A DNA stretch of 64,000 nucleotides from Tachypleus tridentatus. Lineage: Eukaryota; Arthropoda; Merostomata; Xiphosura; Limulidae. How positions within the stretch are numbered: the first letter of the stretch is position 1; the number at the start of each line of letters is the position of its first letter. The notes below the pieces were generated by a model, which did not search any database, was not told the DNA's origin, and was given only the letters and a program-made list of their open reading frames with translations. Below, piece by piece: positions 1 to 64,000 of the stretch. The translations under genes were made by a program, and so were the position numbers. Location of the stretch: assembly GCF_004210375.1 (NCBI RefSeq), contig NC_134833.1, positions 23,998,063-24,062,062 on the forward strand, in the 5' to 3' direction.

Positions 1-1646
1 AAAATTAGAGGGTAAAAGCTCGTGTACCCGCTTGTGTTCCTTGTGCATAGTATTATGGTGCGTACACGTGACTGGTGCGCACGTTTACAGAATGCAATTG
101 AATATTGGTATCACATACTGTGTTATCAATCCCTTAGCTAACGAACTGTAGGCACGTCAATAAAGTACCATAAGGTGTATTTACTTTTATCACACCATAA
201 ATTATTCACAGAAGGTGTCAACTTGTTGTTGCGTTCTTTTAGTACCGCCTTCGATAATTTCTTACTGAGCACATTTTTCGATAATATATTATGAATGCGA
301 TCAAATAGCCTTAACTTTTTTACGACACCACTTAAATCATTAGCGTCACAGCGAATCATGTTTCATGACAAGATTTTCAACCTCTTTTAATTCTTTTTAT
401 AATGGTATACTTAAAAAAAATATATCTGTCAGTTAGAAATGTTTATTTTTATCGTTTGTTACTACATTTTCGTGTTTCAAAGTCATGCTGGCACTTATAA
501 CCCTTGTAGATAGAGGAAATATAAACAGGTTTTACCGTTAAACACTAAAAAACATAAAACTATCGTAAAAGCCTAGTGTTTCTTTGATGTGATCCTTCCC
601 CTGTAAAACCGTTTTTTCCGTCTGGCAACTTAATAATGCGATTAAATCAAACTTACAGGCGAGTTATGATTGAAACAAATTTCGTGGTGCATATTAAAGA
701 CTGGAGGAGAATTACTAAGTGTTAAAAGATTTGCTCCCTCTATAAATTAACCGACATACGTGGTACTCTGGGGGTCCATGAGATCTCAGCCGCCACGTCA
801 CTAGAAAACCATAGTCGTAACTTAGTAGAGCTTAGTTATAATTAATTACAAGTTGGTGGTGGATCGCGGCAGGATTGGAATGTTGGGAAAGTGGTCGGTA
901 ATGAAAGTCGATTGGGTAACGCTGTTCCTAAAAAACAAAAGAGGTTCTACTTTAAAAATAGAACTTTGTTTGTGTCCACGTATATATATATACATATATA
1001 TCCTGTTTGTTGAGAACATATAATAAATTCCTTGTTGCCGATAAAAGTAAGAGCCACATTAGTTTTATATAGATTTAATTTGACTGGTGAGTAAAAAATT
1101 TGGGATATTGGAATATATAGATCTGTCATATTCTTATTATTTGTTATGCCTGAAATTTTAAGTTGAACAAAAACTAATCATACCATGCGTATCGGGGTAC
1201 ACAAGTCAGTTTTTCTAAATAATGCCTGTGTCACCAGGACTGGCATGACGCAAACTCATTTGTTGCTCCTAGTTTGCTCTAATGATTACTTCTTTTACTT
1301 TCCTGTCTTTGACAATATAGTTCAAGGTTGTATAGAGGCGTCACCTGTCTTAGTCATTCGCACCATTATACAGTAGTGTGTTGTCTGTCAGTCAGTAGGT
1401 ATACACTCATATAACGTCATATAAGGGTGACTTAACATTACAGTTTGTACTTTCATGACGTGTGTAAAACGTGCGCATGCCATGAAGCACGAGAAACGGT
1501 ATGCACGCTGTAAACTATAACACAGCACGACGTACGAACTTCAAGAGCAAGAAATAAAAATATTTCTTACTCTTAATTTTAGTTTTATTTACTCTTGAAA
1601 CAGAACATTTTTGGGGAACCTGCGGAAGTAGATATGGAACAAACAA

Positions 1647-1921
1647 TGTTTGTTTTTCATTTTCGTACAAAGCTACACGAAGGCTATCTGCGCTAGCTGT
1701 TCCTAATTTAACAGCGTAAGACTAGAGGGAAGGCAGCTAGTCATCACAACCCACCGCCAACTCTTGGGCTACTCTTTTACCAACGAGCAGTGGGATTGAC
1801 CGTCACATTATAACGCCCCCACCGTCGTACCGAGGATAGCATTCTCGGTACGACGGGGATTCGAACCCGCGATCCTCGGATTACGAGTCGAGCGTCTTCA
1901 TTACCTGGCCATGCCATGCCT
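1647..1921 (-). mobile_element. SINE family A (tRNA-derived), full length
   Basis: Family A, read 5' to 3', has a tRNA-like head with an A box (GGCCAGGTGGTTAAGGCGCT) and a B box (GGGTTCGAATCCC). A conserved body follows (ACATGCTCGCCCTTTCAGCC, later GACTAGCTGCCTTCCCTCTA), then an end GCGAAATTCAAAACAAACAA; total about 275 bp. This copy lies on the - strand, with both head and tail present. Confidence 0.9.
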
Positions 1922-3049
1922 AAAAATTCATTTTCCAACTGATGAACCAGTTGCATATTATGTACATTCGTATATAACAGTTGTTATGCTGTGAACGCCT
2001 TTATACAAGCTGAATATTCATGGGTATAATTATATTTGATATGGCATGTTATTGTTCCAACCTATAATATCTCTGTTGTATCCCAACTGATTTAAAGAGC
2101 TCTGAATTTATCGAAACGTGACAATGGATATAGCGAGTATATCATGAGTGTAATAGTTTTATTATACATTTTCCTAATTCATAAACACTCCTAAGACACT
2201 AGATAAAGAACCTAATGAATAAAAATATAATAGGCCTAATACTAACATCTTTACGCACGTATAATTACATTAATATATGCTTTCATGTGATTATGCTCGT
2301 ATAATAACAAATAGTATACAAGTGATTAGGTTTGCAGTATATTTTCATCCTAACAACAATAGGTTACTTATGTTACACATATTGAATTACAGCTAAACAA
2401 GACTGGACATAAGTTGAATAGCAAGTGTGAAAGTTATATGTCATTTAATAGGTGCATCTAACCTTAAGCCTACATTTAGTTTTATGTCTAAGTCTTAAGT
2501 GAAATAAGTAATTACAAGTAACATAAAAACGTCGTCTTAGTAAACCATAAGTGAATCTGTAAATATCAACATATATATGTTTTATAGAATATTAATACCG
2601 ATAAAGTTAAGTGAATTAAAACAAAATCAAGTTATAAGTGCTAAACTGTATAAAATGTATTGTAAATTAACTGTGATAAATCGTTCATTGGTTGATTTCG
2701 CTGTTTATAAGTGTATCATTCAGGAATATAAATTAATAACATATGAGTTTTCGCTCAGCAAAATCTGAAAACCTTAAGAAATGAAGAGATTCGATTTCTT
2801 TGTGGACTAAGTTAGAATATGTCGTTCTTTACTGTTGCCAAAGTAAACTGCCAGAGACAAAGTGGCATATTTGCTCATTATCAATTGAGCTCTAAAAGTA
2901 AAAGATCTACTTAAGGATTAATGGGGTTTCTTTGTTTCTTTACCACAGTATGAGTTTTATAAAAATTGTCCCCCCCATAAATCAGTGGTAAATTTACGGA
3001 CTAATAACGCTAGTCCCTGCGGTGGACAGAATGCAGATAACCCATTCTG

Positions 3050-3174
3050 AGCCCCCCGCTAGTACAGCAGTAAGTCTACGGATTTATAACACTAAAATCA
3101 GGGGTTCGATTCCACTCGGTGGGCTCAGCAGATAGCCCTATGTGGCTTTGCTATAAGAAAACACACACACACAC
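3050..3174 (+). mobile_element. SINE family B, full length with target duplication
   Basis: Family B is about 125 bp. It has a tRNA-like head (AGTACAGCAGTAAGTCTACGG, B box GGGGTTCGATTCC), then GGGCTCAGCAGATAGCCC, then TGGCTTTGCTATAAGAAAAC and a CA-rich tail. This copy is flanked by a perfect 12-bp duplication TAACCCATTCTG (3038-3049 and 3175-3186). Confidence 0.92.
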
Positions 3175-3264
3175 TAACCCATTCTGTCGCTTTCCGCTAA
3201 GAAGACTTTATAAAAGCTATGTGGTATTTAATCGTCTTCTTGAGATTGAATCGAATATTTAACG

Positions 3265-3535
3265 GGGACTCACCTTGCTGAAGTCCAGGGTTCGATTTCC
3301 CGCGCTTGCAAGATTGCAGTTAAAGCATTATGTTGCTTTCTAATAAGAAAACAAATGTGTTATAGAAACCATAAGCGCATTAATAGTCAGATTATCGAAT
3401 ACTTTTGGTACAATTTCGACGACATCTGGTGGGTTAGCGCTAAGTTTATGAAGACGTAGACGATAAAACTAGAGGTTCGATTCCTTCCGATTGACAGCGC
3501 TCAGAAAATCCATTGCATACCTTTGAGCTAAAACA
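3265..3535 (+). mobile_element. Two degraded SINE family B-like copies
   Basis: 3265-3352 has a B-box-like GGGTTCGATTTCC and a tail like TGCTTTCTAATAAGAAAACA. 3430-3535 has GAGGTTCGATTCC and a CAGCGCTCAGAAAATCC segment. Both are old and incomplete. Confidence 0.5.
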
Positions 3536-3596
3536 AATTACAAATTTCCTAAATGGACTGATACAATGTTTTTGCAACCAGCATTACTTGTTCGAG

Positions 3597-3874
3597 GCCT
3601 GGCATGACCGGGTGGTTAAAGCGCTCGACTCGTAATTTGAGGGTCACGGATTCGAATCCCTGTCGCAACAAACATGCTCGCTCTTTCAGCCGTGATGACG
3701 TTATAATGTGACGGTCATTCCCACTATTCGTTGGTAAAAGAGTAGCCCAAGAGTTGACAGTGGGTGATGATGACTAGTTGCCTTCCCCCTAATCTTACGC
3801 TGCTAAATTAGGGACTGCTAGCACAGATAACCCTCGTATAGCTTTACGCGAAATTCAAATACAAACAAACAAAT
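3597..3874 (+). mobile_element. SINE family A, full length
   Basis: Complete head with A and B boxes, body, and the tail GCGAAATTCAAATACAAACA. Confidence 0.92.
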
Positions 3875-4255
3875 ACAGTACTTGTTATGCTGAAAGATTA
3901 ATACATTTTTATTACAAGTTTCAGAACATAACTAGTTGTTATCCTATTATTTTTGTTAATTTCTCAAAAATTCTCAGCATTTGTTGACAAATTGTTGTTT
4001 TTCAAAGGAACAAATAAACATCGAAACGTTTGTCTCCAGTATCAGAGGGAAAACCGAATAACCGAAGCACTTTTAGAAATTCCACTTTCCTTCATCAGTG
4101 AGGAACGTTTTCTATAAGCTTTTATGAAAGCATTATATTGTCTAAGTTACAATTCATGATTTTTATACCAACATACAAATTGTTTAACTGTGTTGAACAT
4201 TGAAGTTGCAGAGCAGTAGGCTAAGCCTTTTTTTTATCTAATTATAACGGGTTTT

Positions 4256-4520
4256 GGCCTAGCGCGTTAAGGCGTGCACTTTGTAATCTGAGGGTCGCGG
4301 GTTCGCGCCCGAGTCGCACCAAAACATGCTCGCCCTCCCAGCCGTGGGGGCGTTATAATGTTACGGTCAATCCCACTTCTCGTTGGTAAAAGAGTAGCCC
4401 AAGAGTTGGCGGTGGGTGGTGATGACTAGCTGCCTTCCCTCTAGTCTTACACTGCTAAATTAGGGACGGCTAGCGCATATAGCCTTCGAGTAGCTTTGTG
4501 CGAAATTCCAAAACAAACAA
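4256..4520 (+). mobile_element. SINE family A, near full length
   Basis: Head starts GGCCTAGCGCGTTAAGGCG with a B box GGGTTCGCGCCCG; complete body and tail. Confidence 0.9.
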
Positions 4521-5130
4521 TAACGGGTTTTCTAGTAGTTTTGAATTCTGAACTGCGTGATCTAATGATGTTTTAAAAATGCTGTCAGCTAAAGAATGAA
4601 TAATTCGTAGTTGTTCCTATGTTTCACAAAAACAATACAAAAACTTTAAATCTTACTATCAGTTGGAAAATGCAGTAATATAAATTTGTAACTTATTATT
4701 TTAAATATTTTAAGTCGTGTGTTTGTTAGAATTAGCGAACTATTTTTGTATCTAAGTTTACATTCTTTCATTTTTAGTCTATTCAGTAGATTATAAAGAT
4801 TGGTTAGTTTCTTTCGTTGTCATTTAGACGCTAAGAAAAGAGGCGTGGATATCTTCAAATAGCACAAGCTGTTTTCCGTTATAACCCTCGCTTCAGTGTA
4901 TTAATCCGCGAGGTGAAAATTGATGTAATTATATGAAAAAATACTTACAACTCTTTAAATTTAAAATAAATTCAAATAATTTTGCACTTATTACCTAAGA
5001 TGGAGCGTTGTGACTAAGTCCTCGCTAGAGGGCGTTAAAGATAGAATAAAACTTTGCATTTGCAAGGTAGGTTAAAGACTTTTTTTAATGTTAAAAATGG
5101 CTCATATAATTGTAGTTTTCACTTTGTTCA

Positions 5131-5388
5131 AGGCCTAGTGGCTACTTAGCTCATCTCGCAATCTGTGAGTCGCGAGCTCGAATCATCTTCATCGAACATG
5201 CTTGCTCCTTCCACCGTGAGAACATTATAACATTTCGAACACTCCCACTAGTCGCTGGTGAAATAGCAGCTCAGAGGTGAGGGTGGGCGGTCTTGGCTAT
5301 CTGTCTTCTCTCTGGTATATTACTACTAAATTAGAGACAGATAGCAGAGATAAACCGCGTGTAGCTTTTCGCGAAATTCAAAACAAGC
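5131..5388 (+). mobile_element. SINE family A, diverged
   Basis: Recognisable but mutated throughout: CGAACATGCTTGCTCCTTCC, CACTCCCACTAGTCGCTGGT, tail GCGAAATTCAAAACAAGCC. Confidence 0.8.
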
Positions 5389-6684
5389 CACTTTGGTCAC
5401 GTGTATGAAGATAGCAGAGAACAGTGAAATATTTATACAAACGATTTAGGATGTCTCTACTGTAAGACTAAAAACATTTGTATAGAATATCAAAAATTTA
5501 CTTACTGTGTCACTAATATGGATAATAAATGGATACATTCTGAATTGGTTAAAAACTGATATAATGAATGACTCATATGCTTCTTATAACACTTTGATAT
5601 AATTGTACTTTATATGACTACGAATGTATGTGCAATAGTTTCACAAAATCCCATAAATGGCAGTGCGTGGGAATCTGCGTAGAGTGTTTTTATTCTAACC
5701 TTTGAAAATTAATTTCAAGATAACATTAGAACAGCTGCGTTAATTTGCCAGTTATACAGGAAACAGATTTTTATTAACTTTAAAATATTTAGTGGTTTAT
5801 AAAAGTTTCTAAAATTTTGGCACATTTCAACAAAATTTCAAACCTAAGCAGCTTTCTTTGAAGCCGGTTTCATCCATACAAATTTTACACCATTTTAGAG
5901 AACTCATTACAAAAGTCATTTATTTTTAATGAAAGTTTTTTTTTGTGATACAACTTAAAGAATAAGTCTCAATCTTGGTAGAATTAGAAAAATGATTACG
6001 TGAGTTAAGACGAGTTAGTGTGGTTTCGACATAAGTTAAAAAGTGAATTTGACACAAAATGGACGAAAGGCGAGTCATTCACAATGCTTGAATAACCATT
6101 GAATACGACAATTGTATTGGTCTCGGTTTTGAAGGGTTTCCATTCAAAGAAAAGTCTGCTCCGTGAAATATCTCCTATAGGCTATTTACTTCATTTAAAC
6201 TGATGGCTGATCACGTAACATTCCCCTGACAAATAAAAAAATCCACTTTTTGTGAGTTGAAACGTCAGATGTTTTTTAGCACCATCTATTGTTCTAAAAA
6301 TCAATTACGTAAGTCATTTTTGAGCCATTTTATTAAATGAAGGCAGCTACCACAGTTGAAAAATGTTTTATTTCCTCAGCTATATAACCTGAAGATTCCA
6401 TTTATTCGTATCAGAGGTTTCCTCTTATCAGAATAATTCACTTGTAGAAAGCAAATATAATTTGACCTGTGAATTAATTCTCTCAAATGTTTAGCAATGA
6501 TAATTTTTTTTAAGACGTACTTCTTCCTAGGATATATTTCGTGCTTGCTGGATACGTGAGCGTAAAAACAAGACATATATTCAGAATTATAGGATATTAG
6601 TTTTTATGTTATCTATTTAATTGATGCTTATTATGAAAACTAATAATATTGTACGTTGTATCATTAAATATAACTTACATGTTT

Positions 6685-7010
6685 ACAGCATTACTTGAGA
6701 TTCCGGAAGCAACTGGCATTTTAGACTTTAAGTAGTTCCATTATCTACTCACCAGAAGCGAACTACTAGCTTATAATTGAGGTTCATTTGACCTCTAGCA
6801 TTTTAGACTTTATCAGACGCAAACTAGTATCTTAGACTTTGGTTAGTTTCATTATTTAACTGCCAAGAGAAAACTGGCTGCTTTTCATTAAGATGCACAC
6901 AACTAATGCTCCCCAGAAAGAAACCAGCACCTTCGACTTTTGATCAGTTTTCTATTTGCCACTCAGAAGTAAACCAGTAACTTATTATTGAGGAACAATC
7001 AATCCGTACT
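6685..7010. repeat. Imperfect ~65-bp tandem repeat
   Basis: About five diverged units sharing phrases such as ATTTTAGACTTTAAGTAGTT and CTCACCAGAAGCGAACTA. Confidence 0.6.
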
Positions 7011-7589
7011 CACCAAAAACAAAATAACAGATTTATTTACCTTATTAGGCTCAACTGTTCTATTCATCTAGTTTATTTGATAATAATCTCGATCGAAGAA
7101 TGATTACTTGAAATGCATTGATATGTGACCAATGATAAAAGGTCACGTGCTACAATTCGTCAAATAAAGTTTAACAAATAATAGGTATTATGATTTTCAT
7201 ATTACTTTCCTGAAATTGAACAAGGTAAAATAGAATAAAAAAGTTGATATGTTGCAATGCATGTTCTAAAAGTTATATTCTGCTTAACTTTAATCTGAAA
7301 CTACCAAGACGTTTATGAATGTTAAATTAGGTTGGGGGAACAATATTTGTTTCTACAGTAATACGTATCAGTTTCATACCGTTGTCTAAAATTAACTGAA
7401 ATTATTTCCACATGACAACCACTAAAGTTGTAATAACTATATACAGATATAAAATAATATAATTCCTTAACAACTTCTAACTCAGGCCTGAAACATATTA
7501 AATTACTGTGAATATCTTCAAATGTTCAGACTTTCAAATAATACTTCAATCATTATTTGACTGAATAAATATTAAAGCTATGCTCTAAT

Positions 7590-7905
7590 AAACAAAAGTC
7601 ATTTCGTTAAGATAGACTCTACAGCCGTATATGTTCTTTAGAAAGATCCTAGACTCAAATCAGTTTGCTAACGCAGACTCTAAACCCAAATCATTTCGTT
7701 AGAATAGACCCTAGATTAAATTCAGTTCGTTATGGTAAACTCTAGATCCAAATCAGTTAGTTAAGGTAGACCCTAGATCCAAATCAGTTCATCTTAGTAC
7801 ACAATAGACTAAATTCAGTTCGTTAAAATAAACCCTAGACCCAAACACGTTTGAAAATATTGACCCTATACTTAAATCATAGAGTAAAACCTTAAATCCT
7901 AGATG
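7590..7905. repeat. Imperfect ~40-bp tandem repeat
   Basis: About seven units built on TAGACCCTAGATCCAAATCA followed by GTTCGTTA, with many substitutions. Confidence 0.7.
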
Positions 7906-8913
7906 CCGCATATTATAAAAAAAAAAGCAACAAGCTATGGTTGGGCAAAATCTTTCTAAGAATCGTTAATTAAACACATTTAAACATGCAAAACGAAAGT
8001 AAAATATTACGTAATAATGCTACTGCTGGCGAGATGATCAAAAAGCAACGCACCTTTGGCCTACCAATGGTCCGATATTCTGCAGATGGGTATACTTACG
8101 TTAAAAATCCTTGAAAATAAAGACCAAAGCACAAAATATGAGCTTTGTTCAATCGTCTTCATGGTCTTCAGTGTAAGATGGGATCTTGCTTTAACGCGGT
8201 CGCGCTGAGAGAATCAGTACATATTTGAGTATATAAGATATTGTGATGCCGCTTGCATCAACTGTAAACTGATGTTGAGCTATCACTCTCTGACATGAAT
8301 TTAAATTAACTACGGATTTCCATACAATATATCTACTCTAACTGTTTCACGTTCCGTTCATCTATCCAGTGATATCTGTTCAGAAGTATGTAAACAACTA
8401 ATACAGAAAAGGAATACTTCCATGAGTATTAGACAAAGAAACGAGTTATGAGAACTTAATAAAATGAAACCTTAGCAGGTCACGTTGAACATCTTCATCA
8501 CAGATCTCAGTTTGTTTTGTGTATAAATAGAAACAGATATGCGACTCAAGAAACACAACTAGCTGTCTGTCTGATATGATAATAAGTTAAAATGTTATCT
8601 AGTCTAAAGAAACGATGATGAAACTGAACCATTCAAAATAAACACAAACTGTTAGGTATTTTGAGTTTCGAGCTGTTCTATTTTTTTTATGTCTAACATT
8701 ATTCTTACAACAACAGGACACACATAAAAAGAGATTTCTTCTAACGCCCAACATCGTAAATACCGATAGTCAAAATAACGAAGTTATTTTAGTGTCTCCG
8801 GAAATTGCTTTTCATGCATACAATCATTTTAAATTTTCTAACAGATATTTTTTTATAAACGAATGAGCATCGTAAAGACACGTGAATACGTAATTATGCT
8901 GGTTGGTTGATAA

Positions 8914-9150
8914 ACATTATAATATATTTAATCAAAAGAAAGTAGCCTAAAACATGATAATATACTTAATCAAAGTAAAGTCGCTTAAAACATGATAATA
9001 TATTTAATCAAAATAAAGTAGCTTTAAACTTCATAATATATTTGATCAAAAGAAAGTTGCTTAAAACTTGATAATATAGTTAATCAAAGGAAAGTAGCCT
9101 AAAACATGATAATATTCTTAATTTTAAAAATTAATTTAAACATCATAATC
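8914..9150. repeat. ~38-bp tandem repeat, about six units
   Basis: Unit contains ATGATAATATATTTAATCAA and AGAAAGTAGCCTAAAAC. Confidence 0.8.
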
Positions 9151-9310
9151 AAAGTAAAGTAGCTTCTTTTTATAACTGGACTTATACGAACTTCCTCTGT
9201 TGTTTTCTGTGTTAACCGTCTTTCCTACTGGTTTGATTACGTTAACTACCTTTGTTATTTCTTGGCTATAGCAACTGAATTTGTTATTTTTGTGTAGAAC
9301 AACCGCATTT

Positions 9311-9687
9311 GTTGTTGTTCTGTTTATTCCAAACATTCCTGTTGTTCTTCTGCTTATTCCAAACATTCCTGTTGTTGTTCTGTTTATTCCAAACATTCCT
9401 GTTGTTCTTCTGCTTATTCCAAACATTCCTGTTGTTCTTCTGTTTATTCCAAACATTCCTGTTGTTCTTCTGCTTATTCTAAACATTCCTGTTGTTGTTC
9501 TGTTTATTCCAAACATTCCTGTTGTTCTTCTGCTTATTCCAAACATTCCTGTTGTTCTTCTGTTTATTCCAAACATTCCTGTTGTTCTTCTGCTTATTCT
9601 AAACATTCCTGTTGTTGTTCTGTTTATTCCAAACATTCCTGTTGTTGTTCTGTTTATTCCAAACATTCCTGTTGTTGTTCTGTTTAT
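9311..9687. repeat. 30-bp minisatellite, 12.6 units, open on both strands
   Basis: Unit GTTGTTCTTCTGCTTATTCC plus AAACATTCCT. Because 30 is divisible by 3 and the unit lacks stops in some frames, open frames appear on both strands (10-residue periods); these are not genes. A 120-bp four-unit higher-order block is repeated exactly at 9401-9520 and 9521-9640. Confidence 0.97.
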
Positions 9688-9864
9688 CTACTCAATTTGT
9701 ATTTCCGGATCTTCTTTAAGTATAATCCTGATGAATAAAGAATGTTTGTGGTGTGTTTGAATTTAAGGAACTCGATTCTGTGAACTTACCAGAGTAAGAT
9801 ACGATTCGTTGGATATTTGTACGATATTGTTCTGAAGTATTCTAATATTGTTTTCTCATCTATC

Positions 9865-11504
9865 ATACAGCTACTGAATTATGTTGTTTATAATGTTATA
9901 CAGCTACTGAATTGTGGTTGTTTATCATGTTATACAGCTACTGAATTGTGGTTGTTTACCATGTTATACAGCTACTGAATTATGTTGTTTATAATGTTAT
10001 ACAGCTACTGAATTGTGGTTGTTTATCATGTTATACAGCTACTGAATTATGTTGTTTATAATGTTATACAGCTACTGAATTGTGGTTGTTTATCATGTTA
10101 TACAGCTACTGAATTATGTTGTTTATAATGTTATACAGCTACTGAATTATGTTGTTTATAATGTTATACAGCTACTGAATTGTGGTTGTTTATCATGTTA
10201 TACAGCTACTGAATTATATTGTTTATAATGTTATACAGCTACTGAATTGTGGTTGTTTATCATGTTATACAGCTACTGAATTGTGGTTGTTTATCATGTT
10301 ATACAGCTACTGAATTATGTTGTTTATAATGTTATACAGCTACTGAATTATGTTGTTTATAATGTTATACAGCTACTGAATTGTGGTTGTTTATCATGTT
10401 ATACAGCTACTGAATTATGTTGTTTATAATGTTATACAGCTACTGAATTGTGGTTGTTTATCATGTTATACAGCTACTGAATTATGTTGTTTATAATGTT
10501 ATACAGCTACTGAATTGTGGTTGTTTATCATGTTATACAGCTACTGAATTGTGGTTGTTTACCATGTTATACAGCTACTGAATTATGTTGTTTATCATGT
10601 TATACAGCTACTGAATTGTGGTTGTTTATCATGTTATACAGCTACTGAATTATGTTGTTTATAATGTTATACAGCTACTGAATTGTGGTTGTTTATCATG
10701 TTATACAGCTACTGAATTATGTTGTTTATAATGTTATACAGCTACTGAATTGTGGTTGCTTATCATGTTATACAGCTACTGAATTATATTGTTTATAATG
10801 TTATAAGCTACTGAATTGTGGTTGTTGATTATGTTATACAGCTACTGAATTATGTTGTTTATAATGTTATACAGCTACTGAATTGTGGTTGCTTATCATG
10901 TTATACAGCTACTGAATTATATTGTTTATAATGTTATAAGCTACTGAATTGTGGTTGTTGATTATGTTATACAGCTACTGAATTATGTTGTTTATAATGT
11001 TATACAGCTACTGAATTGTGGTTGCTTATCATGTTATACAGCTACTGAATTATATTGTTTATAATGTTATAAGCTACTGAATTGTGGTTGTTGATTATGT
11101 TATACAGCTACTGAATTATATTGTTTATAATGTTATAAGCTACTGAATTGTGGTTGTTGATTATGTTATACAGCTACTGAATCATATTGTTTATAATGTT
11201 ATAAGCTACTGAATTGTGGTTGTTGATTATGTTATACAGCTACTGAATTATGGTTGTTTATAATGTTATACAGCTACTGAATTGTGGTTGCTTATCATGT
11301 TATACAGCTACTGAATTATATTGTTTATAATGTTATAAGCTACTGAATTGTGGTTGTTGATTATGTTATACAGCTACTGAATCATATTGTTTATAATGTT
11401 ATACAGCTACTGAATTGTGGTTGTTGATTATGTTATACAGCTACTGAATTATATTGTTTATAATGTTATAAGCTACTGAATTGTGGTTGTTGATTATGTT
11501 ATAT
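9865..11504. repeat. 33/34-bp minisatellite with higher-order structure, about 49 units
   Basis: Two alternating units, TTATACAGCTACTGAATTAT with GTTGTTTATAATG (33 bp) and TTATACAGCTACTGAATTGT with GGTTGTTTATCATG (34 bp). In the distal third, variants with a lost CA (TTATAAGCTACTG) and GGTTGTTGATTATG form a ~132-bp four-unit period. Confidence 0.97.
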
Positions 11505-11819
11505 GGCGACTTAAATGCGGTTTATTATGTTATATAACTATTAATAAGTGTGATTTATGTAATGACTTTTCTGACTGGCCATAATGACTCATTTCAAGTC
11601 AATAATTAGTAGAACCCGCCAACTGGAATCATTGTTTCATCAATGAATTATGCTGATGATTATAGATCATATTCCCTTTTTCATTTAATAGTTCTATGTG
11701 AAACTCATAGTTGATGTAGACTTTATGTTCTATTGACACACATGTCATTAAAATGGGTGCTTGTTTTTCAAACCTATTATTCAATATGGTTAAAATGACG
11801 TTTTAAAGAAGTGTTACGT

Positions 11820-12220
11820 GACTACGTTTTAGGCACCTTATATTATGCAATATAGAGGTGCTACGTGGTTGGTTTAGTAAGCTATTATATCCTACATGTT
11901 CTTATACAGAGACACCACGTAATTTGTTTTGTTAGCACCTATAACCCTACATATGGAGGCACTACATTGTTGGTTTTGTTAGGACTTATAACCCTATATA
12001 TGGAGGCACTATGTGATTGATCTCGAGATGATCTAGGAAGTTCGAAACGTTGTTCTCTGCTTTATTAATAAAAGTGTTAATATCATACCAGCCGTTCAGA
12101 GATACAGTTTTATTTCAAGTGGGTTTCTCGTCGTCAAGGACTACGTGGTTGATTTTGTTGGAACGTATAGCCCTGTACATGGAGGCACTACTTGACTGGT
12201 TTTATTAGCACATTATTTGA
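11820..12220. repeat. Interrupted ~47-bp repeat
   Basis: Five or six units with ATATGGAGGCACTACGTG and GGTTTTGTTAGCACCTATAA, separated by unrelated sequence at 12020-12140. Confidence 0.65.
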
Positions 12221-12849
12221 CTAACATACCGTGTTATAAAGATGGTATTAAGCATTCTTGTATTCGAACACACTGCAAAATATTCGGCATAATTCTCTTT
12301 TTAGAGGGAAGAGGGTATATCGAGTTCGTGTGTTTGGATAATTTTTAGACTACGAGCACTAAGCTACCATTTACAATAAAGAGACCTCTATCGAGTAGAG
12401 TACATACTATTTAAAGGCTATTTTTATTTTATTTTCCTTCCTATTCGTGGGAGCGTGAGGCTATTCACGAGGCCAAACTTCGTCTGAGTCAGAACACCAC
12501 TCTTAAGCAAACATACTTCACTGTAGTTATCACACCGAGTTAAAGGTTAAGTAAAAGAAACAAAATATTCGTTACTATTGTTTTTTAAACCATCATGTAG
12601 TGGTTGAAATCTTCTGGGTCTTAAAAATACTGATTAGCAAGTCAAGTGGTAATTCGTTTTTCGTATTGTATGATAAAATTCCGAGATAGGTAAAAAAAAA
12701 AAGAATAATATATATATACATATATATTTATATAAGCAGGTATGCAAATCAGAATTATATCACCTTGTTCTCGGCTTTCATATTTGCAGATCCTGTTAAG
12801 GAAATTGACCAAACTTCTTTACAGAGGACGCTGCAAAATGTTTGGATGT

Positions 12850-12980
12850 ACGCCCCCTTGTGGCACAGCGGCATGTCTACGGACTTGCAATGCTAGAAAT
12901 CGGGTTTCGACACTCGTAGTGGGCAGAGCACTGATAGCTCCTTGTGTAGCTTTGCGCTTAATTACAAAAAAAAAAAACGA
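12850..12980 (+). mobile_element. SINE family C, full length
   Basis: Family C, about 130 bp, has a tRNA-like head (TGGCACAGCGGCATGTCTAC, B box GGGTTTCGACAC), then AGTGGGCAGAGCAC, then CCTTGTGTAGCTTTGCGCTT and an A-rich tail. The short open frames here are repeat-derived. Confidence 0.88.
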
Positions 12981-13294
12981 ATAAATCTCGGATAGAACCT
13001 TGATCAGGTATCAACCTTTCCATAATGAAACTGTTATTTCATCTGGTTTGTTGTCTTGTTAATTCCATGACAGTATTTTCAATGGTTAAAATCTCGTGAG
13101 AAATGGTTACTAATAAAAAGGTTAAGGATGTGGTCAGTTTATATTTAAATACTGTTATGTCACAGACATTGCACCTTTTCTAGGAATTGCTTAGGATATT
13201 GATTTTAGTCTCTTTTAAAGTACAATTAATTTTGTCTATTAACCGTTTGACATGCAGAACTCCAGTGTCAAAACATAACACTAATTATTTTCTC

Positions 13295-13543
13295 GTGGTT
13301 AAAACGCTCGAATGGCAATCTGAGGGTCACGGGTTCGAATCTCAGTCACACCAAACATACTTGTCCTTTCAGCCATGGGGGCGTTATAAAGTGACGGTCA
13401 ATCCCAGTATTCGTTGGTAAAAGAATAACTTAAGAGTTCACGGTGAATAGTAATGATTAGTTGCCTTCCCTCTAGTCTTACACTGCTAAATTAGAGACTG
13501 CTAACGCAGATAACCCTCGTGTAGCTTTGAGCGAAATTCAAAT
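13295..13543 (+). mobile_element. SINE family A, slightly 5' truncated
   Basis: Begins in the A box (GTGGTTAAAACGCTCG), then B box GGGTTCGAATCTC, full body and tail. Confidence 0.88.
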
Positions 13544-14270
13544 TTCTCTGCAAACCATTTTTCTGTTTATAATCCTATCTTATGTTCTCTCCTCTCTTTA
13601 ATTTAATCAGCATCACATGATGCTTGAACCTAGACTTAATTGTTTCTATTTATACACAGATTTTCATACAGTTTCAACAAATAGTCGTAATATTATTCTG
13701 TAGCCACAACTCAGAAAATACTCATGTTGTCAAGTCGGTTTCTGGATTACTATAATTGTTTTTTGCTGACCGTTGTTTTTGTGTGTTTGCTTGTTTTCAT
13801 TTTTATGAAGAAGAAATAACTCTTAATGTGCATGAACTGTTTGGATCGTTCCTTAGATTGTTGTATTTATTGATTCATAGCGTTTTTTCGCTCCAGGGTG
13901 AAACAAAAGTCACCCTTAAAATGTGCGAACGTTTTAGGTCGTTGTTTGGAATTGCTTTATATATATTGGTTTTTTTTATTGATTTATAGATTTTCTCTGG
14001 AGAAAACAATGATTAGCTTTGGAAAGTTTTTAAAATTGTTTGTTTCTTCAAGTCAGTTTCGGACTTACGTATTTATCTTTCTGTTGTTGTTTTATTCACA
14101 ACTAGCCAAAAACTGTCCGGAGAGCCACCTATAGTTCTTAACAAAACAACTTATTTTATAACCATTCAGCAAACGGTATGAATTATTCACACAGTGTTCC
14201 TTCGGTCTTTTACCAACTAACCATTTAATTCTACAGATTATAAAATTCGCATCATTTCACACTTATTGAC

Positions 14271-14487
14271 CCGGTATGGCCAGGTGGTTAAGGCATTCGA
14301 GGAGAGGCAGCTAGTCATCACCACCCACCGCCAACTTTTGGTATACTGTTTTACCAACGAATAGTGGATTGATCAAAACATTATAACACCCCCACGGCTG
14401 AAAGGGCGAGCATGTTTTGTGCGACGAGGATTCAAACCCGCAGATTACGAGTCGCGTTCCTCAACCACCTGGCCATGCTGGGTCTAG
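14271..14487. mobile_element. Chimeric SINE family A: + head joined to - strand body
   Basis: A + strand head fragment (GACCCGGTATGGCCAGGTGG and TTAAGG) joins at about 14305 directly to a - strand copy that begins mid-body and ends in its own head (CACCTGGCCATGCTGGGTCT). The two heads form a ~27-bp inverted repeat at the ends of the element. Confidence 0.8.
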
Positions 14488-14520
14488 GCCCACTATAACT
14501 AAAATAAACTTGTTTTCCTC

Positions 14521-14935
14521 GCCTCCTGGTGACTCAGAAAGAAGCTCCACAGTTTATAACGGGGAATGTCAGGATCATATACCCACGACGGACAGAGTTT
14601 TTTTTTTAATTTCGCACAAAGCTACTCGAGTGCTATTTGTGCTAGCCGTCCCTAATTTAGCAGTGTAAGACTAGAGGGAAGGCAGCTAGTCATCACCACC
14701 CACCGCCAACTCTTCGGCTACTCTTTTACCAACGAATAGTGGGATTGACCGTCACATTATAACGCTTAACGCCCCCACGGCTGAAAGGGCGAGCATGTTT
14801 GGCGAGACGGGGATGCGAACCCGCGACCCTCAGATTACGAGTCGCGCGCCTTAACCCACCTGGCCATGCCGGGCCGCGACGGACAGAGAAGAGACAATCC
14901 ACTTGGTAGCTTTGCTCTTAACAACAAATAAGTAA
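14521..14935 (+). mobile_element. Old SINE family C copy split by a family A insertion
   Basis: 14521-14597 and 14877-14935 are the two halves of a diverged family C element (CTCCTGGTGACTCAG, then CTTGGTAGCTTTGCTCTTAA). The family A copy between them carries target duplications. Confidence 0.75.
14598..14876 (-). mobile_element. SINE family A, full length, nested, with target duplication
   Basis: Complete - strand copy from the T-rich tail complement to head GCCCGGCATGGCCAGGTGGG. The perfect 12-bp duplication CGACGGACAGAG at 14586-14597 and 14877-14888 defines the ends exactly. Confidence 0.95.
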
Positions 14936-15311
14936 ATAAAAATACCTCATCCATGGGGGTCATTATTCTTTCTTCCATAAATAAATGTAATCATTGAGAA
15001 ATCAGTAAAGTACTCTTTACTCTTATAGATATTTTGGTCTTTTGAGGCAGAATCCCAGAGAAAAATCAAACAATGAATTAAAAGTTACTTGAGGTTATCC
15101 CACGCATATATACACGTGTTTAGTTTTATTTTAGTTAGAAGTCCTAAAACAATGTATTTATATTTACAAGATTTATTTATTTGTGTAAACGTACGTAACT
15201 ACGGTAATAAAAAACAAATGTAAAGTTATATATCCAGGAGTAAGTATTTGGCGGATTTAATAATATCCTTAGCATCATCTATTTAACAATAGCGAAAGGA
15301 GGTCTAATAAA

Positions 15312-15632
15312 GTTTGTTTGTTTTGAAGTTTCGTGCAAAGCTACACGAGGGCTATCTGCTTGGTTTGTTTGAATTTCGGGCAAAGCTACTCGAGGGCTAT
15401 TTGCACTAGCCGTCCCTAATTTAGCAGTGTAAGACTAGAGGGAAGGCAGATAGTCATCACCACCCACCGCCAGCTCTTGGGCTACTCTTTTACCAACGAA
15501 TACTGGGTTTGACCGTCACATTATAACGCCCCCCACGGCTGAAAGGGCGAGTATGTTTGGTTTGACAGGGATTCGGACCCGCGGCCCTCAGATTACGATA
15601 CGAGCGCACTAACCACCTGGCCATGCCGGGTC
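15312..15632 (-). mobile_element. SINE family A with a duplicated 3' end
   Basis: A full - strand copy (15362-15632) abuts a second, partial tail (15312-15361, TTTCGTGCAAAGCTACACGA). This suggests one copy inserted in the tail of another. Confidence 0.88.
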
Positions 15633-16409
15633 CTACGTAATCATAAAATGGCCCTTAACCACTACATTTATTTATTGTTAGGGCCCCAAGATGCTGCTAG
15701 AAGAGGGAAGACACTCAGAAAGATACGTAATTAACTCAGCCAATGAAAGATAATTGAGCCCGTGATCTTTATGACGCCAATATATAAAAATAAATATTAA
15801 AATCATAATCATAACCGCTAGAGCAATATATTTCAGTTCTGTATATTATCAGGAATTTTTTATTGTTGCTTATTTTATATTTTTTACTTTTCTCGAATAA
15901 AATCTTGCCACCAGATGGAAGTCTGCGATGTTGGCGCTCTCTTTGTTCCCACATTATAGTCATATATTTGTCTTGAACAAACTGAGAGGTTAGTTATACG
16001 TTCATCCAAATCTTTACTCAAACCAACTGCAACGACAAGTAAAAGATATTGGACTACAGTTGAAGCCATAATTAGCTAGTGTAGCTCGTAGCCTAATTGG
16101 TTTAAATTCAACGGCGGGTTTCTTTCTCCCTGAAGGTAAAATGTGCAAACAGAGTAAGAATTTAGAATATTTATTGAAAGCTTTAGCCTAAAGGGAGAAT
16201 CAAGTCCGAGCCAAACTTAACAGAATTCCAGGGTTAAGTCGGTTAGTGTTTAAGTGCTCAAGAAGTCACGTTTCATTTCGTAAACATCAGAGCACAGGAA
16301 CTAAGTACGTATATATTATGAATCCAAAGTTCTATCAGTCAATGAGTATTACATGGTCAAATTTGCCCCTATCTTTGTAGAAACCTGGGTTTATACGATG
16401 AATTCGTTT

Positions 16410-16775
16410 GCTTTTAAATTTCACGCAAAGATGATCGAGGGTTAGCTGCTTTAACTCTCCCTAATTTTGAAGTTATAACCTAGAAGGAAAGCATTTAGTT
16501 ATCCCTTGGGCTACTCTTTACCAAAGAATAATGGGGCTGACATTTACATTTAAGCCTTACCACTGAAAATGTGGGGAGCAACCCTCAGGTTGACCCACCT
16601 CCTCCAATGGCAGAGCAGTATCTCTGCGGATTTATACCGCTAGAAAGAGGATTTTGATAGCAGTAGTGGGCAGAACACGGATAGCCCTTTGTGTAGACTT
16701 GTGCTTAATAACATACAATAACCCTCATATTGCGAATCCAGTGTCTTAGTCGCTAGGCCATAGCCTCACATGTTC
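16410..16775 (-). mobile_element. Old SINE family A interrupted by a family C insertion
   Basis: Diverged - strand family A pieces (16410-16600 and about 16726-16775) flank a + strand family C copy at 16606-16725. AACCCTCA occurs on both sides of the insert, consistent with a target duplication. Confidence 0.7.
16606..16725 (+). mobile_element. SINE family C inside old SINE A
   Basis: Has CTCCAATGGCAGAGCAGTAT, GTGGGCAGAACACGGATAGC and CCTTTGTGTAGACTTGTGCTT. Confidence 0.8.
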
Positions 16776-17186
16776 AGAAACTTAATTATACTTATCCGAT
16801 ATCATTGAATCCCATTAACGTAACCGTTAAACACACGCATTTAATGACAGCTCATATGCTAATAGTTTAGAAATAAGCCGTGCGTGGCGCTGCAGTTTGA
16901 ATGATGAGAAGTGAAGTGGAAGGTCCAAAGTTGGAGCCACAATGTATCACTAGACTCGCTTCTCATTTTTAATTGCGTTGACGTTAAAACCGCGACACTC
17001 AAACCCGTTATTCGATTAAGGAAAGCCACACAGAAGGTCAGTAGTTTTAAATTAAACATGAGTATGTTTTGAAGTTATGTTTAGGGTTATGTTATGTTTT
17101 TAATTGAAAAAACTATGAATTGTTGGAAAAATTCATCATTGTTGTTGTTGCTTCATTTTGTTTAAAATCAATAATCCTTCGTTAAA

Positions 17187-17287
17187 CACAAAGTAGTACA
17201 ATGGAGTATTCGTGCTGTACTCATCCGGGTATCAAAACCCGGTTTTTAGCGTTATAGGCTATCAAACTTACTGCTAAGCCACAGAGG
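17187..17287 (-). mobile_element. SINE family C, partial
   Basis: - strand copy with the B-box complement GGTATCAAAACCCGG and the head TTACTGCTAAGCCACAGAGG. Confidence 0.65.
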
Positions 17288-17458
17288 AAGAGAGAATGCA
17301 TCAGCAATGCAACCTTCTTATGGCGATTTACAGAATATAATAAATGTAAGAAAAATTACACTTTTTTTTCGTGTAACAATGCAAGTGACGTCACGAAATT
17401 TACAGCCACTACAAACAGAGACTGAAATAATGAAGACGTTACCATGTGATCTCTGTAA

Positions 17459-17585
17459 AGGGCGCCTTCTGGTTGCACAGCAAAAAGCCTGAGACTTTAC
17501 ACCGCTACAATCGAGTTTCGATACTTTCGGCGAAAAGAGCACACAGTTAGCTCATTGTGTAACTTCGTGCTAAACAAACAAATAA
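17459..17585 (+). mobile_element. SINE family C, diverged
   Basis: Reads GGCGCCTTCTGGTTGCACAG, TCGAGTTTCGATACTTTC, then CATTGTGTAACTTCGTGCTA. It sits directly before a family A copy. Confidence 0.7.
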
Positions 17586-17832
17586 GGTCTGGCACGAGAC
17601 TCGTAATATGATGATCGCGGGTTTGAATCCCCGTCGCACCAAACATGCTTGCCATTTCAGCCTTGGGGGCGTTATAATGTTACAGTCAATCCCACTATTC
17701 GTCAGGAAAAGAGTAGCTCAAGAGTTGGCGGTGGGCGGTGATGATTTACACTTCTAGTCTTACACTGCTAAATTAGGGACGGCTAGCACAGATAGCCCCT
17801 CGAGTAGCTTTGTGCGAAATTCACAAACAAAA
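17586..17832 (+). mobile_element. SINE family A with deletion in the head
   Basis: Head shortened (GGTCTGGCACGAGACTCGTA); B box GGGTTTGAATCCC, body and tail intact. Confidence 0.88.
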
Positions 17833-18304
17833 CCCAACAGTTTCTTATTGTAATACAATTTGGCATTACTCAACTTAATATTGTTCAGAACCACATTTAT
17901 ATACCATGATTGCTGTAAGCAAAATAATTAATACGTCCTGCTGTTTAAGAACTTTTCTGGATACAGGGGTATGAGTTATATTTACCCGCTTTTCTCAAGA
18001 TGTTTCTTGGGGTTTCGTACACAAAACTCTTCTTCTGAATGTAACATCGATTCGATCGTATGAGTCCGAATATATCTAGATTGTTTTGTCTTTTCCTGGT
18101 GGGCAAATTATTGTCGTTTTGCAGCTCGAATTTTCTAGAAGTTTCCGAAAGTATTTTGGTTGATACGAGTTTCTTTCTTAAGTAATTACGTACAGTTAAT
18201 GAAGCTAAGTTTTTGAAACTGTCTTGCAATTTAAACACGTATACCGATATTTTACCAAAGTTTGCTCTGTTAAATTAAACATTGGTAACCTGAGTTCGTT
18301 TAAC

Positions 18305-18420
18305 TGGTTGTTTGGAATTACGCACAAAGCTAAACTACGGGCAATCTGTGCTTTGCCGTGGTATCGAAGCCAAGTTTCTAACGGTTTGAGTCCACAGACA
18401 TAACGCTTTGCCATTGGCGG
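18305..18420 (-). mobile_element. SINE family C
   Basis: - strand copy with AATTACGCACAAAGCTAAAC and the head complement CATAACGCTTTGCCATTGGC. Confidence 0.7.
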
Positions 18421-18456
18421 GTGTTGTGTTAAGAACCCAAGAAGAGAATGGGTATA

Positions 18457-18722
18457 GTTTGGTTTGATTTGTTTTGAATTTCGCGCGAAGCTGCACGAGG
18501 GCTACCTAGCCATCCCCAATTTAGCAGTGTAAGACTAGAGGGAAGGCAGCTAGTCATCACCACCCACCGACAACTCTTGGGCTACTCTTTTACCAACGAA
18601 TGGTGCGATTGACCGTCACATTAAAATGTCCTCTCGACTGAAAGGGCAAGCATGTTTGGTTTGACGGGGATTCGAACCGGATTACGAATCGAGTGCTTTA
18701 CCCACCTGGCCATGCTAGGGCC
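18457..18722 (-). mobile_element. SINE family A, near full length
   Basis: - strand copy ending in the head CCACCTGGCCATGCTAGGGC, with a small deletion around the B box. It lies 315 bp upstream of the first GluCl exon found. Confidence 0.9.
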
Positions 18723-19036
18723 TAAATTGGATATATTTTTTATTTTCTATCACACTCTAACCCTAGTACACAAACGCAGTAAATAAAATTAATTAATTAT
18801 TAAAGATTTTCTGTGAAGGTTTCTTTATTTTTAAAAGTTCCTACTTAAAATAATCTCACAAAGAAATAATGCGGTTCTGTAATTCATATTCAAAAATAGA
18901 ATATGCTCTTGAGAAACTACCCCAACAAATATTTGACGATTAAACAAATAGTTTAATTATCATATCATAATCACCAATTAATCGTTTGTTTTTGTTGTTT
19001 TTGCTCTTCTCTTGTTTAATTTTTATGTTCTTTCAG

Positions 19037-19104
19037 ATGGCCCGGCCATTGTGAGTGTTAACATCTACATAAGAAGTATCAGCAAAATAGACGATGTTAC
19101 CATG
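19037..19104 (+). CDS. GluCl: GluCl exon: extracellular domain, beta1 region
   Basis: This 68-bp exon completes a split Asp codon and then encodes GPAIVSVNIYIRSISKIDDV plus TM. It corresponds to the first beta strand of the extracellular domain, where insect GluCl has a very similar stretch (DGPAIVRINLFVRSI...). The 3' splice site is TTCTTTCAG and the 5' splice site is ATG|GTAAGT, both strong. In insects this small exon is the one that exists in mutually exclusive alternative versions; I saw no second version nearby, but a 68-bp diverged copy would be easy to miss by eye. The preceding coding exon should end in a G that starts the Asp codon. Confidence 0.9.
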
Positions 19105-21538
19105 GTAAGTTTGTGAAAGCATTTATTACGTCATAAATTGCAAGAAACACAGTGTTAGTGGTGAGTGGAGTTGTGTGATGTTGGCTTTCACAATCAACCA
19201 TCACAAATGGTTAAACAGTTGCGCTGAGTGTTTGGAAAGTCAATGTGATTGATTAACGAGGTTTTCTCATTTACGAACAGAAGTGCTTTTCTATTTCATT
19301 AACGGTGCGCTAGACCCACCGGTTTCTGTTTTAATTACGATACAGTGTTTAATGTATGACAAATAAATGACATTTTTACACGGGTAAGCTCGTACTCTCC
19401 AACAGAATTGCAGTTCTGATGAAAGCTCAGATGCAGTTCTGGATCTTATAGATGAAAAACCAAAAATTCACGATGTTTATATTCGTAGCCGTATTTACTT
19501 ATTGTCAGTGCCACGGAATCATGTATTACTTACATTTAACATCTACTCAGATAAATTAAACATTTTATCATATCGAACACTTCAGATAACCATTCACCTA
19601 ATTAGTGACATTCGAATCTTGGAACTGTAGATGCATAATTAGTAGCCGTGGATATAAATACTAGAATTATAAAATCAACGTTAGACCTTTGGCAAAGTGA
19701 GCCAGAGAAGGAGATTCGTCCAAAACGCTGCTTAAAAATAAAAAGTTATGAAGTCTGATGTTGGTTTTGCTATATTTTGTGTGTGTTACTTTAAATATAA
19801 CGTTTTTATATCTGAGTAATTGATGTGTTTGGTTGGAGTTAGAGGTTTTATTCCGTAACTAATTCTAAACACGTTTTTGTTGTTGTTTTTACAAACATTC
19901 TGGTGGGTCATAGAGTTTATTATGCTCAAATTTACCTATGACCGTTGACATCCATCTCTGTTGTTTACCAATCACAGGTAGCATACATCACTGTTTACCA
20001 ATCACCACTGACGCCACCTTTGTCGTTTACCAATCCCAGTTAATATTCGCCGCTTTTGACAAATCACTATCAACATCCACAGCATAATCACAACTAGTGA
20101 TATGCAAACTCTTCGTGGTCTTTATTAAGATAATATAAATATATACAAAGGTAACTAAAAATCGCAAATGTTAGCATAAACCTTAAACAGTATAATGGCT
20201 TATGAGGCCTAGCTGATTTAATTAACTCTAATCCAAAATTTATATGAAAAAATTTTAGGCTTACTCTTAGATGTCGTTAATTTGTTTTTCCAGAAAACTT
20301 TTAATAAAACGTAAGTTTGTTTTTTCTCCGTCTAACAAGTGAAATCATTTGGCGATAAGCCAAGAAGAACAAAGAATGTTATTTAAATTTCAAAACACAT
20401 CAAAAACGTATGGGAAAAGTCCAACAGACTTTGAAAACTGAGGTTATCTTTTTCCTGGTTATTTTTTACGCTACAGCTATGGTACCTTGCCCTAAATATT
20501 TCGCTTTGTAATCTCTTTGACTTATTTTAGTGAAAAACTAATGTATTTGTCTTTTTTCTAATGGTATATACATTTTTGTCACATAGTTTCCATTCTGTGC
20601 TATATATGCTATTACCTTTATTTTTTTTGCCTAGGACAGCCAAACCCTTTTATCCCTGGCTGTAGACAATTTCAAAGGAAAGCTAAGATTTACTTTTGAA
20701 ACTACATTTAAATTCTTTTAATGAAAGCTGACAATCAGAATCTATTCAAATCTTTAAATGTATTTTGTTGTTTTTGCTAGATTTGGTAGTTTAAAGTAGT
20801 TTAACCACTGAAAATGGGCACTTCCAAATATATATATATATATATTATTTTGAGCATCAAAAAATACTAGTGGCTTAAAAATTCGGCAAATTTTTACTTT
20901 ATTATTGCTAAATATAATTGGCTAAAGCATTTGAATGGCTCAGCAGAGACTAGAGTTCGAATCCTACCGAATTTCACCAGTTACATTTAAACTGTACCCA
21001 ACTGTATTTTTGTATTAGAAAAATCTAACGCTGTAAGTCTTTAATAATATCATAGTTTTATTTTACTTTTTGCAATATTCTACTCTAATTATCGCGTCGA
21101 CAGTAAAATACGTATACGCCCCAGTAAAGACTTTAAACTGTTATTTTATTGGATAATTTCATATATATATAAAGAGAATATTAATACTGAAGAGTTACAT
21201 TAAATTAAACAAAATCAACAGGAAGGATTGCGTTAGAAACAGCAACTTCAAACCTCTGACTCGTGTCTGAATTATATATATATATATATATATCAAGAGA
21301 ATATTAATACTGAAGAATTACATTAAATTAAACAAAATCAACAGGAAGGATTACGTTAGAAACAGCAACTCCAAACCTCTGACTAGTGTCTGACTAATAT
21401 ATATATATATATAAAGAAAATATTAATACTGAAGAGTTATATTAAATTAAACAAAATCAACAGGAAGGATTACGTTAGAGACAGCAACTCCAAACCTCTG
21501 ACTAGTGTCTGACTAATACTGAAAACTCTTTCTCTCAG
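19105..21538 (+). other. GluCl intron 1 (2434 bp)
   Basis: GTAAGT to CTCTCAG. Nothing recognised apart from AT microsatellites near 20830 and the three tandem repeats before the acceptor. Confidence 0.85.
21160..21520. repeat. Three ~120-bp tandem repeats abutting the GluCl exon at 21539
   Basis: Each unit has a variable (AT)n run, GAATATTAATACTGAAGAGT, ACAAAATCAACAGGAAGGAT and CAAACCTCTGACTAGTGTCT. The third ends 19 bp before the exon and includes GACTAAT, a plausible branch point. Confidence 0.92.
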
Positions 21539-21762
21539 GAATACAGTGTGCAGTTAACCTTTAGAGAACAGTGGCGAGACGAAAGGCTTGAGTTCGACGA
21601 CATGAATGGTCAGATGGCCTACTTAACCCTAACCGATCCAAACAAAATCTGGAAACCCGATCTCTTTTTCTCCAATGAAAAGGAGGGTCATTTCCATGAC
21701 ATCATTATGCCAAACGTATTACTTCGGATTTATCCAAATGGAGAAGTCTTGTATAGTATAAG
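21539..21762 (+). CDS. GluCl: GluCl exon: extracellular domain, loops D, A and E
   Basis: This 224-bp exon starts EYSVQLTFREQWRDERL and ends VLLRIYPNGEVLYSI plus two bases of an Arg codon. It forms the middle of the ligand-binding domain. The Arg in FREQW aligns with the Arg of glycine and glutamate receptors that contacts the agonist carboxylate. WKPDLFFSNEKEGHFH is the loop A region typical of GluCl, and the RIYPNGEVLYS strand is the loop E side. The 3' splice site is CTTTCTCTCAG; the 5' splice site is AG|GTAGTT, weaker than the other donors of the gene. The intron just upstream holds three tandem ~120-bp repeats that run to within about 20 bp of this exon. Confidence 0.93.
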
Positions 21763-21991
21763 GTAGTTACATTTATTTTAATATTAGGGCTACTTAACAA
21801 CAGACATACTTAATATGTATTTGTACTCATGCTAGTAACAACACGAAATTTTATGCTAATAAACTTGTAACTGCCTGTAAATATATATATATATATAAAT
21901 ATGTATCGTAATTATATTGTTTACTGCCATCTCACACTACATAAGACTTTTCAAATACTCTAAGTTTACAAAGTTTTAATGTATATAAATG

Positions 21992-22222
21992 TTATCGAAA
22001 GTTCGAATCTCTGTCACACCAAACATGCTCGCCCTTTCAACCGTGGGGGCGTTACAATGTGACGGTCAATCCCACTAATCGTTGGTAAAAGAGCAGCCCA
22101 AGAGTTGGTGGTGGGTGCTGATGACTAGCTGCCTTCTCTCTAGTCTTACATCACTAAATTAGGGACGGCTAGCGCAGATAGCCTTCGTGTAGTTTTGCGC
22201 GAAATGTAAAACAAACCAAACC
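21992..22222 (+). mobile_element. SINE family A, head-truncated, in GluCl intron 2
   Basis: Begins at the B box (AGTTCGAATCTCTGTCACAC); full body and tail follow. Confidence 0.88.
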
Positions 22223-22671
22223 ATGTTAATATTAACAAATTTATTTGCTACACCTGATGTGAGAAGAATTACGTCACAACTTTTTAAACTCGCAAACGCC
22301 TTCTCATAATGACTCGTAAAACTAAACAAATTTGTTAATATTTTTTATTAAATCTTTGTGAAAAGATAACACTGTAGACTAATTATCTACACTTTGCCCA
22401 CCACGGAGAATCAAACCTCAAGTTTTTGTGTTTTAAATCCATGACATTACTCTGACCCACTGAGAGGGGGACGTTTCATACTTTACATTATTCGGTTATA
22501 ATTTATTCAACAAAATGAAACTTAATGAATTTTTACTGGTGGCCAAACTCGTCACGTTTCAATTTGTTTTTCTTAAAATAAATAATTCATATATATGGAC
22601 CAACTTATTTTATTTTCAAATCGATGGAAATTTCTTTGATAAAATAATAAGTTAGTTAGAAACTACATTTA

Positions 22672-22742
22672 ATAGCCCCATGCGTTCAGCAGATAGCCTG
22701 ATGTAGCTATGACATTAGGAAAACACTGAAACACACGCACAC
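22672..22742 (+). mobile_element. SINE family B, 3' part only
   Basis: Has GTTCAGCAGATAGCCTGATG and a CA-rich tail; no head. Confidence 0.6.
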
Positions 22743-23711
22743 TCAGATTAACTCAAGGTTTGAAGACTGAAAATAATAGTAAAGCTTTAGATATTTTTCG
22801 TTAATTATTGTTTTAATTTTTAATTTCAATTATTAACACCAGTTCATGCTATTTATCATGTCCAATATTTTGTTGTTTCACACAGCTTGTAGTGGGTACT
22901 GGAGGTGTTTAGATATTCTGGCAGTAAAGTTAGAAAACAAAAACGTTATTTAACCAAAGTTTCATCAGGACTAGTTTACGAGAACTCAGATAACAACAAT
23001 AAAAACTTTCTCTAGACAATTATACTGATGGCACTAAAATGGCCAAACGTTGCCAGAAGTAAGAAAGTTTTTATTATCATCTGGAGAAAAAAGATAGTTC
23101 TTTTTGTTGAGCAGCCATCAGTTTCCATAATTTCCTAAAATATAAAATACTTATATGATATTTTGATAGCTTAACGATGCACGCTATGAGTTAAAGCAAT
23201 CACTAAATAAAGCAACGGTTGGAGTTTTTGAAAAGCGTTGCATCTATATGATAGCTCCTTGTAAATTGTATGTTTTAGATCCAACCATACGAAGGTAAGT
23301 TTTACTTATTTCCTCATTTTGATTTTCAATTTTGTGACTGAATAATAGCCGATTAAAAAGATCCGAACAAGACGTAATACACGCGTTGCTAACTAAAATC
23401 ATTGATTTCTCTACTGACGCTTAACCCTTCTCGAGCGAAAGCCTTTAACGTTTAGTAAATTAAATCTTTTAAGAATGTGAATAGTAATAGAAACGTTGTT
23501 TTTATTCCACGAGTTTCACTAAAGCATTGAGACTTGAGAAGACGTGCGCTGTAATTAGAAACGTCTCAGAAGTCTGCGAAAAACAAATATCTGTAACAAA
23601 AAGAACAAACACTAAGCTTATTAGTAAACCTCAAAAACACAACTAATCCAATAAGATCGAATCGTTTCGTTGCTCATACAATTGTAATGTACTCGTTAGG
23701 ATTGTTTATTG

Positions 23712-23882
23712 ATTTTTTGAAGCAAAGCCACACTGGTCTATCAGCTGTGTAAATCGCGGGGAATCGAACCTCGGATTTTAGTACTGTAAGTTCGTAGACT
23801 TACCGTTCTTCTGTTGTGGGATTCCCCTCGGTGGGCTTAGCAGATAGCCCGTGTGGCTTTGCTATTAGAAAACACACACACT
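23712..23882. mobile_element. Inverted pair of SINE family B copies
   Basis: A - strand copy (about 23715-23816) is followed immediately by the 3' part of a + strand copy (about 23820-23881, CTCGGTGGGCTTAGCAGATA). The shared parts are inverted relative to each other. Confidence 0.7.
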
Positions 23883-23895
23883 GTTAGATTTGTAT

Positions 23896-24164
23896 ATTTT
23901 TTTAAATTCGCGCAAAGATACATGAGGACTAGCTGCGTTAGCCGTCTCTAATTTAACCATGTAAGACTAGAGGGAAGGCAGCTAGTCATCACCGCTCACC
24001 GCTAACTCTTGGATAACTCTCTTACTAACGAATAGTGGAATTGACCGTCACATTATAACGTCTTCATGGATAAAACGGCGAACATGTTTGGTGTGACTGG
24101 GTTCGAACCCGCGACCAAAAGATTACGACTCGAGCGCCCTAACCACTTGGCCATGGCGGCTCGG
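23896..24164 (-). mobile_element. SINE family A, full length
   Basis: - strand, tail to head (CCACTTGGCCATGGCGGCTC), moderately diverged. Confidence 0.88.
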
Positions 24165-24247
24165 AGAGTGTTGGGATTGTTCTAAAAAATTAAGTTGTTG
24201 GTTAATAATGAATTATATGAAGCAATAATTTATCTCTCTGCTCAAGT

Positions 24248-24370
24248 GTCCACTCAGTGGCATAGCGGTGTGTCTGCGGACTTATACTGCTAGAAACCAA
24301 GTTGCGATACGCGTGGTGGGCAGAGTATAGATAGCCCTTTGTTTAGTTTTGTGCTTGATGACAAACAAGT
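24248..24370 (+). mobile_element. SINE family C, full length
   Basis: Reads CACTCAGTGGCATAGCGGTG, GTGGTGGGCAGAGTATAGAT, then GTTTTGTGCTTGATGACAAA. Confidence 0.85.
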
Positions 24371-24476
24371 GTTAAAATATTTATTTCATAGAACTTTCAG
24401 CTTATTATGAGTTACTAAGTTTTGCTTTCAGTGACCCTTAACCCTAAAGTTTAATAGCTGAGTATTCACTATTATA

Positions 24477-24588
24477 CGCCCCTCGTTAGTACAACGGTAA
24501 GTCTACAGACAACATTAATATCAGAGGTTCGATTCCTCTCGGTGGGCTCAGCAGATAGTCCGATATGGCTTTGCTATAAGAAAACACA
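24477..24588 (+). mobile_element. SINE family B, full length
   Basis: Reads CCCCTCGTTAGTACAACGGT, GAGGTTCGATTCC, then TATGGCTTTGCTATAAGAAA. Confidence 0.88.
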
Positions 24589-24963
24589 AATATTTTAGCT
24601 CAAATAAAAAATATAAAACCTAAAAATATAACTAACACCCTTACATGTAATATTGCAGGAACGTCTATATATTACTTACCACAATCTCAGTAACACATAA
24701 GTTACGATATTTTACAGCTTTCTATATTTAAATGCAAAAGTGAATATAGTATAGATATATACATTTAAATCGATTAGCATTATTTTTCGAGTGAAATTGG
24801 TCTTTATTCATCGATATACAAATTTCTCACGAGGACGGTTTCAGATCTTAACTTTCTAACTGACACCCTGTGTAACAAAAGTTCGTCATTTAAGATCTAC
24901 TTTCAACGAAATAATAATTACTAAAACTTACTATTAATAAATAATATTTTTAAACCTCCAAAG

Positions 24964-25046
24964 GATTTCGTTAATGTTATCCTGCCCAATGGACCTGAAG
25001 TATTACCCTCTGGACAAACAGACCTGTTCTATCATCATGGCCAGCT
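24964..25046 (+). CDS. GluCl: GluCl exon: Cys loop
   Basis: This 83-bp exon completes Arg (AG|G) and encodes ISLMLSCPMDLKYYPLDKQT followed by CSIIMAS and the first base of a Tyr codon. The two Cys residues are separated by 13 residues, the defining spacing of the Cys-loop receptor family, and the YYPLDKQTC core is typical. In the folded receptor this loop sits at the interface between the extracellular domain and the membrane. The donor is CT|GTAAGT. The acceptor is CTCCAAAG with almost no pyrimidine tract, unusually weak for the gene. The exon is too short to be visible as an open frame and was found by reading the expected phase and motif. Confidence 0.93.
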
Positions 25047-27214
25047 GTAAGTATATAGCATAATAATGTTACCCTATTATCTCTATTAATATCATCTATA
25101 GATTAAATCAGTATCAGTTAAATAGCGTTATAGTAAACTTTGTGAATAATTTTCAGCCCTTGTTACTACTACTTAGCACGAGCTACTGTCTGAGTGGTTT
25201 TTGTCAGCCTGACGTTTATTCAGTCTACTTTATCAGCGAACATTCTCAAAGCAAACTTTCGGGAATTATTGTAATATAAAACAAATTGACTTTTTTTTAC
25301 AGTGTCTTTATTCGGTTGCTTTACTATCACTTAAAAATTTAAATGAATTTAACGAGGCGTTTCTTTTTTTGCGATAGTACAGGTTATAGTAAAACTTGAA
25401 ACATTTGGAGAAGTTTATTACTGCGTTCGCCAGTGTAAACCTTTTGTTTTTTTGTATCCATTAACTAATGTCCAAGTGGGAAATAATCAGAATAATTTTT
25501 AAAGTACACTTATGTCTATTGTACGAAATTAAAATTTTCTCTGAATAATGTAATATGTGTCGCTTTAGACATTTTAGTTTGCAAAAACTAGTTCAGGAAA
25601 GACGTTTTCATAAAAGTTTTGGAAAGTTCTCATTTTTCAAGCTTAAATTAGTCCTTACAAGCCCAAGGACCTATGTCTCCTAATAATACAGTTTTCTTCC
25701 AGAACTTAAAAGTGGCACTGATTTCTTTTGTATGAACCTCGAAGCAAATGAACCTCCTGTCCAAATCTTCTAAAAGCACGAAACCTTTCCATTGAGTTCT
25801 TTCCATCTTCATGGGTCTTAATGACCGAGTTAAAAAAAACAAAAACTTCACAAAATGATGTACAGCTTTAGGCCCAAATAAAAAACATTCAAACTTAATT
25901 TAGTTTTCAACTCTCAAAAGAAACTGTTTCTGTCTGGAAATAAAGAAGAAAGAAACCATTAAGGAACATCAGGAAGGAGTAAAAAGTAGATTTGTGAAAT
26001 GAAAGACTGTTGGCAGATTGCGTTAATTCATCCTTAAAGGAAACTCGAACATTCTAATCATATCAGACTCGCTTCACGTCACTGCAATACTTTGGTTCGT
26101 ATAATCAGCGATAAAATATTGGGAGAAAAAGATCTTCATCAGGGGAGACCTTCGAACATTCTGGATATTGAACTGGAAATTAAATCATTGCATCGAAAGT
26201 TGCGTTTATGCTAAAATTTAAACTTAGTAAGTTTCTGAATAGTAAAAATTATTATTGGTTTTGCATTTAAAGTCTCAGACGCTACGGTCGTCGTCACTGT
26301 AAGAAGCCATTTCTTTGTGAGCTCGGTTATGATATAAGGATATAAAGAAATTCTGTTGCTTACCTTTTGTGGTATATATTTCACTTTTTTGTACTTTAAT
26401 CTTAAAACCTTGGCAAGTTGTTGTTGTTTTTTTTAAATTGGTTTTGATATTTATAACCACATTTTGTGCGTGACGTAACATTAAAGGGATATTTCATTGT
26501 GAGTTTAGATTACTGACTGGAAACAAAATATGGGATTTCGTTTTCTTACCACCGACCACTTTCATTCATAATATCATGTTATTAAACTACAGTTGGATAA
26601 CAATATTAGAGTACGGGTATCGGAAGAAAATACGTAAGAAACTTAAGCTTACGCACAAAATAAACATTTAAGTAATTGGAGAGAGCTCTGTGGTTCTTAC
26701 TGTAATACTTATTGTATCAGAAGCGACAGTGGTCATGATGTGAAACATGTTTTTAAATATAGGATCCTACTGTAAGTCAGACACTGTTTGTTTCTACAGC
26801 TGTTATGTATACATAATTGAACAGCGACTCAGATACTAACCACCCGATGGCTACTTTATACTTCTGAACTCGGAAACTTGTGCTTGGGCCACTTAAGAAT
26901 AATTTAATTAAACTGGTATCAATTTTATCATACGTAATGAGCCATATACTACAGACCAACAGAACACACCTCTCCAATGTAGGAACTACACGTTATAAGC
27001 TTTTTTATCAGTAATAGTCCTCGTTTCCTTAATGTCATAACTACAGTAGAATCTTACCGAAGACCACGAACTCAAACAGTTGTTTTTTTCTTATCAGCAA
27101 TAGTCTTCATTTGGTTAATGTCGTAACTACAATAGACTATTACCGAGGAACAATAACTCATACACTCAACTTTGTTGTTGTTTTTACTAATTTGTTTCTG
27201 GATTTCTACGTCAG
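25047..27214 (+). other. GluCl intron 3 (2168 bp)
   Basis: GTAAGT to TACGTCAG. The only GluCl intron without a recognisable SINE; no exon or RNA gene seen. Confidence 0.85.
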
Positions 27215-27349
27215 ACGGATACACGACAGATGACCTTGTATTCCTTTGGAAAGTTGGAGATCCAGTACAAGTTACCAAAAACCTTCATCTTCCACGGTTT
27301 ACATTGGAAAAGTTCAACACTGAATACTGTACCAGCAAAACAAATACTG
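27215..27349 (+). CDS. GluCl: GluCl exon: loops B and C, ending inside a splice-donor minisatellite
   Basis: This 135-bp exon completes Tyr (T|AC) and encodes GYTTDDLVFLWKVGDPVQVT, then KNLHLPRFTLEKFNTEYCTS and KTNT plus the first base of Gly. The first part is the loop B region. Insect GluCl usually has GWTTND; this one has Tyr in place of Trp, as in vertebrate glycine receptors. The Cys in EYCTSKTNTG is the first of the second disulfide pair that closes loop C, and its partner lies in the next exon (EYSC). The acceptor is TTTCTACGTCAG. The natural donor is ACTG|GTAAGT at 27350, but the last 23 bases of the exon and the donor are tandemly repeated into the intron for 1.3 kb, so the real exon end could be any of several equivalent donors. 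The first donor gives exactly the conserved family sequence TNTG|EYSC. Confidence 0.93.
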
Positions 27350-28671
27350 GTAAGTACAAACTACGTTCTGTGAACTGTACCAGCAAAACAAATACTGGTA
27401 AGTACAAATTACGTTCTGTGAACAGTACCAGCAAAACAAATACTGGTAAGTACAAACTACGTTCTGTGAACAGTACCAGCAAAACAAATACTGGTAAGTA
27501 CAAACTACGTTCTGTGAACAGTACCAGCAAAACAAATACTGGTAAGTACAAACTACGTTCTGTGAACTGTACCAGCAAAACAAATACTGGTAAGTACAAA
27601 CTACGTTCTGTGAACTGTACCAGCAAAACAAATACTGGTAAGTACAAACTACGTTCTGTGAACTGTACCAGCAAAACAAATACTGGTAAGTACAAACTAC
27701 GTTCTGTGAACTGTACCAGCAAAATAAATACTGGTAAGTACAAACTACGTTCTGTGAACTGTACCAGCAAAACAAATACTGGTAAATATACAGCAAAACA
27801 AATACTGGTAAGTACAAACTACGTTCTGTGAACTGTACCAGCAAAACAAATACTGGTAAATATACAGCAAAACAAATACTGGTAAGTACAAACTACGTTC
27901 TGTGAACTGTACCAGCAAAACAAATACTGGTAAGTACAAACTACGTTCTGTGAACTGTACCAGCAAAACAAATACTGGTAAGTACAAACTACGTTCTGTG
28001 AACTGTACCAGCAAAACAAATACTGGTAAGTACAAACTACGTTCTGTGAACTGTACCAGCAAAACAAATACTGGTAAATATACAGCAAAACAAATACTGG
28101 TAAGTACAAACTACGTTCTGTGAACTGTACCAGCAAAACAAATACTGGTAAGTACAAACTACGTTCTGTGAACAGTACCAGCAAAACAAATACTGGTAAG
28201 TACAAACTACGTTCTGTGAACTGTACCAGCAAAACAAATACTGGTAAATATACAGCAAAACAAATACTGGTAAGTACAAACTACGTTCTGTGAACTGTAC
28301 CAGCAAAACAAATACTGGTAAATATACAGCAAAACAAATACTGGTAAATATACAGCAAAACAAATACTGGTAAATATACAGCAAAACAAATACTGGTAAA
28401 TATACAGCAAAACAAATACTGGTAAATATACAGCAAAACAAATACTGGTAAGTACAAACTACGTTCTGTGAACTGTACCAGCAAAACAAATACTGGTAAG
28501 TACAAACTACGTTCTGTGAACAGTACCAGCAAAACAAATACTGGTAAGTACAAACTACGTTCTGTGAACTGTACCAGCAAAACAAATACTGGTAAGTACA
28601 AACTACGTTCTGTGAACTGTACCAGCAAAACAAATACTGGTAAGTACAAACTACGTTCTGTGAACAGTACA
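27327..28671 (+). repeat. 48-bp minisatellite made of GluCl exon end plus 5' splice site
   Basis: The unit runs from GTAAGTACAAACTACGTTCT through the last 23 bases of the exon (CTGTACCAGCAAAACAAATA plus CTG). GTAAGT donors stand at 27350, 27398, 27446, 27494, 27542, 27590, 27638, 27686, 27734, 27808, 27882, 27930, 27978, 28026, 28100, 28148, 28196, 28270, 28448, 28496, 28544, 28592 and 28640: 23 copies. A 26-bp variant unit begins with GTAAAT instead and occurs at 27782, 27856, 28074, 28244, 28318, 28344, 28370, 28396 and 28422: 9 copies. The 48-bp unit has no stop in the exon's frame, reading GKYKLRSVNCTSKTNT. The open frame from the exon ends at TGA 27829-27831, after the first 26-bp unit shifts the phase. 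Long open frames on both strands are a by-product of the repeat. Confidence 0.97.
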
Positions 28672-28805
28672 TGAAAGTAACAATCAGATAATCAAAGTAC
28701 GATATTGTGTTTTAATGGCAGAAACGATAAGACATTCACAGTAAAATAATGTGTTTTAATGGTAGAAACAATAAATAATATAATCACAACTAAAACAAAA
28801 GATGT

Positions 28806-28992
28806 CTCAGAAAACCAACACCAACTGCTACAGTGTTTAGATGCTAAACGCGTCTAAACAATTATGCTGCAAAACATGAACACCAACTGTAGTGTTTAGA
28901 TGTTAAAAACGTCTAAACACTAATGTTACAAAACATCATCACTAAATGCTACAGTGTTTAGGTGCTAAACACGTCCAAACAATAATGCTACA
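28806..28992. repeat. Three ~60-bp repeats with an internal palindrome
   Basis: Each unit has GTGTTTAGATGCTAAACGCG and TCTAAACAA; GTTTAGA and TCTAAAC are inverted copies. It lies just after the splice-donor array. Confidence 0.8.
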
Positions 28993-29127
28993 TACCTTAC
29001 CATCTCAGATTCTAATTCTACATGTTTGTATACGTGATTTCAAATTTTGGTCATTCTGTTGCAATAATTTGGTGGAATTAGAGTGAGATTAGAATTTTCA
29101 CCCTATGCGCGTGATTTGAACGGTCAG

Positions 29128-29218
29128 ACTAGTTGTTTTAGAACAAAGTGACATCGAAAATCGAACCCCACATTTTAGCGTTCTAAGTCCGTTAACTTAT
29201 CACCGTACCACCAGAGGA
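29128..29218 (-). mobile_element. SINE family B or C, partial
   Basis: - strand fragment with the B-box complement AAAATCGAACCCCACATTTT and head ATCACCGTACCACCAGAGG. Confidence 0.6.
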
Positions 29219-29478
29219 CTAAACAGTCAGGGCACAAATCCGCAAGGTTCACGTATTATCGTCCCTGATTTTGATTTACTGAACAGGGATAAGTCAGACA
29301 TCAGCACTCGCCGCTATTAATATCTTGCCTGACTTTTGAACTGTGTAATAGAATCAGTAAAGTGTAATATGAGGTGCTTTAATGGAGTGAAACACTTCGA
29401 TTTGGGAGTAAAAAACAACAACCAAGGACAGATTTATTTAATATAGCTTTTTAATTAATTACGGTTTCTTAAATTATA

Positions 29479-29755
29479 GGCCCGGCATGGCCAAGCATGT
29501 CAAGACACTCGGTTCGTAACCTGAAGGTTACGGGTTCAAATCCCTGTCACACCAAACATGCTCGCCCTTTTAGCCGTGGGGGCGTTATAATGTGACGGTC
29601 AATCCCACTATTCGTTGGTAAAAGAGTAGCCCAAGAGTTGGCAGTTGGTGGTGATGACTAGCTGCCTTCCCTCTAGTCTTACACTGCTAAATTAGGGACG
29701 GCTAACGCAAATAGCTCTCGTGTAGCTTTGTGAGAAATTCTAAACAAATAAACAA
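29479..29755 (+). mobile_element. SINE family A, full length with target duplication
   Basis: Complete copy starting GGCCCGGCATGGCC. A perfect 12-bp duplication TCTTAAATTATA flanks it (29467-29478 and 29756-29767). It is the best reference copy for the family's exact ends in this window. Confidence 0.96.
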
Positions 29756-29849
29756 TCTTAAATTATATCTTTTTCCTATGATCACACATTCAGTGATCTT
29801 TAAATAAAACATAACGAAGATACAAAATCGACTAATCCAAGAAAAGACG

Positions 29850-29982
29850 CCTCCCCCCAGTAGCACAGAGGTATTTCTGCGCAATTACAACGCTAGAAAC
29901 CAAGTTTCGATACCCATGGTGGGCAGAGCACAAATAGCCCATTGCGCAGCTTTGTTCTTCACTTTAGAAAAAAACAAACAAA
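29850..29982 (+). mobile_element. SINE family C, full length with likely target duplication
   Basis: Complete family C copy with an A-rich tail; CCAAGAAA stands at 29837-29844 and 29983-29990. Confidence 0.85.
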
Positions 29983-30628
29983 CCAAGAAACGGCACTGCA
30001 GCAGCCCGCTGACGTAATCAGCTTGCCTTAACACGTGACTGCATTTCTTAAGAAATATCAGTTTATAGAAGTGCCTTTTGACTTTTATAACAATGCCATT
30101 TTAATCAAATGTATCTGATCCTCTTACTGTGTGTGTGTGTAATTAACAAAGTTGTCTTGCTCTGTCTAAGAGTCTTACATAAAAGTAATTGTAAAGTTGA
30201 TAAAGCTTCATAGAGAAGAAAATTATTAATAAATTAGAAAAATTAAAATCGACATTTAGACATACGTCACCAACTTGACTGTGCTACAGTTTTGATGAAT
30301 GTTAAAAAGAAAGGAGCTCTGTTAATGAAAGAGGGAAAATTCGCATTATGAAGATTCTTTTCCGTCGTTCCGTTGCTTAATCAGATAGAGACATTCTGCT
30401 GATTCGACAAACGCCGAGAAAGGAAACTGCTTCGTTAAACATTGCTTAATTAGTCCTGCAATCGATTTAGTTCGGAAAAACCAAACCTTGGATTTTCCTG
30501 GTTTCTAGTGGATTTTTGTTGTTGTTTTCCTGAGTTATTTAGATGTTTCAGAATATTTTATACAGAATTGTTAAGATGAAGTGCTTTGAAAATGTCTACA
30601 AAATGTTTCTTAATCTACACAGTATTGC

Positions 30629-30854
30629 TTGTTTGTTTGTTTGTTTTTAATTTCTCGCAAAGCTACACGAGGGCTATTTGTGCTAGCCGTTCCTAATTTA
30701 GCAGTGTAAGACTAGAGGGAAGGCAGCTAGTCATCACCACCTACCGCCAACTCTTGGGCTACTCTTTTACCAACGAATAGTGGGATTGACCGTAATATTA
30801 TAACGCCCCCACGGCTGAAAGGGCGAGGATGTTTGGAGTGACGGGGATTCGAGT
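30629..30854 (-). mobile_element. SINE family A, head-truncated
   Basis: - strand copy from the T-rich tail complement to the B box (GACGGGGATTCGAG); the rest of the head is missing. Confidence 0.88.
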
Positions 30855-31391
30855 CTACACATAAGAAAAGTAAAATGTATGGTATCAGAAGGTATTTTAA
30901 ATAATTCGTTATACCGGATGGTGTATAACAATTTAGATATACCAGTGACACAAGATTGTTGTGATAGATATTTCTGGTCTCAACCGACTACCGAAAAGTT
31001 TATAAACGTTTGAAGGATATAGAACAGAAGATAATTTGCTTGGGCATTTGTCTGTACATGCTGCCGTCTGGAAGTGACTGAAGAAATCTTTAGTGGAATT
31101 TAAAACTTAAACCTGGATGTCGAAGCGCACGTGGAATAAAGTGCCAGGTCGGAGATTCATAACCTCAATAATAATGATCTATAATTTTGAACTACTGATC
31201 AGATAAAATGTGACTAGCCAGCAGCACTTATCGCCACAAGGAACTTGAATGACTGTCACTTTTATAACGCAGAATATTTTTAGCATTATCACACCTTAAA
31301 ATACAAAAACTCTGTGTACAAAGTGTGACACGTTCAGAGCTGACCACTCCCGACAGCTGAAGCTATAAACATATCATGTTTATTCTCCAAC

Positions 31392-31542
31392 ATTTCATCA
31401 CTTTTTTACCAATGAATAGTGAAATAGGCCGTTACATTATAACGCCCCTACGGCTGAAAAGGCGCAAGCATGTCTGGTGTGACAGAGATTTGAACCCGCT
31501 GATTAGGAGTCAAGCGTCTTATAACAGCTTGGCGTGCCATGC
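31392..31542 (-). mobile_element. SINE family A, 5' half; isolated head fragment nearby
   Basis: - strand, from CCAATGAATAGTG to the head. A second isolated head fragment (TTAACACGCTTGGCCATGCC) is at 31760-31785. Confidence 0.75.
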
Positions 31543-32445
31543 CTAAACTTATAACTAGAATCCTACCATATTAAACAACGTTTACTAACAGATTTCGAGG
31601 TCTAGCTGTGATTATTTTATGTAGCTCGTAAAGGAATGTTAGATATTAAACTTTATTTTTTTAAAGAGTTTCTTAGGTTCAGTTAAACCAGACTTAAAAA
31701 CGTGTGGATTATGGTTTACGACAATAAAACAAAAAGAATGAAAAATGAAGGACCATTGTCTTAACACGCTTGGCCATGCCGGGCAAGACCATTGTCCTAA
31801 TGTTTTCTAGTTCGTGAATAACGTTTTGTTTGTTTGTTTATATTGCTATTTATGAAAACACTGCGCACTCGAGTTTCCCCGTGTAACGTTAAGTCACAGC
31901 TGTTTCATAGTTTGACTGGTTGTCATATAACAGTCGACAGTTGCATTCGAAATGTTACGTTATTTTAAAATTAGGTTTAAAGTGACAGCATACAAGCACG
32001 AAACGCCTATCAACTGGTGCAAATAACCTTGTCGTAAGAATTCAGATTATAGTTAGCATCTGATATTTATATCTTGAACTTCACGCCACTAAGTGGTAGA
32101 GGACCAGAGATACCCGAGGGTCAAACATAACCATGTTTTTTTCAGCACCTGGAATCTCGGACCTTTCATCCCACAGCCAAGCCCATTAACTACCGGGCAA
32201 AACTCAGCCCAAATTACAAAATTTAGTATGTCAATATTGAGGTTTAGATCAAAGTGACATAATGAAAGAAAATGTTATAATAACATGGTGGAAAAACGTT
32301 AGTTGTGACCGAAATAGAATCATTTGATAATATTAGTTTATTACCACAAACGGTTTTACATTCATTATTTCATAATCAAGAGAGTCTTTAGACTTCACTT
32401 ACAAATTTGCTATTCTGTGCGCTACACGAGTGACAATGACTCATT

Positions 32446-32672
32446 GTCAGCGGGTTCAAATCTCTGTCACACCAGACATGCTTGCGCCTTTTCAGCCGTA
32501 GGGGCGTTATAATGTAACGGCCTATTTCACTATTCATTGGTAAAAAAGAGGAACCCAAGAGTTGGCGGTGGGTGCTAATGACTACCTGCCTTCCCTCTAG
32601 TTTTACACTTCTAAATTAGGGACAGCTAGCCCAGATAACCCTCGTGTAGTTTTGCGCGAAATTCAGAAACAA
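32446..32672 (+). mobile_element. SINE family A, head-truncated
   Basis: Starts near the B box (GCGGGTTCAAATCTCTGTCA); full body and tail. Confidence 0.88.
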
Positions 32673-33263
32673 ACAATTAATTAATTATATTAATGTTTTA
32701 GAATCTTGATTGATTTCCTCTGATTGCGTTCATGTTTTAGACTTTCGATCAGCTTGGTCTAATAGTGGTATTGTTTTAACTTTTCGGTTTTAAAATTTTA
32801 ATCTATTTTAATATTACCTTATCAATATACATCTGTTGAGGCCATAAGGTAAAGCAGAAGACAGTAAAGAAAGATTTCATTCAGTTAATTAATTAATTAT
32901 AATTGTTTTGTTAGATTTGTAGCATTGTAAAATTCGAAGGAAGTTAGTAAAAGAGACTGTATCCAAACAGTAACTGTTTAATCAATCACAAACTGTCTGA
33001 AAGATGCCTTAAGAAGTGCGTCAACAACGACATGTTTGATCAACGATTTGAGGGAACGAGTTTGTTTTACTCGGGAAGACGAGTCAGGTGTAATTAATAA
33101 ATAATTACTGAAGATATCTGGAAGCTTCCCTTGTGCTCTTTTTATTATTCTGTTTTTATTTTTTATGCTGTGTAATGTGCTATACACACCAATTGGCTCT
33201 TAAGAAATTCATGACTACATTCATAAAAAAAAAAATCATTTGAGCCATAGGTTTGAGTGCGTG

Positions 33264-33373
33264 TTTGTTTTTATAGCAAAGTCGCATCTGACTATCTGCT
33301 GTGTCCACCGAGGGGAATCGTACCCTTGATTTTATTGTTGTAAATCCGTAGTCTTAACGCTGCTCCAGCGGAA
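33264..33373 (-). mobile_element. SINE family B
   Basis: - strand copy with TTATAGCAAAGTCGCATCTG, CCGAGGGGAATCGTACCC and AACGCTGCTCCAGCGG. Confidence 0.75.
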
Positions 33374-34234
33374 GAAGTTCCAACCGTGGGAATCACAATA
33401 AAAGATGATTAATAAAACGTATGTACGTGGTAATTTTTTTCCATCGGTTGCTGTTCGTTTCCCAGTTTCCATTTCAATACTTCCGTCACACAGTAATGTA
33501 TAAACTCTACTGCCGGAGACTTGACTGCTATGCCTTAGTGAGTAAAAGGCTGAATAGTAATTGAATGGACATAATATGAAAGAAATTTGTGAGCAAGTAA
33601 TTTGTGTCACTTTTACGGACGGAGTCGTGCCTTTAATTACTTTGTATATTGTTGCCTTTGATACAAGAATGGCTTTTGTTTCTGACCTTTGTCTTCGTGG
33701 ATCCTTACCTGTTACAAGACGAATAATTTGTTTACCACAGCTGGGCTATGATTTTTTCTTGCGTGCAGGTTTCTTTCTTGCTGGTCCTGATCTCCCAAGA
33801 TGATCCATAAAATTTTGTTTTCCAATATCATTAATGTAGAAGAGATATCTCTAATCTGAGTACATATCTGTGGTGTGCGTGTGTGTTTTGATATTTTGCC
33901 TCCGGGTGTTTTCCAAAAAAACAGTCAATTTACACAAATAACACCAAACAATATTAAAACGTAGTTTTGATATAACTTGTTCCACAGCAGCTGCAAACCA
34001 TTTCAATTAAAACATATTTACAACAAAAGTAAAAAAGAGAATGCCCTAAACATGTCAGTTATTGAGAATACTACCTTAGCTTCTCCTGTATAATTTCAAG
34101 GCCAATCAACAACAATGAAGTGTAGATGGACTACAGTACTAATTATTTTTTTATTACAAATCAACAGGTTGAGTAGGTCGTAGTAATTCGTGTGTTTTAG
34201 TAACATTAGTGCCGATGGTAGATTACTCAGGATT

Positions 34235-34360
34235 TTGGCACAAAACTACATAAAGAACTATCTGCACATAGCCGTCCCTGAACCGGAAATGATAGGTTAA
34301 ACCACTTACCACCATCCACCTCCAACTCTGGAGCTACTCTAGTCTGGTCCATTAATGGTA
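34235..34360 (-). mobile_element. Very diverged SINE family A fragment
   Basis: Only short blocks survive, such as CATAGCCGTCCCTGAA and CCACCTCCAACTCTGGAGCT. It abuts, and may run into, the hairpin at 34361-34452. Confidence 0.5.
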
Positions 34361-34452
34361 TTTCACTCTCACTACTATCGTACACCCATGACCCCGTACA
34401 GTCACGCTTCGCACGTTGGGATCATGAGTGCACGATAATAGTGAGAGTGAAA
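34361..34452. repeat. Short inverted repeat (35-bp arms, 22-bp loop)
   Basis: Arms 34361-34395 and 34418-34452 are complementary at 31 of 35 positions. The outer arm reads TTTCACTCTCACTA. All four differences are transitions. Confidence 0.85.
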
Positions 34453-34547
34453 GACGCAACAAACAGAGAGAACGGATGTGACGTAGTAGTTAGTTGCGTC
34501 ATTTGACATATTATCGACAACGCTTAAAAAGGTGTTAACATCTTAGA

Positions 34548-34660
34548 GTTTGTTTCAAAGGAAAGCCACGTTGAAATATCTGCTGTGTCCAACGTGGATA
34601 CTCGAACCTCGGATTTTATCATTTCAAGTCTGTAGATTTGCCACTTTGCCACCGGAGGAC
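34548..34660 (-). mobile_element. SINE family B, diverged
   Basis: - strand copy: AGGAAAGCCACGTTGAAATA, TATCTGCTGTGTCCAACGTG, head CACTTTGCCACCGGAGGA. Confidence 0.7.
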
Positions 34661-34789
34661 ACATATCACACGGGTCACATGAACCTAAATCAATGTGCTG
34701 AGAATCAATCGCGAAATATTTCTTTTTCAAAATATTTATGAGTCAATTATTTCTTTATCCACAACATGTAAATATATATATATATATTT

Positions 34790-34903
34790 CTGGTACAGCG
34801 GTAAGTCTACGGATTTACAACGCTAAAATCAGGGGTTCGATTCCTCTCGCTGGACTCAGCAGATAGCCCAATGTGGCTTTGCTATAAGAGAAACACACAC
34901 ACA
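34790..34903 (+). mobile_element. SINE family B, near full length
   Basis: Follows an AT microsatellite; reads TACAGCGGTAAGTCTACGGA, GGGGTTCGATTCC, then TGGCTTTGCTATAAGAGAAA. Confidence 0.88.
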
Positions 34904-35310
34904 TATATGTATGGGTGTTGTTGTTTTTTTACGTTTAACCAATAACCTTTTTAAGTTACCAAAAATAACTAAATCAAAGTTGTCTGGAGGTTACCCGAGG
35001 ATGCTTCTCAGTGAATGCGACTGGACAAATAATTTATCTCGCAAAATAGAAATCAAACAAATCCATTATATATGTTTGCCTTAATGTCACCTGTTCATAT
35101 TTTCAAATCCATGATATTTCTTTCTTACATCATTTGTTCTGTTCTCACATCTAAGATTTTTGTTTCTTCTATCATGATGTTACTTGTCCGTACTTTCAAA
35201 TCCACGATATTTGTTTCTTATGTCACATTGTAACTTGTCCGTATTTCCAAATCAGTATCTTCCTTATATCATAACGTCACTTTTCTATATTTTAAAATCA
35301 AGAGTATTTC

Positions 35311-35631
35311 AGCGCCGGCGTGACCAGGTGGTTAAGACGCTCCATTCGTAATCTGAGGGTCGCGGGTTCAAATTTCGCGTAAAGCTACACGAAGGCTATC
35401 TGCGCTAGCCGTCCCTAATTTAGCAGTGTAAGACTAGAGGGAAGGCAGCTAGTCATCACCACCCACCGCCAACTCTTGGGCTACTCTTTTACCAACAAAT
35501 AGTGGGATTGGCCTTCACATTATCATGCCAACACGGCTGAAAAGGCGAGCATGTTTGATGTGACGGGAATCCGAACCTGCGGCCCTAAAATTACGAGTCG
35601 AGTGCTTTTAAACACCTGGCCATGCCGGGCC
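35311..35631. mobile_element. Chimeric inverted SINE family A just upstream of the TM exon
   Basis: A + strand head (35311-35370, GTGACCAGGTGGTTAAGACG to the B box) joins straight to a complete - strand copy (35371-35631) that ends in its own head. The two ~58-bp heads are inverted repeats at the ends. It lies 71 bp before the acceptor of the TM1-TM3 exon. Confidence 0.88.
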
Positions 35632-35702
35632 TCGTTTTTATCTCTCTCTGTTTCAAGAAATCAAATTTCAAATTACTGAAATGTTTAATTCTTTTATTTT
35701 AG

Positions 35703-36121
35703 GGGAGTACAGCTGCATCCGAGTGGACTTAATATTCAAGAGGGAGTTCAGTTACTATTTGATACAGATCTACATCCCTTGTTGCATGCTGGTCATCGTT
35801 TCTTGGGTATCCTTTTGGCTGGACCAAAACGCTATTCCCGCACGAGTTTCGTTGGGGGTCACAACTTTGCTCACCATGGCAACACAAACTTCCGGTATCA
35901 ACGCGTCACTTCCACCCGTGTCCTACACTAAGGCCATTGACGTGTGGACTGGAGTCTGCCTAACCTTCGTGTTTGGAGCATTGCTGGAGTTTGCTTTGGT
36001 GAATTATGCGTCAAGAACGGACATGCACAAACAGGCCGCTAAGCAGCAGCGTAAATGGGATATCGAACACTCTAGTTTGGACACTGACCACATGGAGGAT
36101 GGAGCTACCACTTTCGCCATG
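35703..36121 (+). CDS. GluCl: GluCl exon: TM1, TM2, TM3 and start of cytoplasmic loop
   Basis: This 419-bp exon completes Gly (G|GG) and starts EYSC, giving the second Cys of the loop C disulfide. TM1 is [20 protein letters not shown] and following. The sequence [20 protein letters not shown] carries the Pro-Ala-Arg motif just before TM2 that marks anion-selective members, then the pore-lining helix. TM3 is [20 protein letters not shown]. The Gly in WTGVC aligns with the TM3 position (Ala288 in human GlyR alpha1) where Gly favours ivermectin binding. The exon ends in the TM3-TM4 loop with [16 protein letters not shown]. Acceptor TTTATTTTAG, donor ATG|GTAAGG. A chimeric inverted SINE lies about 70 bp upstream of the acceptor. 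Confidence 0.95.
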
Positions 36122-36381
36122 GTAAGGAACGTTACATGTTGCATGTTGTTTTCTACCCCCTACCCCACCCCATTGTGGTACACTTTACACTGTTATTTTA
36201 CGCTATTTTACGCTAATTTAGTCTTACCTTTCTTTAAGTTATTGTACCAAAAGAACGACACTCGCAAATCTGGTGTTGTCAGAAACAAACATAACAAATT
36301 ATTGAACTATAATTAACGAGAGTATATATTCTAATTAATTAATTAATACACACCAGTGTAGCAACAGAAGTGATTGCACAA

Positions 36382-36500
36382 TGTGACCTTGTTTGTTGGT
36401 CGTTCTGTCCGTTATTCACTCCTCGTTCTTTCAGAAGTCTCTCGTCTCAAGATTTTGGTTCATTTATTTCACACAATATTCACACAAAGCTACACAATAA
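36382..36500 (+). pseudogene. Duplicated 3' splice site and start of the GluCl terminal exon
   Basis: 36382-36447 copies 38085-38141, differing by one 8-base indel and a few substitutions. It includes the intron end, the acceptor GTTCTTTCAG (AG at 36433-36434) and the first codons, with KSLV in place of KPLV. After 36447 the similarity ends and the sequence enters an old SINE A copy. If spliced from the donor at 36122, the reading frame would add 21 codons and stop at TAA 36498-36500, giving a receptor without the end of the loop and TM4. It may be an inert partial duplication or a minor alternative terminal exon. Confidence 0.7.
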
Positions 36501-36722
36501 TTATCTGATTTTTCAAGTGGTAAACTATAGAAAAGGCAGCCAGCTAACAGCAACAACCGTCGAATCTTGAGATGCTTTAAAATCGATAATGGGTTTTGAC
36601 AGTCACCCTTATAACGCACCCACAGCCCCGATGTGCGGAACGCGATTTTTATCGTTACAGCAAAACAGAGACCCGCATTAGAACCCTTGAATCCGCAGCG
36701 TAGTACGTCTGGCCAGTACCTC
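36463..36722 (-). mobile_element. Very diverged SINE family A
   Basis: Blocks CACACAAAGCTACACAATAA, AGGCAGCCAGCTAACAGCAA, CACCCTTATAACGCACCCAC and the head-like TACGTCTGGCCAGTACC are in family A order on the - strand. Confidence 0.6.
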
Positions 36723-37334
36723 AAAAGAAGACCAAAATTCGAAATAACAATATAAATTTACAATTTTGATATTGTGTTCAACAACAACAAGACGAATGCT
36801 TATGTTTCTTCCGAGAAACAACTAGAAAAACAAATGTTAAACATAAAATAGAGAAACCTCTTATTATTTGAAAGTGTAAGTTTTATTATGGATTTAATAA
36901 TGATAAACATTTCAATAAGCAAAACAGATATGTGATATTTTGTGTTGTTTTTATAATTTGTTGTACACTGACGAATTCAGAACGATAATTTAAGCTTCGG
37001 TGTTATTTGTCAAAACTGATGCAGCTACTTTCAAAGTTTAAATCAAAAAGACCAAGTTCATACAGCGTCGAACGTTTTTCACTTCTTATATTTTGTTCAT
37101 TCTGCTTCATGAGTCACAATATTCAAGGTTAAAGATGAATTCCAACTTTATATCAACACTGAGGTATGAGTAATTTTGTCCTAATTACCGAAGTTATTTT
37201 AAAGCGTTTGAACTTAAACGGAATGTTCAGACGAACTTAATTAAAGAAGCCTAATTTAAGGTACTTAATTAAAGGAAGTTTCTTTATGCTTTCAAACATT
37301 TTAATTTGATAACGAATGTCATTAAGTTTTTATG

Positions 37335-37650
37335 GGGTAGTTTTTAGCCTGCTAAATTGTGAATTTCAAGGTCCAAGGTTCGAGCCTTAGCATGATGATG
37401 AACACTTCTGCACTTCCAGTTGTGGGGCGTTATAACTGTGACAGTTAATCTCCCTTCAGTGTGTGTGTATGTTTTCTTATAGCAAAGCCACATCGGGCTA
37501 TCTTCACCGATTGGAATCGAACCCCTGATTTCAGCGTTGTAAATCCGTAGACTTACCGTTGTACTAGCGCGGGGGCTCCCTTCAGTAAATATTAGTCATC
37601 TAAACGGCGGGTGATAGTTGGCCACCTATTGGTCAATAATTCTAAATTGG
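37335..37650 (+). mobile_element. Old SINE A-like copy split by a family B insertion
   Basis: 37335-37460 has a B-box-like AAGGTTCGAGCCTTA and body CAGTTGTGGGGCGTTATAAC. The body resumes at 37576 with AAATATTAGTCATC and GGCGGGTGATAGTTGGC. Confidence 0.65.
37461..37575 (-). mobile_element. SINE family B, nested, with target duplication
   Basis: Complete - strand copy; the 11-bp duplication CTCCCTTCAGT is at 37450-37460 and 37576-37586. Confidence 0.92.
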
Positions 37651-38129
37651 AGATCTTTATCCCTGGAACTAGGGATCTTTGAACTGCCCACTTATAACCC
37701 ATCTATCGTATAAATGATTTAGGAAGTGGGTGTTTAATTTTGCTTTACAGATTTGCACTTTGCTAGGAAACAGCAGAATGTATGAAATATAGAATCAGTT
37801 TGTTTCATGAATCTTTAACAAAAATTTTAAACTGGAAGTAAAAGGCAACGAAAATAAAAGTAGTTAATTTGTTATTGGTATTTGACATAATCGGTGTCAT
37901 TAAATAACTCGTGTACTATATATAATAGCATTGTCTGTGATTTCACCTACAATAACATTAAATAAGCATACTGCATTCTGGTCAGATATCAATGCCACCA
38001 CTGGCAAAATAGAACGTTGTATTTAAAGCATATAAAATTATGAAACTGTAAAAATAATAATCTCTGTGTTATTTATTAAGAAGCTGTGACCTTGTTTGTT
38101 GGTCGGTTATTCACTCCGCGTTCTTTCAG

Positions 38130-38360
38130 AAGCCTCTCGTGCACCATCGTGGAGACATGCATTCTGATAAAGTTCACCAATGTGAAGTCCACATGAAACC
38201 CCCGAAGAGCATCAACCCTTGCAAGGCCTGGCTCAACAAATTCCCTTCTCGCTCCAAGCGGATTGATGTCATGTCGAGAATCCTGTTCCCTCTCATGTTC
38301 GCTCTCTTCAACCTCGTGTATTGGACGACCTATCTCTTCCGGCACGAAGAAGATATATGA
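38130..38360 (+). CDS. GluCl: GluCl terminal exon: cytoplasmic loop end, TM4 and stop
   Basis: This 231-bp exon encodes 76 residues and a TGA stop. It begins KPLVHHRGDMHSDKVHQCEV and continues HMKPPKSINPCKAWLNKFPS, as expected for the end of the TM3-TM4 loop; the KPLV start and the CEVHM stretch are family hallmarks. The basic SRSKRIDVMSR motif precedes TM4 (ILFPLMFALFNLVYWTTYLF), and the protein ends RHEEDI, close to the usual EEED-type ending. Acceptor GTTCTTTCAG. About 57 bp spanning this acceptor and the first codons is duplicated 1.7 kb upstream inside the intron. Confidence 0.95.
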   Translation, partial: KPLVHHRGDMHSDKVHQCEVHMKPPKSINPCKAWLNKFPSRSKRIDVMSRILFPLMFALFNLVYWTTYLFRHEEDI

Positions 38361-38969
38361 CTCTTTGTTCATCTTCTCGGGTGCGTGGTTTTGTGGGAAG
38401 TAATGGAACCGTTTGGCAACGCAGCAAAAGCGGAGCAGTTTTCTGAAAATCAAACTTTTATTTTTCAGTCTTAACACATCTTCTACGAGATAGAAAACAA
38501 CAACAATCTAGGTTATAATGTTAAACAATGGATTTGTTGTCAGATGAAAAGCAGCGATGGTAAGGACACGACGCATGCGCATGTTCGTAGCGTAACGTGG
38601 TTTCCAATTTCAAGCTAGAGAAATACCACGGCATTTTCTTGCGTGCCAACTTAACCGTGAAAATGAATGCAGAACAGGTGTCTTTGGACGAAAAAAAAAC
38701 AACAACAACACGAAACATCGATCGTCAACGTGCTTTTGCTCAGTAGTGTGAACTCAGGACTTGGCCAGAAATAACGTAACACAGTAAACAGCGCCTCTGT
38801 TGGAGAAAGATGGCAAAAGATCATGTAGTTCTTGTTCATTAACAAAGCGAATCCTACTCAGTAAATGAAAAACTGAGAGCTAATGACGAAATTTATTTTA
38901 AAAACACACGAATTTAGTTATTCTATTATAGAGACAAATATTATGGAAGGATGGAATCACTCAGTTGTA

Positions 38970-38975
38970 AATAAA
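38970..38975 (+). terminator. Candidate GluCl poly(A) signal
   Basis: AATAAA, 610 bp after the GluCl stop and the first canonical hexamer I see downstream of it. It would give a 3' UTR of about 630 bases. Position only; no transcript evidence. Confidence 0.4.
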
Positions 38976-41619
38976 CCGTTTAGTCTATATTGAAAAAACA
39001 GAAGTCTTAGCCACAGTCCTAAGAGCGAGCACTCATAATTAAGATTAATGAAGTTAACTGAGTTGAAAAACCACTGATTTAATATAATTTTATAATGTAT
39101 TAGGCGATAAAATCCTAGTCTGCCTAATAATACGCAGTAGTTCAGTTTTTATTCGGACACTATAGCGTGACTTATTTAAATGTTAATAATTTACCTGTCA
39201 CATCTTGTCTTACGTCACTTTCCTTCTCCTAAGTCTCTGGATCTAGTTTGGATTCCAATAGATAATATTTGTAACATGAAACTGAGAAAGTCTCTTATTC
39301 GTTTTTAATCCACCTGTCGAACCTTTTGTTTAAAAATTAGTTTTATTGTAGTTTCCTTTGTGCTGACACAATATGCACTGTCAGCTGCACGTTCGTGATC
39401 GCTTTGTTTCGGAATTATTTTATTAAGCACTAATGTGTGTGGAATATTCAACCTCTGTGAGTTGTGGCTAACATATACCTTGATTATTTATGTCTATATT
39501 AGACTACGTTAACCTGGCTGTCACATAGTTTTATGTATAATAATTTAGGAGATTAGACTTCTCAGAGAAAAAATACATTCTCAGTACTTACATATTTGTA
39601 TGAAAGTTAAGGATGTACAAACGAAGACAACACAGAAAATTATTCGGTTTGTGTTTCAATACCATTGTAATCCCTTTACCGTTTTGGGGGTTTAAATGAC
39701 TATTTCTTAAAAATACGTGAGATTATTAAAAGAAGTAAGGTGGGAAAAGTTTAAACGTAAGGAATCTAACTTCAAGTTCAATACATTTCCAAGATAAAGG
39801 GTCAATGTTTCACGATGTAAATTAAGCTATCGTAGCAAATACGACTATTATTTTTCTTCATGAAATGCCATTTTGATGCTATCCAAATATTCCAGTAATA
39901 ACATTACTTACCTCATTATTCTTATTCAGGTTGAGTGTCCTTCGAAATCTCAAGGCATAACTAATTTTTTTAAGCCAACTTTGTCCAACAGAGGTCGCGA
40001 GTAGCACTAGAGGCAGTCTTTAAATATAAAGGCTGATTATATAGTTTGTAGGTAGTACAGCACTTCTTTAAAAACAATTAAATTATAGTACAGAAGCGAT
40101 ATGCACAGTTTTTTTTCATCTATTGTTAATATCTGACTTTGGGCTACAATGAACAGTTTTTTGGCATTGTATTCAATAGGCGCTGGTGCACGTGGCCAAT
40201 CCTAGGTGTTTATTGTACATATATATATGTGTGTCACGTGACCTAGCACCAGAACAAATAGTTTTAATTCATAGTGAATAGATTTTATGTACAAATAATA
40301 ACTGTTTATTTCTATGTCAAAAAAAAATATTATAGGAAAATTATTGCCCGATAGCATACAAGTGTCTGACAATTCTATTTTCTTGTCAACATTTCATTAC
40401 TTGTTGAGATCTGAATATAAATATTAATTTGTTAAATTAGAATTGTCTTTCGTGCCTAGATATATGACAACATAGCAGCTTGTGGCAAGTAGTTTCTAGT
40501 TCTTAGATAAATTATGTATATACACACACATATATAAATATATATATTTACTTAGAATTTTCAGAAGTTCATAAACCAGAATATGAATGTATATAATCGG
40601 TTAACTTCAACAGATTTGAAGGATACGTTAAGCTGATTTATTAAGGGTTAAGGGAAATGTTCTCTTTTTTCCCCTGATATTTGGTCTGTTTCACCTTTTA
40701 CAAAGTTGTTATTATATTTACTAAATATTAATGTTGTTTTTCTTGTTTAAAACTTAGCTCCAAGAAGAAGATCCAGGCATAACACTGGACATAACTCTAT
40801 CTTGTTTAGTTTTACTCATATCGAATGGTGTTTTTTTATTATGTTCTCTATTCGTTTTCTATTGCAATAGAATGAAAACAAACAAAAGAACAACCTAGTT
40901 TTTATTTTATTTTTTAAAGATTTAACGAGAGTTTCTATAGGAAAAAAATGACAGGTTTTTCCCAAGAAGACATGTTATTACGTCATGACTTAATGTACTT
41001 TTCTGGAAACTTTTTCGCACTGGCTACGTTTATCTTCTTGTTGAGATAACGTTCTCAACACACAGAAAATTATGATGTACCTATGAAACTTTTCGTTCCA
41101 TGTATTTTGCTTCTTCTGTTTTGTTTTCTATATTTTGGCTTAGTTTCCAGTTGGCCCCTTCCTATCTGGAGATTATATGGCTCGTTGTCTTTTTTTTAAA
41201 GACTGGTCTTATCTTCTAGCGCAGTCCTTTGTCTCCTCTTCTTGTGTTTCAAAACTTACCACATGAGGCTGGATGTATCACACATAATAACAACAACACC
41301 AACAGCTCACGATTGCAAGCCTTCTCTTAGAAAGAGAATAAATGTATCTCAACGAAACCGAAAGAACTTTTTTTAATACGTATTTGTTCATGTGCGACAC
41401 ACGTAGGAATCGTTTTTAAAATTTTCTGGATCCTAGAATCCAGATGGAAATTGTGTGATTGATATTTCATCTCTGTTCCCTGGCTTTTACCAAAATTTTA
41501 CGTAGGTCGTGTACGTTGCTTTATAACCACTAAGTGTTTGTGACAAGATTCGATGTTTCATGTTATATATGTACGTATATCCATAATCAAGTTTGATTCA
41601 AAAACAACAACAAAGTATT

Positions 41620-41745
41620 AACCAATAGCGTTTTGTATTCCACTCTGATAAACCTGTAGCGTTTCTTATTTCACTCTGATAAACCAGTAGCGTTTCTTAT
41701 TTCACTCTGATAAACCAATAGCGTTTCTTATTTCACTTTGATAAT
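41620..41745. repeat. 31-bp tandem repeat, about four units
   Basis: Unit TAGCGTTTCTTATTTCACTC followed by TGATAAACCAG. Confidence 0.88.
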
Positions 41746-44194
41746 TTAAAGCAATTATTTCGAATGTTAACACATCTTTTACACACTATGCGTACCAATA
41801 ACTAAAATTATACATTTCGAAAGTTCTGTTGAATTTTATTATCGTAGTAGTTGCATAAATCAAGTTGTCAAAATGCTTTCCTTTTTTAATTATCTCAGAT
41901 TTATAGACTGCCTTTCCTTTTTTAATTCTCTAGTACTTATAGAATAACTTTCCTATTTTTAATTTGTACATTTTCCCCAATTCGAAATTTCTCAATACGC
42001 TTTTAAAAAAGTCCTAAATTTTCACTTACTTCCTTTGAAAATTCGTTAAATTCGCGTTTTTAAATTTTCTCACACGTTTATAAAACATTAAATTTTTGAA
42101 ATGCCATCTAGTTTTCTCTATTTCCTTAATTAATAAAAAATATGCTTTTATGTTTAATTTTCCACAGTAGTAAAATAATTTCGTTTTTATATCTTCATAT
42201 TGTCGCAATATTTTTCCCTCAAATTTCTTCAGTTTCCTTTAATAAGTCTTAAGTATTTCGTTGTACTTCGAATTACAACCTGCTCTAAGAAAATAAATAA
42301 ATACGTTTCATTATGTGTATCGAAACTTCAACTGTAAAAGAAATATTACATTTTATACGTATGAATACATTTTGAAGTTTCTTTTTCCATTGCAATGGAC
42401 TACTTTTTGCATAATGCTCTATAGCATAAAGTAACACCACATCCATGTCTACGCAATCATACATCTTCAAATGCATGGCTATTGCTTGCTTTGATTTTCT
42501 TTTCATGGAAAGAAAATTTTATTTATAACTATGATTTAGCTTCGTTACTTGTATAAGTATCACACAAGATGGCGTTACAAGTTCAATGCAATAGTGACGT
42601 TGGATGCGAATAATTGCTTTTGTATTTCTGAAGTTGGCTCTGGGTGTTTTTTACCCCATAATAGATTTTATTCGCGAGAAAATCTTCACGGGACCATTTT
42701 TAAAATTATAATAATTTATTTCTAAAATGAAGGGACAGCAGACATGTTACTTACCTTGAAGGAGCTACAAGATAAATGTTTAAAAATAATTTTTATCGCT
42801 TAAATCACTAACAGTTCCCTCACGTATTATTATATTGATTTTAGCTTATACATTACGGCATACGTTACATTTCTTAGTTACTTATAGGCATAATAAAGTT
42901 GAGTTTTACCTCACCAAGATCTTTCTAGTCATACAATTATTTGATTTATTATTATTTGAATGCATGTTTTGTGTATGTTTCTTTCTGGTTTACGGAATAT
43001 TTTTTTTATTCTGCCCGAATTTTTACATTTATTTGTGCGCTAGTATGCCGGATTGTCATCTAATGTTTTTCCTAAGTATATTTCAAAACCTCTACATAAC
43101 TAGTAAAGGTTTATTATTGTTCTAAATATAAAAAAGGATACTTTAAATGATAGTACAAAACTATTAATTAGCGAAACTTTAGTACAACTCATAAGATTTC
43201 CCGAAAGAACAAATTTCCAGAAACCATATTTTCGTGAAACATTTTATAAAGCCGATATTGTCACCACCTGCTGGACAAATTTAAAAATACTAAAAAACTG
43301 ACTGTTCTTAATGTAAATTACTTTTAATTTATTAAGAAAAAAGAAACTAATGATAATTTTTATAAATTAATGTTCGTACCGGCACTAAGCTAATTTTAAG
43401 GTTTATATGTAAGGTTAATGTTGTAAGAAAACAAATCAAACAAACAAGTTGCCGCGACTGTAATTAGACCTCAAATATGTTAAGAGATGGAAGTAAAATC
43501 TAAAGGTTTATATTTAAAAAAAAACTCGGAGCTATTTTATGAGCCGATTTGCCGAGGCTAAAAAATTAAAATTAACATTGTCATGCCTTATTTCGTATTG
43601 TTCCAGTCTTGCGAATTGTTTTCGAGAATTTTATCTAAAACCTTAAATTATAACCTGATACCGAAATACATCTGTTTCGTATCTGATGTTCTTTAGCGGA
43701 AAGAAAGAGATATTCTTAGTTAAATACCTCGGTGGTGAAACTTTCTATTACTAATTCTATAACAGTTACTAGTGATTTGTATAGATCTTTATATCACGGC
43801 TGCTTGTCGTCCAAACTTGTTGCTCTGGCCTCGGGTACCACAGCTCAAGTTACGTTTAAGAAAAGGCTTAACAAAAGTTGAATGCCTTTTTATATGTTAG
43901 GACGTGACTTATTACCGCTCTTCTTTTTATATGTCAGAGCGTGACTTATAATCATACTTCGTTTTTTATCTTAAGGCATGACTTATTACTACACTTATTT
44001 CATGAGTTATAACCAAACTTTGTAATATTTTAGAGGCGTGGATTGATCTCTCCATAATGTTCGTTATCTTTTGTTATTAAACCCTTTTGAGAAAGGTATA
44101 AGAATACTTTCCATCTTTATTTAGTTTAAGAATTTAAAAATATTAGAAAAAATCTCTCTGGTTTAATTTAAAAAGAATATTTTGATTTAATTTA

Positions 44195-45645
44195 AGACAA
44201 AAAGTATTACAACACTTTCCATGTTTTTTTAGTTTAAGAAGGAATGTATTGCACTTACTTTCTGTCTTTATTCAGTTTAAGAAGGAAGGTATTGCACTTA
44301 CTTTCTGTCTTTATTCAGTTTAAGAAGGAAGGTATTGCATTTACTTTCTGTCTTTATTTAGTTTAAGAAGGAAGGTATTGCACTTACTTTCTGTCTTTAT
44401 TCAGTTTAAAAAGGATGGTATTGCACTTACTTTCTGTCTTTATTCAGTTTAAGAAGGAAGGTATTGCACTTACTTTCTGTCTTTATTCAGTTTAAGAAGG
44501 AAGGTATTGCACTTACTTTCTGTCTTTATTCAGTTTAAAAAGGAAGGTATTGCACTTACTTTCTGTCTTTATTCAGTTTAAGAAGAAAGGTATTGCACTT
44601 ACTTTCTGTCTTTATTCAGTTTAAAAAGGAAGGTATTGCACTTACTTTCTGTCTTTATTCAGTTTAAAAAGGAAGGTATTGCATTACTTTCTGTCTTTAT
44701 TTAGTTTAAGAAGAAAGGCATTGCATTACTTTCTGTCTTTATTTAGTTTAAGAAGAAAGGCATTGCATTACTTTCTGTCTTTATTTAGTTTAAGAAGGAA
44801 GGTACTGCACATACTTTCTGTCTTTATTTAGTTTACTTTCTGTGTTTATTCAGTTTAAAAGGAAGGTACTGCAAGGTCTTTATTTACTTTATTGCACTTA
44901 CTTTCTGTCTTTATTCAGTTTAAGAAGGAAGGTATTGCACTTACTTTCTGTCTTTATTTAGTTTAAGAAGAAAGGCATTGCATTACTTTCTGTCTTTATT
45001 TAGTTTAAGAAGAAAGGCATTGCATTACTTTCTGTCTTTATTTAGTTTAAGAAGGAAGGTATTGCACATACTTTCTGTCTTTATTTAGTTTAAGAAGAAA
45101 GGCATTGCATTACTTTCTGTCTTTATTTAGTTTAAGAAGAAAGGCATTGCATTACTTTCTGTCTTTATTTAGTTTAAGAAGGAAGGTACTGCACATACTT
45201 TCTGTGTTTATTCAGTTTAAGAAGGAAGGTATTGCATATGCTTTCTGTCTTTATTTACTTTAAGAAGGAATGTATTGCACATACTTTCTGTCTTTATTTA
45301 GTTTAAGAAGGAAGGTATTGCACATACTTTCTGTCTTTATTTAGTTTAAGAAGGAAGTATTGCACATACTTTCTGTCTTTATTTAGTTTAAGAAGGAATG
45401 TATTGCACATACTTTCTGTCTTTATTTACTTTAAGAAGGAATGTATTGCCGTTATTTAGTTTAAAAAGGAAGGTATTGCTCTGTACTATTTACTTTGTGT
45501 ATTATTTCTGTTTAAGAAGGAATGTATTGCACATACTTTCTGTCTTTATTTAGTTTAAGAAGGAAGGTATTGCACTTATTTTCTGCCTTTATTTAGTTTA
45601 ATAAGGAAGGTATTACATATATTTTCTGTCTTTAGTTTAATAAGG
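44195..45645. repeat. 43-bp minisatellite, about 33 units
   Basis: Unit GTTTAAGAAGGAAGGTATTG, then CACTTACTTTCTGTCTTTAT and TCA. The proximal part is regular; the distal part (from about 44670) has shorter variants lacking two bases (GCATTACTTTC) arranged in pairs, then mixed units. Confidence 0.95.
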
Positions 45646-46499
45646 AATTCATATAATGAAGTATTTTCTATTTGTTTATTTAGTGTAACAGCTTGTCAGT
45701 TTATCACTTATTTGTTTAAGTTCTATTGTCTATATACATGCACTTGAGCTTTTACAGTGTTTGTTTGTTTGTGTGTGTGTGTGTGTAAATACACAATTCT
45801 GCACTTTAACATAGGTATAAAATCTTTGTGTCCATTTGCGCAGTACGTGTTTCTGTGAGCAGTTATTATCGCGATGTCCGTAATGAACTGATATTTAAAA
45901 AGCAATGTGGGAAAAGAATTAGAAACCAGAAAAGGTGTGACATTTCTAAAGGTATGTTGGCGTAATATTAAATGCAATAGTGAATTGAGCCTCAAATTGG
46001 CCTGTTAGATAATCTTCTGCGCGTGTATGTATATGTAAGTGTTTGCATAAAAGTGCAATCAATCGCTCCTCTGGTGTGATATCCTGTGACATTACAATTT
46101 AAAACTACTGTAAACTGAATTTGTGCTTAAACCGCCGATTGGCGCTCCTGTAAAATGTTTTTTTTTTTTTTCCACGTGTCAGGTCCACTTAGCACGTCTA
46201 TTAGGCCTTACTTTCCACTGGTGACGTATCAAAAACAAAGAATTTCTATCGAAGTGAAATAGAATTTGCTGCTAAAACAAAAACGTTGTTTATGAGGATA
46301 AAATCAAACAAAAACAGATCTGATTGTAACAAATATTTTGACAGTTAGTAAATACTTACCTTGTCGAGCACTTTTATTTTGCACAGACGAACACAATAAT
46401 TTAAGTAAATAATGCAATGTTATCGGAGTATTTATAATCGGTTTTGCGTAAGGGTAAATAATTACTTTTATACAAGCAGCTGCTTGCAACGCAAAGAAG

Positions 46500-46686
46500 C
46501 GGAGAGAGAGGATACGATTTATTGAGGGTTTTAGTCAAAAATAAAGTGAATGTGTCCCTCACACGTTACATACACTCTCTTAGCTCTATACGATTATCGG
46601 AGACAGAGGATACGATTTATTGAAGGTTTTAGTCAAAAATAAAGTGAATGTGTCCCTCACACGTTACATACACTCTCTTAGCTCTA
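46500..46686. repeat. 100-bp tandem duplication
   Basis: Two near-identical copies of a segment containing GGATACGATTTATTGA and AATAAAGTGAATGTGTCCCT, 100 bp apart. Confidence 0.92.
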
Positions 46687-48556
46687 GGAATAAGGGCGTG
46701 ATTTTACTGCTAGAAAATAGGATGTGTGTGTTTATTTAACACTGTAATTGTTTTACTTAGAAGACTGGATTGTGCGTCACAGGTTTGTCTTTACCTATCA
46801 TTAACAATCATGTACTAAATAAAGTTAATAAATTTACATTGTAATGACTGATCCATTGTAGTTAGCTATAAAGGTTTCAATATCAACGAGTCGTATTTAT
46901 AATCGATATAAACATATGATATATATATATATAAAGATATTATTTTATTCAATAATACAATTAAGCAACGTTATTCAAGATTTGAAAACATGCAAAGTAG
47001 GCCTATCGTTTCTTTTAATTTAAAAATATATACAAATTAGAATAATTAAATTAAAGAAACTCAATATAACAAATGTAATTAGAATAATTTGCTATTTTGC
47101 GAGGTTTCTAAATCTACGACTAAAAAGTGAAATTGAACAATTATGAATCCGGTTTGTCCTTCGAATATATTTATCTCAAAAATTAAAACTTTCAAAATAT
47201 ATTTGTATTATATTCTGGACATTGTAATTCTGTTACGAATTTAGGAAGAAAATTGTGAAGAGCACTTAATATTAGATAAATTAACTTAAGATCTATTTTC
47301 AAGTACATCTATTTGAATAAACATTACAGTTCTATTTAAGATTCAAAGTTTACACATCAATTACAGCTTGAAAGACCAGAAGGCTATACTGATTGGATTA
47401 TATATGATGCCATACATGAAAGATTACAACAGAGAATAGTTTGTTTAATCTTCTGATTAGAGAAATATATTATTATTATTATTATGCGTTTTGATCCCTT
47501 AATCTGTGTAATTTATTTAGAAAAATGCTGTTTTCCCTTTAAATCAACAATAGATGGTGCTTAAAAAGATGTGTAGAATTTTTTCTAGTTTTTGTAAGTT
47601 TTGTGACGTGGTATTTATCTAACTGACATAGAATGGTACATATATATCACTGTTATTAATTTCATTTACTTTTATAAAAGTAAAAACATTGACTAGAGAC
47701 ATATTTCTAAATGTAGAAATAAGAAATTTGAAGAAACTTCAAACTGTGTACTTCACTTAATAGATAACCCTGAAATGTTATAAAATACATATATTGTTAC
47801 TAAATTGCAGCTAGGTTTAAAATATAAACACAGTGGGTAGTTTCCTGTTTTGTTTTATCTCAAATTGTCGTCAGAAAATTTTTGTTGAATGTAGCTACAT
47901 ATTTTAAACAATATGTTTGAGAACCTTTATGGATTCCGAGTGCCTGATGAAAGAAAAGAAAAGGTTTTGACTTTTATTATTAAGCCTAAAGTTCCGCTAA
48001 AACAACATTTTCAGCAATCTCCAAAATGATGCACTGTTTCGATTTTTCAGCGTGTTTCAATTAACTCACTTTTTGCGTCAAAATAATAATATAAAATTAT
48101 AAAAACACTCTAGTAATCTAACAGCAAAGTATTATCTTGTGTTTGAAAAAATTAAGTTCTTTCAAACTAGGCTACGAAACTAAATGGAAAAGATATCATG
48201 GCGAACCGATGTCAAAAACTAAACGTGGTTCTTTTCCTCTATCCCTTCTTATTTTTAACCTTTAATACTTTCAAGCGTGTAAAAGAAAAAACAAACTTGT
48301 AGTGTTGCTCTAATGTTATTTGTTACGAATAACATGATTTTGAACCTTCCTGCTTTGGTTAACGTTTAACTTTTGATTTTGTCGAATGTTCATCGGTAGT
48401 TATGTACGGGATTAGTTGAAAGCAAACAAACAAACAATAAATTCAATTATAATGTTACTGTCGTCCATTTTGTCTTTCTATATAATACAGTTCTTTACAC
48501 ATTAATGAGAAATCGTGTTTTCTACTTCTTTCTTCTGAAGTTTATCTTAAATAGAA

Positions 48557-48620
48557 TATTGAGTTGTCTACAGGAAGTTAAGTACGTATATTGAGTTGTC
48601 AACAGGAAGTTAAGTACGTT
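48557..48620. repeat. Short tandem duplication
   Basis: Two copies of a ~32-bp segment with TTGAGTTGTCTACAGGAAGT and TAAGTACGT. Confidence 0.85.
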
Positions 48621-48867
48621 AACACATGAATGAATTTAGTTATTCTTCTGAGAATGAAGATTTTATTAGAGGTGAAAAATATACGAAGACCATTTATACG
48701 ACGTTTCACTTTCCACTAGAAGTTGCCTTTATGAAACGAATAACATTCCTTGACTACTAGAAGATTCCTAAACACCGGCTCATTTCAAACTGCTCAAAGA
48801 AGGGCGTGATTGGTTTTGAGACAGTGGATACAGAAATAACATTCTGGTTTGAAAATATGAGTTGAAT

Positions 48868-49680
48868 ATGGTGGTACAGCTGAGGAAAATACCAAAACTA
48901 ATTATTTATTAATGTCGAATTAATTATCAAAAAAACATCTAACTCATTTCACAAGTCTGGTGATATAGTAAAAGAAAATACCGAAAACTAATTATTTATT
49001 GATGTCGAATTAATTATCACAACAAACATTCAACTAATTTCGCAAGTCTGGTAGTATAGTAAAGGAAAATACCGAAAACTATTTATTTATTAATGTCGAA
49101 TTAATTATCAAAAAACATCTAACTAATTTCGCAGGTCTGGTAGTATAGTAAAGGAAAATACCAAAACTAATTATTTATTAATTTCTAATTAATTATCATA
49201 AAAAAACATCTAACTAATTTCGCAGGTCTGGTAGTATAGTAAAGGAAAATAGCAAAAACAAGTTATATATTAATGTCTAATTAATTATTATGACAAACAT
49301 TCAACTAATTTTACAAGTCTGATAGTATAGTAAAGGAAAATACCAAAACTACTTTTCTATTAATATTAAATTAATTAATACGATAAACATCCACTTAATT
49401 TCACGAGTCTGGTGGTATAGTAAAGAAAAATATCGAAAATTAATTATATATTAATATTAAATTAATTAATATGATAAACATCTAACTAATATCACTTACC
49501 TATTACTTTAATACTTTGGCTTCATTTATAACTGTCTTTACTGTGTCTACCTTTCCTTCTCATTATCATAATAAAAGCAGTTATAAATTAATCCAAAGTA
49601 TTAGAGTAAAAGATAAGTGGAATTAACTGGATGTTTATCATATTAATTAATTCGACATTAATAAATAATTTGTAATTGTC
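48868..49680. repeat. ~90-bp tandem array ending in a large inverted repeat
   Basis: About seven direct units (GGTAGTATAGTAAAGGAAAA, AATGTCGAATTAATTATC, CATCTAACTAATTTCGCA) run to about 49490. 49420-49529 and 49578-49675 are then inverted copies of each other around a ~45-bp spacer. Confidence 0.88.
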
Positions 49681-49837
49681 TTAACCTTTGTCTCTGGTTA
49701 ACCGTATTTACCTTTGTTTTTTATTATCGTAATAAGAACCATCAAAATGTAGACCAGGTGTTTGAACTTCATTTTAACTATTTGTTTGTAGTCTTAGAAT
49801 AAAAGGTATTTTTTTTTATTATTATTATTACATTTCA

Positions 49838-50110
49838 GTGTCTAAACTCGATCTTTATTTCAGGGTCTAAGTTCTATCTCCATTTTGCTGTTGATGGTCT
49901 AAATTTGACTTTTTTTCACAGTTCATTGTCTAAATTTGCTCTTTATTTTACAACTCATGGTTGAAAGTCGTTTTATATTTCACATTTCAGGGTCTAAGTT
50001 TTACCTTTTTCACAGTTCAGTTTATAGCCGCCGTTCTATATTTTACAGTTCAATTTATATCTGTAATTCAGGGTCTAAGTTCGATCCCTCTTTTGCAGTT
50101 CAGGGTCTCA
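49838..50110. repeat. Imperfect ~45-bp repeat
   Basis: Five or six units with TTTCACAGTTCAGGGTCTAA followed by GTTCGATC; variable spacing. Open frames here are repeat by-products. Confidence 0.65.
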
Positions 50111-50757
50111 GTTTGGTCCATTTTCTTACAATATATTTACAGTGTGAATTCTTTTACGGTACTGGGTGAAAACGACTAACCGTACATTGTTTTAAGTAAA
50201 GTTGTTTTCCATTGCACTTCCAGAAAGAAAGAAAAAACACAAAAAACAGTGTTTATGTGTAATTAAATAATTTTCTTATCCAAATTAAAATAAGGCATCA
50301 TTATGAATGAATCTCTTTATATGTGTAAAAAAAAAACAAAAAAACTGTTGCACGATCTATACTCGAGATATATGATCACTTCACTGAATAACATGTGATG
50401 CATATGGTATCTTGTGGCGCCATCTTGGTTTTTAGTTTAAATGCATCGGAAATTTCGATTAGTCATGTCGTTTCTTCATAATCAGGACTTAATCTAAATT
50501 CCATGTTTTTTCATATACAATGCTGCACAATAATAACATTCCCAAAAGCGACGAAACATTCTTATTACATAAGTCAGAAGTGTCCATAATTTTTCAACAC
50601 AAGAGTTCCACCTCTCCCAAAACTTCCTGCATCCTGACTGTATCCGTCATCAGTTGAATCTGTAGACAATAAGTACCTTAAGGGCATTGCGTATCTCCTA
50701 CAATTCCCTCTCACTCTCCTGCGTTCCCCATTTCGGGAACTCTTATCCTACGGTAAT

Positions 50758-51046
50758 TTTTTGTTTGTTTGAATTCCGCGAAGATCTACAAGAGAGCTAT
50801 CTGCGCTGGCTCTACTGTTTAAATATAAACTTCAAATATGATTTGTGGGATTTTAATAAAAGCTGGGTTTGAATTTCGCGCAAAGCGTTCCTAATTTAGC
50901 AGTGAAAGACTAGATGGAAGGCAGCTAGTCATCATCAGACGCCATCACCTCGTAGGCTCTTTTTTACCAACGAATAGCGAGATTCACCGTCACATTATAA
51001 CGCATGTTTTCTGGAACGGTGATACGAACTCACCTGGCCATGCCAC
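50758..51046 (-). mobile_element. SINE family A fragments
   Basis: 50758-50816 is an isolated tail (GTTTGAATTCCGCGAAGATC). 50863-51046 is a - strand copy with internal deletions ending CTCACCTGGCCATGCCA. Confidence 0.78.
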
Positions 51047-51687
51047 CCCCTCTCCCTACGATAATAATGTAAGCTTTTCGCCCCATACTCAAAGGCTTCA
51101 GTAACTTTACAGAAAGTAAACCCCCCATACATTTCAAGTATCCCTAAAATAATCGTAAAATGCAAATTCCAAAGGACTTTTATTAACGGTGCAGCAGAGA
51201 AATAGCAAAAATAGAGATTGAACTATTAGTGTATGATTTATTCAGTTGTCAAGTGCTAGATTATCATTGTTCAAGATAATTCAGTTCTCTTTCTGAGTTA
51301 ATAGAAAAAATAAACAAACTAAAAACGAAACCTTGTAAATATGATGCCGACAATTTAATATCATATGTGCTTAACGGGTTTTGTTTACAGTTGTTGTTTT
51401 TTTTGTATCTACCAAGCAAAATAAGTGAAGGTAAAAACGCCTCCTATCATCACTTACTTGATAAAAAATAAAGCGAGACAAATCAGCTGATAAGTTGGGA
51501 TAACAGTTCTGAAGCGTACCTGACAGATTAAGGTACAATAAGAGCTAAGTTTCTTGCTGAGACCAACCACTTTCATTCAGAACGTAGAACTACAGTCACC
51601 CACTTAAGATACCCAATCTTCCCCTACACAAATTGAATGCTCGTTTTGTTACTCTGGTTTCTGCGCCTCTGTCAAGAGACAAGCTTG

Positions 51688-51955
51688 TTTGTTTTATTTT
51701 GAATTTCGCACAAAGCTACACTAGAGCTATCTGCGCTAGCCGTTCCCTAATTTAGCAGTGTAAGACTAGAGGGAAGACAGCTAGTCATCACCACCCACCG
51801 CCAACTCTTGGATTATTCTTTTACCAACGAAGAGTGAGATTGATCGTAACATTTTAACGCTCTTACGCCTGAAAGGGCAAGCATGTTTTGTGTGACGGGA
51901 ATTCAAACCCGCGAATTACGAGTCGAGTAATCTAACCACTTGTCCATGCCGGACC
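51688..51955 (-). mobile_element. SINE family A, full length
   Basis: - strand copy from the tail to head CCACTTGTCCATGCCGGACC, with a small deletion near the B box. Confidence 0.9.
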
Positions 51956-52287
51956 CAAGATACAAGAGATAAGTAAAGCTCTATTTTAAATATCTGCCAT
52001 GTGTTACTCCGATGTAAATTACAGTTATCGGCCTTATAGTATATTCAGATATTGCGTTTAACAAATTAATCCACAGTTATCAAAGCTGGGCTCTGCAGTA
52101 ATTTTTTTTTTTACAGTTAAAGGGCTCTTTTCTTGCGCAGTCTGATATCTGACATAAATAAACTGACTGTAAATAAATGAATAAATATATTTATGTTTTA
52201 ATCTTTGTTTATGAGCCTCATTCTTTTCTCCTAAAATTATCATTCTTCAGAATAATTTCAGGTTCTATTCTGAATTTCTTAATACTG

Positions 52288-52390
52288 TTATTGTTCCGCG
52301 GTAGCTTCTAATGCTAAAATGAGATTTGATTCCTACAATGGGCACAGCGCCGATAGCTCATGGTAAGTCTTTAAGCTTAAAATAAAACAA
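52288..52390 (+). mobile_element. SINE family C, diverged
   Basis: Reads CCGCGGTAGCTTCTAATGCT, ATGGGCACAGCGCCGATAGC and an A-rich tail. Confidence 0.6.
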
Positions 52391-52604
52391 ACGCTGTCTT
52401 TAACAGATAATAATTCACAGACTTTTACATTACTTAAAGTAAAAAAAAATTAAACTTAAACATAGCGCAACGTTATGCATTATCGTTTCGAAAAAGACGC
52501 ATCAAAATATCTTTACGGAATTTCAGCTTTCAGAATAAATAATGGATTCATCTTTCTCTTTTTTCTGAAGAGAAGTGAATCATAAATAAATTAACCGACT
52601 CTAT

Positions 52605-52712
52605 TGTTTGTTTGTTTAGAATTAAGCACAAGGCTAGATAATGGGCTACTCTGTCCAGTACGGTTTCTGGCAGCGTGAGTCCGCAGACATGTTAGTGCCA
52701 CTAGGGGGCGAA
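52605..52712 (-). mobile_element. SINE family C
   Basis: - strand copy: GTTTAGAATTAAGCACAAGG, then GAGTCCGCAGACATG and CACTAGGGGGCG. Confidence 0.7.
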
Positions 52713-52916
52713 TATTATCAACATTTCTACAACGAAATATTTGTTGTTAACATTCGATTACATAAAACACCACGTGCTCAGATGAATAAAAATATTTTAG
52801 CCTGATGAAGGTAGCTTATAGTGAAACAACATGTTGCTGTCAAAATACGTGGACGGATGAAGACCCACGTCATAATTATATTATTTTAGTTAAAAACTGA
52901 TTTTTTTTAAGAACAA

Positions 52917-53020
52917 TGATTGTTTTGTTGAAATTAAGTACAAAGTTACACGTTGGGTATCGAATCTTGATTTTTAGCGTTATATGTCCGTAGACATATT
53001 GTTGTATCACAGAGGGTAAA
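52917..53020 (-). mobile_element. SINE family C, diverged
   Basis: - strand copy: AAATTAAGTACAAAGTTACA, then the B-box complement GGTATCGAATCTTGA and TTGTTGTATCACAGAGGG. Confidence 0.6.
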
Positions 53021-53519
53021 AACAATCAATTACCAGGAAAAGTGTTACACAGGAATTATTACTTTGTTTAATTTTTTTTAAATATTTCCATAAATTTGTT
53101 TATGCCTGCTAGATGGCGCCAAAATATATTGGCTGGCTGGTATTACACTTGAAGGTTAAAGAAATAACAACGTTTTATTATAAATAGTGGATTTAAAACA
53201 TAAAAACACATTTGCGAGTCATATATTTATCTTAGGAACGTTTTATCGTAATGTATTTATGTATATATTATATCACACTTGAACTATGTATTAAAACACA
53301 CCTCCCTCTTTGTAATGGAATCTTCTGTTTTTAGAAACTCGGTTTTAATGTAGATGTACAGGATTTGCAACAAAGACAATCTAGTGGCAGCTGTCATTAC
53401 GTGTAGTGGGATTGTGCGCTAGTCTCATACGGAATGAAAAGAAATGTGCTTTCCTTAAAAAAAAGTGTAAGACTGAAGTAACGTTGATTATTAACACTAA
53501 CGACAAAAAATGAGGCTAG

Positions 53520-53553
53520 TATAAATAAGTTACTGTATTTAATTTAGTGTCAG
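53520..53553 (+). promoter_or_regulatory. TATA box and initiator for the 468-aa gene
   Basis: TATAAATA at 53520-53527 is followed by TCAG at 53550-53553. The A of the initiator is 32 bases after the first T of the TATA box, the spacing expected of an arthropod RNA polymerase II core promoter. It would give a 5' UTR of about 102 bases. Prediction from motifs only. Confidence 0.55.
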
Positions 53554-53606
53554 CAGACCAAACATACTAGGAGGTAAGCCGACACCTTTATTTGTCGAAC
53601 TTATCA

Positions 53607-53645
53607 ATGGCTGATGTCCAGTTGTTTGTAGAGTTATTCATGTAA
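53607..53645 (+). promoter_or_regulatory. Upstream ORF (12 codons) before the 468-aa ORF
   Basis: ATG at 53607 opens a 12-codon frame (MADVQLFVELFM) ending in TAA at 53643-53645, eight bases before the main ATG. Its last codon is itself an ATG directly followed by TAA, a start-stop element. Such uORFs usually lower or regulate main-ORF translation. The main ATG has a poor -3 base (C), which fits reinitiation or leaky scanning. Confidence 0.4.
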
Positions 53646-53653
53646 CAATACCC

Positions 53654-55060
53654 ATGAATCGTACAAACAACGCACCGTATCTTTCCTTCCTAACATCATT
53701 TAGCAAGTTAAAGGTTGGTAAAAAGTCCAGAAATACGAAAACGCAGGAAATCGAAGTAACGACAAAAGACGTGGATGGTGGGGAAGACGGGAATGCTACT
53801 GGAAAGTATCGTCTTCCATCTCTGCTCGAAAGGTCAGAGAACCTTGTGGAAAGGGAAAAGAAACAGCCTGCGAAGTGTGATTCTGATATTTCTTCCAACG
53901 TTAGAAAGGAGAAGACAGTGATGTTTGAAACAGATGGAATAGTTCTTCCAACGTGTGACAATATTGTTACATCAAATAACGCAGTTTCAACTCCCAGTGA
54001 AAAACTTGAAGAATTAGATAGACTAGCCCAGCACAATCCAAAACAGAAACTCAACAGTCTTTATTCTAGCCCCCCTGCTGTCCCTCTCAGAATCATTTCT
54101 GCACAACCCAGTAAAGTATCTGATAAAAAAACGAACAAAAGGAAAAGTAAGGTTTCGTTCAACACTGATTCCACTGCTAAAAGCGCTGTAGAAACTTTAA
54201 ACCAAACACAGAACTCTACTAGTTCCAAAGTAGAAACTTTTGAAAAGGTGAACTCTTGTGACCCCAAAGACTGCAGTTCTGAGGACGTTTATATATGGAA
54301 AGATTTGACGTTCCTCTTCGCAGACTTGGCCTTCAGGACCCACTGGCTGTTACGCGAAATCATTAAACATTTAGAACGACAAAACGAATTATTGAGGAAC
54401 GAACTGGGAAAGGTACGAGAAGAGAACTCCAATGAACATTGCTGCGTGGATTCCAACAAACTTGATATGATAGAACGTCGAGTAAAGACCCTCGAAGAGC
54501 TTGTTGAATTAAAAGTAAAACCTAAAACACGTTGTCTGAAAACAAAAGAAGTAAACTCAAAAGGCGACCTTGATTTCAGCACTTCCCCGGTGTCCACAGC
54601 AAATACACATTATGTGTCTGACACTCCAGGGTACAATGATGAAAAAGTGGCCTTACTGACGCTTGTGATAGATGGACTCGTACTTCGGATGCAAAGACTA
54701 GAGGAATGGCACAGGAACAGCTCGCTTGTATTTTATGGCGTCCCTGGGGATTTTGAGGAAACTCCCACAAGCTCTGCCGACAGAGTTGCCCAAGTCTTGA
54801 AGAAGGCCCTGAAGCTTCAGGTAGGTACCTCCGGTATTTGTTCAGCATTTCGACGCAGCTGTGGGCCTGTTGATAGAAACGGATCGTGTCCAATTGAAGT
54901 GCATTTTTCGACCCCTAAACTTAGGGACATAGTCTTACTCAAGGCCTATAAGCTCCAAACATTCAACATAACTGTTTCTCCTCCTGCAACGAGTCAAGCA
55001 GTGCTACGAGACCAAGAAATGAAAAGATTAATATCCCTTGACAGTCTCTTAACGACGTGA
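53654..55060 (+). CDS. 468-aa protein with coiled coil and LINE ORF1-like C-terminal domain, intronless
   Basis: Single uninterrupted ORF of 468 codons, with more GC than its surroundings. Residues 1-215 are polar and low in hydrophobics, with basic patches (KKTNKRKSK near 158-166), and look disordered. Residues 230-290 form a likely coiled coil (LLREIIKHLERQNELLRNEL, then RRVKTLEELVEL). A second helical stretch at 325-353 leads into an RRM-like region at about 355-440: SSLVFYGVPGDFEE, a CSAFRRS turn, CPIEVHFSTPKLRDIVLLKA, then ITVSPPATSQAVLRDQEMKR. This coiled coil, RRM and C-terminal order is that of ORF1 proteins of L1/CR1-type retrotransposons, which bind RNA. No endonuclease or reverse transcriptase ORF follows, and a TATA box and initiator lie upstream, so it may be a host gene derived from an ORF1 or an unusually preserved remnant. 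Family assignment is by eye only. Confidence 0.7.
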   Translation: MNRTNNAPYLSFLTSFSKLKVGKKSRNTKTQEIEVTTKDVDGGEDGNATGKYRLPSLLERSENLVEREKKQPAKCDSDISSNVRKEKTVMFETDGIVLPTCDNIVTSNNAVSTPSEKLEELDRLAQHNPKQKLNSLYSSPPAVPLRIISAQPSKVSDKKTNKRKSKVSFNTDSTAKSAVETLNQTQNSTSSKVETFEKVNSCDPKDCSSEDVYIWKDLTFLFADLAFRTHWLLREIIKHLERQNELLRNELGKVREENSNEHCCVDSNKLDMIERRVKTLEELVELKVKPKTRCLKTKEVNSKGDLDFSTSPVSTANTHYVSDTPGYNDEKVALLTLVIDGLVLRMQRLEEWHRNSSLVFYGVPGDFEETPTSSADRVAQVLKKALKLQVGTSGICSAFRRSCGPVDRNGSCPIEVHFSTPKLRDIVLLKAYKLQTFNITVSPPATSQAVLRDQEMKRLISLDSLLTT

Positions 55061-55154
55061 TGTAAGTATGGTGTATGCGTTACAAAATAATCTAATATTA
55101 GTTTTTAAACAACGATCTTTGAAAAGGAGCTGTTGTTAACCCCACCTTGCGTAA

Positions 55155-55164
55155 AATAAATAAA
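55155..55164 (+). terminator. Candidate poly(A) signal of the 468-aa gene
   Basis: Two overlapping AATAAA hexamers, about 95 bases after the stop codon. The first bases after the stop also contain a GTAAGT donor-like site (55062), so a spliced 3' UTR cannot be excluded. Confidence 0.45.
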
Positions 55165-56169
55165 CAATTTTAATATTTAAAACGAAATTACACAATGGAA
55201 GAACTAGCAGTTTTTTTTTTATCATTGTACGTATTTCACATGGTTAATCAGACTCGGGAAAAAAAATAATTATTTTTGAAGAAGTATTTCTTCTCACAAT
55301 ATTTTCAGACTGTGTGTTTTTAATAACAATAATAGCGTCTTTGTTTTCCCCACTGGTCCCCTCGTACTAACGAAATGCGTTTTGAAAGGGGGGACAGAAA
55401 CGTTGTCCATCCATCATGCGCGCGAAAACTCAAACGAAACGATAGTTTTGAGTTGCATGGTGAAGTTAACTCGTGTTGTTTTTTATAGAATTTGTTTTGA
55501 CTTGTTTTTATAATAGATTATTCAGGAAGAAAATCTCATTAAAAGTTTCTGAAATAAAAAAATGTATTTGCTACGCAGATCGCTGATAGATCCAAAGAAA
55601 TGAACACATCTTAGACGTATGATTTTCACTTCAGAAATAAAACAGCGATAGCTAGAAAGGCGAAATCCAGGGTACGAAGTCCTGGTGAAGCCTCGTGACG
55701 AAACGACGAAGGGAGCTATTTCTTCAATCCTGTCTATTATGTAAATGTTAGAAGGCTTTTCGTCTACTTTTCAACGAGTCTTTCACGTGCAGTTTTATTC
55801 GTATTATAAAATTATTAAAATATTCCTCTTGTCTGAGTTCATAATCCATGAAGCGATTAATAATAATTTTGAATATAAATTTATAAACTTTCAGTTGTGA
55901 CTGTGAAGTTAAGGAGGAGACTTGCTTTATAACTGTTATGGTATATAACTAGAATACCTGCTGTATTTACATCAGAACATTTGGACGTTTACATCTTATA
56001 AACAGTTCTTACATTTGTAAGTGTACGAAGTTTGAATAAATTATTTTTGAAAAAATCTAATTTTTATTTATAAAGAGTGTTTTTGCTGTCGAAGTCAAAC
56101 TGTGACTTCATGACTCGGGGGTAAGCTTTAAGGTTTTTACAGAATACAGTTTTACTGCTGACTGATTTA

Positions 56170-56677
56170 CAGTGGAGCGCCGTTAAGCCGCGCTATTTGG
56201 GGGGTCAACCTGCTTAACCGCGGCTTAAACCTTTGTGACTGAAAAGCCTAAGTCGCCAACAGCTCCGCCGAGGAGCCTCATCCGGGCCATTGCGTGATCA
56301 TTATATCGGATTATCGAATTAAAAATAATACTTTAATTATTGATCACTTTTTCACGGATTTACCGCGGATTAACTTTAATGTATGGAGAGGTGTGATTCG
56401 GTAACAATGGCGGCCTCCATAAAGCTGACATAGAGAGCGGATAAGGTAGATTAACGGTCGATTTTTATTGTAATATATTTTATTTATTTTCCAAATTAAA
56501 ACAAATCCTTTTTAAATATCCACTTGAAGTTCTAAAGCCAGGATTAAATTCGTAAGCCGCGTTCTTACACGTTCTTAAATTAGTGGTGAGCCGCGATAAT
56601 CCTCGCTCCCAAGACTTGCTACAGCGTCTTAAGCGATTTCGCGGTTTACTGGTCCGCAGATTAATGGCGTTCCACTG
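56170..56677. mobile_element. 508-bp non-autonomous DNA transposon (Tc1/mariner/pogo-type MITE)
   Basis: The left end CAGTGGAGCGCCGTTAAGCC and the right end, read on the other strand, CAGTGGAACGCCATTAATCT, form terminal inverted repeats of about 23 bp with few mismatches. The element is flanked by TA on both sides (56168-56169 and 56678-56679), the target duplication of the Tc1/mariner superfamily. There is no transposase ORF inside. GC is higher than the flanks. Confidence 0.85.
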
Positions 56678-57127
56678 TATTTAGTTATTACTGTGGCAAA
56701 CATTTTTGCTGACCGATTTTTAATAAGATAATATTTCTAATTATTTTACAAGTAACAATTTGAGTGGATTCTCTTCCATTCTAGGAAGTCCCCCGATGAA
56801 TCATAGGTACGTGTACAGATTTGCAAAGTTAAAATTCGGGGTTACATTATCCTCGGTGGATACAGCAGGTCGACCAATGAGGCTTCGCCCTAAAACAGAC
56901 CTTCTCAACAAATATATATATATATTGGGCTGATTATATGATAACCTGGAAACTAATAAACAAACTACGCAAGGTTAGGGTCGCCTTATAAAGTAATTAA
57001 ACTGAATATAAGAATGATATCTCCCTAGCACGATGTTTTGTTCAGAGTTATATTTCAAGATTCGTGTTTTTATGTCGTATATCAGATAGATTTTCATTGA
57101 AGTTTTTCTCGTAACGCCGTAACTATT

Positions 57128-57327
57128 GTTTGTTTTTGAAATTCGTGTAAAGCTACACGAGGGCTATCTGCGCTAGCCGTCCCTAATTTAGCAGTATAGG
57201 ACGAGAGGGAAGGCAACTAGTCATCACCACCCACCGCCAACTCTTGGGCTACTCTTTTACCAACGAATAGTGGGAATGACCGTAACATAATAACGCCCCC
57301 ACGGCTGGGAGGGCGAGCAAGTTTGGC
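57128..57327 (-). mobile_element. SINE family A, head missing
   Basis: - strand copy from the tail to GGGAGGGCGAGCAAGTTTGG. The head part may be the separate piece at 57568-57688. Confidence 0.88.
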
Positions 57328-57567
57328 GCCAATATTAAAGTAACAAAACATTCACCTAACGATGCCTAAATAACAAACAGAAAATGGTAAAATAGAATAT
57401 TCGATTTTTCATATCTTTCATTTCTTAGTTGTTACAGAAAATTAAAAAAAAAAACACTTTGAAGACATGTTTCTAGAGGACTTAACTTTAAGGCTTTATA
57501 ACGCTTACATCTGGGGCTCGATAATCGCAGTGAACACATTACAGTTAGCGCTTTTATAGCCTTTTGT

Positions 57568-57688
57568 TGACCGTAACATAATAACGCCCCCACGGCTGAA
57601 AGGGCGAGCGTGTTTGGTGTGACGGGGATTCTAACCCGCGACCCTCGGATTACAAGTCGAGTGTTTTAACCACCTGGCCGTGCCGTGC
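57568..57688 (-). mobile_element. SINE family A, 5' half
   Basis: Starts TTGACCGTAACATAATAACG, sharing the rare variant CGTAACATAATAACG with the copy at 57128-57327, and ends in the head CCACCTGGCCGTGCCGTGC. The shared variant suggests one element split or partly duplicated with about 240 bp between. Confidence 0.85.
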
Positions 57689-58726
57689 ACTACTTACAGT
57701 CACAGAATTCTTACTGAATCTTTATGTTAGCTGCATTCTTGAAAATGCTCTTTCACAGGAGCTTTAGATTTCAGTTTTATGTTGAAAATCTCTAAAATAG
57801 GGTTTACAGCTAACAATTTGATATATATATACATATAACTAATATAATAGTTATAGTTAATTAATGAACAATTGTTTTAAACTTATGTTTAAAAGATTAA
57901 ATACGTGAATAAATACTAAACTTTTATTTATGTTTTTGTTAGTTGTTCGAGACCTTCCAATAATCTCAGGCATCTCAACTTTAGATTACAAAACATTTCT
58001 ATTTATTTTAGGCCTGTTACTAATTTGAATGAACTGTCAACTTAATGAGGCCTTTAGCCTAATTTTTTAATATGTTACAAAGTAAATGTGGTTTCTAAAC
58101 GTAACCATTATCCATAAGTATTTTTTTAAATCGACTAATAGATCTGCCCATAATTTTTAATTGATATACAAAGGCATTTAGAGAAAGCAATCCCGCCCTT
58201 TAACGTTTTAAAAAAATGCTTTCGAGTTCTGGTCATTTTCAAGAATATCAGTTTGTTACCATTAGAGCGAAAGTGATTGACCTTCGGTGATAAATTGACC
58301 TTTAAGCTAAGGTCATCAAAAATGAATCACTTTTTAGGAAACTCTCAACTTTAGTACCAAATGTGATCGTGTAAAATCGTCCTGAGTTGCTCTGTTCATA
58401 TATAAACACACACTTAAGTAAAAACAATATCGTTTCGTCCCATACGAGTAACGGCAGACGTAAGTATGTTTTCATATTGCTCATTTAAAATGAACAACGT
58501 ATTACAGTGTCGATTTCATCGAATTATTTCCAGAACTGCATAAAGTTTACAGCGACTATTAAAGTTGGGTAATTCTTCTTGAATCGACTAATAGACCAAA
58601 AAGATGCAACTTTTTTTTTCAAACTGTCCAATGAACGTCAACAAGTTTTTAAATCGATCAATGAGTACTAGAAGGTTATTGAATAGTCCAATGAACAAGC
58701 AGCGCCAGTATCACTTTGTTAAACAT

Positions 58727-58838
58727 GATGCCCCTCCTCCAATGGCACAGCGGAAAGAGTACGGACGTATTAGACTAGAAACCGTGGGCTCAGCAGATGG
58801 CCCATCATGCAGCGTGGTGCTTAACTGCAAACAAATAT
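58727..58838 (+). mobile_element. SINE family C/B-like copy
   Basis: Reads GCCCCTCCTCCAATGGCACA, GTGGGCTCAGCAGATGGCCC, then GTGGTGCTTAACTGCAAACA: a family C start and end with a family B middle. A 91-codon open frame over it (58604-58879) is mostly SINE and is not called as a gene. Confidence 0.7.
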
Positions 58839-58932
58839 CTAAAGTTAAACATTATCTGACCTCAATATTTTTAGAGTAAGAAGCAAGAATAATTTTTTTT
58901 TATATTCATAAATACATATATTAACGAGGACG

Positions 58933-59051
58933 GTGTGTGAGTTTTTCTTATAGCAAAGCCACATCGCATTATCTGCTGAGTCCACTGAGTGGATTCGAAC
59001 CCCTGATTTTAGCTTTGTAAATCTGGAGACATATCACTGTACTAGAGGGGT
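58933..59051 (-). mobile_element. SINE family B, full length
   Basis: - strand copy: TTCTTATAGCAAAGCCACAT, TGGATTCGAACCCCTGATTT, head TCACTGTACTAGAGGGG. Confidence 0.85.
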
Positions 59052-59300
59052 AGTAAATCATACCCAGAGTGTATGATTGTATTCGTTTCTTTTTTCTTTC
59101 TTTCTTGTTCAAGTTAATCACGTATTAGCAAGATCCAGTTTACAGTAAAATAACAATATTAATCCAGTCCAAGATTTGGATGTTTGTGTTTAGTAATGGG
59201 ATTAACGTATCTGATTGAATTTCTTCAAAGCTCTTGAACACTAAAAATTAGAATAAAAGTTAGTAAGTGTAACTTTTATATCTGATCTCGTACATATATA

Positions 59301-59497
59301 CCAAACATGCTGGTCCTTTTAGCCGTGGGGGCGTAATAATGTGACGTTTATTCCCACTATTCGTTGGTAAAAGAGTAGCTCAAGAGTTGGCAGTGGATGG
59401 TGATGCCTAGCTGTCTTCCCTCTAGTCTTACATTACTAAATTCGGGAGGGTTAGAACAGATAGCCCTCGTGTAGCATAGCGCGAAATTCCAAAACAA
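59301..59497 (+). mobile_element. SINE family A, headless
   Basis: Starts CCAAACATGCTGGTCCTTTT; body and tail (GCGCGAAATTCCAAAACAAA) present. Confidence 0.88.
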
Positions 59498-59661
59498 AAA
59501 ACTATCAAACATGTAATTTTTTTAATCAGTTACAATCGATTCTCTTCACCTTAGCATCCCACATTTTCATATCGTTCAGTGGAAGAGCAATTGAATTTTA
59601 TGATAGATTGTTTATTCGATCTATTGAACCCTTTGGTATAAGATTCAAAGCTTAATCAGAA

Positions 59662-59935
59662 GGCCAGCAGCGTGTTAAGGCGTTCGACTCGTAATCTGAG
59701 GGTCGCGGGTTCGCGCCCGCGTTGCGCTAAACATCCTCGCCCTTTCAGCCGGGGGCGTTATAATGTTACGATCAATCCCACTATTCGTTGGTAAAAGAGT
59801 AGCCCAAGAGTTGGCGGTGGGTGGTGATGACTAGCTGCCTTCCCTCTAGTCTTACACTGCTAAATTAGGGACGGCTAGCATAGATAGCCCTCGAGTAGCT
59901 TTGTGCGAAATTCAAAAACAAAACAAACAAACAAA
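59662..59935 (+). mobile_element. SINE family A, full length with target duplication
   Basis: Head shortened at the 5' end (GGCCAGCAGCGTGTTAAGGC). The perfect 11-bp duplication CTTAATCAGAA is at 59651-59661 and 59936-59946, and the tail is (CAAA)n-like. Confidence 0.94.
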
Positions 59936-60819
59936 CTTAATCAGAACGTGGCGTTTGTTTTCCATCCGTGTTCAAGGATTTCAACTCCAGCGTTGACACA
60001 AAAATCATGTTCGTTAGAGTCTAGTGTAATGAAAGTAAAACAAAACAACAGTCTAGAAGGATGGTTACTCACAGCAATGATTGAACTGCTTCTTGTTTAT
60101 ACTGCGGTAGTTGTTTCTTGCTTATCTTAAGAAGTTATCGTAAACTTCATTACGCAACAAAGAAAGGGAAAATCAAGTTAACAGAGTAAAAGAAAAGACG
60201 TTGACTCGCATGTTTATAATTCTTTCTTTTTAACTGAAAGTTTTTAGTGAACAATTTTTATGTTTTCTTTAATGTTAGATTTTTCTAATGTGCTTTAAGT
60301 TGAACCGTAACCAATTTATTACGAAACGTTTTATCAAGGTGTTTGCACGCGACACGAGTTGGATTTCTTTATTATCATTATATCTTGAGCTAATATATTT
60401 TTAACTTCGTGGATAAAACTATCGCTAATTGTTTTTGACTTTAAAATTTCAAATATGTGTATCTGAAGTAATCAATTTCAATTCAATAGAAATAACTGTA
60501 ATTTGAAATGACATTTTTAGCCGCGGCCTAGTGGTTCATGTGATGGTTCTGAGTTTTTTGTTTTGTTTTCCCAAAAACAAACTTTCAGTTCATACATCCA
60601 TCTCTTGAGTGATTTGAGATCTAGTTACAGCCGTGACTATTGAAGATTTTCTATTGTTCACTTTACTCAAATTTCTCTACTCTACCCAGAAGTCTTCGTT
60701 TAATGAAACTACAGGACAGAAAACAAAAACTGTTTTAATCATAGTGCATTGAATGGTAGTTCCCTATGGTTCTTTGAGAAGGCAGTGGGGAGATACACCG
60801 TGGAGAGATGTTTTACGAT

Positions 60820-60945
60820 AGATTGTTTTTCTTTGTTATCGTTTATGTATTGATACCAACTATAGTGTTATCGTTTGTGTATTGGTAACAACTATAGTGT
60901 TATTTTTTATGTATTGGCAGTAGCTACAGTGTTATTGTTTATATT
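60820..60945. repeat. ~45-bp tandem repeat, three units
   Basis: Units contain GTTATCGTTTATGTATTG and CAACTATAGT. Confidence 0.75.
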
Positions 60946-61597
60946 TAGACAATTATGTCTAATTAACAATTAACTCCATAGTATGGAGTTACTATTCATG
61001 TGTTGACACCAGGTACAGTGTTTGTTTTTAATCAAAAGGAAGTAAACAAAATCCACTGTTGGCAATAATATTTAATTTTGCGTTGTAATAGGTGCACCAA
61101 CCTCAATAATGGAGCGCTCGGCTTCGTTATGTAACCGATGAGATTTTCTTCCGCTGTGTGGCATCGTTCCTTTTGATTTTACTGAGCGCAAGGAAAGATA
61201 GCTTTGAAAGTGAGAATGTATTTTTAACGATTGTCATTGATATCAGATTTGTCAAAAGGAAAAGATTCAATTCAAATAAATTTATTCGACATAATACAGT
61301 AAAATCCTTCATGTATATGATACCTACAACATATCAATATACACACACACACACATAAATATAACAACAATAAATACATGCTCTGTGTATGCAGTTGTTC
61401 CATTCGTGCTCTACGAAGTAGACAGAAGAATCTCTTTTTTTTTTACATAAAATTTTCTCCCAGAAAGAAACATTTTTGTTCTTAATAAGTTTTTATTATC
61501 AATTCATCTCGCATAAAACCTGACGGATCTATCTTGATATTAGTATAGAATTTTAAAAATTGTGAAGATTGTAAATTTTCTTATAATTTACTCTTAT

Positions 61598-61710
61598 AAT
61601 GAACCATTCTGATATATGATATTTAGAATGAACCATTATGATATATGATATTTAAAATGAACCATTATGATATATGATATTTAAAATGAACCATTCTGAC
61701 ATATGATATC
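61598..61710. repeat. 29-bp tandem repeat, four units
   Basis: Unit AATGAACCATTATGATATAT plus GATATTTAA, with GAACCATT at 61601, 61630, 61659 and 61688. Confidence 0.92.
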
Positions 61711-62984
61711 TTGATTTTTAATTAAACGTTCAGCCGATGCACAGTATGCTCAGTCACACCAATCATACATCTCAAAAATAGTTCTACAGCTTAAGTTTAG
61801 CTGTACAAGGCTCCATAGCAAAGCTGCTACGTTGAAGGTGCACCAATCTTCCCTGCTTGCTTTTCATAATCCATCTAGGGGTCTAAGTCTCCTAATGCAT
61901 GTTTCAACAGTACAAAAGCTATATCTCAACTTCTTAAGTAATTGCACATTAACACTCTCTCATAAATAGCATTTTCAGTAGGTAACAATCTACTTTAACT
62001 TTATATAACACTTGATAATTTATGAATATATTCTCATAAATTCTGTTAACGATAGCACTATACTAAATGTACTTGTTATAGCACTAATTTTCGCTACCCT
62101 GTACTCACTTAATAATATTTATAAAATATCCTTTAAACATTCTGTAAACATAAAAGTGTTGTTCTTTCGAACTACTTGGTGAGTGATGTAAGAGGGTATG
62201 TGGGATACATAAACGAATTTCTTTCATTATAAACAAAAAATATCTGAATAGAATTTCGAAAACAGAAATCGCAATAAAAGGATTTTACTATTTTTTCGGG
62301 AAGGTAAATCTTTAATAGACGACCTTGTAACACCGAAATGTTTTTTTTATTTAATTAAACACTCAACGTTTCGCTTTACAGCTTCTTTATGAGCGTTCAC
62401 TAAAACACAAGCATTCACATGTTTTCTACACAAATTAAATATTTAGCTAAACATTTTACCTCTGATAGTCTGTCATTACGTAAAGATCACTATCAAACGT
62501 ATTTACATAGTTAACCAAAATTCTTGATTGGTTTGATAACTCTTTTAAAACAACCACTGTCGGTTAAATTTGCTTTCCACATCTGGAGACATGTTTCTAA
62601 CTGTCACTGGGGCACTTGAAGATGCAGTCACATCTTATTTGCCCGAAAATGATTGACTTACAAGGTAGTAATAGAGTTTAGAAATTATATTCACCACCTC
62701 CCTGAAATCGATAAGTTATGTCTTCTTCACTTCCGAGTAAAGTTTGGAACACTTTCAATGAGCAATTTTAAAACGTAACACTAAATGGATGGACTATAAG
62801 AGATAGGAAGTTCACAGTAGAGGGTATGTTTAATACTGTGACCTAGCAACGTAATAGTTCATGACGTGTACAGCTATAATTCTACTCTGCACCAGCTGTT
62901 TGAAATATACAGACATGACACATAAATATATACAGGTAGATTACCCATTGTGCCAGGAAAAAAAACCAATGAATATAGGTCTAC

Positions 62985-63170
62985 TATTCAAGAATATAGT
63001 TACTAATATAGGTTCACAATTCGACAATAAAGCTACGAATATAGGTTCACAATTCGAGAATAAAGCTACGAATATAGGTTCACAATTCGAGAATAAAACT
63101 ACGAATATAGGTTCACAATTCGAGAATAAAGCTAAGAATATAGTTCCTCTATTAAGGAGTAAACTTACGA
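62985..63170 (+). repeat. 33-bp tandem repeat, open in frame
   Basis: About five units with AATATAGGTTCACAATTCGA and GAATAAAGCTACG; the ends are diverged. In the + frame of a 108-codon ORF (62861-63187) it reads TNIGSQFENKA, an 11-residue period. The part before the repeats has no recognisable domain, so a protein is possible but unsupported. Confidence 0.85.
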
Positions 63171-64000
63171 ACCTAGGTTATATATAAGACTTAAGCAATA
63201 CATGTATCAAACATACTGTTGATGTGAACGTGCTCTGTAGTCACCATGAGAAAAATCTATTTACTGGACAGGCAAAGTGGAGAAAAAGTGTCATTGGCTA
63301 CTATTCAGTTCTTCCCATTAAAGAGCCGCAAAATAGCAGATGTAATAAATGAAGTTAGTAACACACGTTGATCAAAGCGTAGGTTGAACCGGACCTCCTT
63401 CGAACTTAGACATGAAAATGACACAGTTTTGGAATATTACGTTTATTTATTATATCAGCAATACACGTGAGTCCACAACCTAGCTGTGATGATGTTAAGC
63501 AATGTGCCATGTTCCCAGAATTCAACATGTCACAGCAGTTAACAACGTAATTCTCAAAATGAATCAGTTGAGAAAATAACCATCGCATCGCTGGATTTGT
63601 TTCTCTAACGCCACCAAATTATGTGGAAGCCAGTGATTTGTATGACTCATATTATGTTCAAACTTGGTGCTACGTTAACTTTTAAGTTATTTGCGTAGAA
63701 TGTTTATAACATTTTGCTTAAACTGTAATTTTCAGCTCTTGCATTCAGTTTTGTGATAATTGTTGAGGTGAACACGACATTTTTGGTGTTACTACATGTA
63801 GTAACAAAAGGGAAAATAAGTTACATCGATATTAATGAGTTAAAGCGAGTAAGATGTTAAACAGAATTAAATGCAGCTGGTTAACAAATGCTGTTTAAAT
63901 TACTTTTACCTCCAACATAATTCCTTTAACTTAAGGTTTACACATGACCGTTCTTAATTTAGAAATATCAACCAGAGGGGAAATAACGAGCCATGCAAAC

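Follow-up and report, generated by a model that had tools for sequence, protein, structure and literature searches.

In a gene for a glutamate-gated chloride channel (GluCl) of the horseshoe crab Tachypleus tridentatus (genome size 2.17 Gb), a minisatellite straddles the boundary between the exon for the ligand-binding loop C and the 8 kb intron that follows, and the donor splice site of that exon is repeated along with it. Judged from the genome sequence, this array is probably a locus-specific minisatellite that was born across the exon-intron boundary and is passively tolerated, with the first donor as the working one. The stretch of DNA analysed here, 64,000 nucleotides in length, is referred to as the window; the coordinates of the features within it are collected in Table 1.

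The host gene

NCBI protein P0001, named glutamate-gated chloride channel-like isoform X1 of Tachypleus tridentatus, is 100% identical to the GluCl of the window. When the segment 19035-19104 is joined to the exons listed in Table 1, the reading frame is open throughout, and the product of splicing from donor 1 matches the last 386 residues of P0001 letter for letter; the exon set covers these 386 residues and leaves out the exons for the first 59. The best match among solved structures is 3rhw, the GluCl alpha of C. elegans (E 4.3e-101, query residues 2-252 of 255), and the Cys-loop, the loop C cysteine pair and the transmembrane segments TM1-TM4 are all present (CPMDLKYYPLDKQTC, YCTSKTNTGEYSC and the TM exons). 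As far as the coding sequence goes, the assignment of the gene to the GluCl group of Cys-loop receptors holds, in line with the NCBI names of its relatives, and the gene reads as intact. A search against Rfam gave no matches within positions 20000-40000 of the window.

Another array of the same gene, 119 bp x 3 (21161-21518), stops about 20 bases short of the exon that starts at 21539. Its copies contain the stretch just upstream of the pyrimidine tract of the acceptor, including CTGACTAAT, which we take to resemble a branch point.

Table 1. Features of the GluCl gene and of its loop C array (positions in the window)
Feature	Position	Strand	Basis
GluCl exon, EYSVQL...YSIR	21539..21762	+	tblastn of P0001, in-silico splice
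GluCl Cys-loop exon, ISLMLSCPMD...IIMAS	24964..25046	+	tblastn of P0001, in-silico splice
GluCl loop C exon (exon 5 of the set), ends ...YCTSKTNT/G	27215..27349	+	tblastn of P0001; splice equals P0001
Minisatellite over exon end and intron start	27326..28670	+	TRF, unit decomposition
ACTGTAC, exon side of the microhomology bounding the unit	27326..27332	+	sequence, unit variants
Donor 1 (GTAAGT), site of the NCBI model	27350..27355	+	NCBI model, in-silico splice
Donors 2-10, in phase, intact receptor on paper	27398..27787	+	in-silico splice
Donors 11-32, premature stop each	27808..28645	+	in-silico splice
TGA, first stop in frame on reading from the exon into the array	27829..27831	+	in-silico reading
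ACAGTAC, intron side of the microhomology; array end	28664..28670	+	sequence, unit F
Next exon, EYSC..., TM1-TM3; acceptor TTTTAG before 35703	35703..36121	+	tblastn, in-silico splice
Last coding GluCl exon with TM4; end approximate (end of tblastn match)	38130..38357	+	tblastn, in-silico splice

Anatomy of the array

A reading made from the sequence alone (hereafter the sequence-only reading) had described the exon end and its donor as amplified in 48-bp steps, and the unit decomposition bears this out: the array, which runs from the loop C exon into the intron, comprises 22 units of 48 bp, nine units of 26 bp and a last partial copy, and each 48-bp unit consists of the last 23 bases of the exon and the first 25 bases of the intron, so that exon end and intron start are held in one and the same tandemly repeated unit. 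The copies are highly uniform (16 of the 22 48-mers and all nine 26-mers are identical), and complete 48-mers vary only at positions 12, 27 and 40. When up to three mismatches are allowed, a 23-base core of the unit occurs 32 times in the window, against 0.00 expected from 100 shuffles.

The array contains 32 donor-like sites, namely 23 GTAAGT, spread over 27350 to 28640, and nine weaker GTAAAT. The first nine GTAAGT donors follow one another at exactly 48 bp and share one phase, as had been claimed; donors 2-9 lie at 27398, 27446, 27494, 27542, 27590, 27638, 27686 and 27734. The claim can be extended by the GTAAAT sites, one of which, at 27782 (donor 10), is also in phase.

Position 27 of the unit occurs as T or A, matching the two sides of the breakpoint (exonic ACTGTAC and intronic ACAGTAC, respectively); this difference points to the microhomology as the likely birthplace of the array. 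The first nine units are all in-frame 48-mers and include none of the frame-breaking 26-mers, which occur only later. The 26-mer-free start has a naive p of 0.025 if units are treated as independent and of 0.08 by runs, and is a weak hint of constraint.

Donor sites and coding consequences

All 32 donor sites were spliced in silico to the acceptor at 35703. Donors 1-10 leave the receptor intact, with 0 to 144 added residues, and accordingly more than one strong, frame-compatible donor is available (10 of the 32 sites yield an intact product). Two claims of the sequence-only reading are thereby reproduced: the exon frame meets no stop before the TGA at 27829, and splicing from the nth of donors 1-9 gives an open receptor with (n-1) x 16 residues inserted between TNTG and EYSC. 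With the remaining 22 sites (donors 11-32) the frame closes 392-1230 nt before the last exon junction is reached, and a premature stop that far upstream of the last junction exposes an mRNA to nonsense-mediated decay by the usual rule.

Each unit would insert 16 residues, KYKLRSVN(C/S)TSKTNTG, with one T-to-I variant, which bring a net charge of +4, one N-glycosylation sequon and one Cys or Ser. The ten in-frame forms accordingly have 0 to 6 extra cysteines, and the inserts would fall between the two loop C cysteines. By its composition, the predicted insert is chemically awkward for a ligand-binding loop.

The predicted energy of the U1 duplex at CTG/GTAAGT, the core common to all GTAAGT copies, is -8.8 kcal/mol, as strong as the best other donor of the gene that was examined (19105, also -8.8); the values for the donors at 36122, 21763 and 25047 are -8.5, -6.3 and -5.1 kcal/mol, respectively, and that for the GTAAAT copies is -5.3 kcal/mol. 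Given the equal strength and the near-identical flanks, position alone would decide which donor is chosen. Exon definition with an intron of 8 kb favours the short exon, that is, donor 1, and minigene work on strong duplicated donors has often found the copy nearest the acceptor to be preferred. In the Tachypleus gene the latter choice would yield unproductive mRNA, so that use of the first donor calls for an explanation, for which we propose, as a candidate, exon definition with the short exon and the 8 kb intron. Because the acceptor-nearest choice would be ruinous here, the actual outcome of donor choice is an informative measurement. Only reads that cover 25 or more bases of the exon can separate donor 1 from the others (GAATACTG versus GTGAACTG), and short reads cannot tell donors 2 and later apart, the units preceding them being near-identical.

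Folding predicts a hairpin at each of the donors examined, with a mean unpaired probability of 0.07-0.27 over 11 sites; the hairpin at 27322-27363 pairs the donor with the exon end. The hairpin is modest (z -1.5 to -2.2). Six paralogs were folded, with L045 left out as near-identical to L044, and donor-covering stems were found in three of them (L039, -12.4; L041, -6.9; L042, -5.3 kcal/mol), which leaves some room for a role of the structure. L040, L043 and L044 do not form the same stem, and pairing of the donor in a hairpin was rejected as the mechanism. In L039 both partners of a base pair are altered (U-A to C-G) and the stem is kept, possibly by chance.

Is the insert made?

The predicted NCBI model of the gene uses donor 1 and lacks the insert. 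The label "isoform X1" of P0001 implies that there are further isoforms; one of the four members of the P0001 cluster was examined. A search with a 128-residue insert against the representatives of about 5.8 billion clustered proteins scored 7986 candidates, none at an E value of 10 or better, and this query might have missed an insert of a single unit. With one unit and its flanks as the query, no horseshoe-crab protein with the insert was present among the best 120 of 847 matches. Of the 207 proteins gathered as relatives of P0001 and as matches of the one-unit search, 206 were parsed for an insert in loop C, and none of these 206 carries the repeat insert; loop C is plain in all eight horseshoe-crab GluCl proteins.

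Inserts of another kind occur at or near the same junction in 11 of the 206 proteins (Aedes, four; Anopheles, two; Periplaneta, Ladona and three others) and vary in length and sequence. Those of Aedes (P0124-P0127) add 21 residues at TNTG/EYSC, and those of Anopheles (P0137, P0145) add 40. All six mosquito inserts start with GK, and their sequence is unrelated to the array unit; this start fits a read-through of a GTAAG or GTAAA donor, so that the mosquito inserts look like retained introns. The 11 proteins show no more than that some gene models have an enlarged loop C. The top match of the one-unit search, P0121 of Oratosquilla oratoria, was rejected as a case of a loop C insert; this 608-residue GluCl model has the EYSC-TM exon twice, and the duplicated TM exon resembles a mutually exclusive or a mispredicted one.

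Paralogous loci and the base rate of arrays

Seven other GluCl loop C loci were found in the genome, and none of the seven has an array at the exon end. Two of them, L044 and L045 (C19:51.01M and C19:51.57M), are inverted copies that are 99.1% identical over 2.7 kb and differ in the copy number of intronic minisatellites (71.6 versus 74.6 and 18.2 versus 21.2); they represent either a recent duplication or unmerged haplotypes.

A search of the genome with the exon end plus a unit, in which a limited number of candidates was scored, returned 21 matches, 17 of them at this locus and four in single exons of paralogs. In the same search, the locus at C11:46.23M (L040) aligns through the exon end and 25 bases into the intron at 81%. 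In an ungapped comparison anchored on the donor, 22 of 35 intron bases of this locus match the last copy of the array, the best of 719 background sites, which include the L040 site itself; the unexpanded state thus appears to be still visible there. Unlike these two comparisons, unrestricted local alignment of the paralog introns with the intron part of the array did not reach significance at the 95% shuffle level.

Each of the seven loci was scanned over about 400 bases downstream of the boundary for a further, diverged copy of it. The C19 pair has one such copy, with 27 of 37 bases matching and a score of 34 that 1 and 0 of 1000 base shuffles attained; scores at the remaining five loci stayed within the 95% shuffle level. 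The copy, which TRF had missed, lies about 47-84 nt after the loop C donor in L044 and L045 (the donor of L044 is at 8218) and has a donor-like CAG/GTACGA 69 nt after the first donor, in phase and behind an in-frame TAA; the NCBI protein of the C19 paralog (P0013) has a plain loop. The same loop C boundary was therefore duplicated once in a paralog.

Arrays with a period of at least 10 make up 12.3% of the window (10.4% without the loop C array) and 15.5% of the sequence at 30 Cys-loop receptor exon loci, three of them inside the window. Arrays at exon edges were found at five of 78 exon matches, namely the loop C array and two arrays of the C19 pair, each counted twice; in this count the ends of matches approximate the ends of exons, and diverged copies such as that of the C19 loop C escape it. 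With the C19 pair counted once, three events are seen in the GluCl family, or four with the C19 loop C copy. The array at exon 3 of the C19 pair is 61 bp x 2, with the donor copied out of frame, and that at the last coding exon is 104 bp x 6. The former (61 bp x 2.0) spans 1700-1821 in L025 and 1429-1550 in L026; the exon part of its second copy is diverged and the intron part identical, and read-through hits a stop at once. The latter (L057, 1347-1968; L059, 731-1353) consists of about six degenerate 104-bp copies of the exon end, including TM4 and the stop codon.

The phase of the ladder was compared with 19,429 simulated boundary units drawn from the other GT(A/G)AG sites on the plus strand of the window, of which 14.9% are in phase with an open frame. 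At this frequency the ladder needs no selection to explain it, and selection for phase, as argued from 48 bp being a multiple of three together with the open frame, was rejected. The genome-wide pattern of GTAAGT pairs was uninformative, the reversed control being as frequent (412/343 versus 456/330).

Origin of the array and alternative explanations

In the scenario we favour, a tandem duplication at the near-match between ACTGTAC at the exon end and ACAGTAC at the intron start would have occurred in one Tachypleus GluCl gene and copied 23 exonic and 25 intronic bases, the donor included. Growth and homogenisation would have followed, as in the numerous other minisatellites of the genome, and a 26-bp unit with the weaker GTAAAT donor would have derived from the 48-mer and spread in the later part of the array. 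Donor 1 presumably makes the working receptor, and the later donors would be redundant copies, rarely or never used; if used, those up to 27782 would place a basic, glycosylatable insert in loop C, and those after 27782 would produce mRNAs open to nonsense-mediated decay. The array would thus be tolerated rather than maintained for function, and most likely came about by accident in a genome rich in repeats. A function of the later donors is unlikely, and their use at a low level is possible.

As an alternative, the array could act on dosage as a decoy, soaking up U1 snRNP and diverting transcripts to the unproductive donors 11-32, with its length tuning the amount of receptor; the position of the stops at 22 of the 32 sites, the predicted strength of every GTAAGT copy and the donor stems, which recur in three paralogs, are all compatible with such a role, but the hairpin is modest and lacks a counterpart of the same form in the other three paralogs, and the gene is conserved despite a majority of donors that spoil it, so that we regard this role as unlikely. 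The sequence-only reading had instead suggested a graded set of GluCl receptors, whose loop C would be longer by 0, 16, 32 and more residues according to which of donors 1-9 (donor 10 may be added) is used. Although all ten in-phase sites leave open frames and the annotated proteins of other arthropods have inserts at TNTG/EYSC, this function is not supported and appears improbable: the NCBI model lacks the insert, proteins with the repeat were found neither among the cluster representatives nor among the best 120 of the 847 matches, the mosquito inserts are unrelated and look like retained introns, each unit would bring its charge, sequon and Cys or Ser in between the loop C cysteines, only 10 of the 32 sites are productive, none of the seven paralogous loci has the array, and an open in-phase unit arises by chance in 14.9% of simulations. 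The other role offered by that reading, redundant donors that guard the splice, fits poorly because 22 of the 32 sites give a truncated reading frame.

It is highly doubtful that the array forms a splice-site ladder prone to slippage, whose copy number, together with the choice of donor, would govern how long and how charged loop C is and how much of the mRNA goes to decay; if true, this would amount to a heritable and rapidly changing tuning of a ligand-gated channel. An error of assembly in the length of the array, or in the array itself, is very improbable: long near-identical arrays are error-prone in assemblies, a single assembly is the source of this one, and the C19 copies with 99.1% identical flanks differ in the copy number of their arrays, be it by real variation or by assembly error, but the ordered mix of 48-bp and 26-bp units with three variable positions argues against an artefact, as does the way in which the array grades into genuine exon and intron at its ends, although the copy number may still be wrong.

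Comparison with known systems

With the tolerated minisatellite as the preferred reading, the interest of the locus for specialists lies in a natural competition assay among 5' splice sites, set up by 23 strong identical donors in a conserved receptor gene, and not in a demonstrated series of isoforms. The array poses the questions of which of many equal donors wins over an intron of 8 kb and how a gene survives with 22 of 32 sites unproductive. It also shows that tandem duplication in this horseshoe crab has repeatedly affected exon edges of the GluCl family, the loop C boundary of a second paralog among them.

Several known systems share some of these features. The mosquito GluCl models (P0124-P0127, P0137, P0145) likewise are intact apart from additional residues at TNTG/EYSC, but their inserts have other lengths and sequences, contain no repeat and look like intron retention. 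In alternative 5' splice sites and in minigenes with duplicated donors, several donors compete for one acceptor, as they could here; the Tachypleus array differs from the minigenes in being natural, with 23 copies of one donor, mostly at fixed spacing and with near-identical flanks. The VNTR in exon 3 of DRD4 also has a 48-bp unit that encodes 16 residues in a neurotransmitter receptor gene; it is wholly exonic and always translated, whereas half of the Tachypleus unit is intron and could become coding only through the choice of donor.

Minisatellites at exon-intron boundaries are already known. The term "tandem repeat" does not occur in the available portions of PMC7210998 and PMC7815833. In the available portion of PMC2812944, variable internal tandem repeats are described at exon-intron boundaries of human paralogs, and the likeness to the present case is close, in that a minisatellite lies over an exon-intron boundary in a duplicated gene family and can alter splicing or add repeats of residues. 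The emphasis in that portion is on repeats kept in exons and on novel introns from cryptic sites, whereas in Tachypleus, as known from the genome alone, the annotated donor itself has been copied more than 20 times, with the first ten copies in phase, in an invertebrate receptor.
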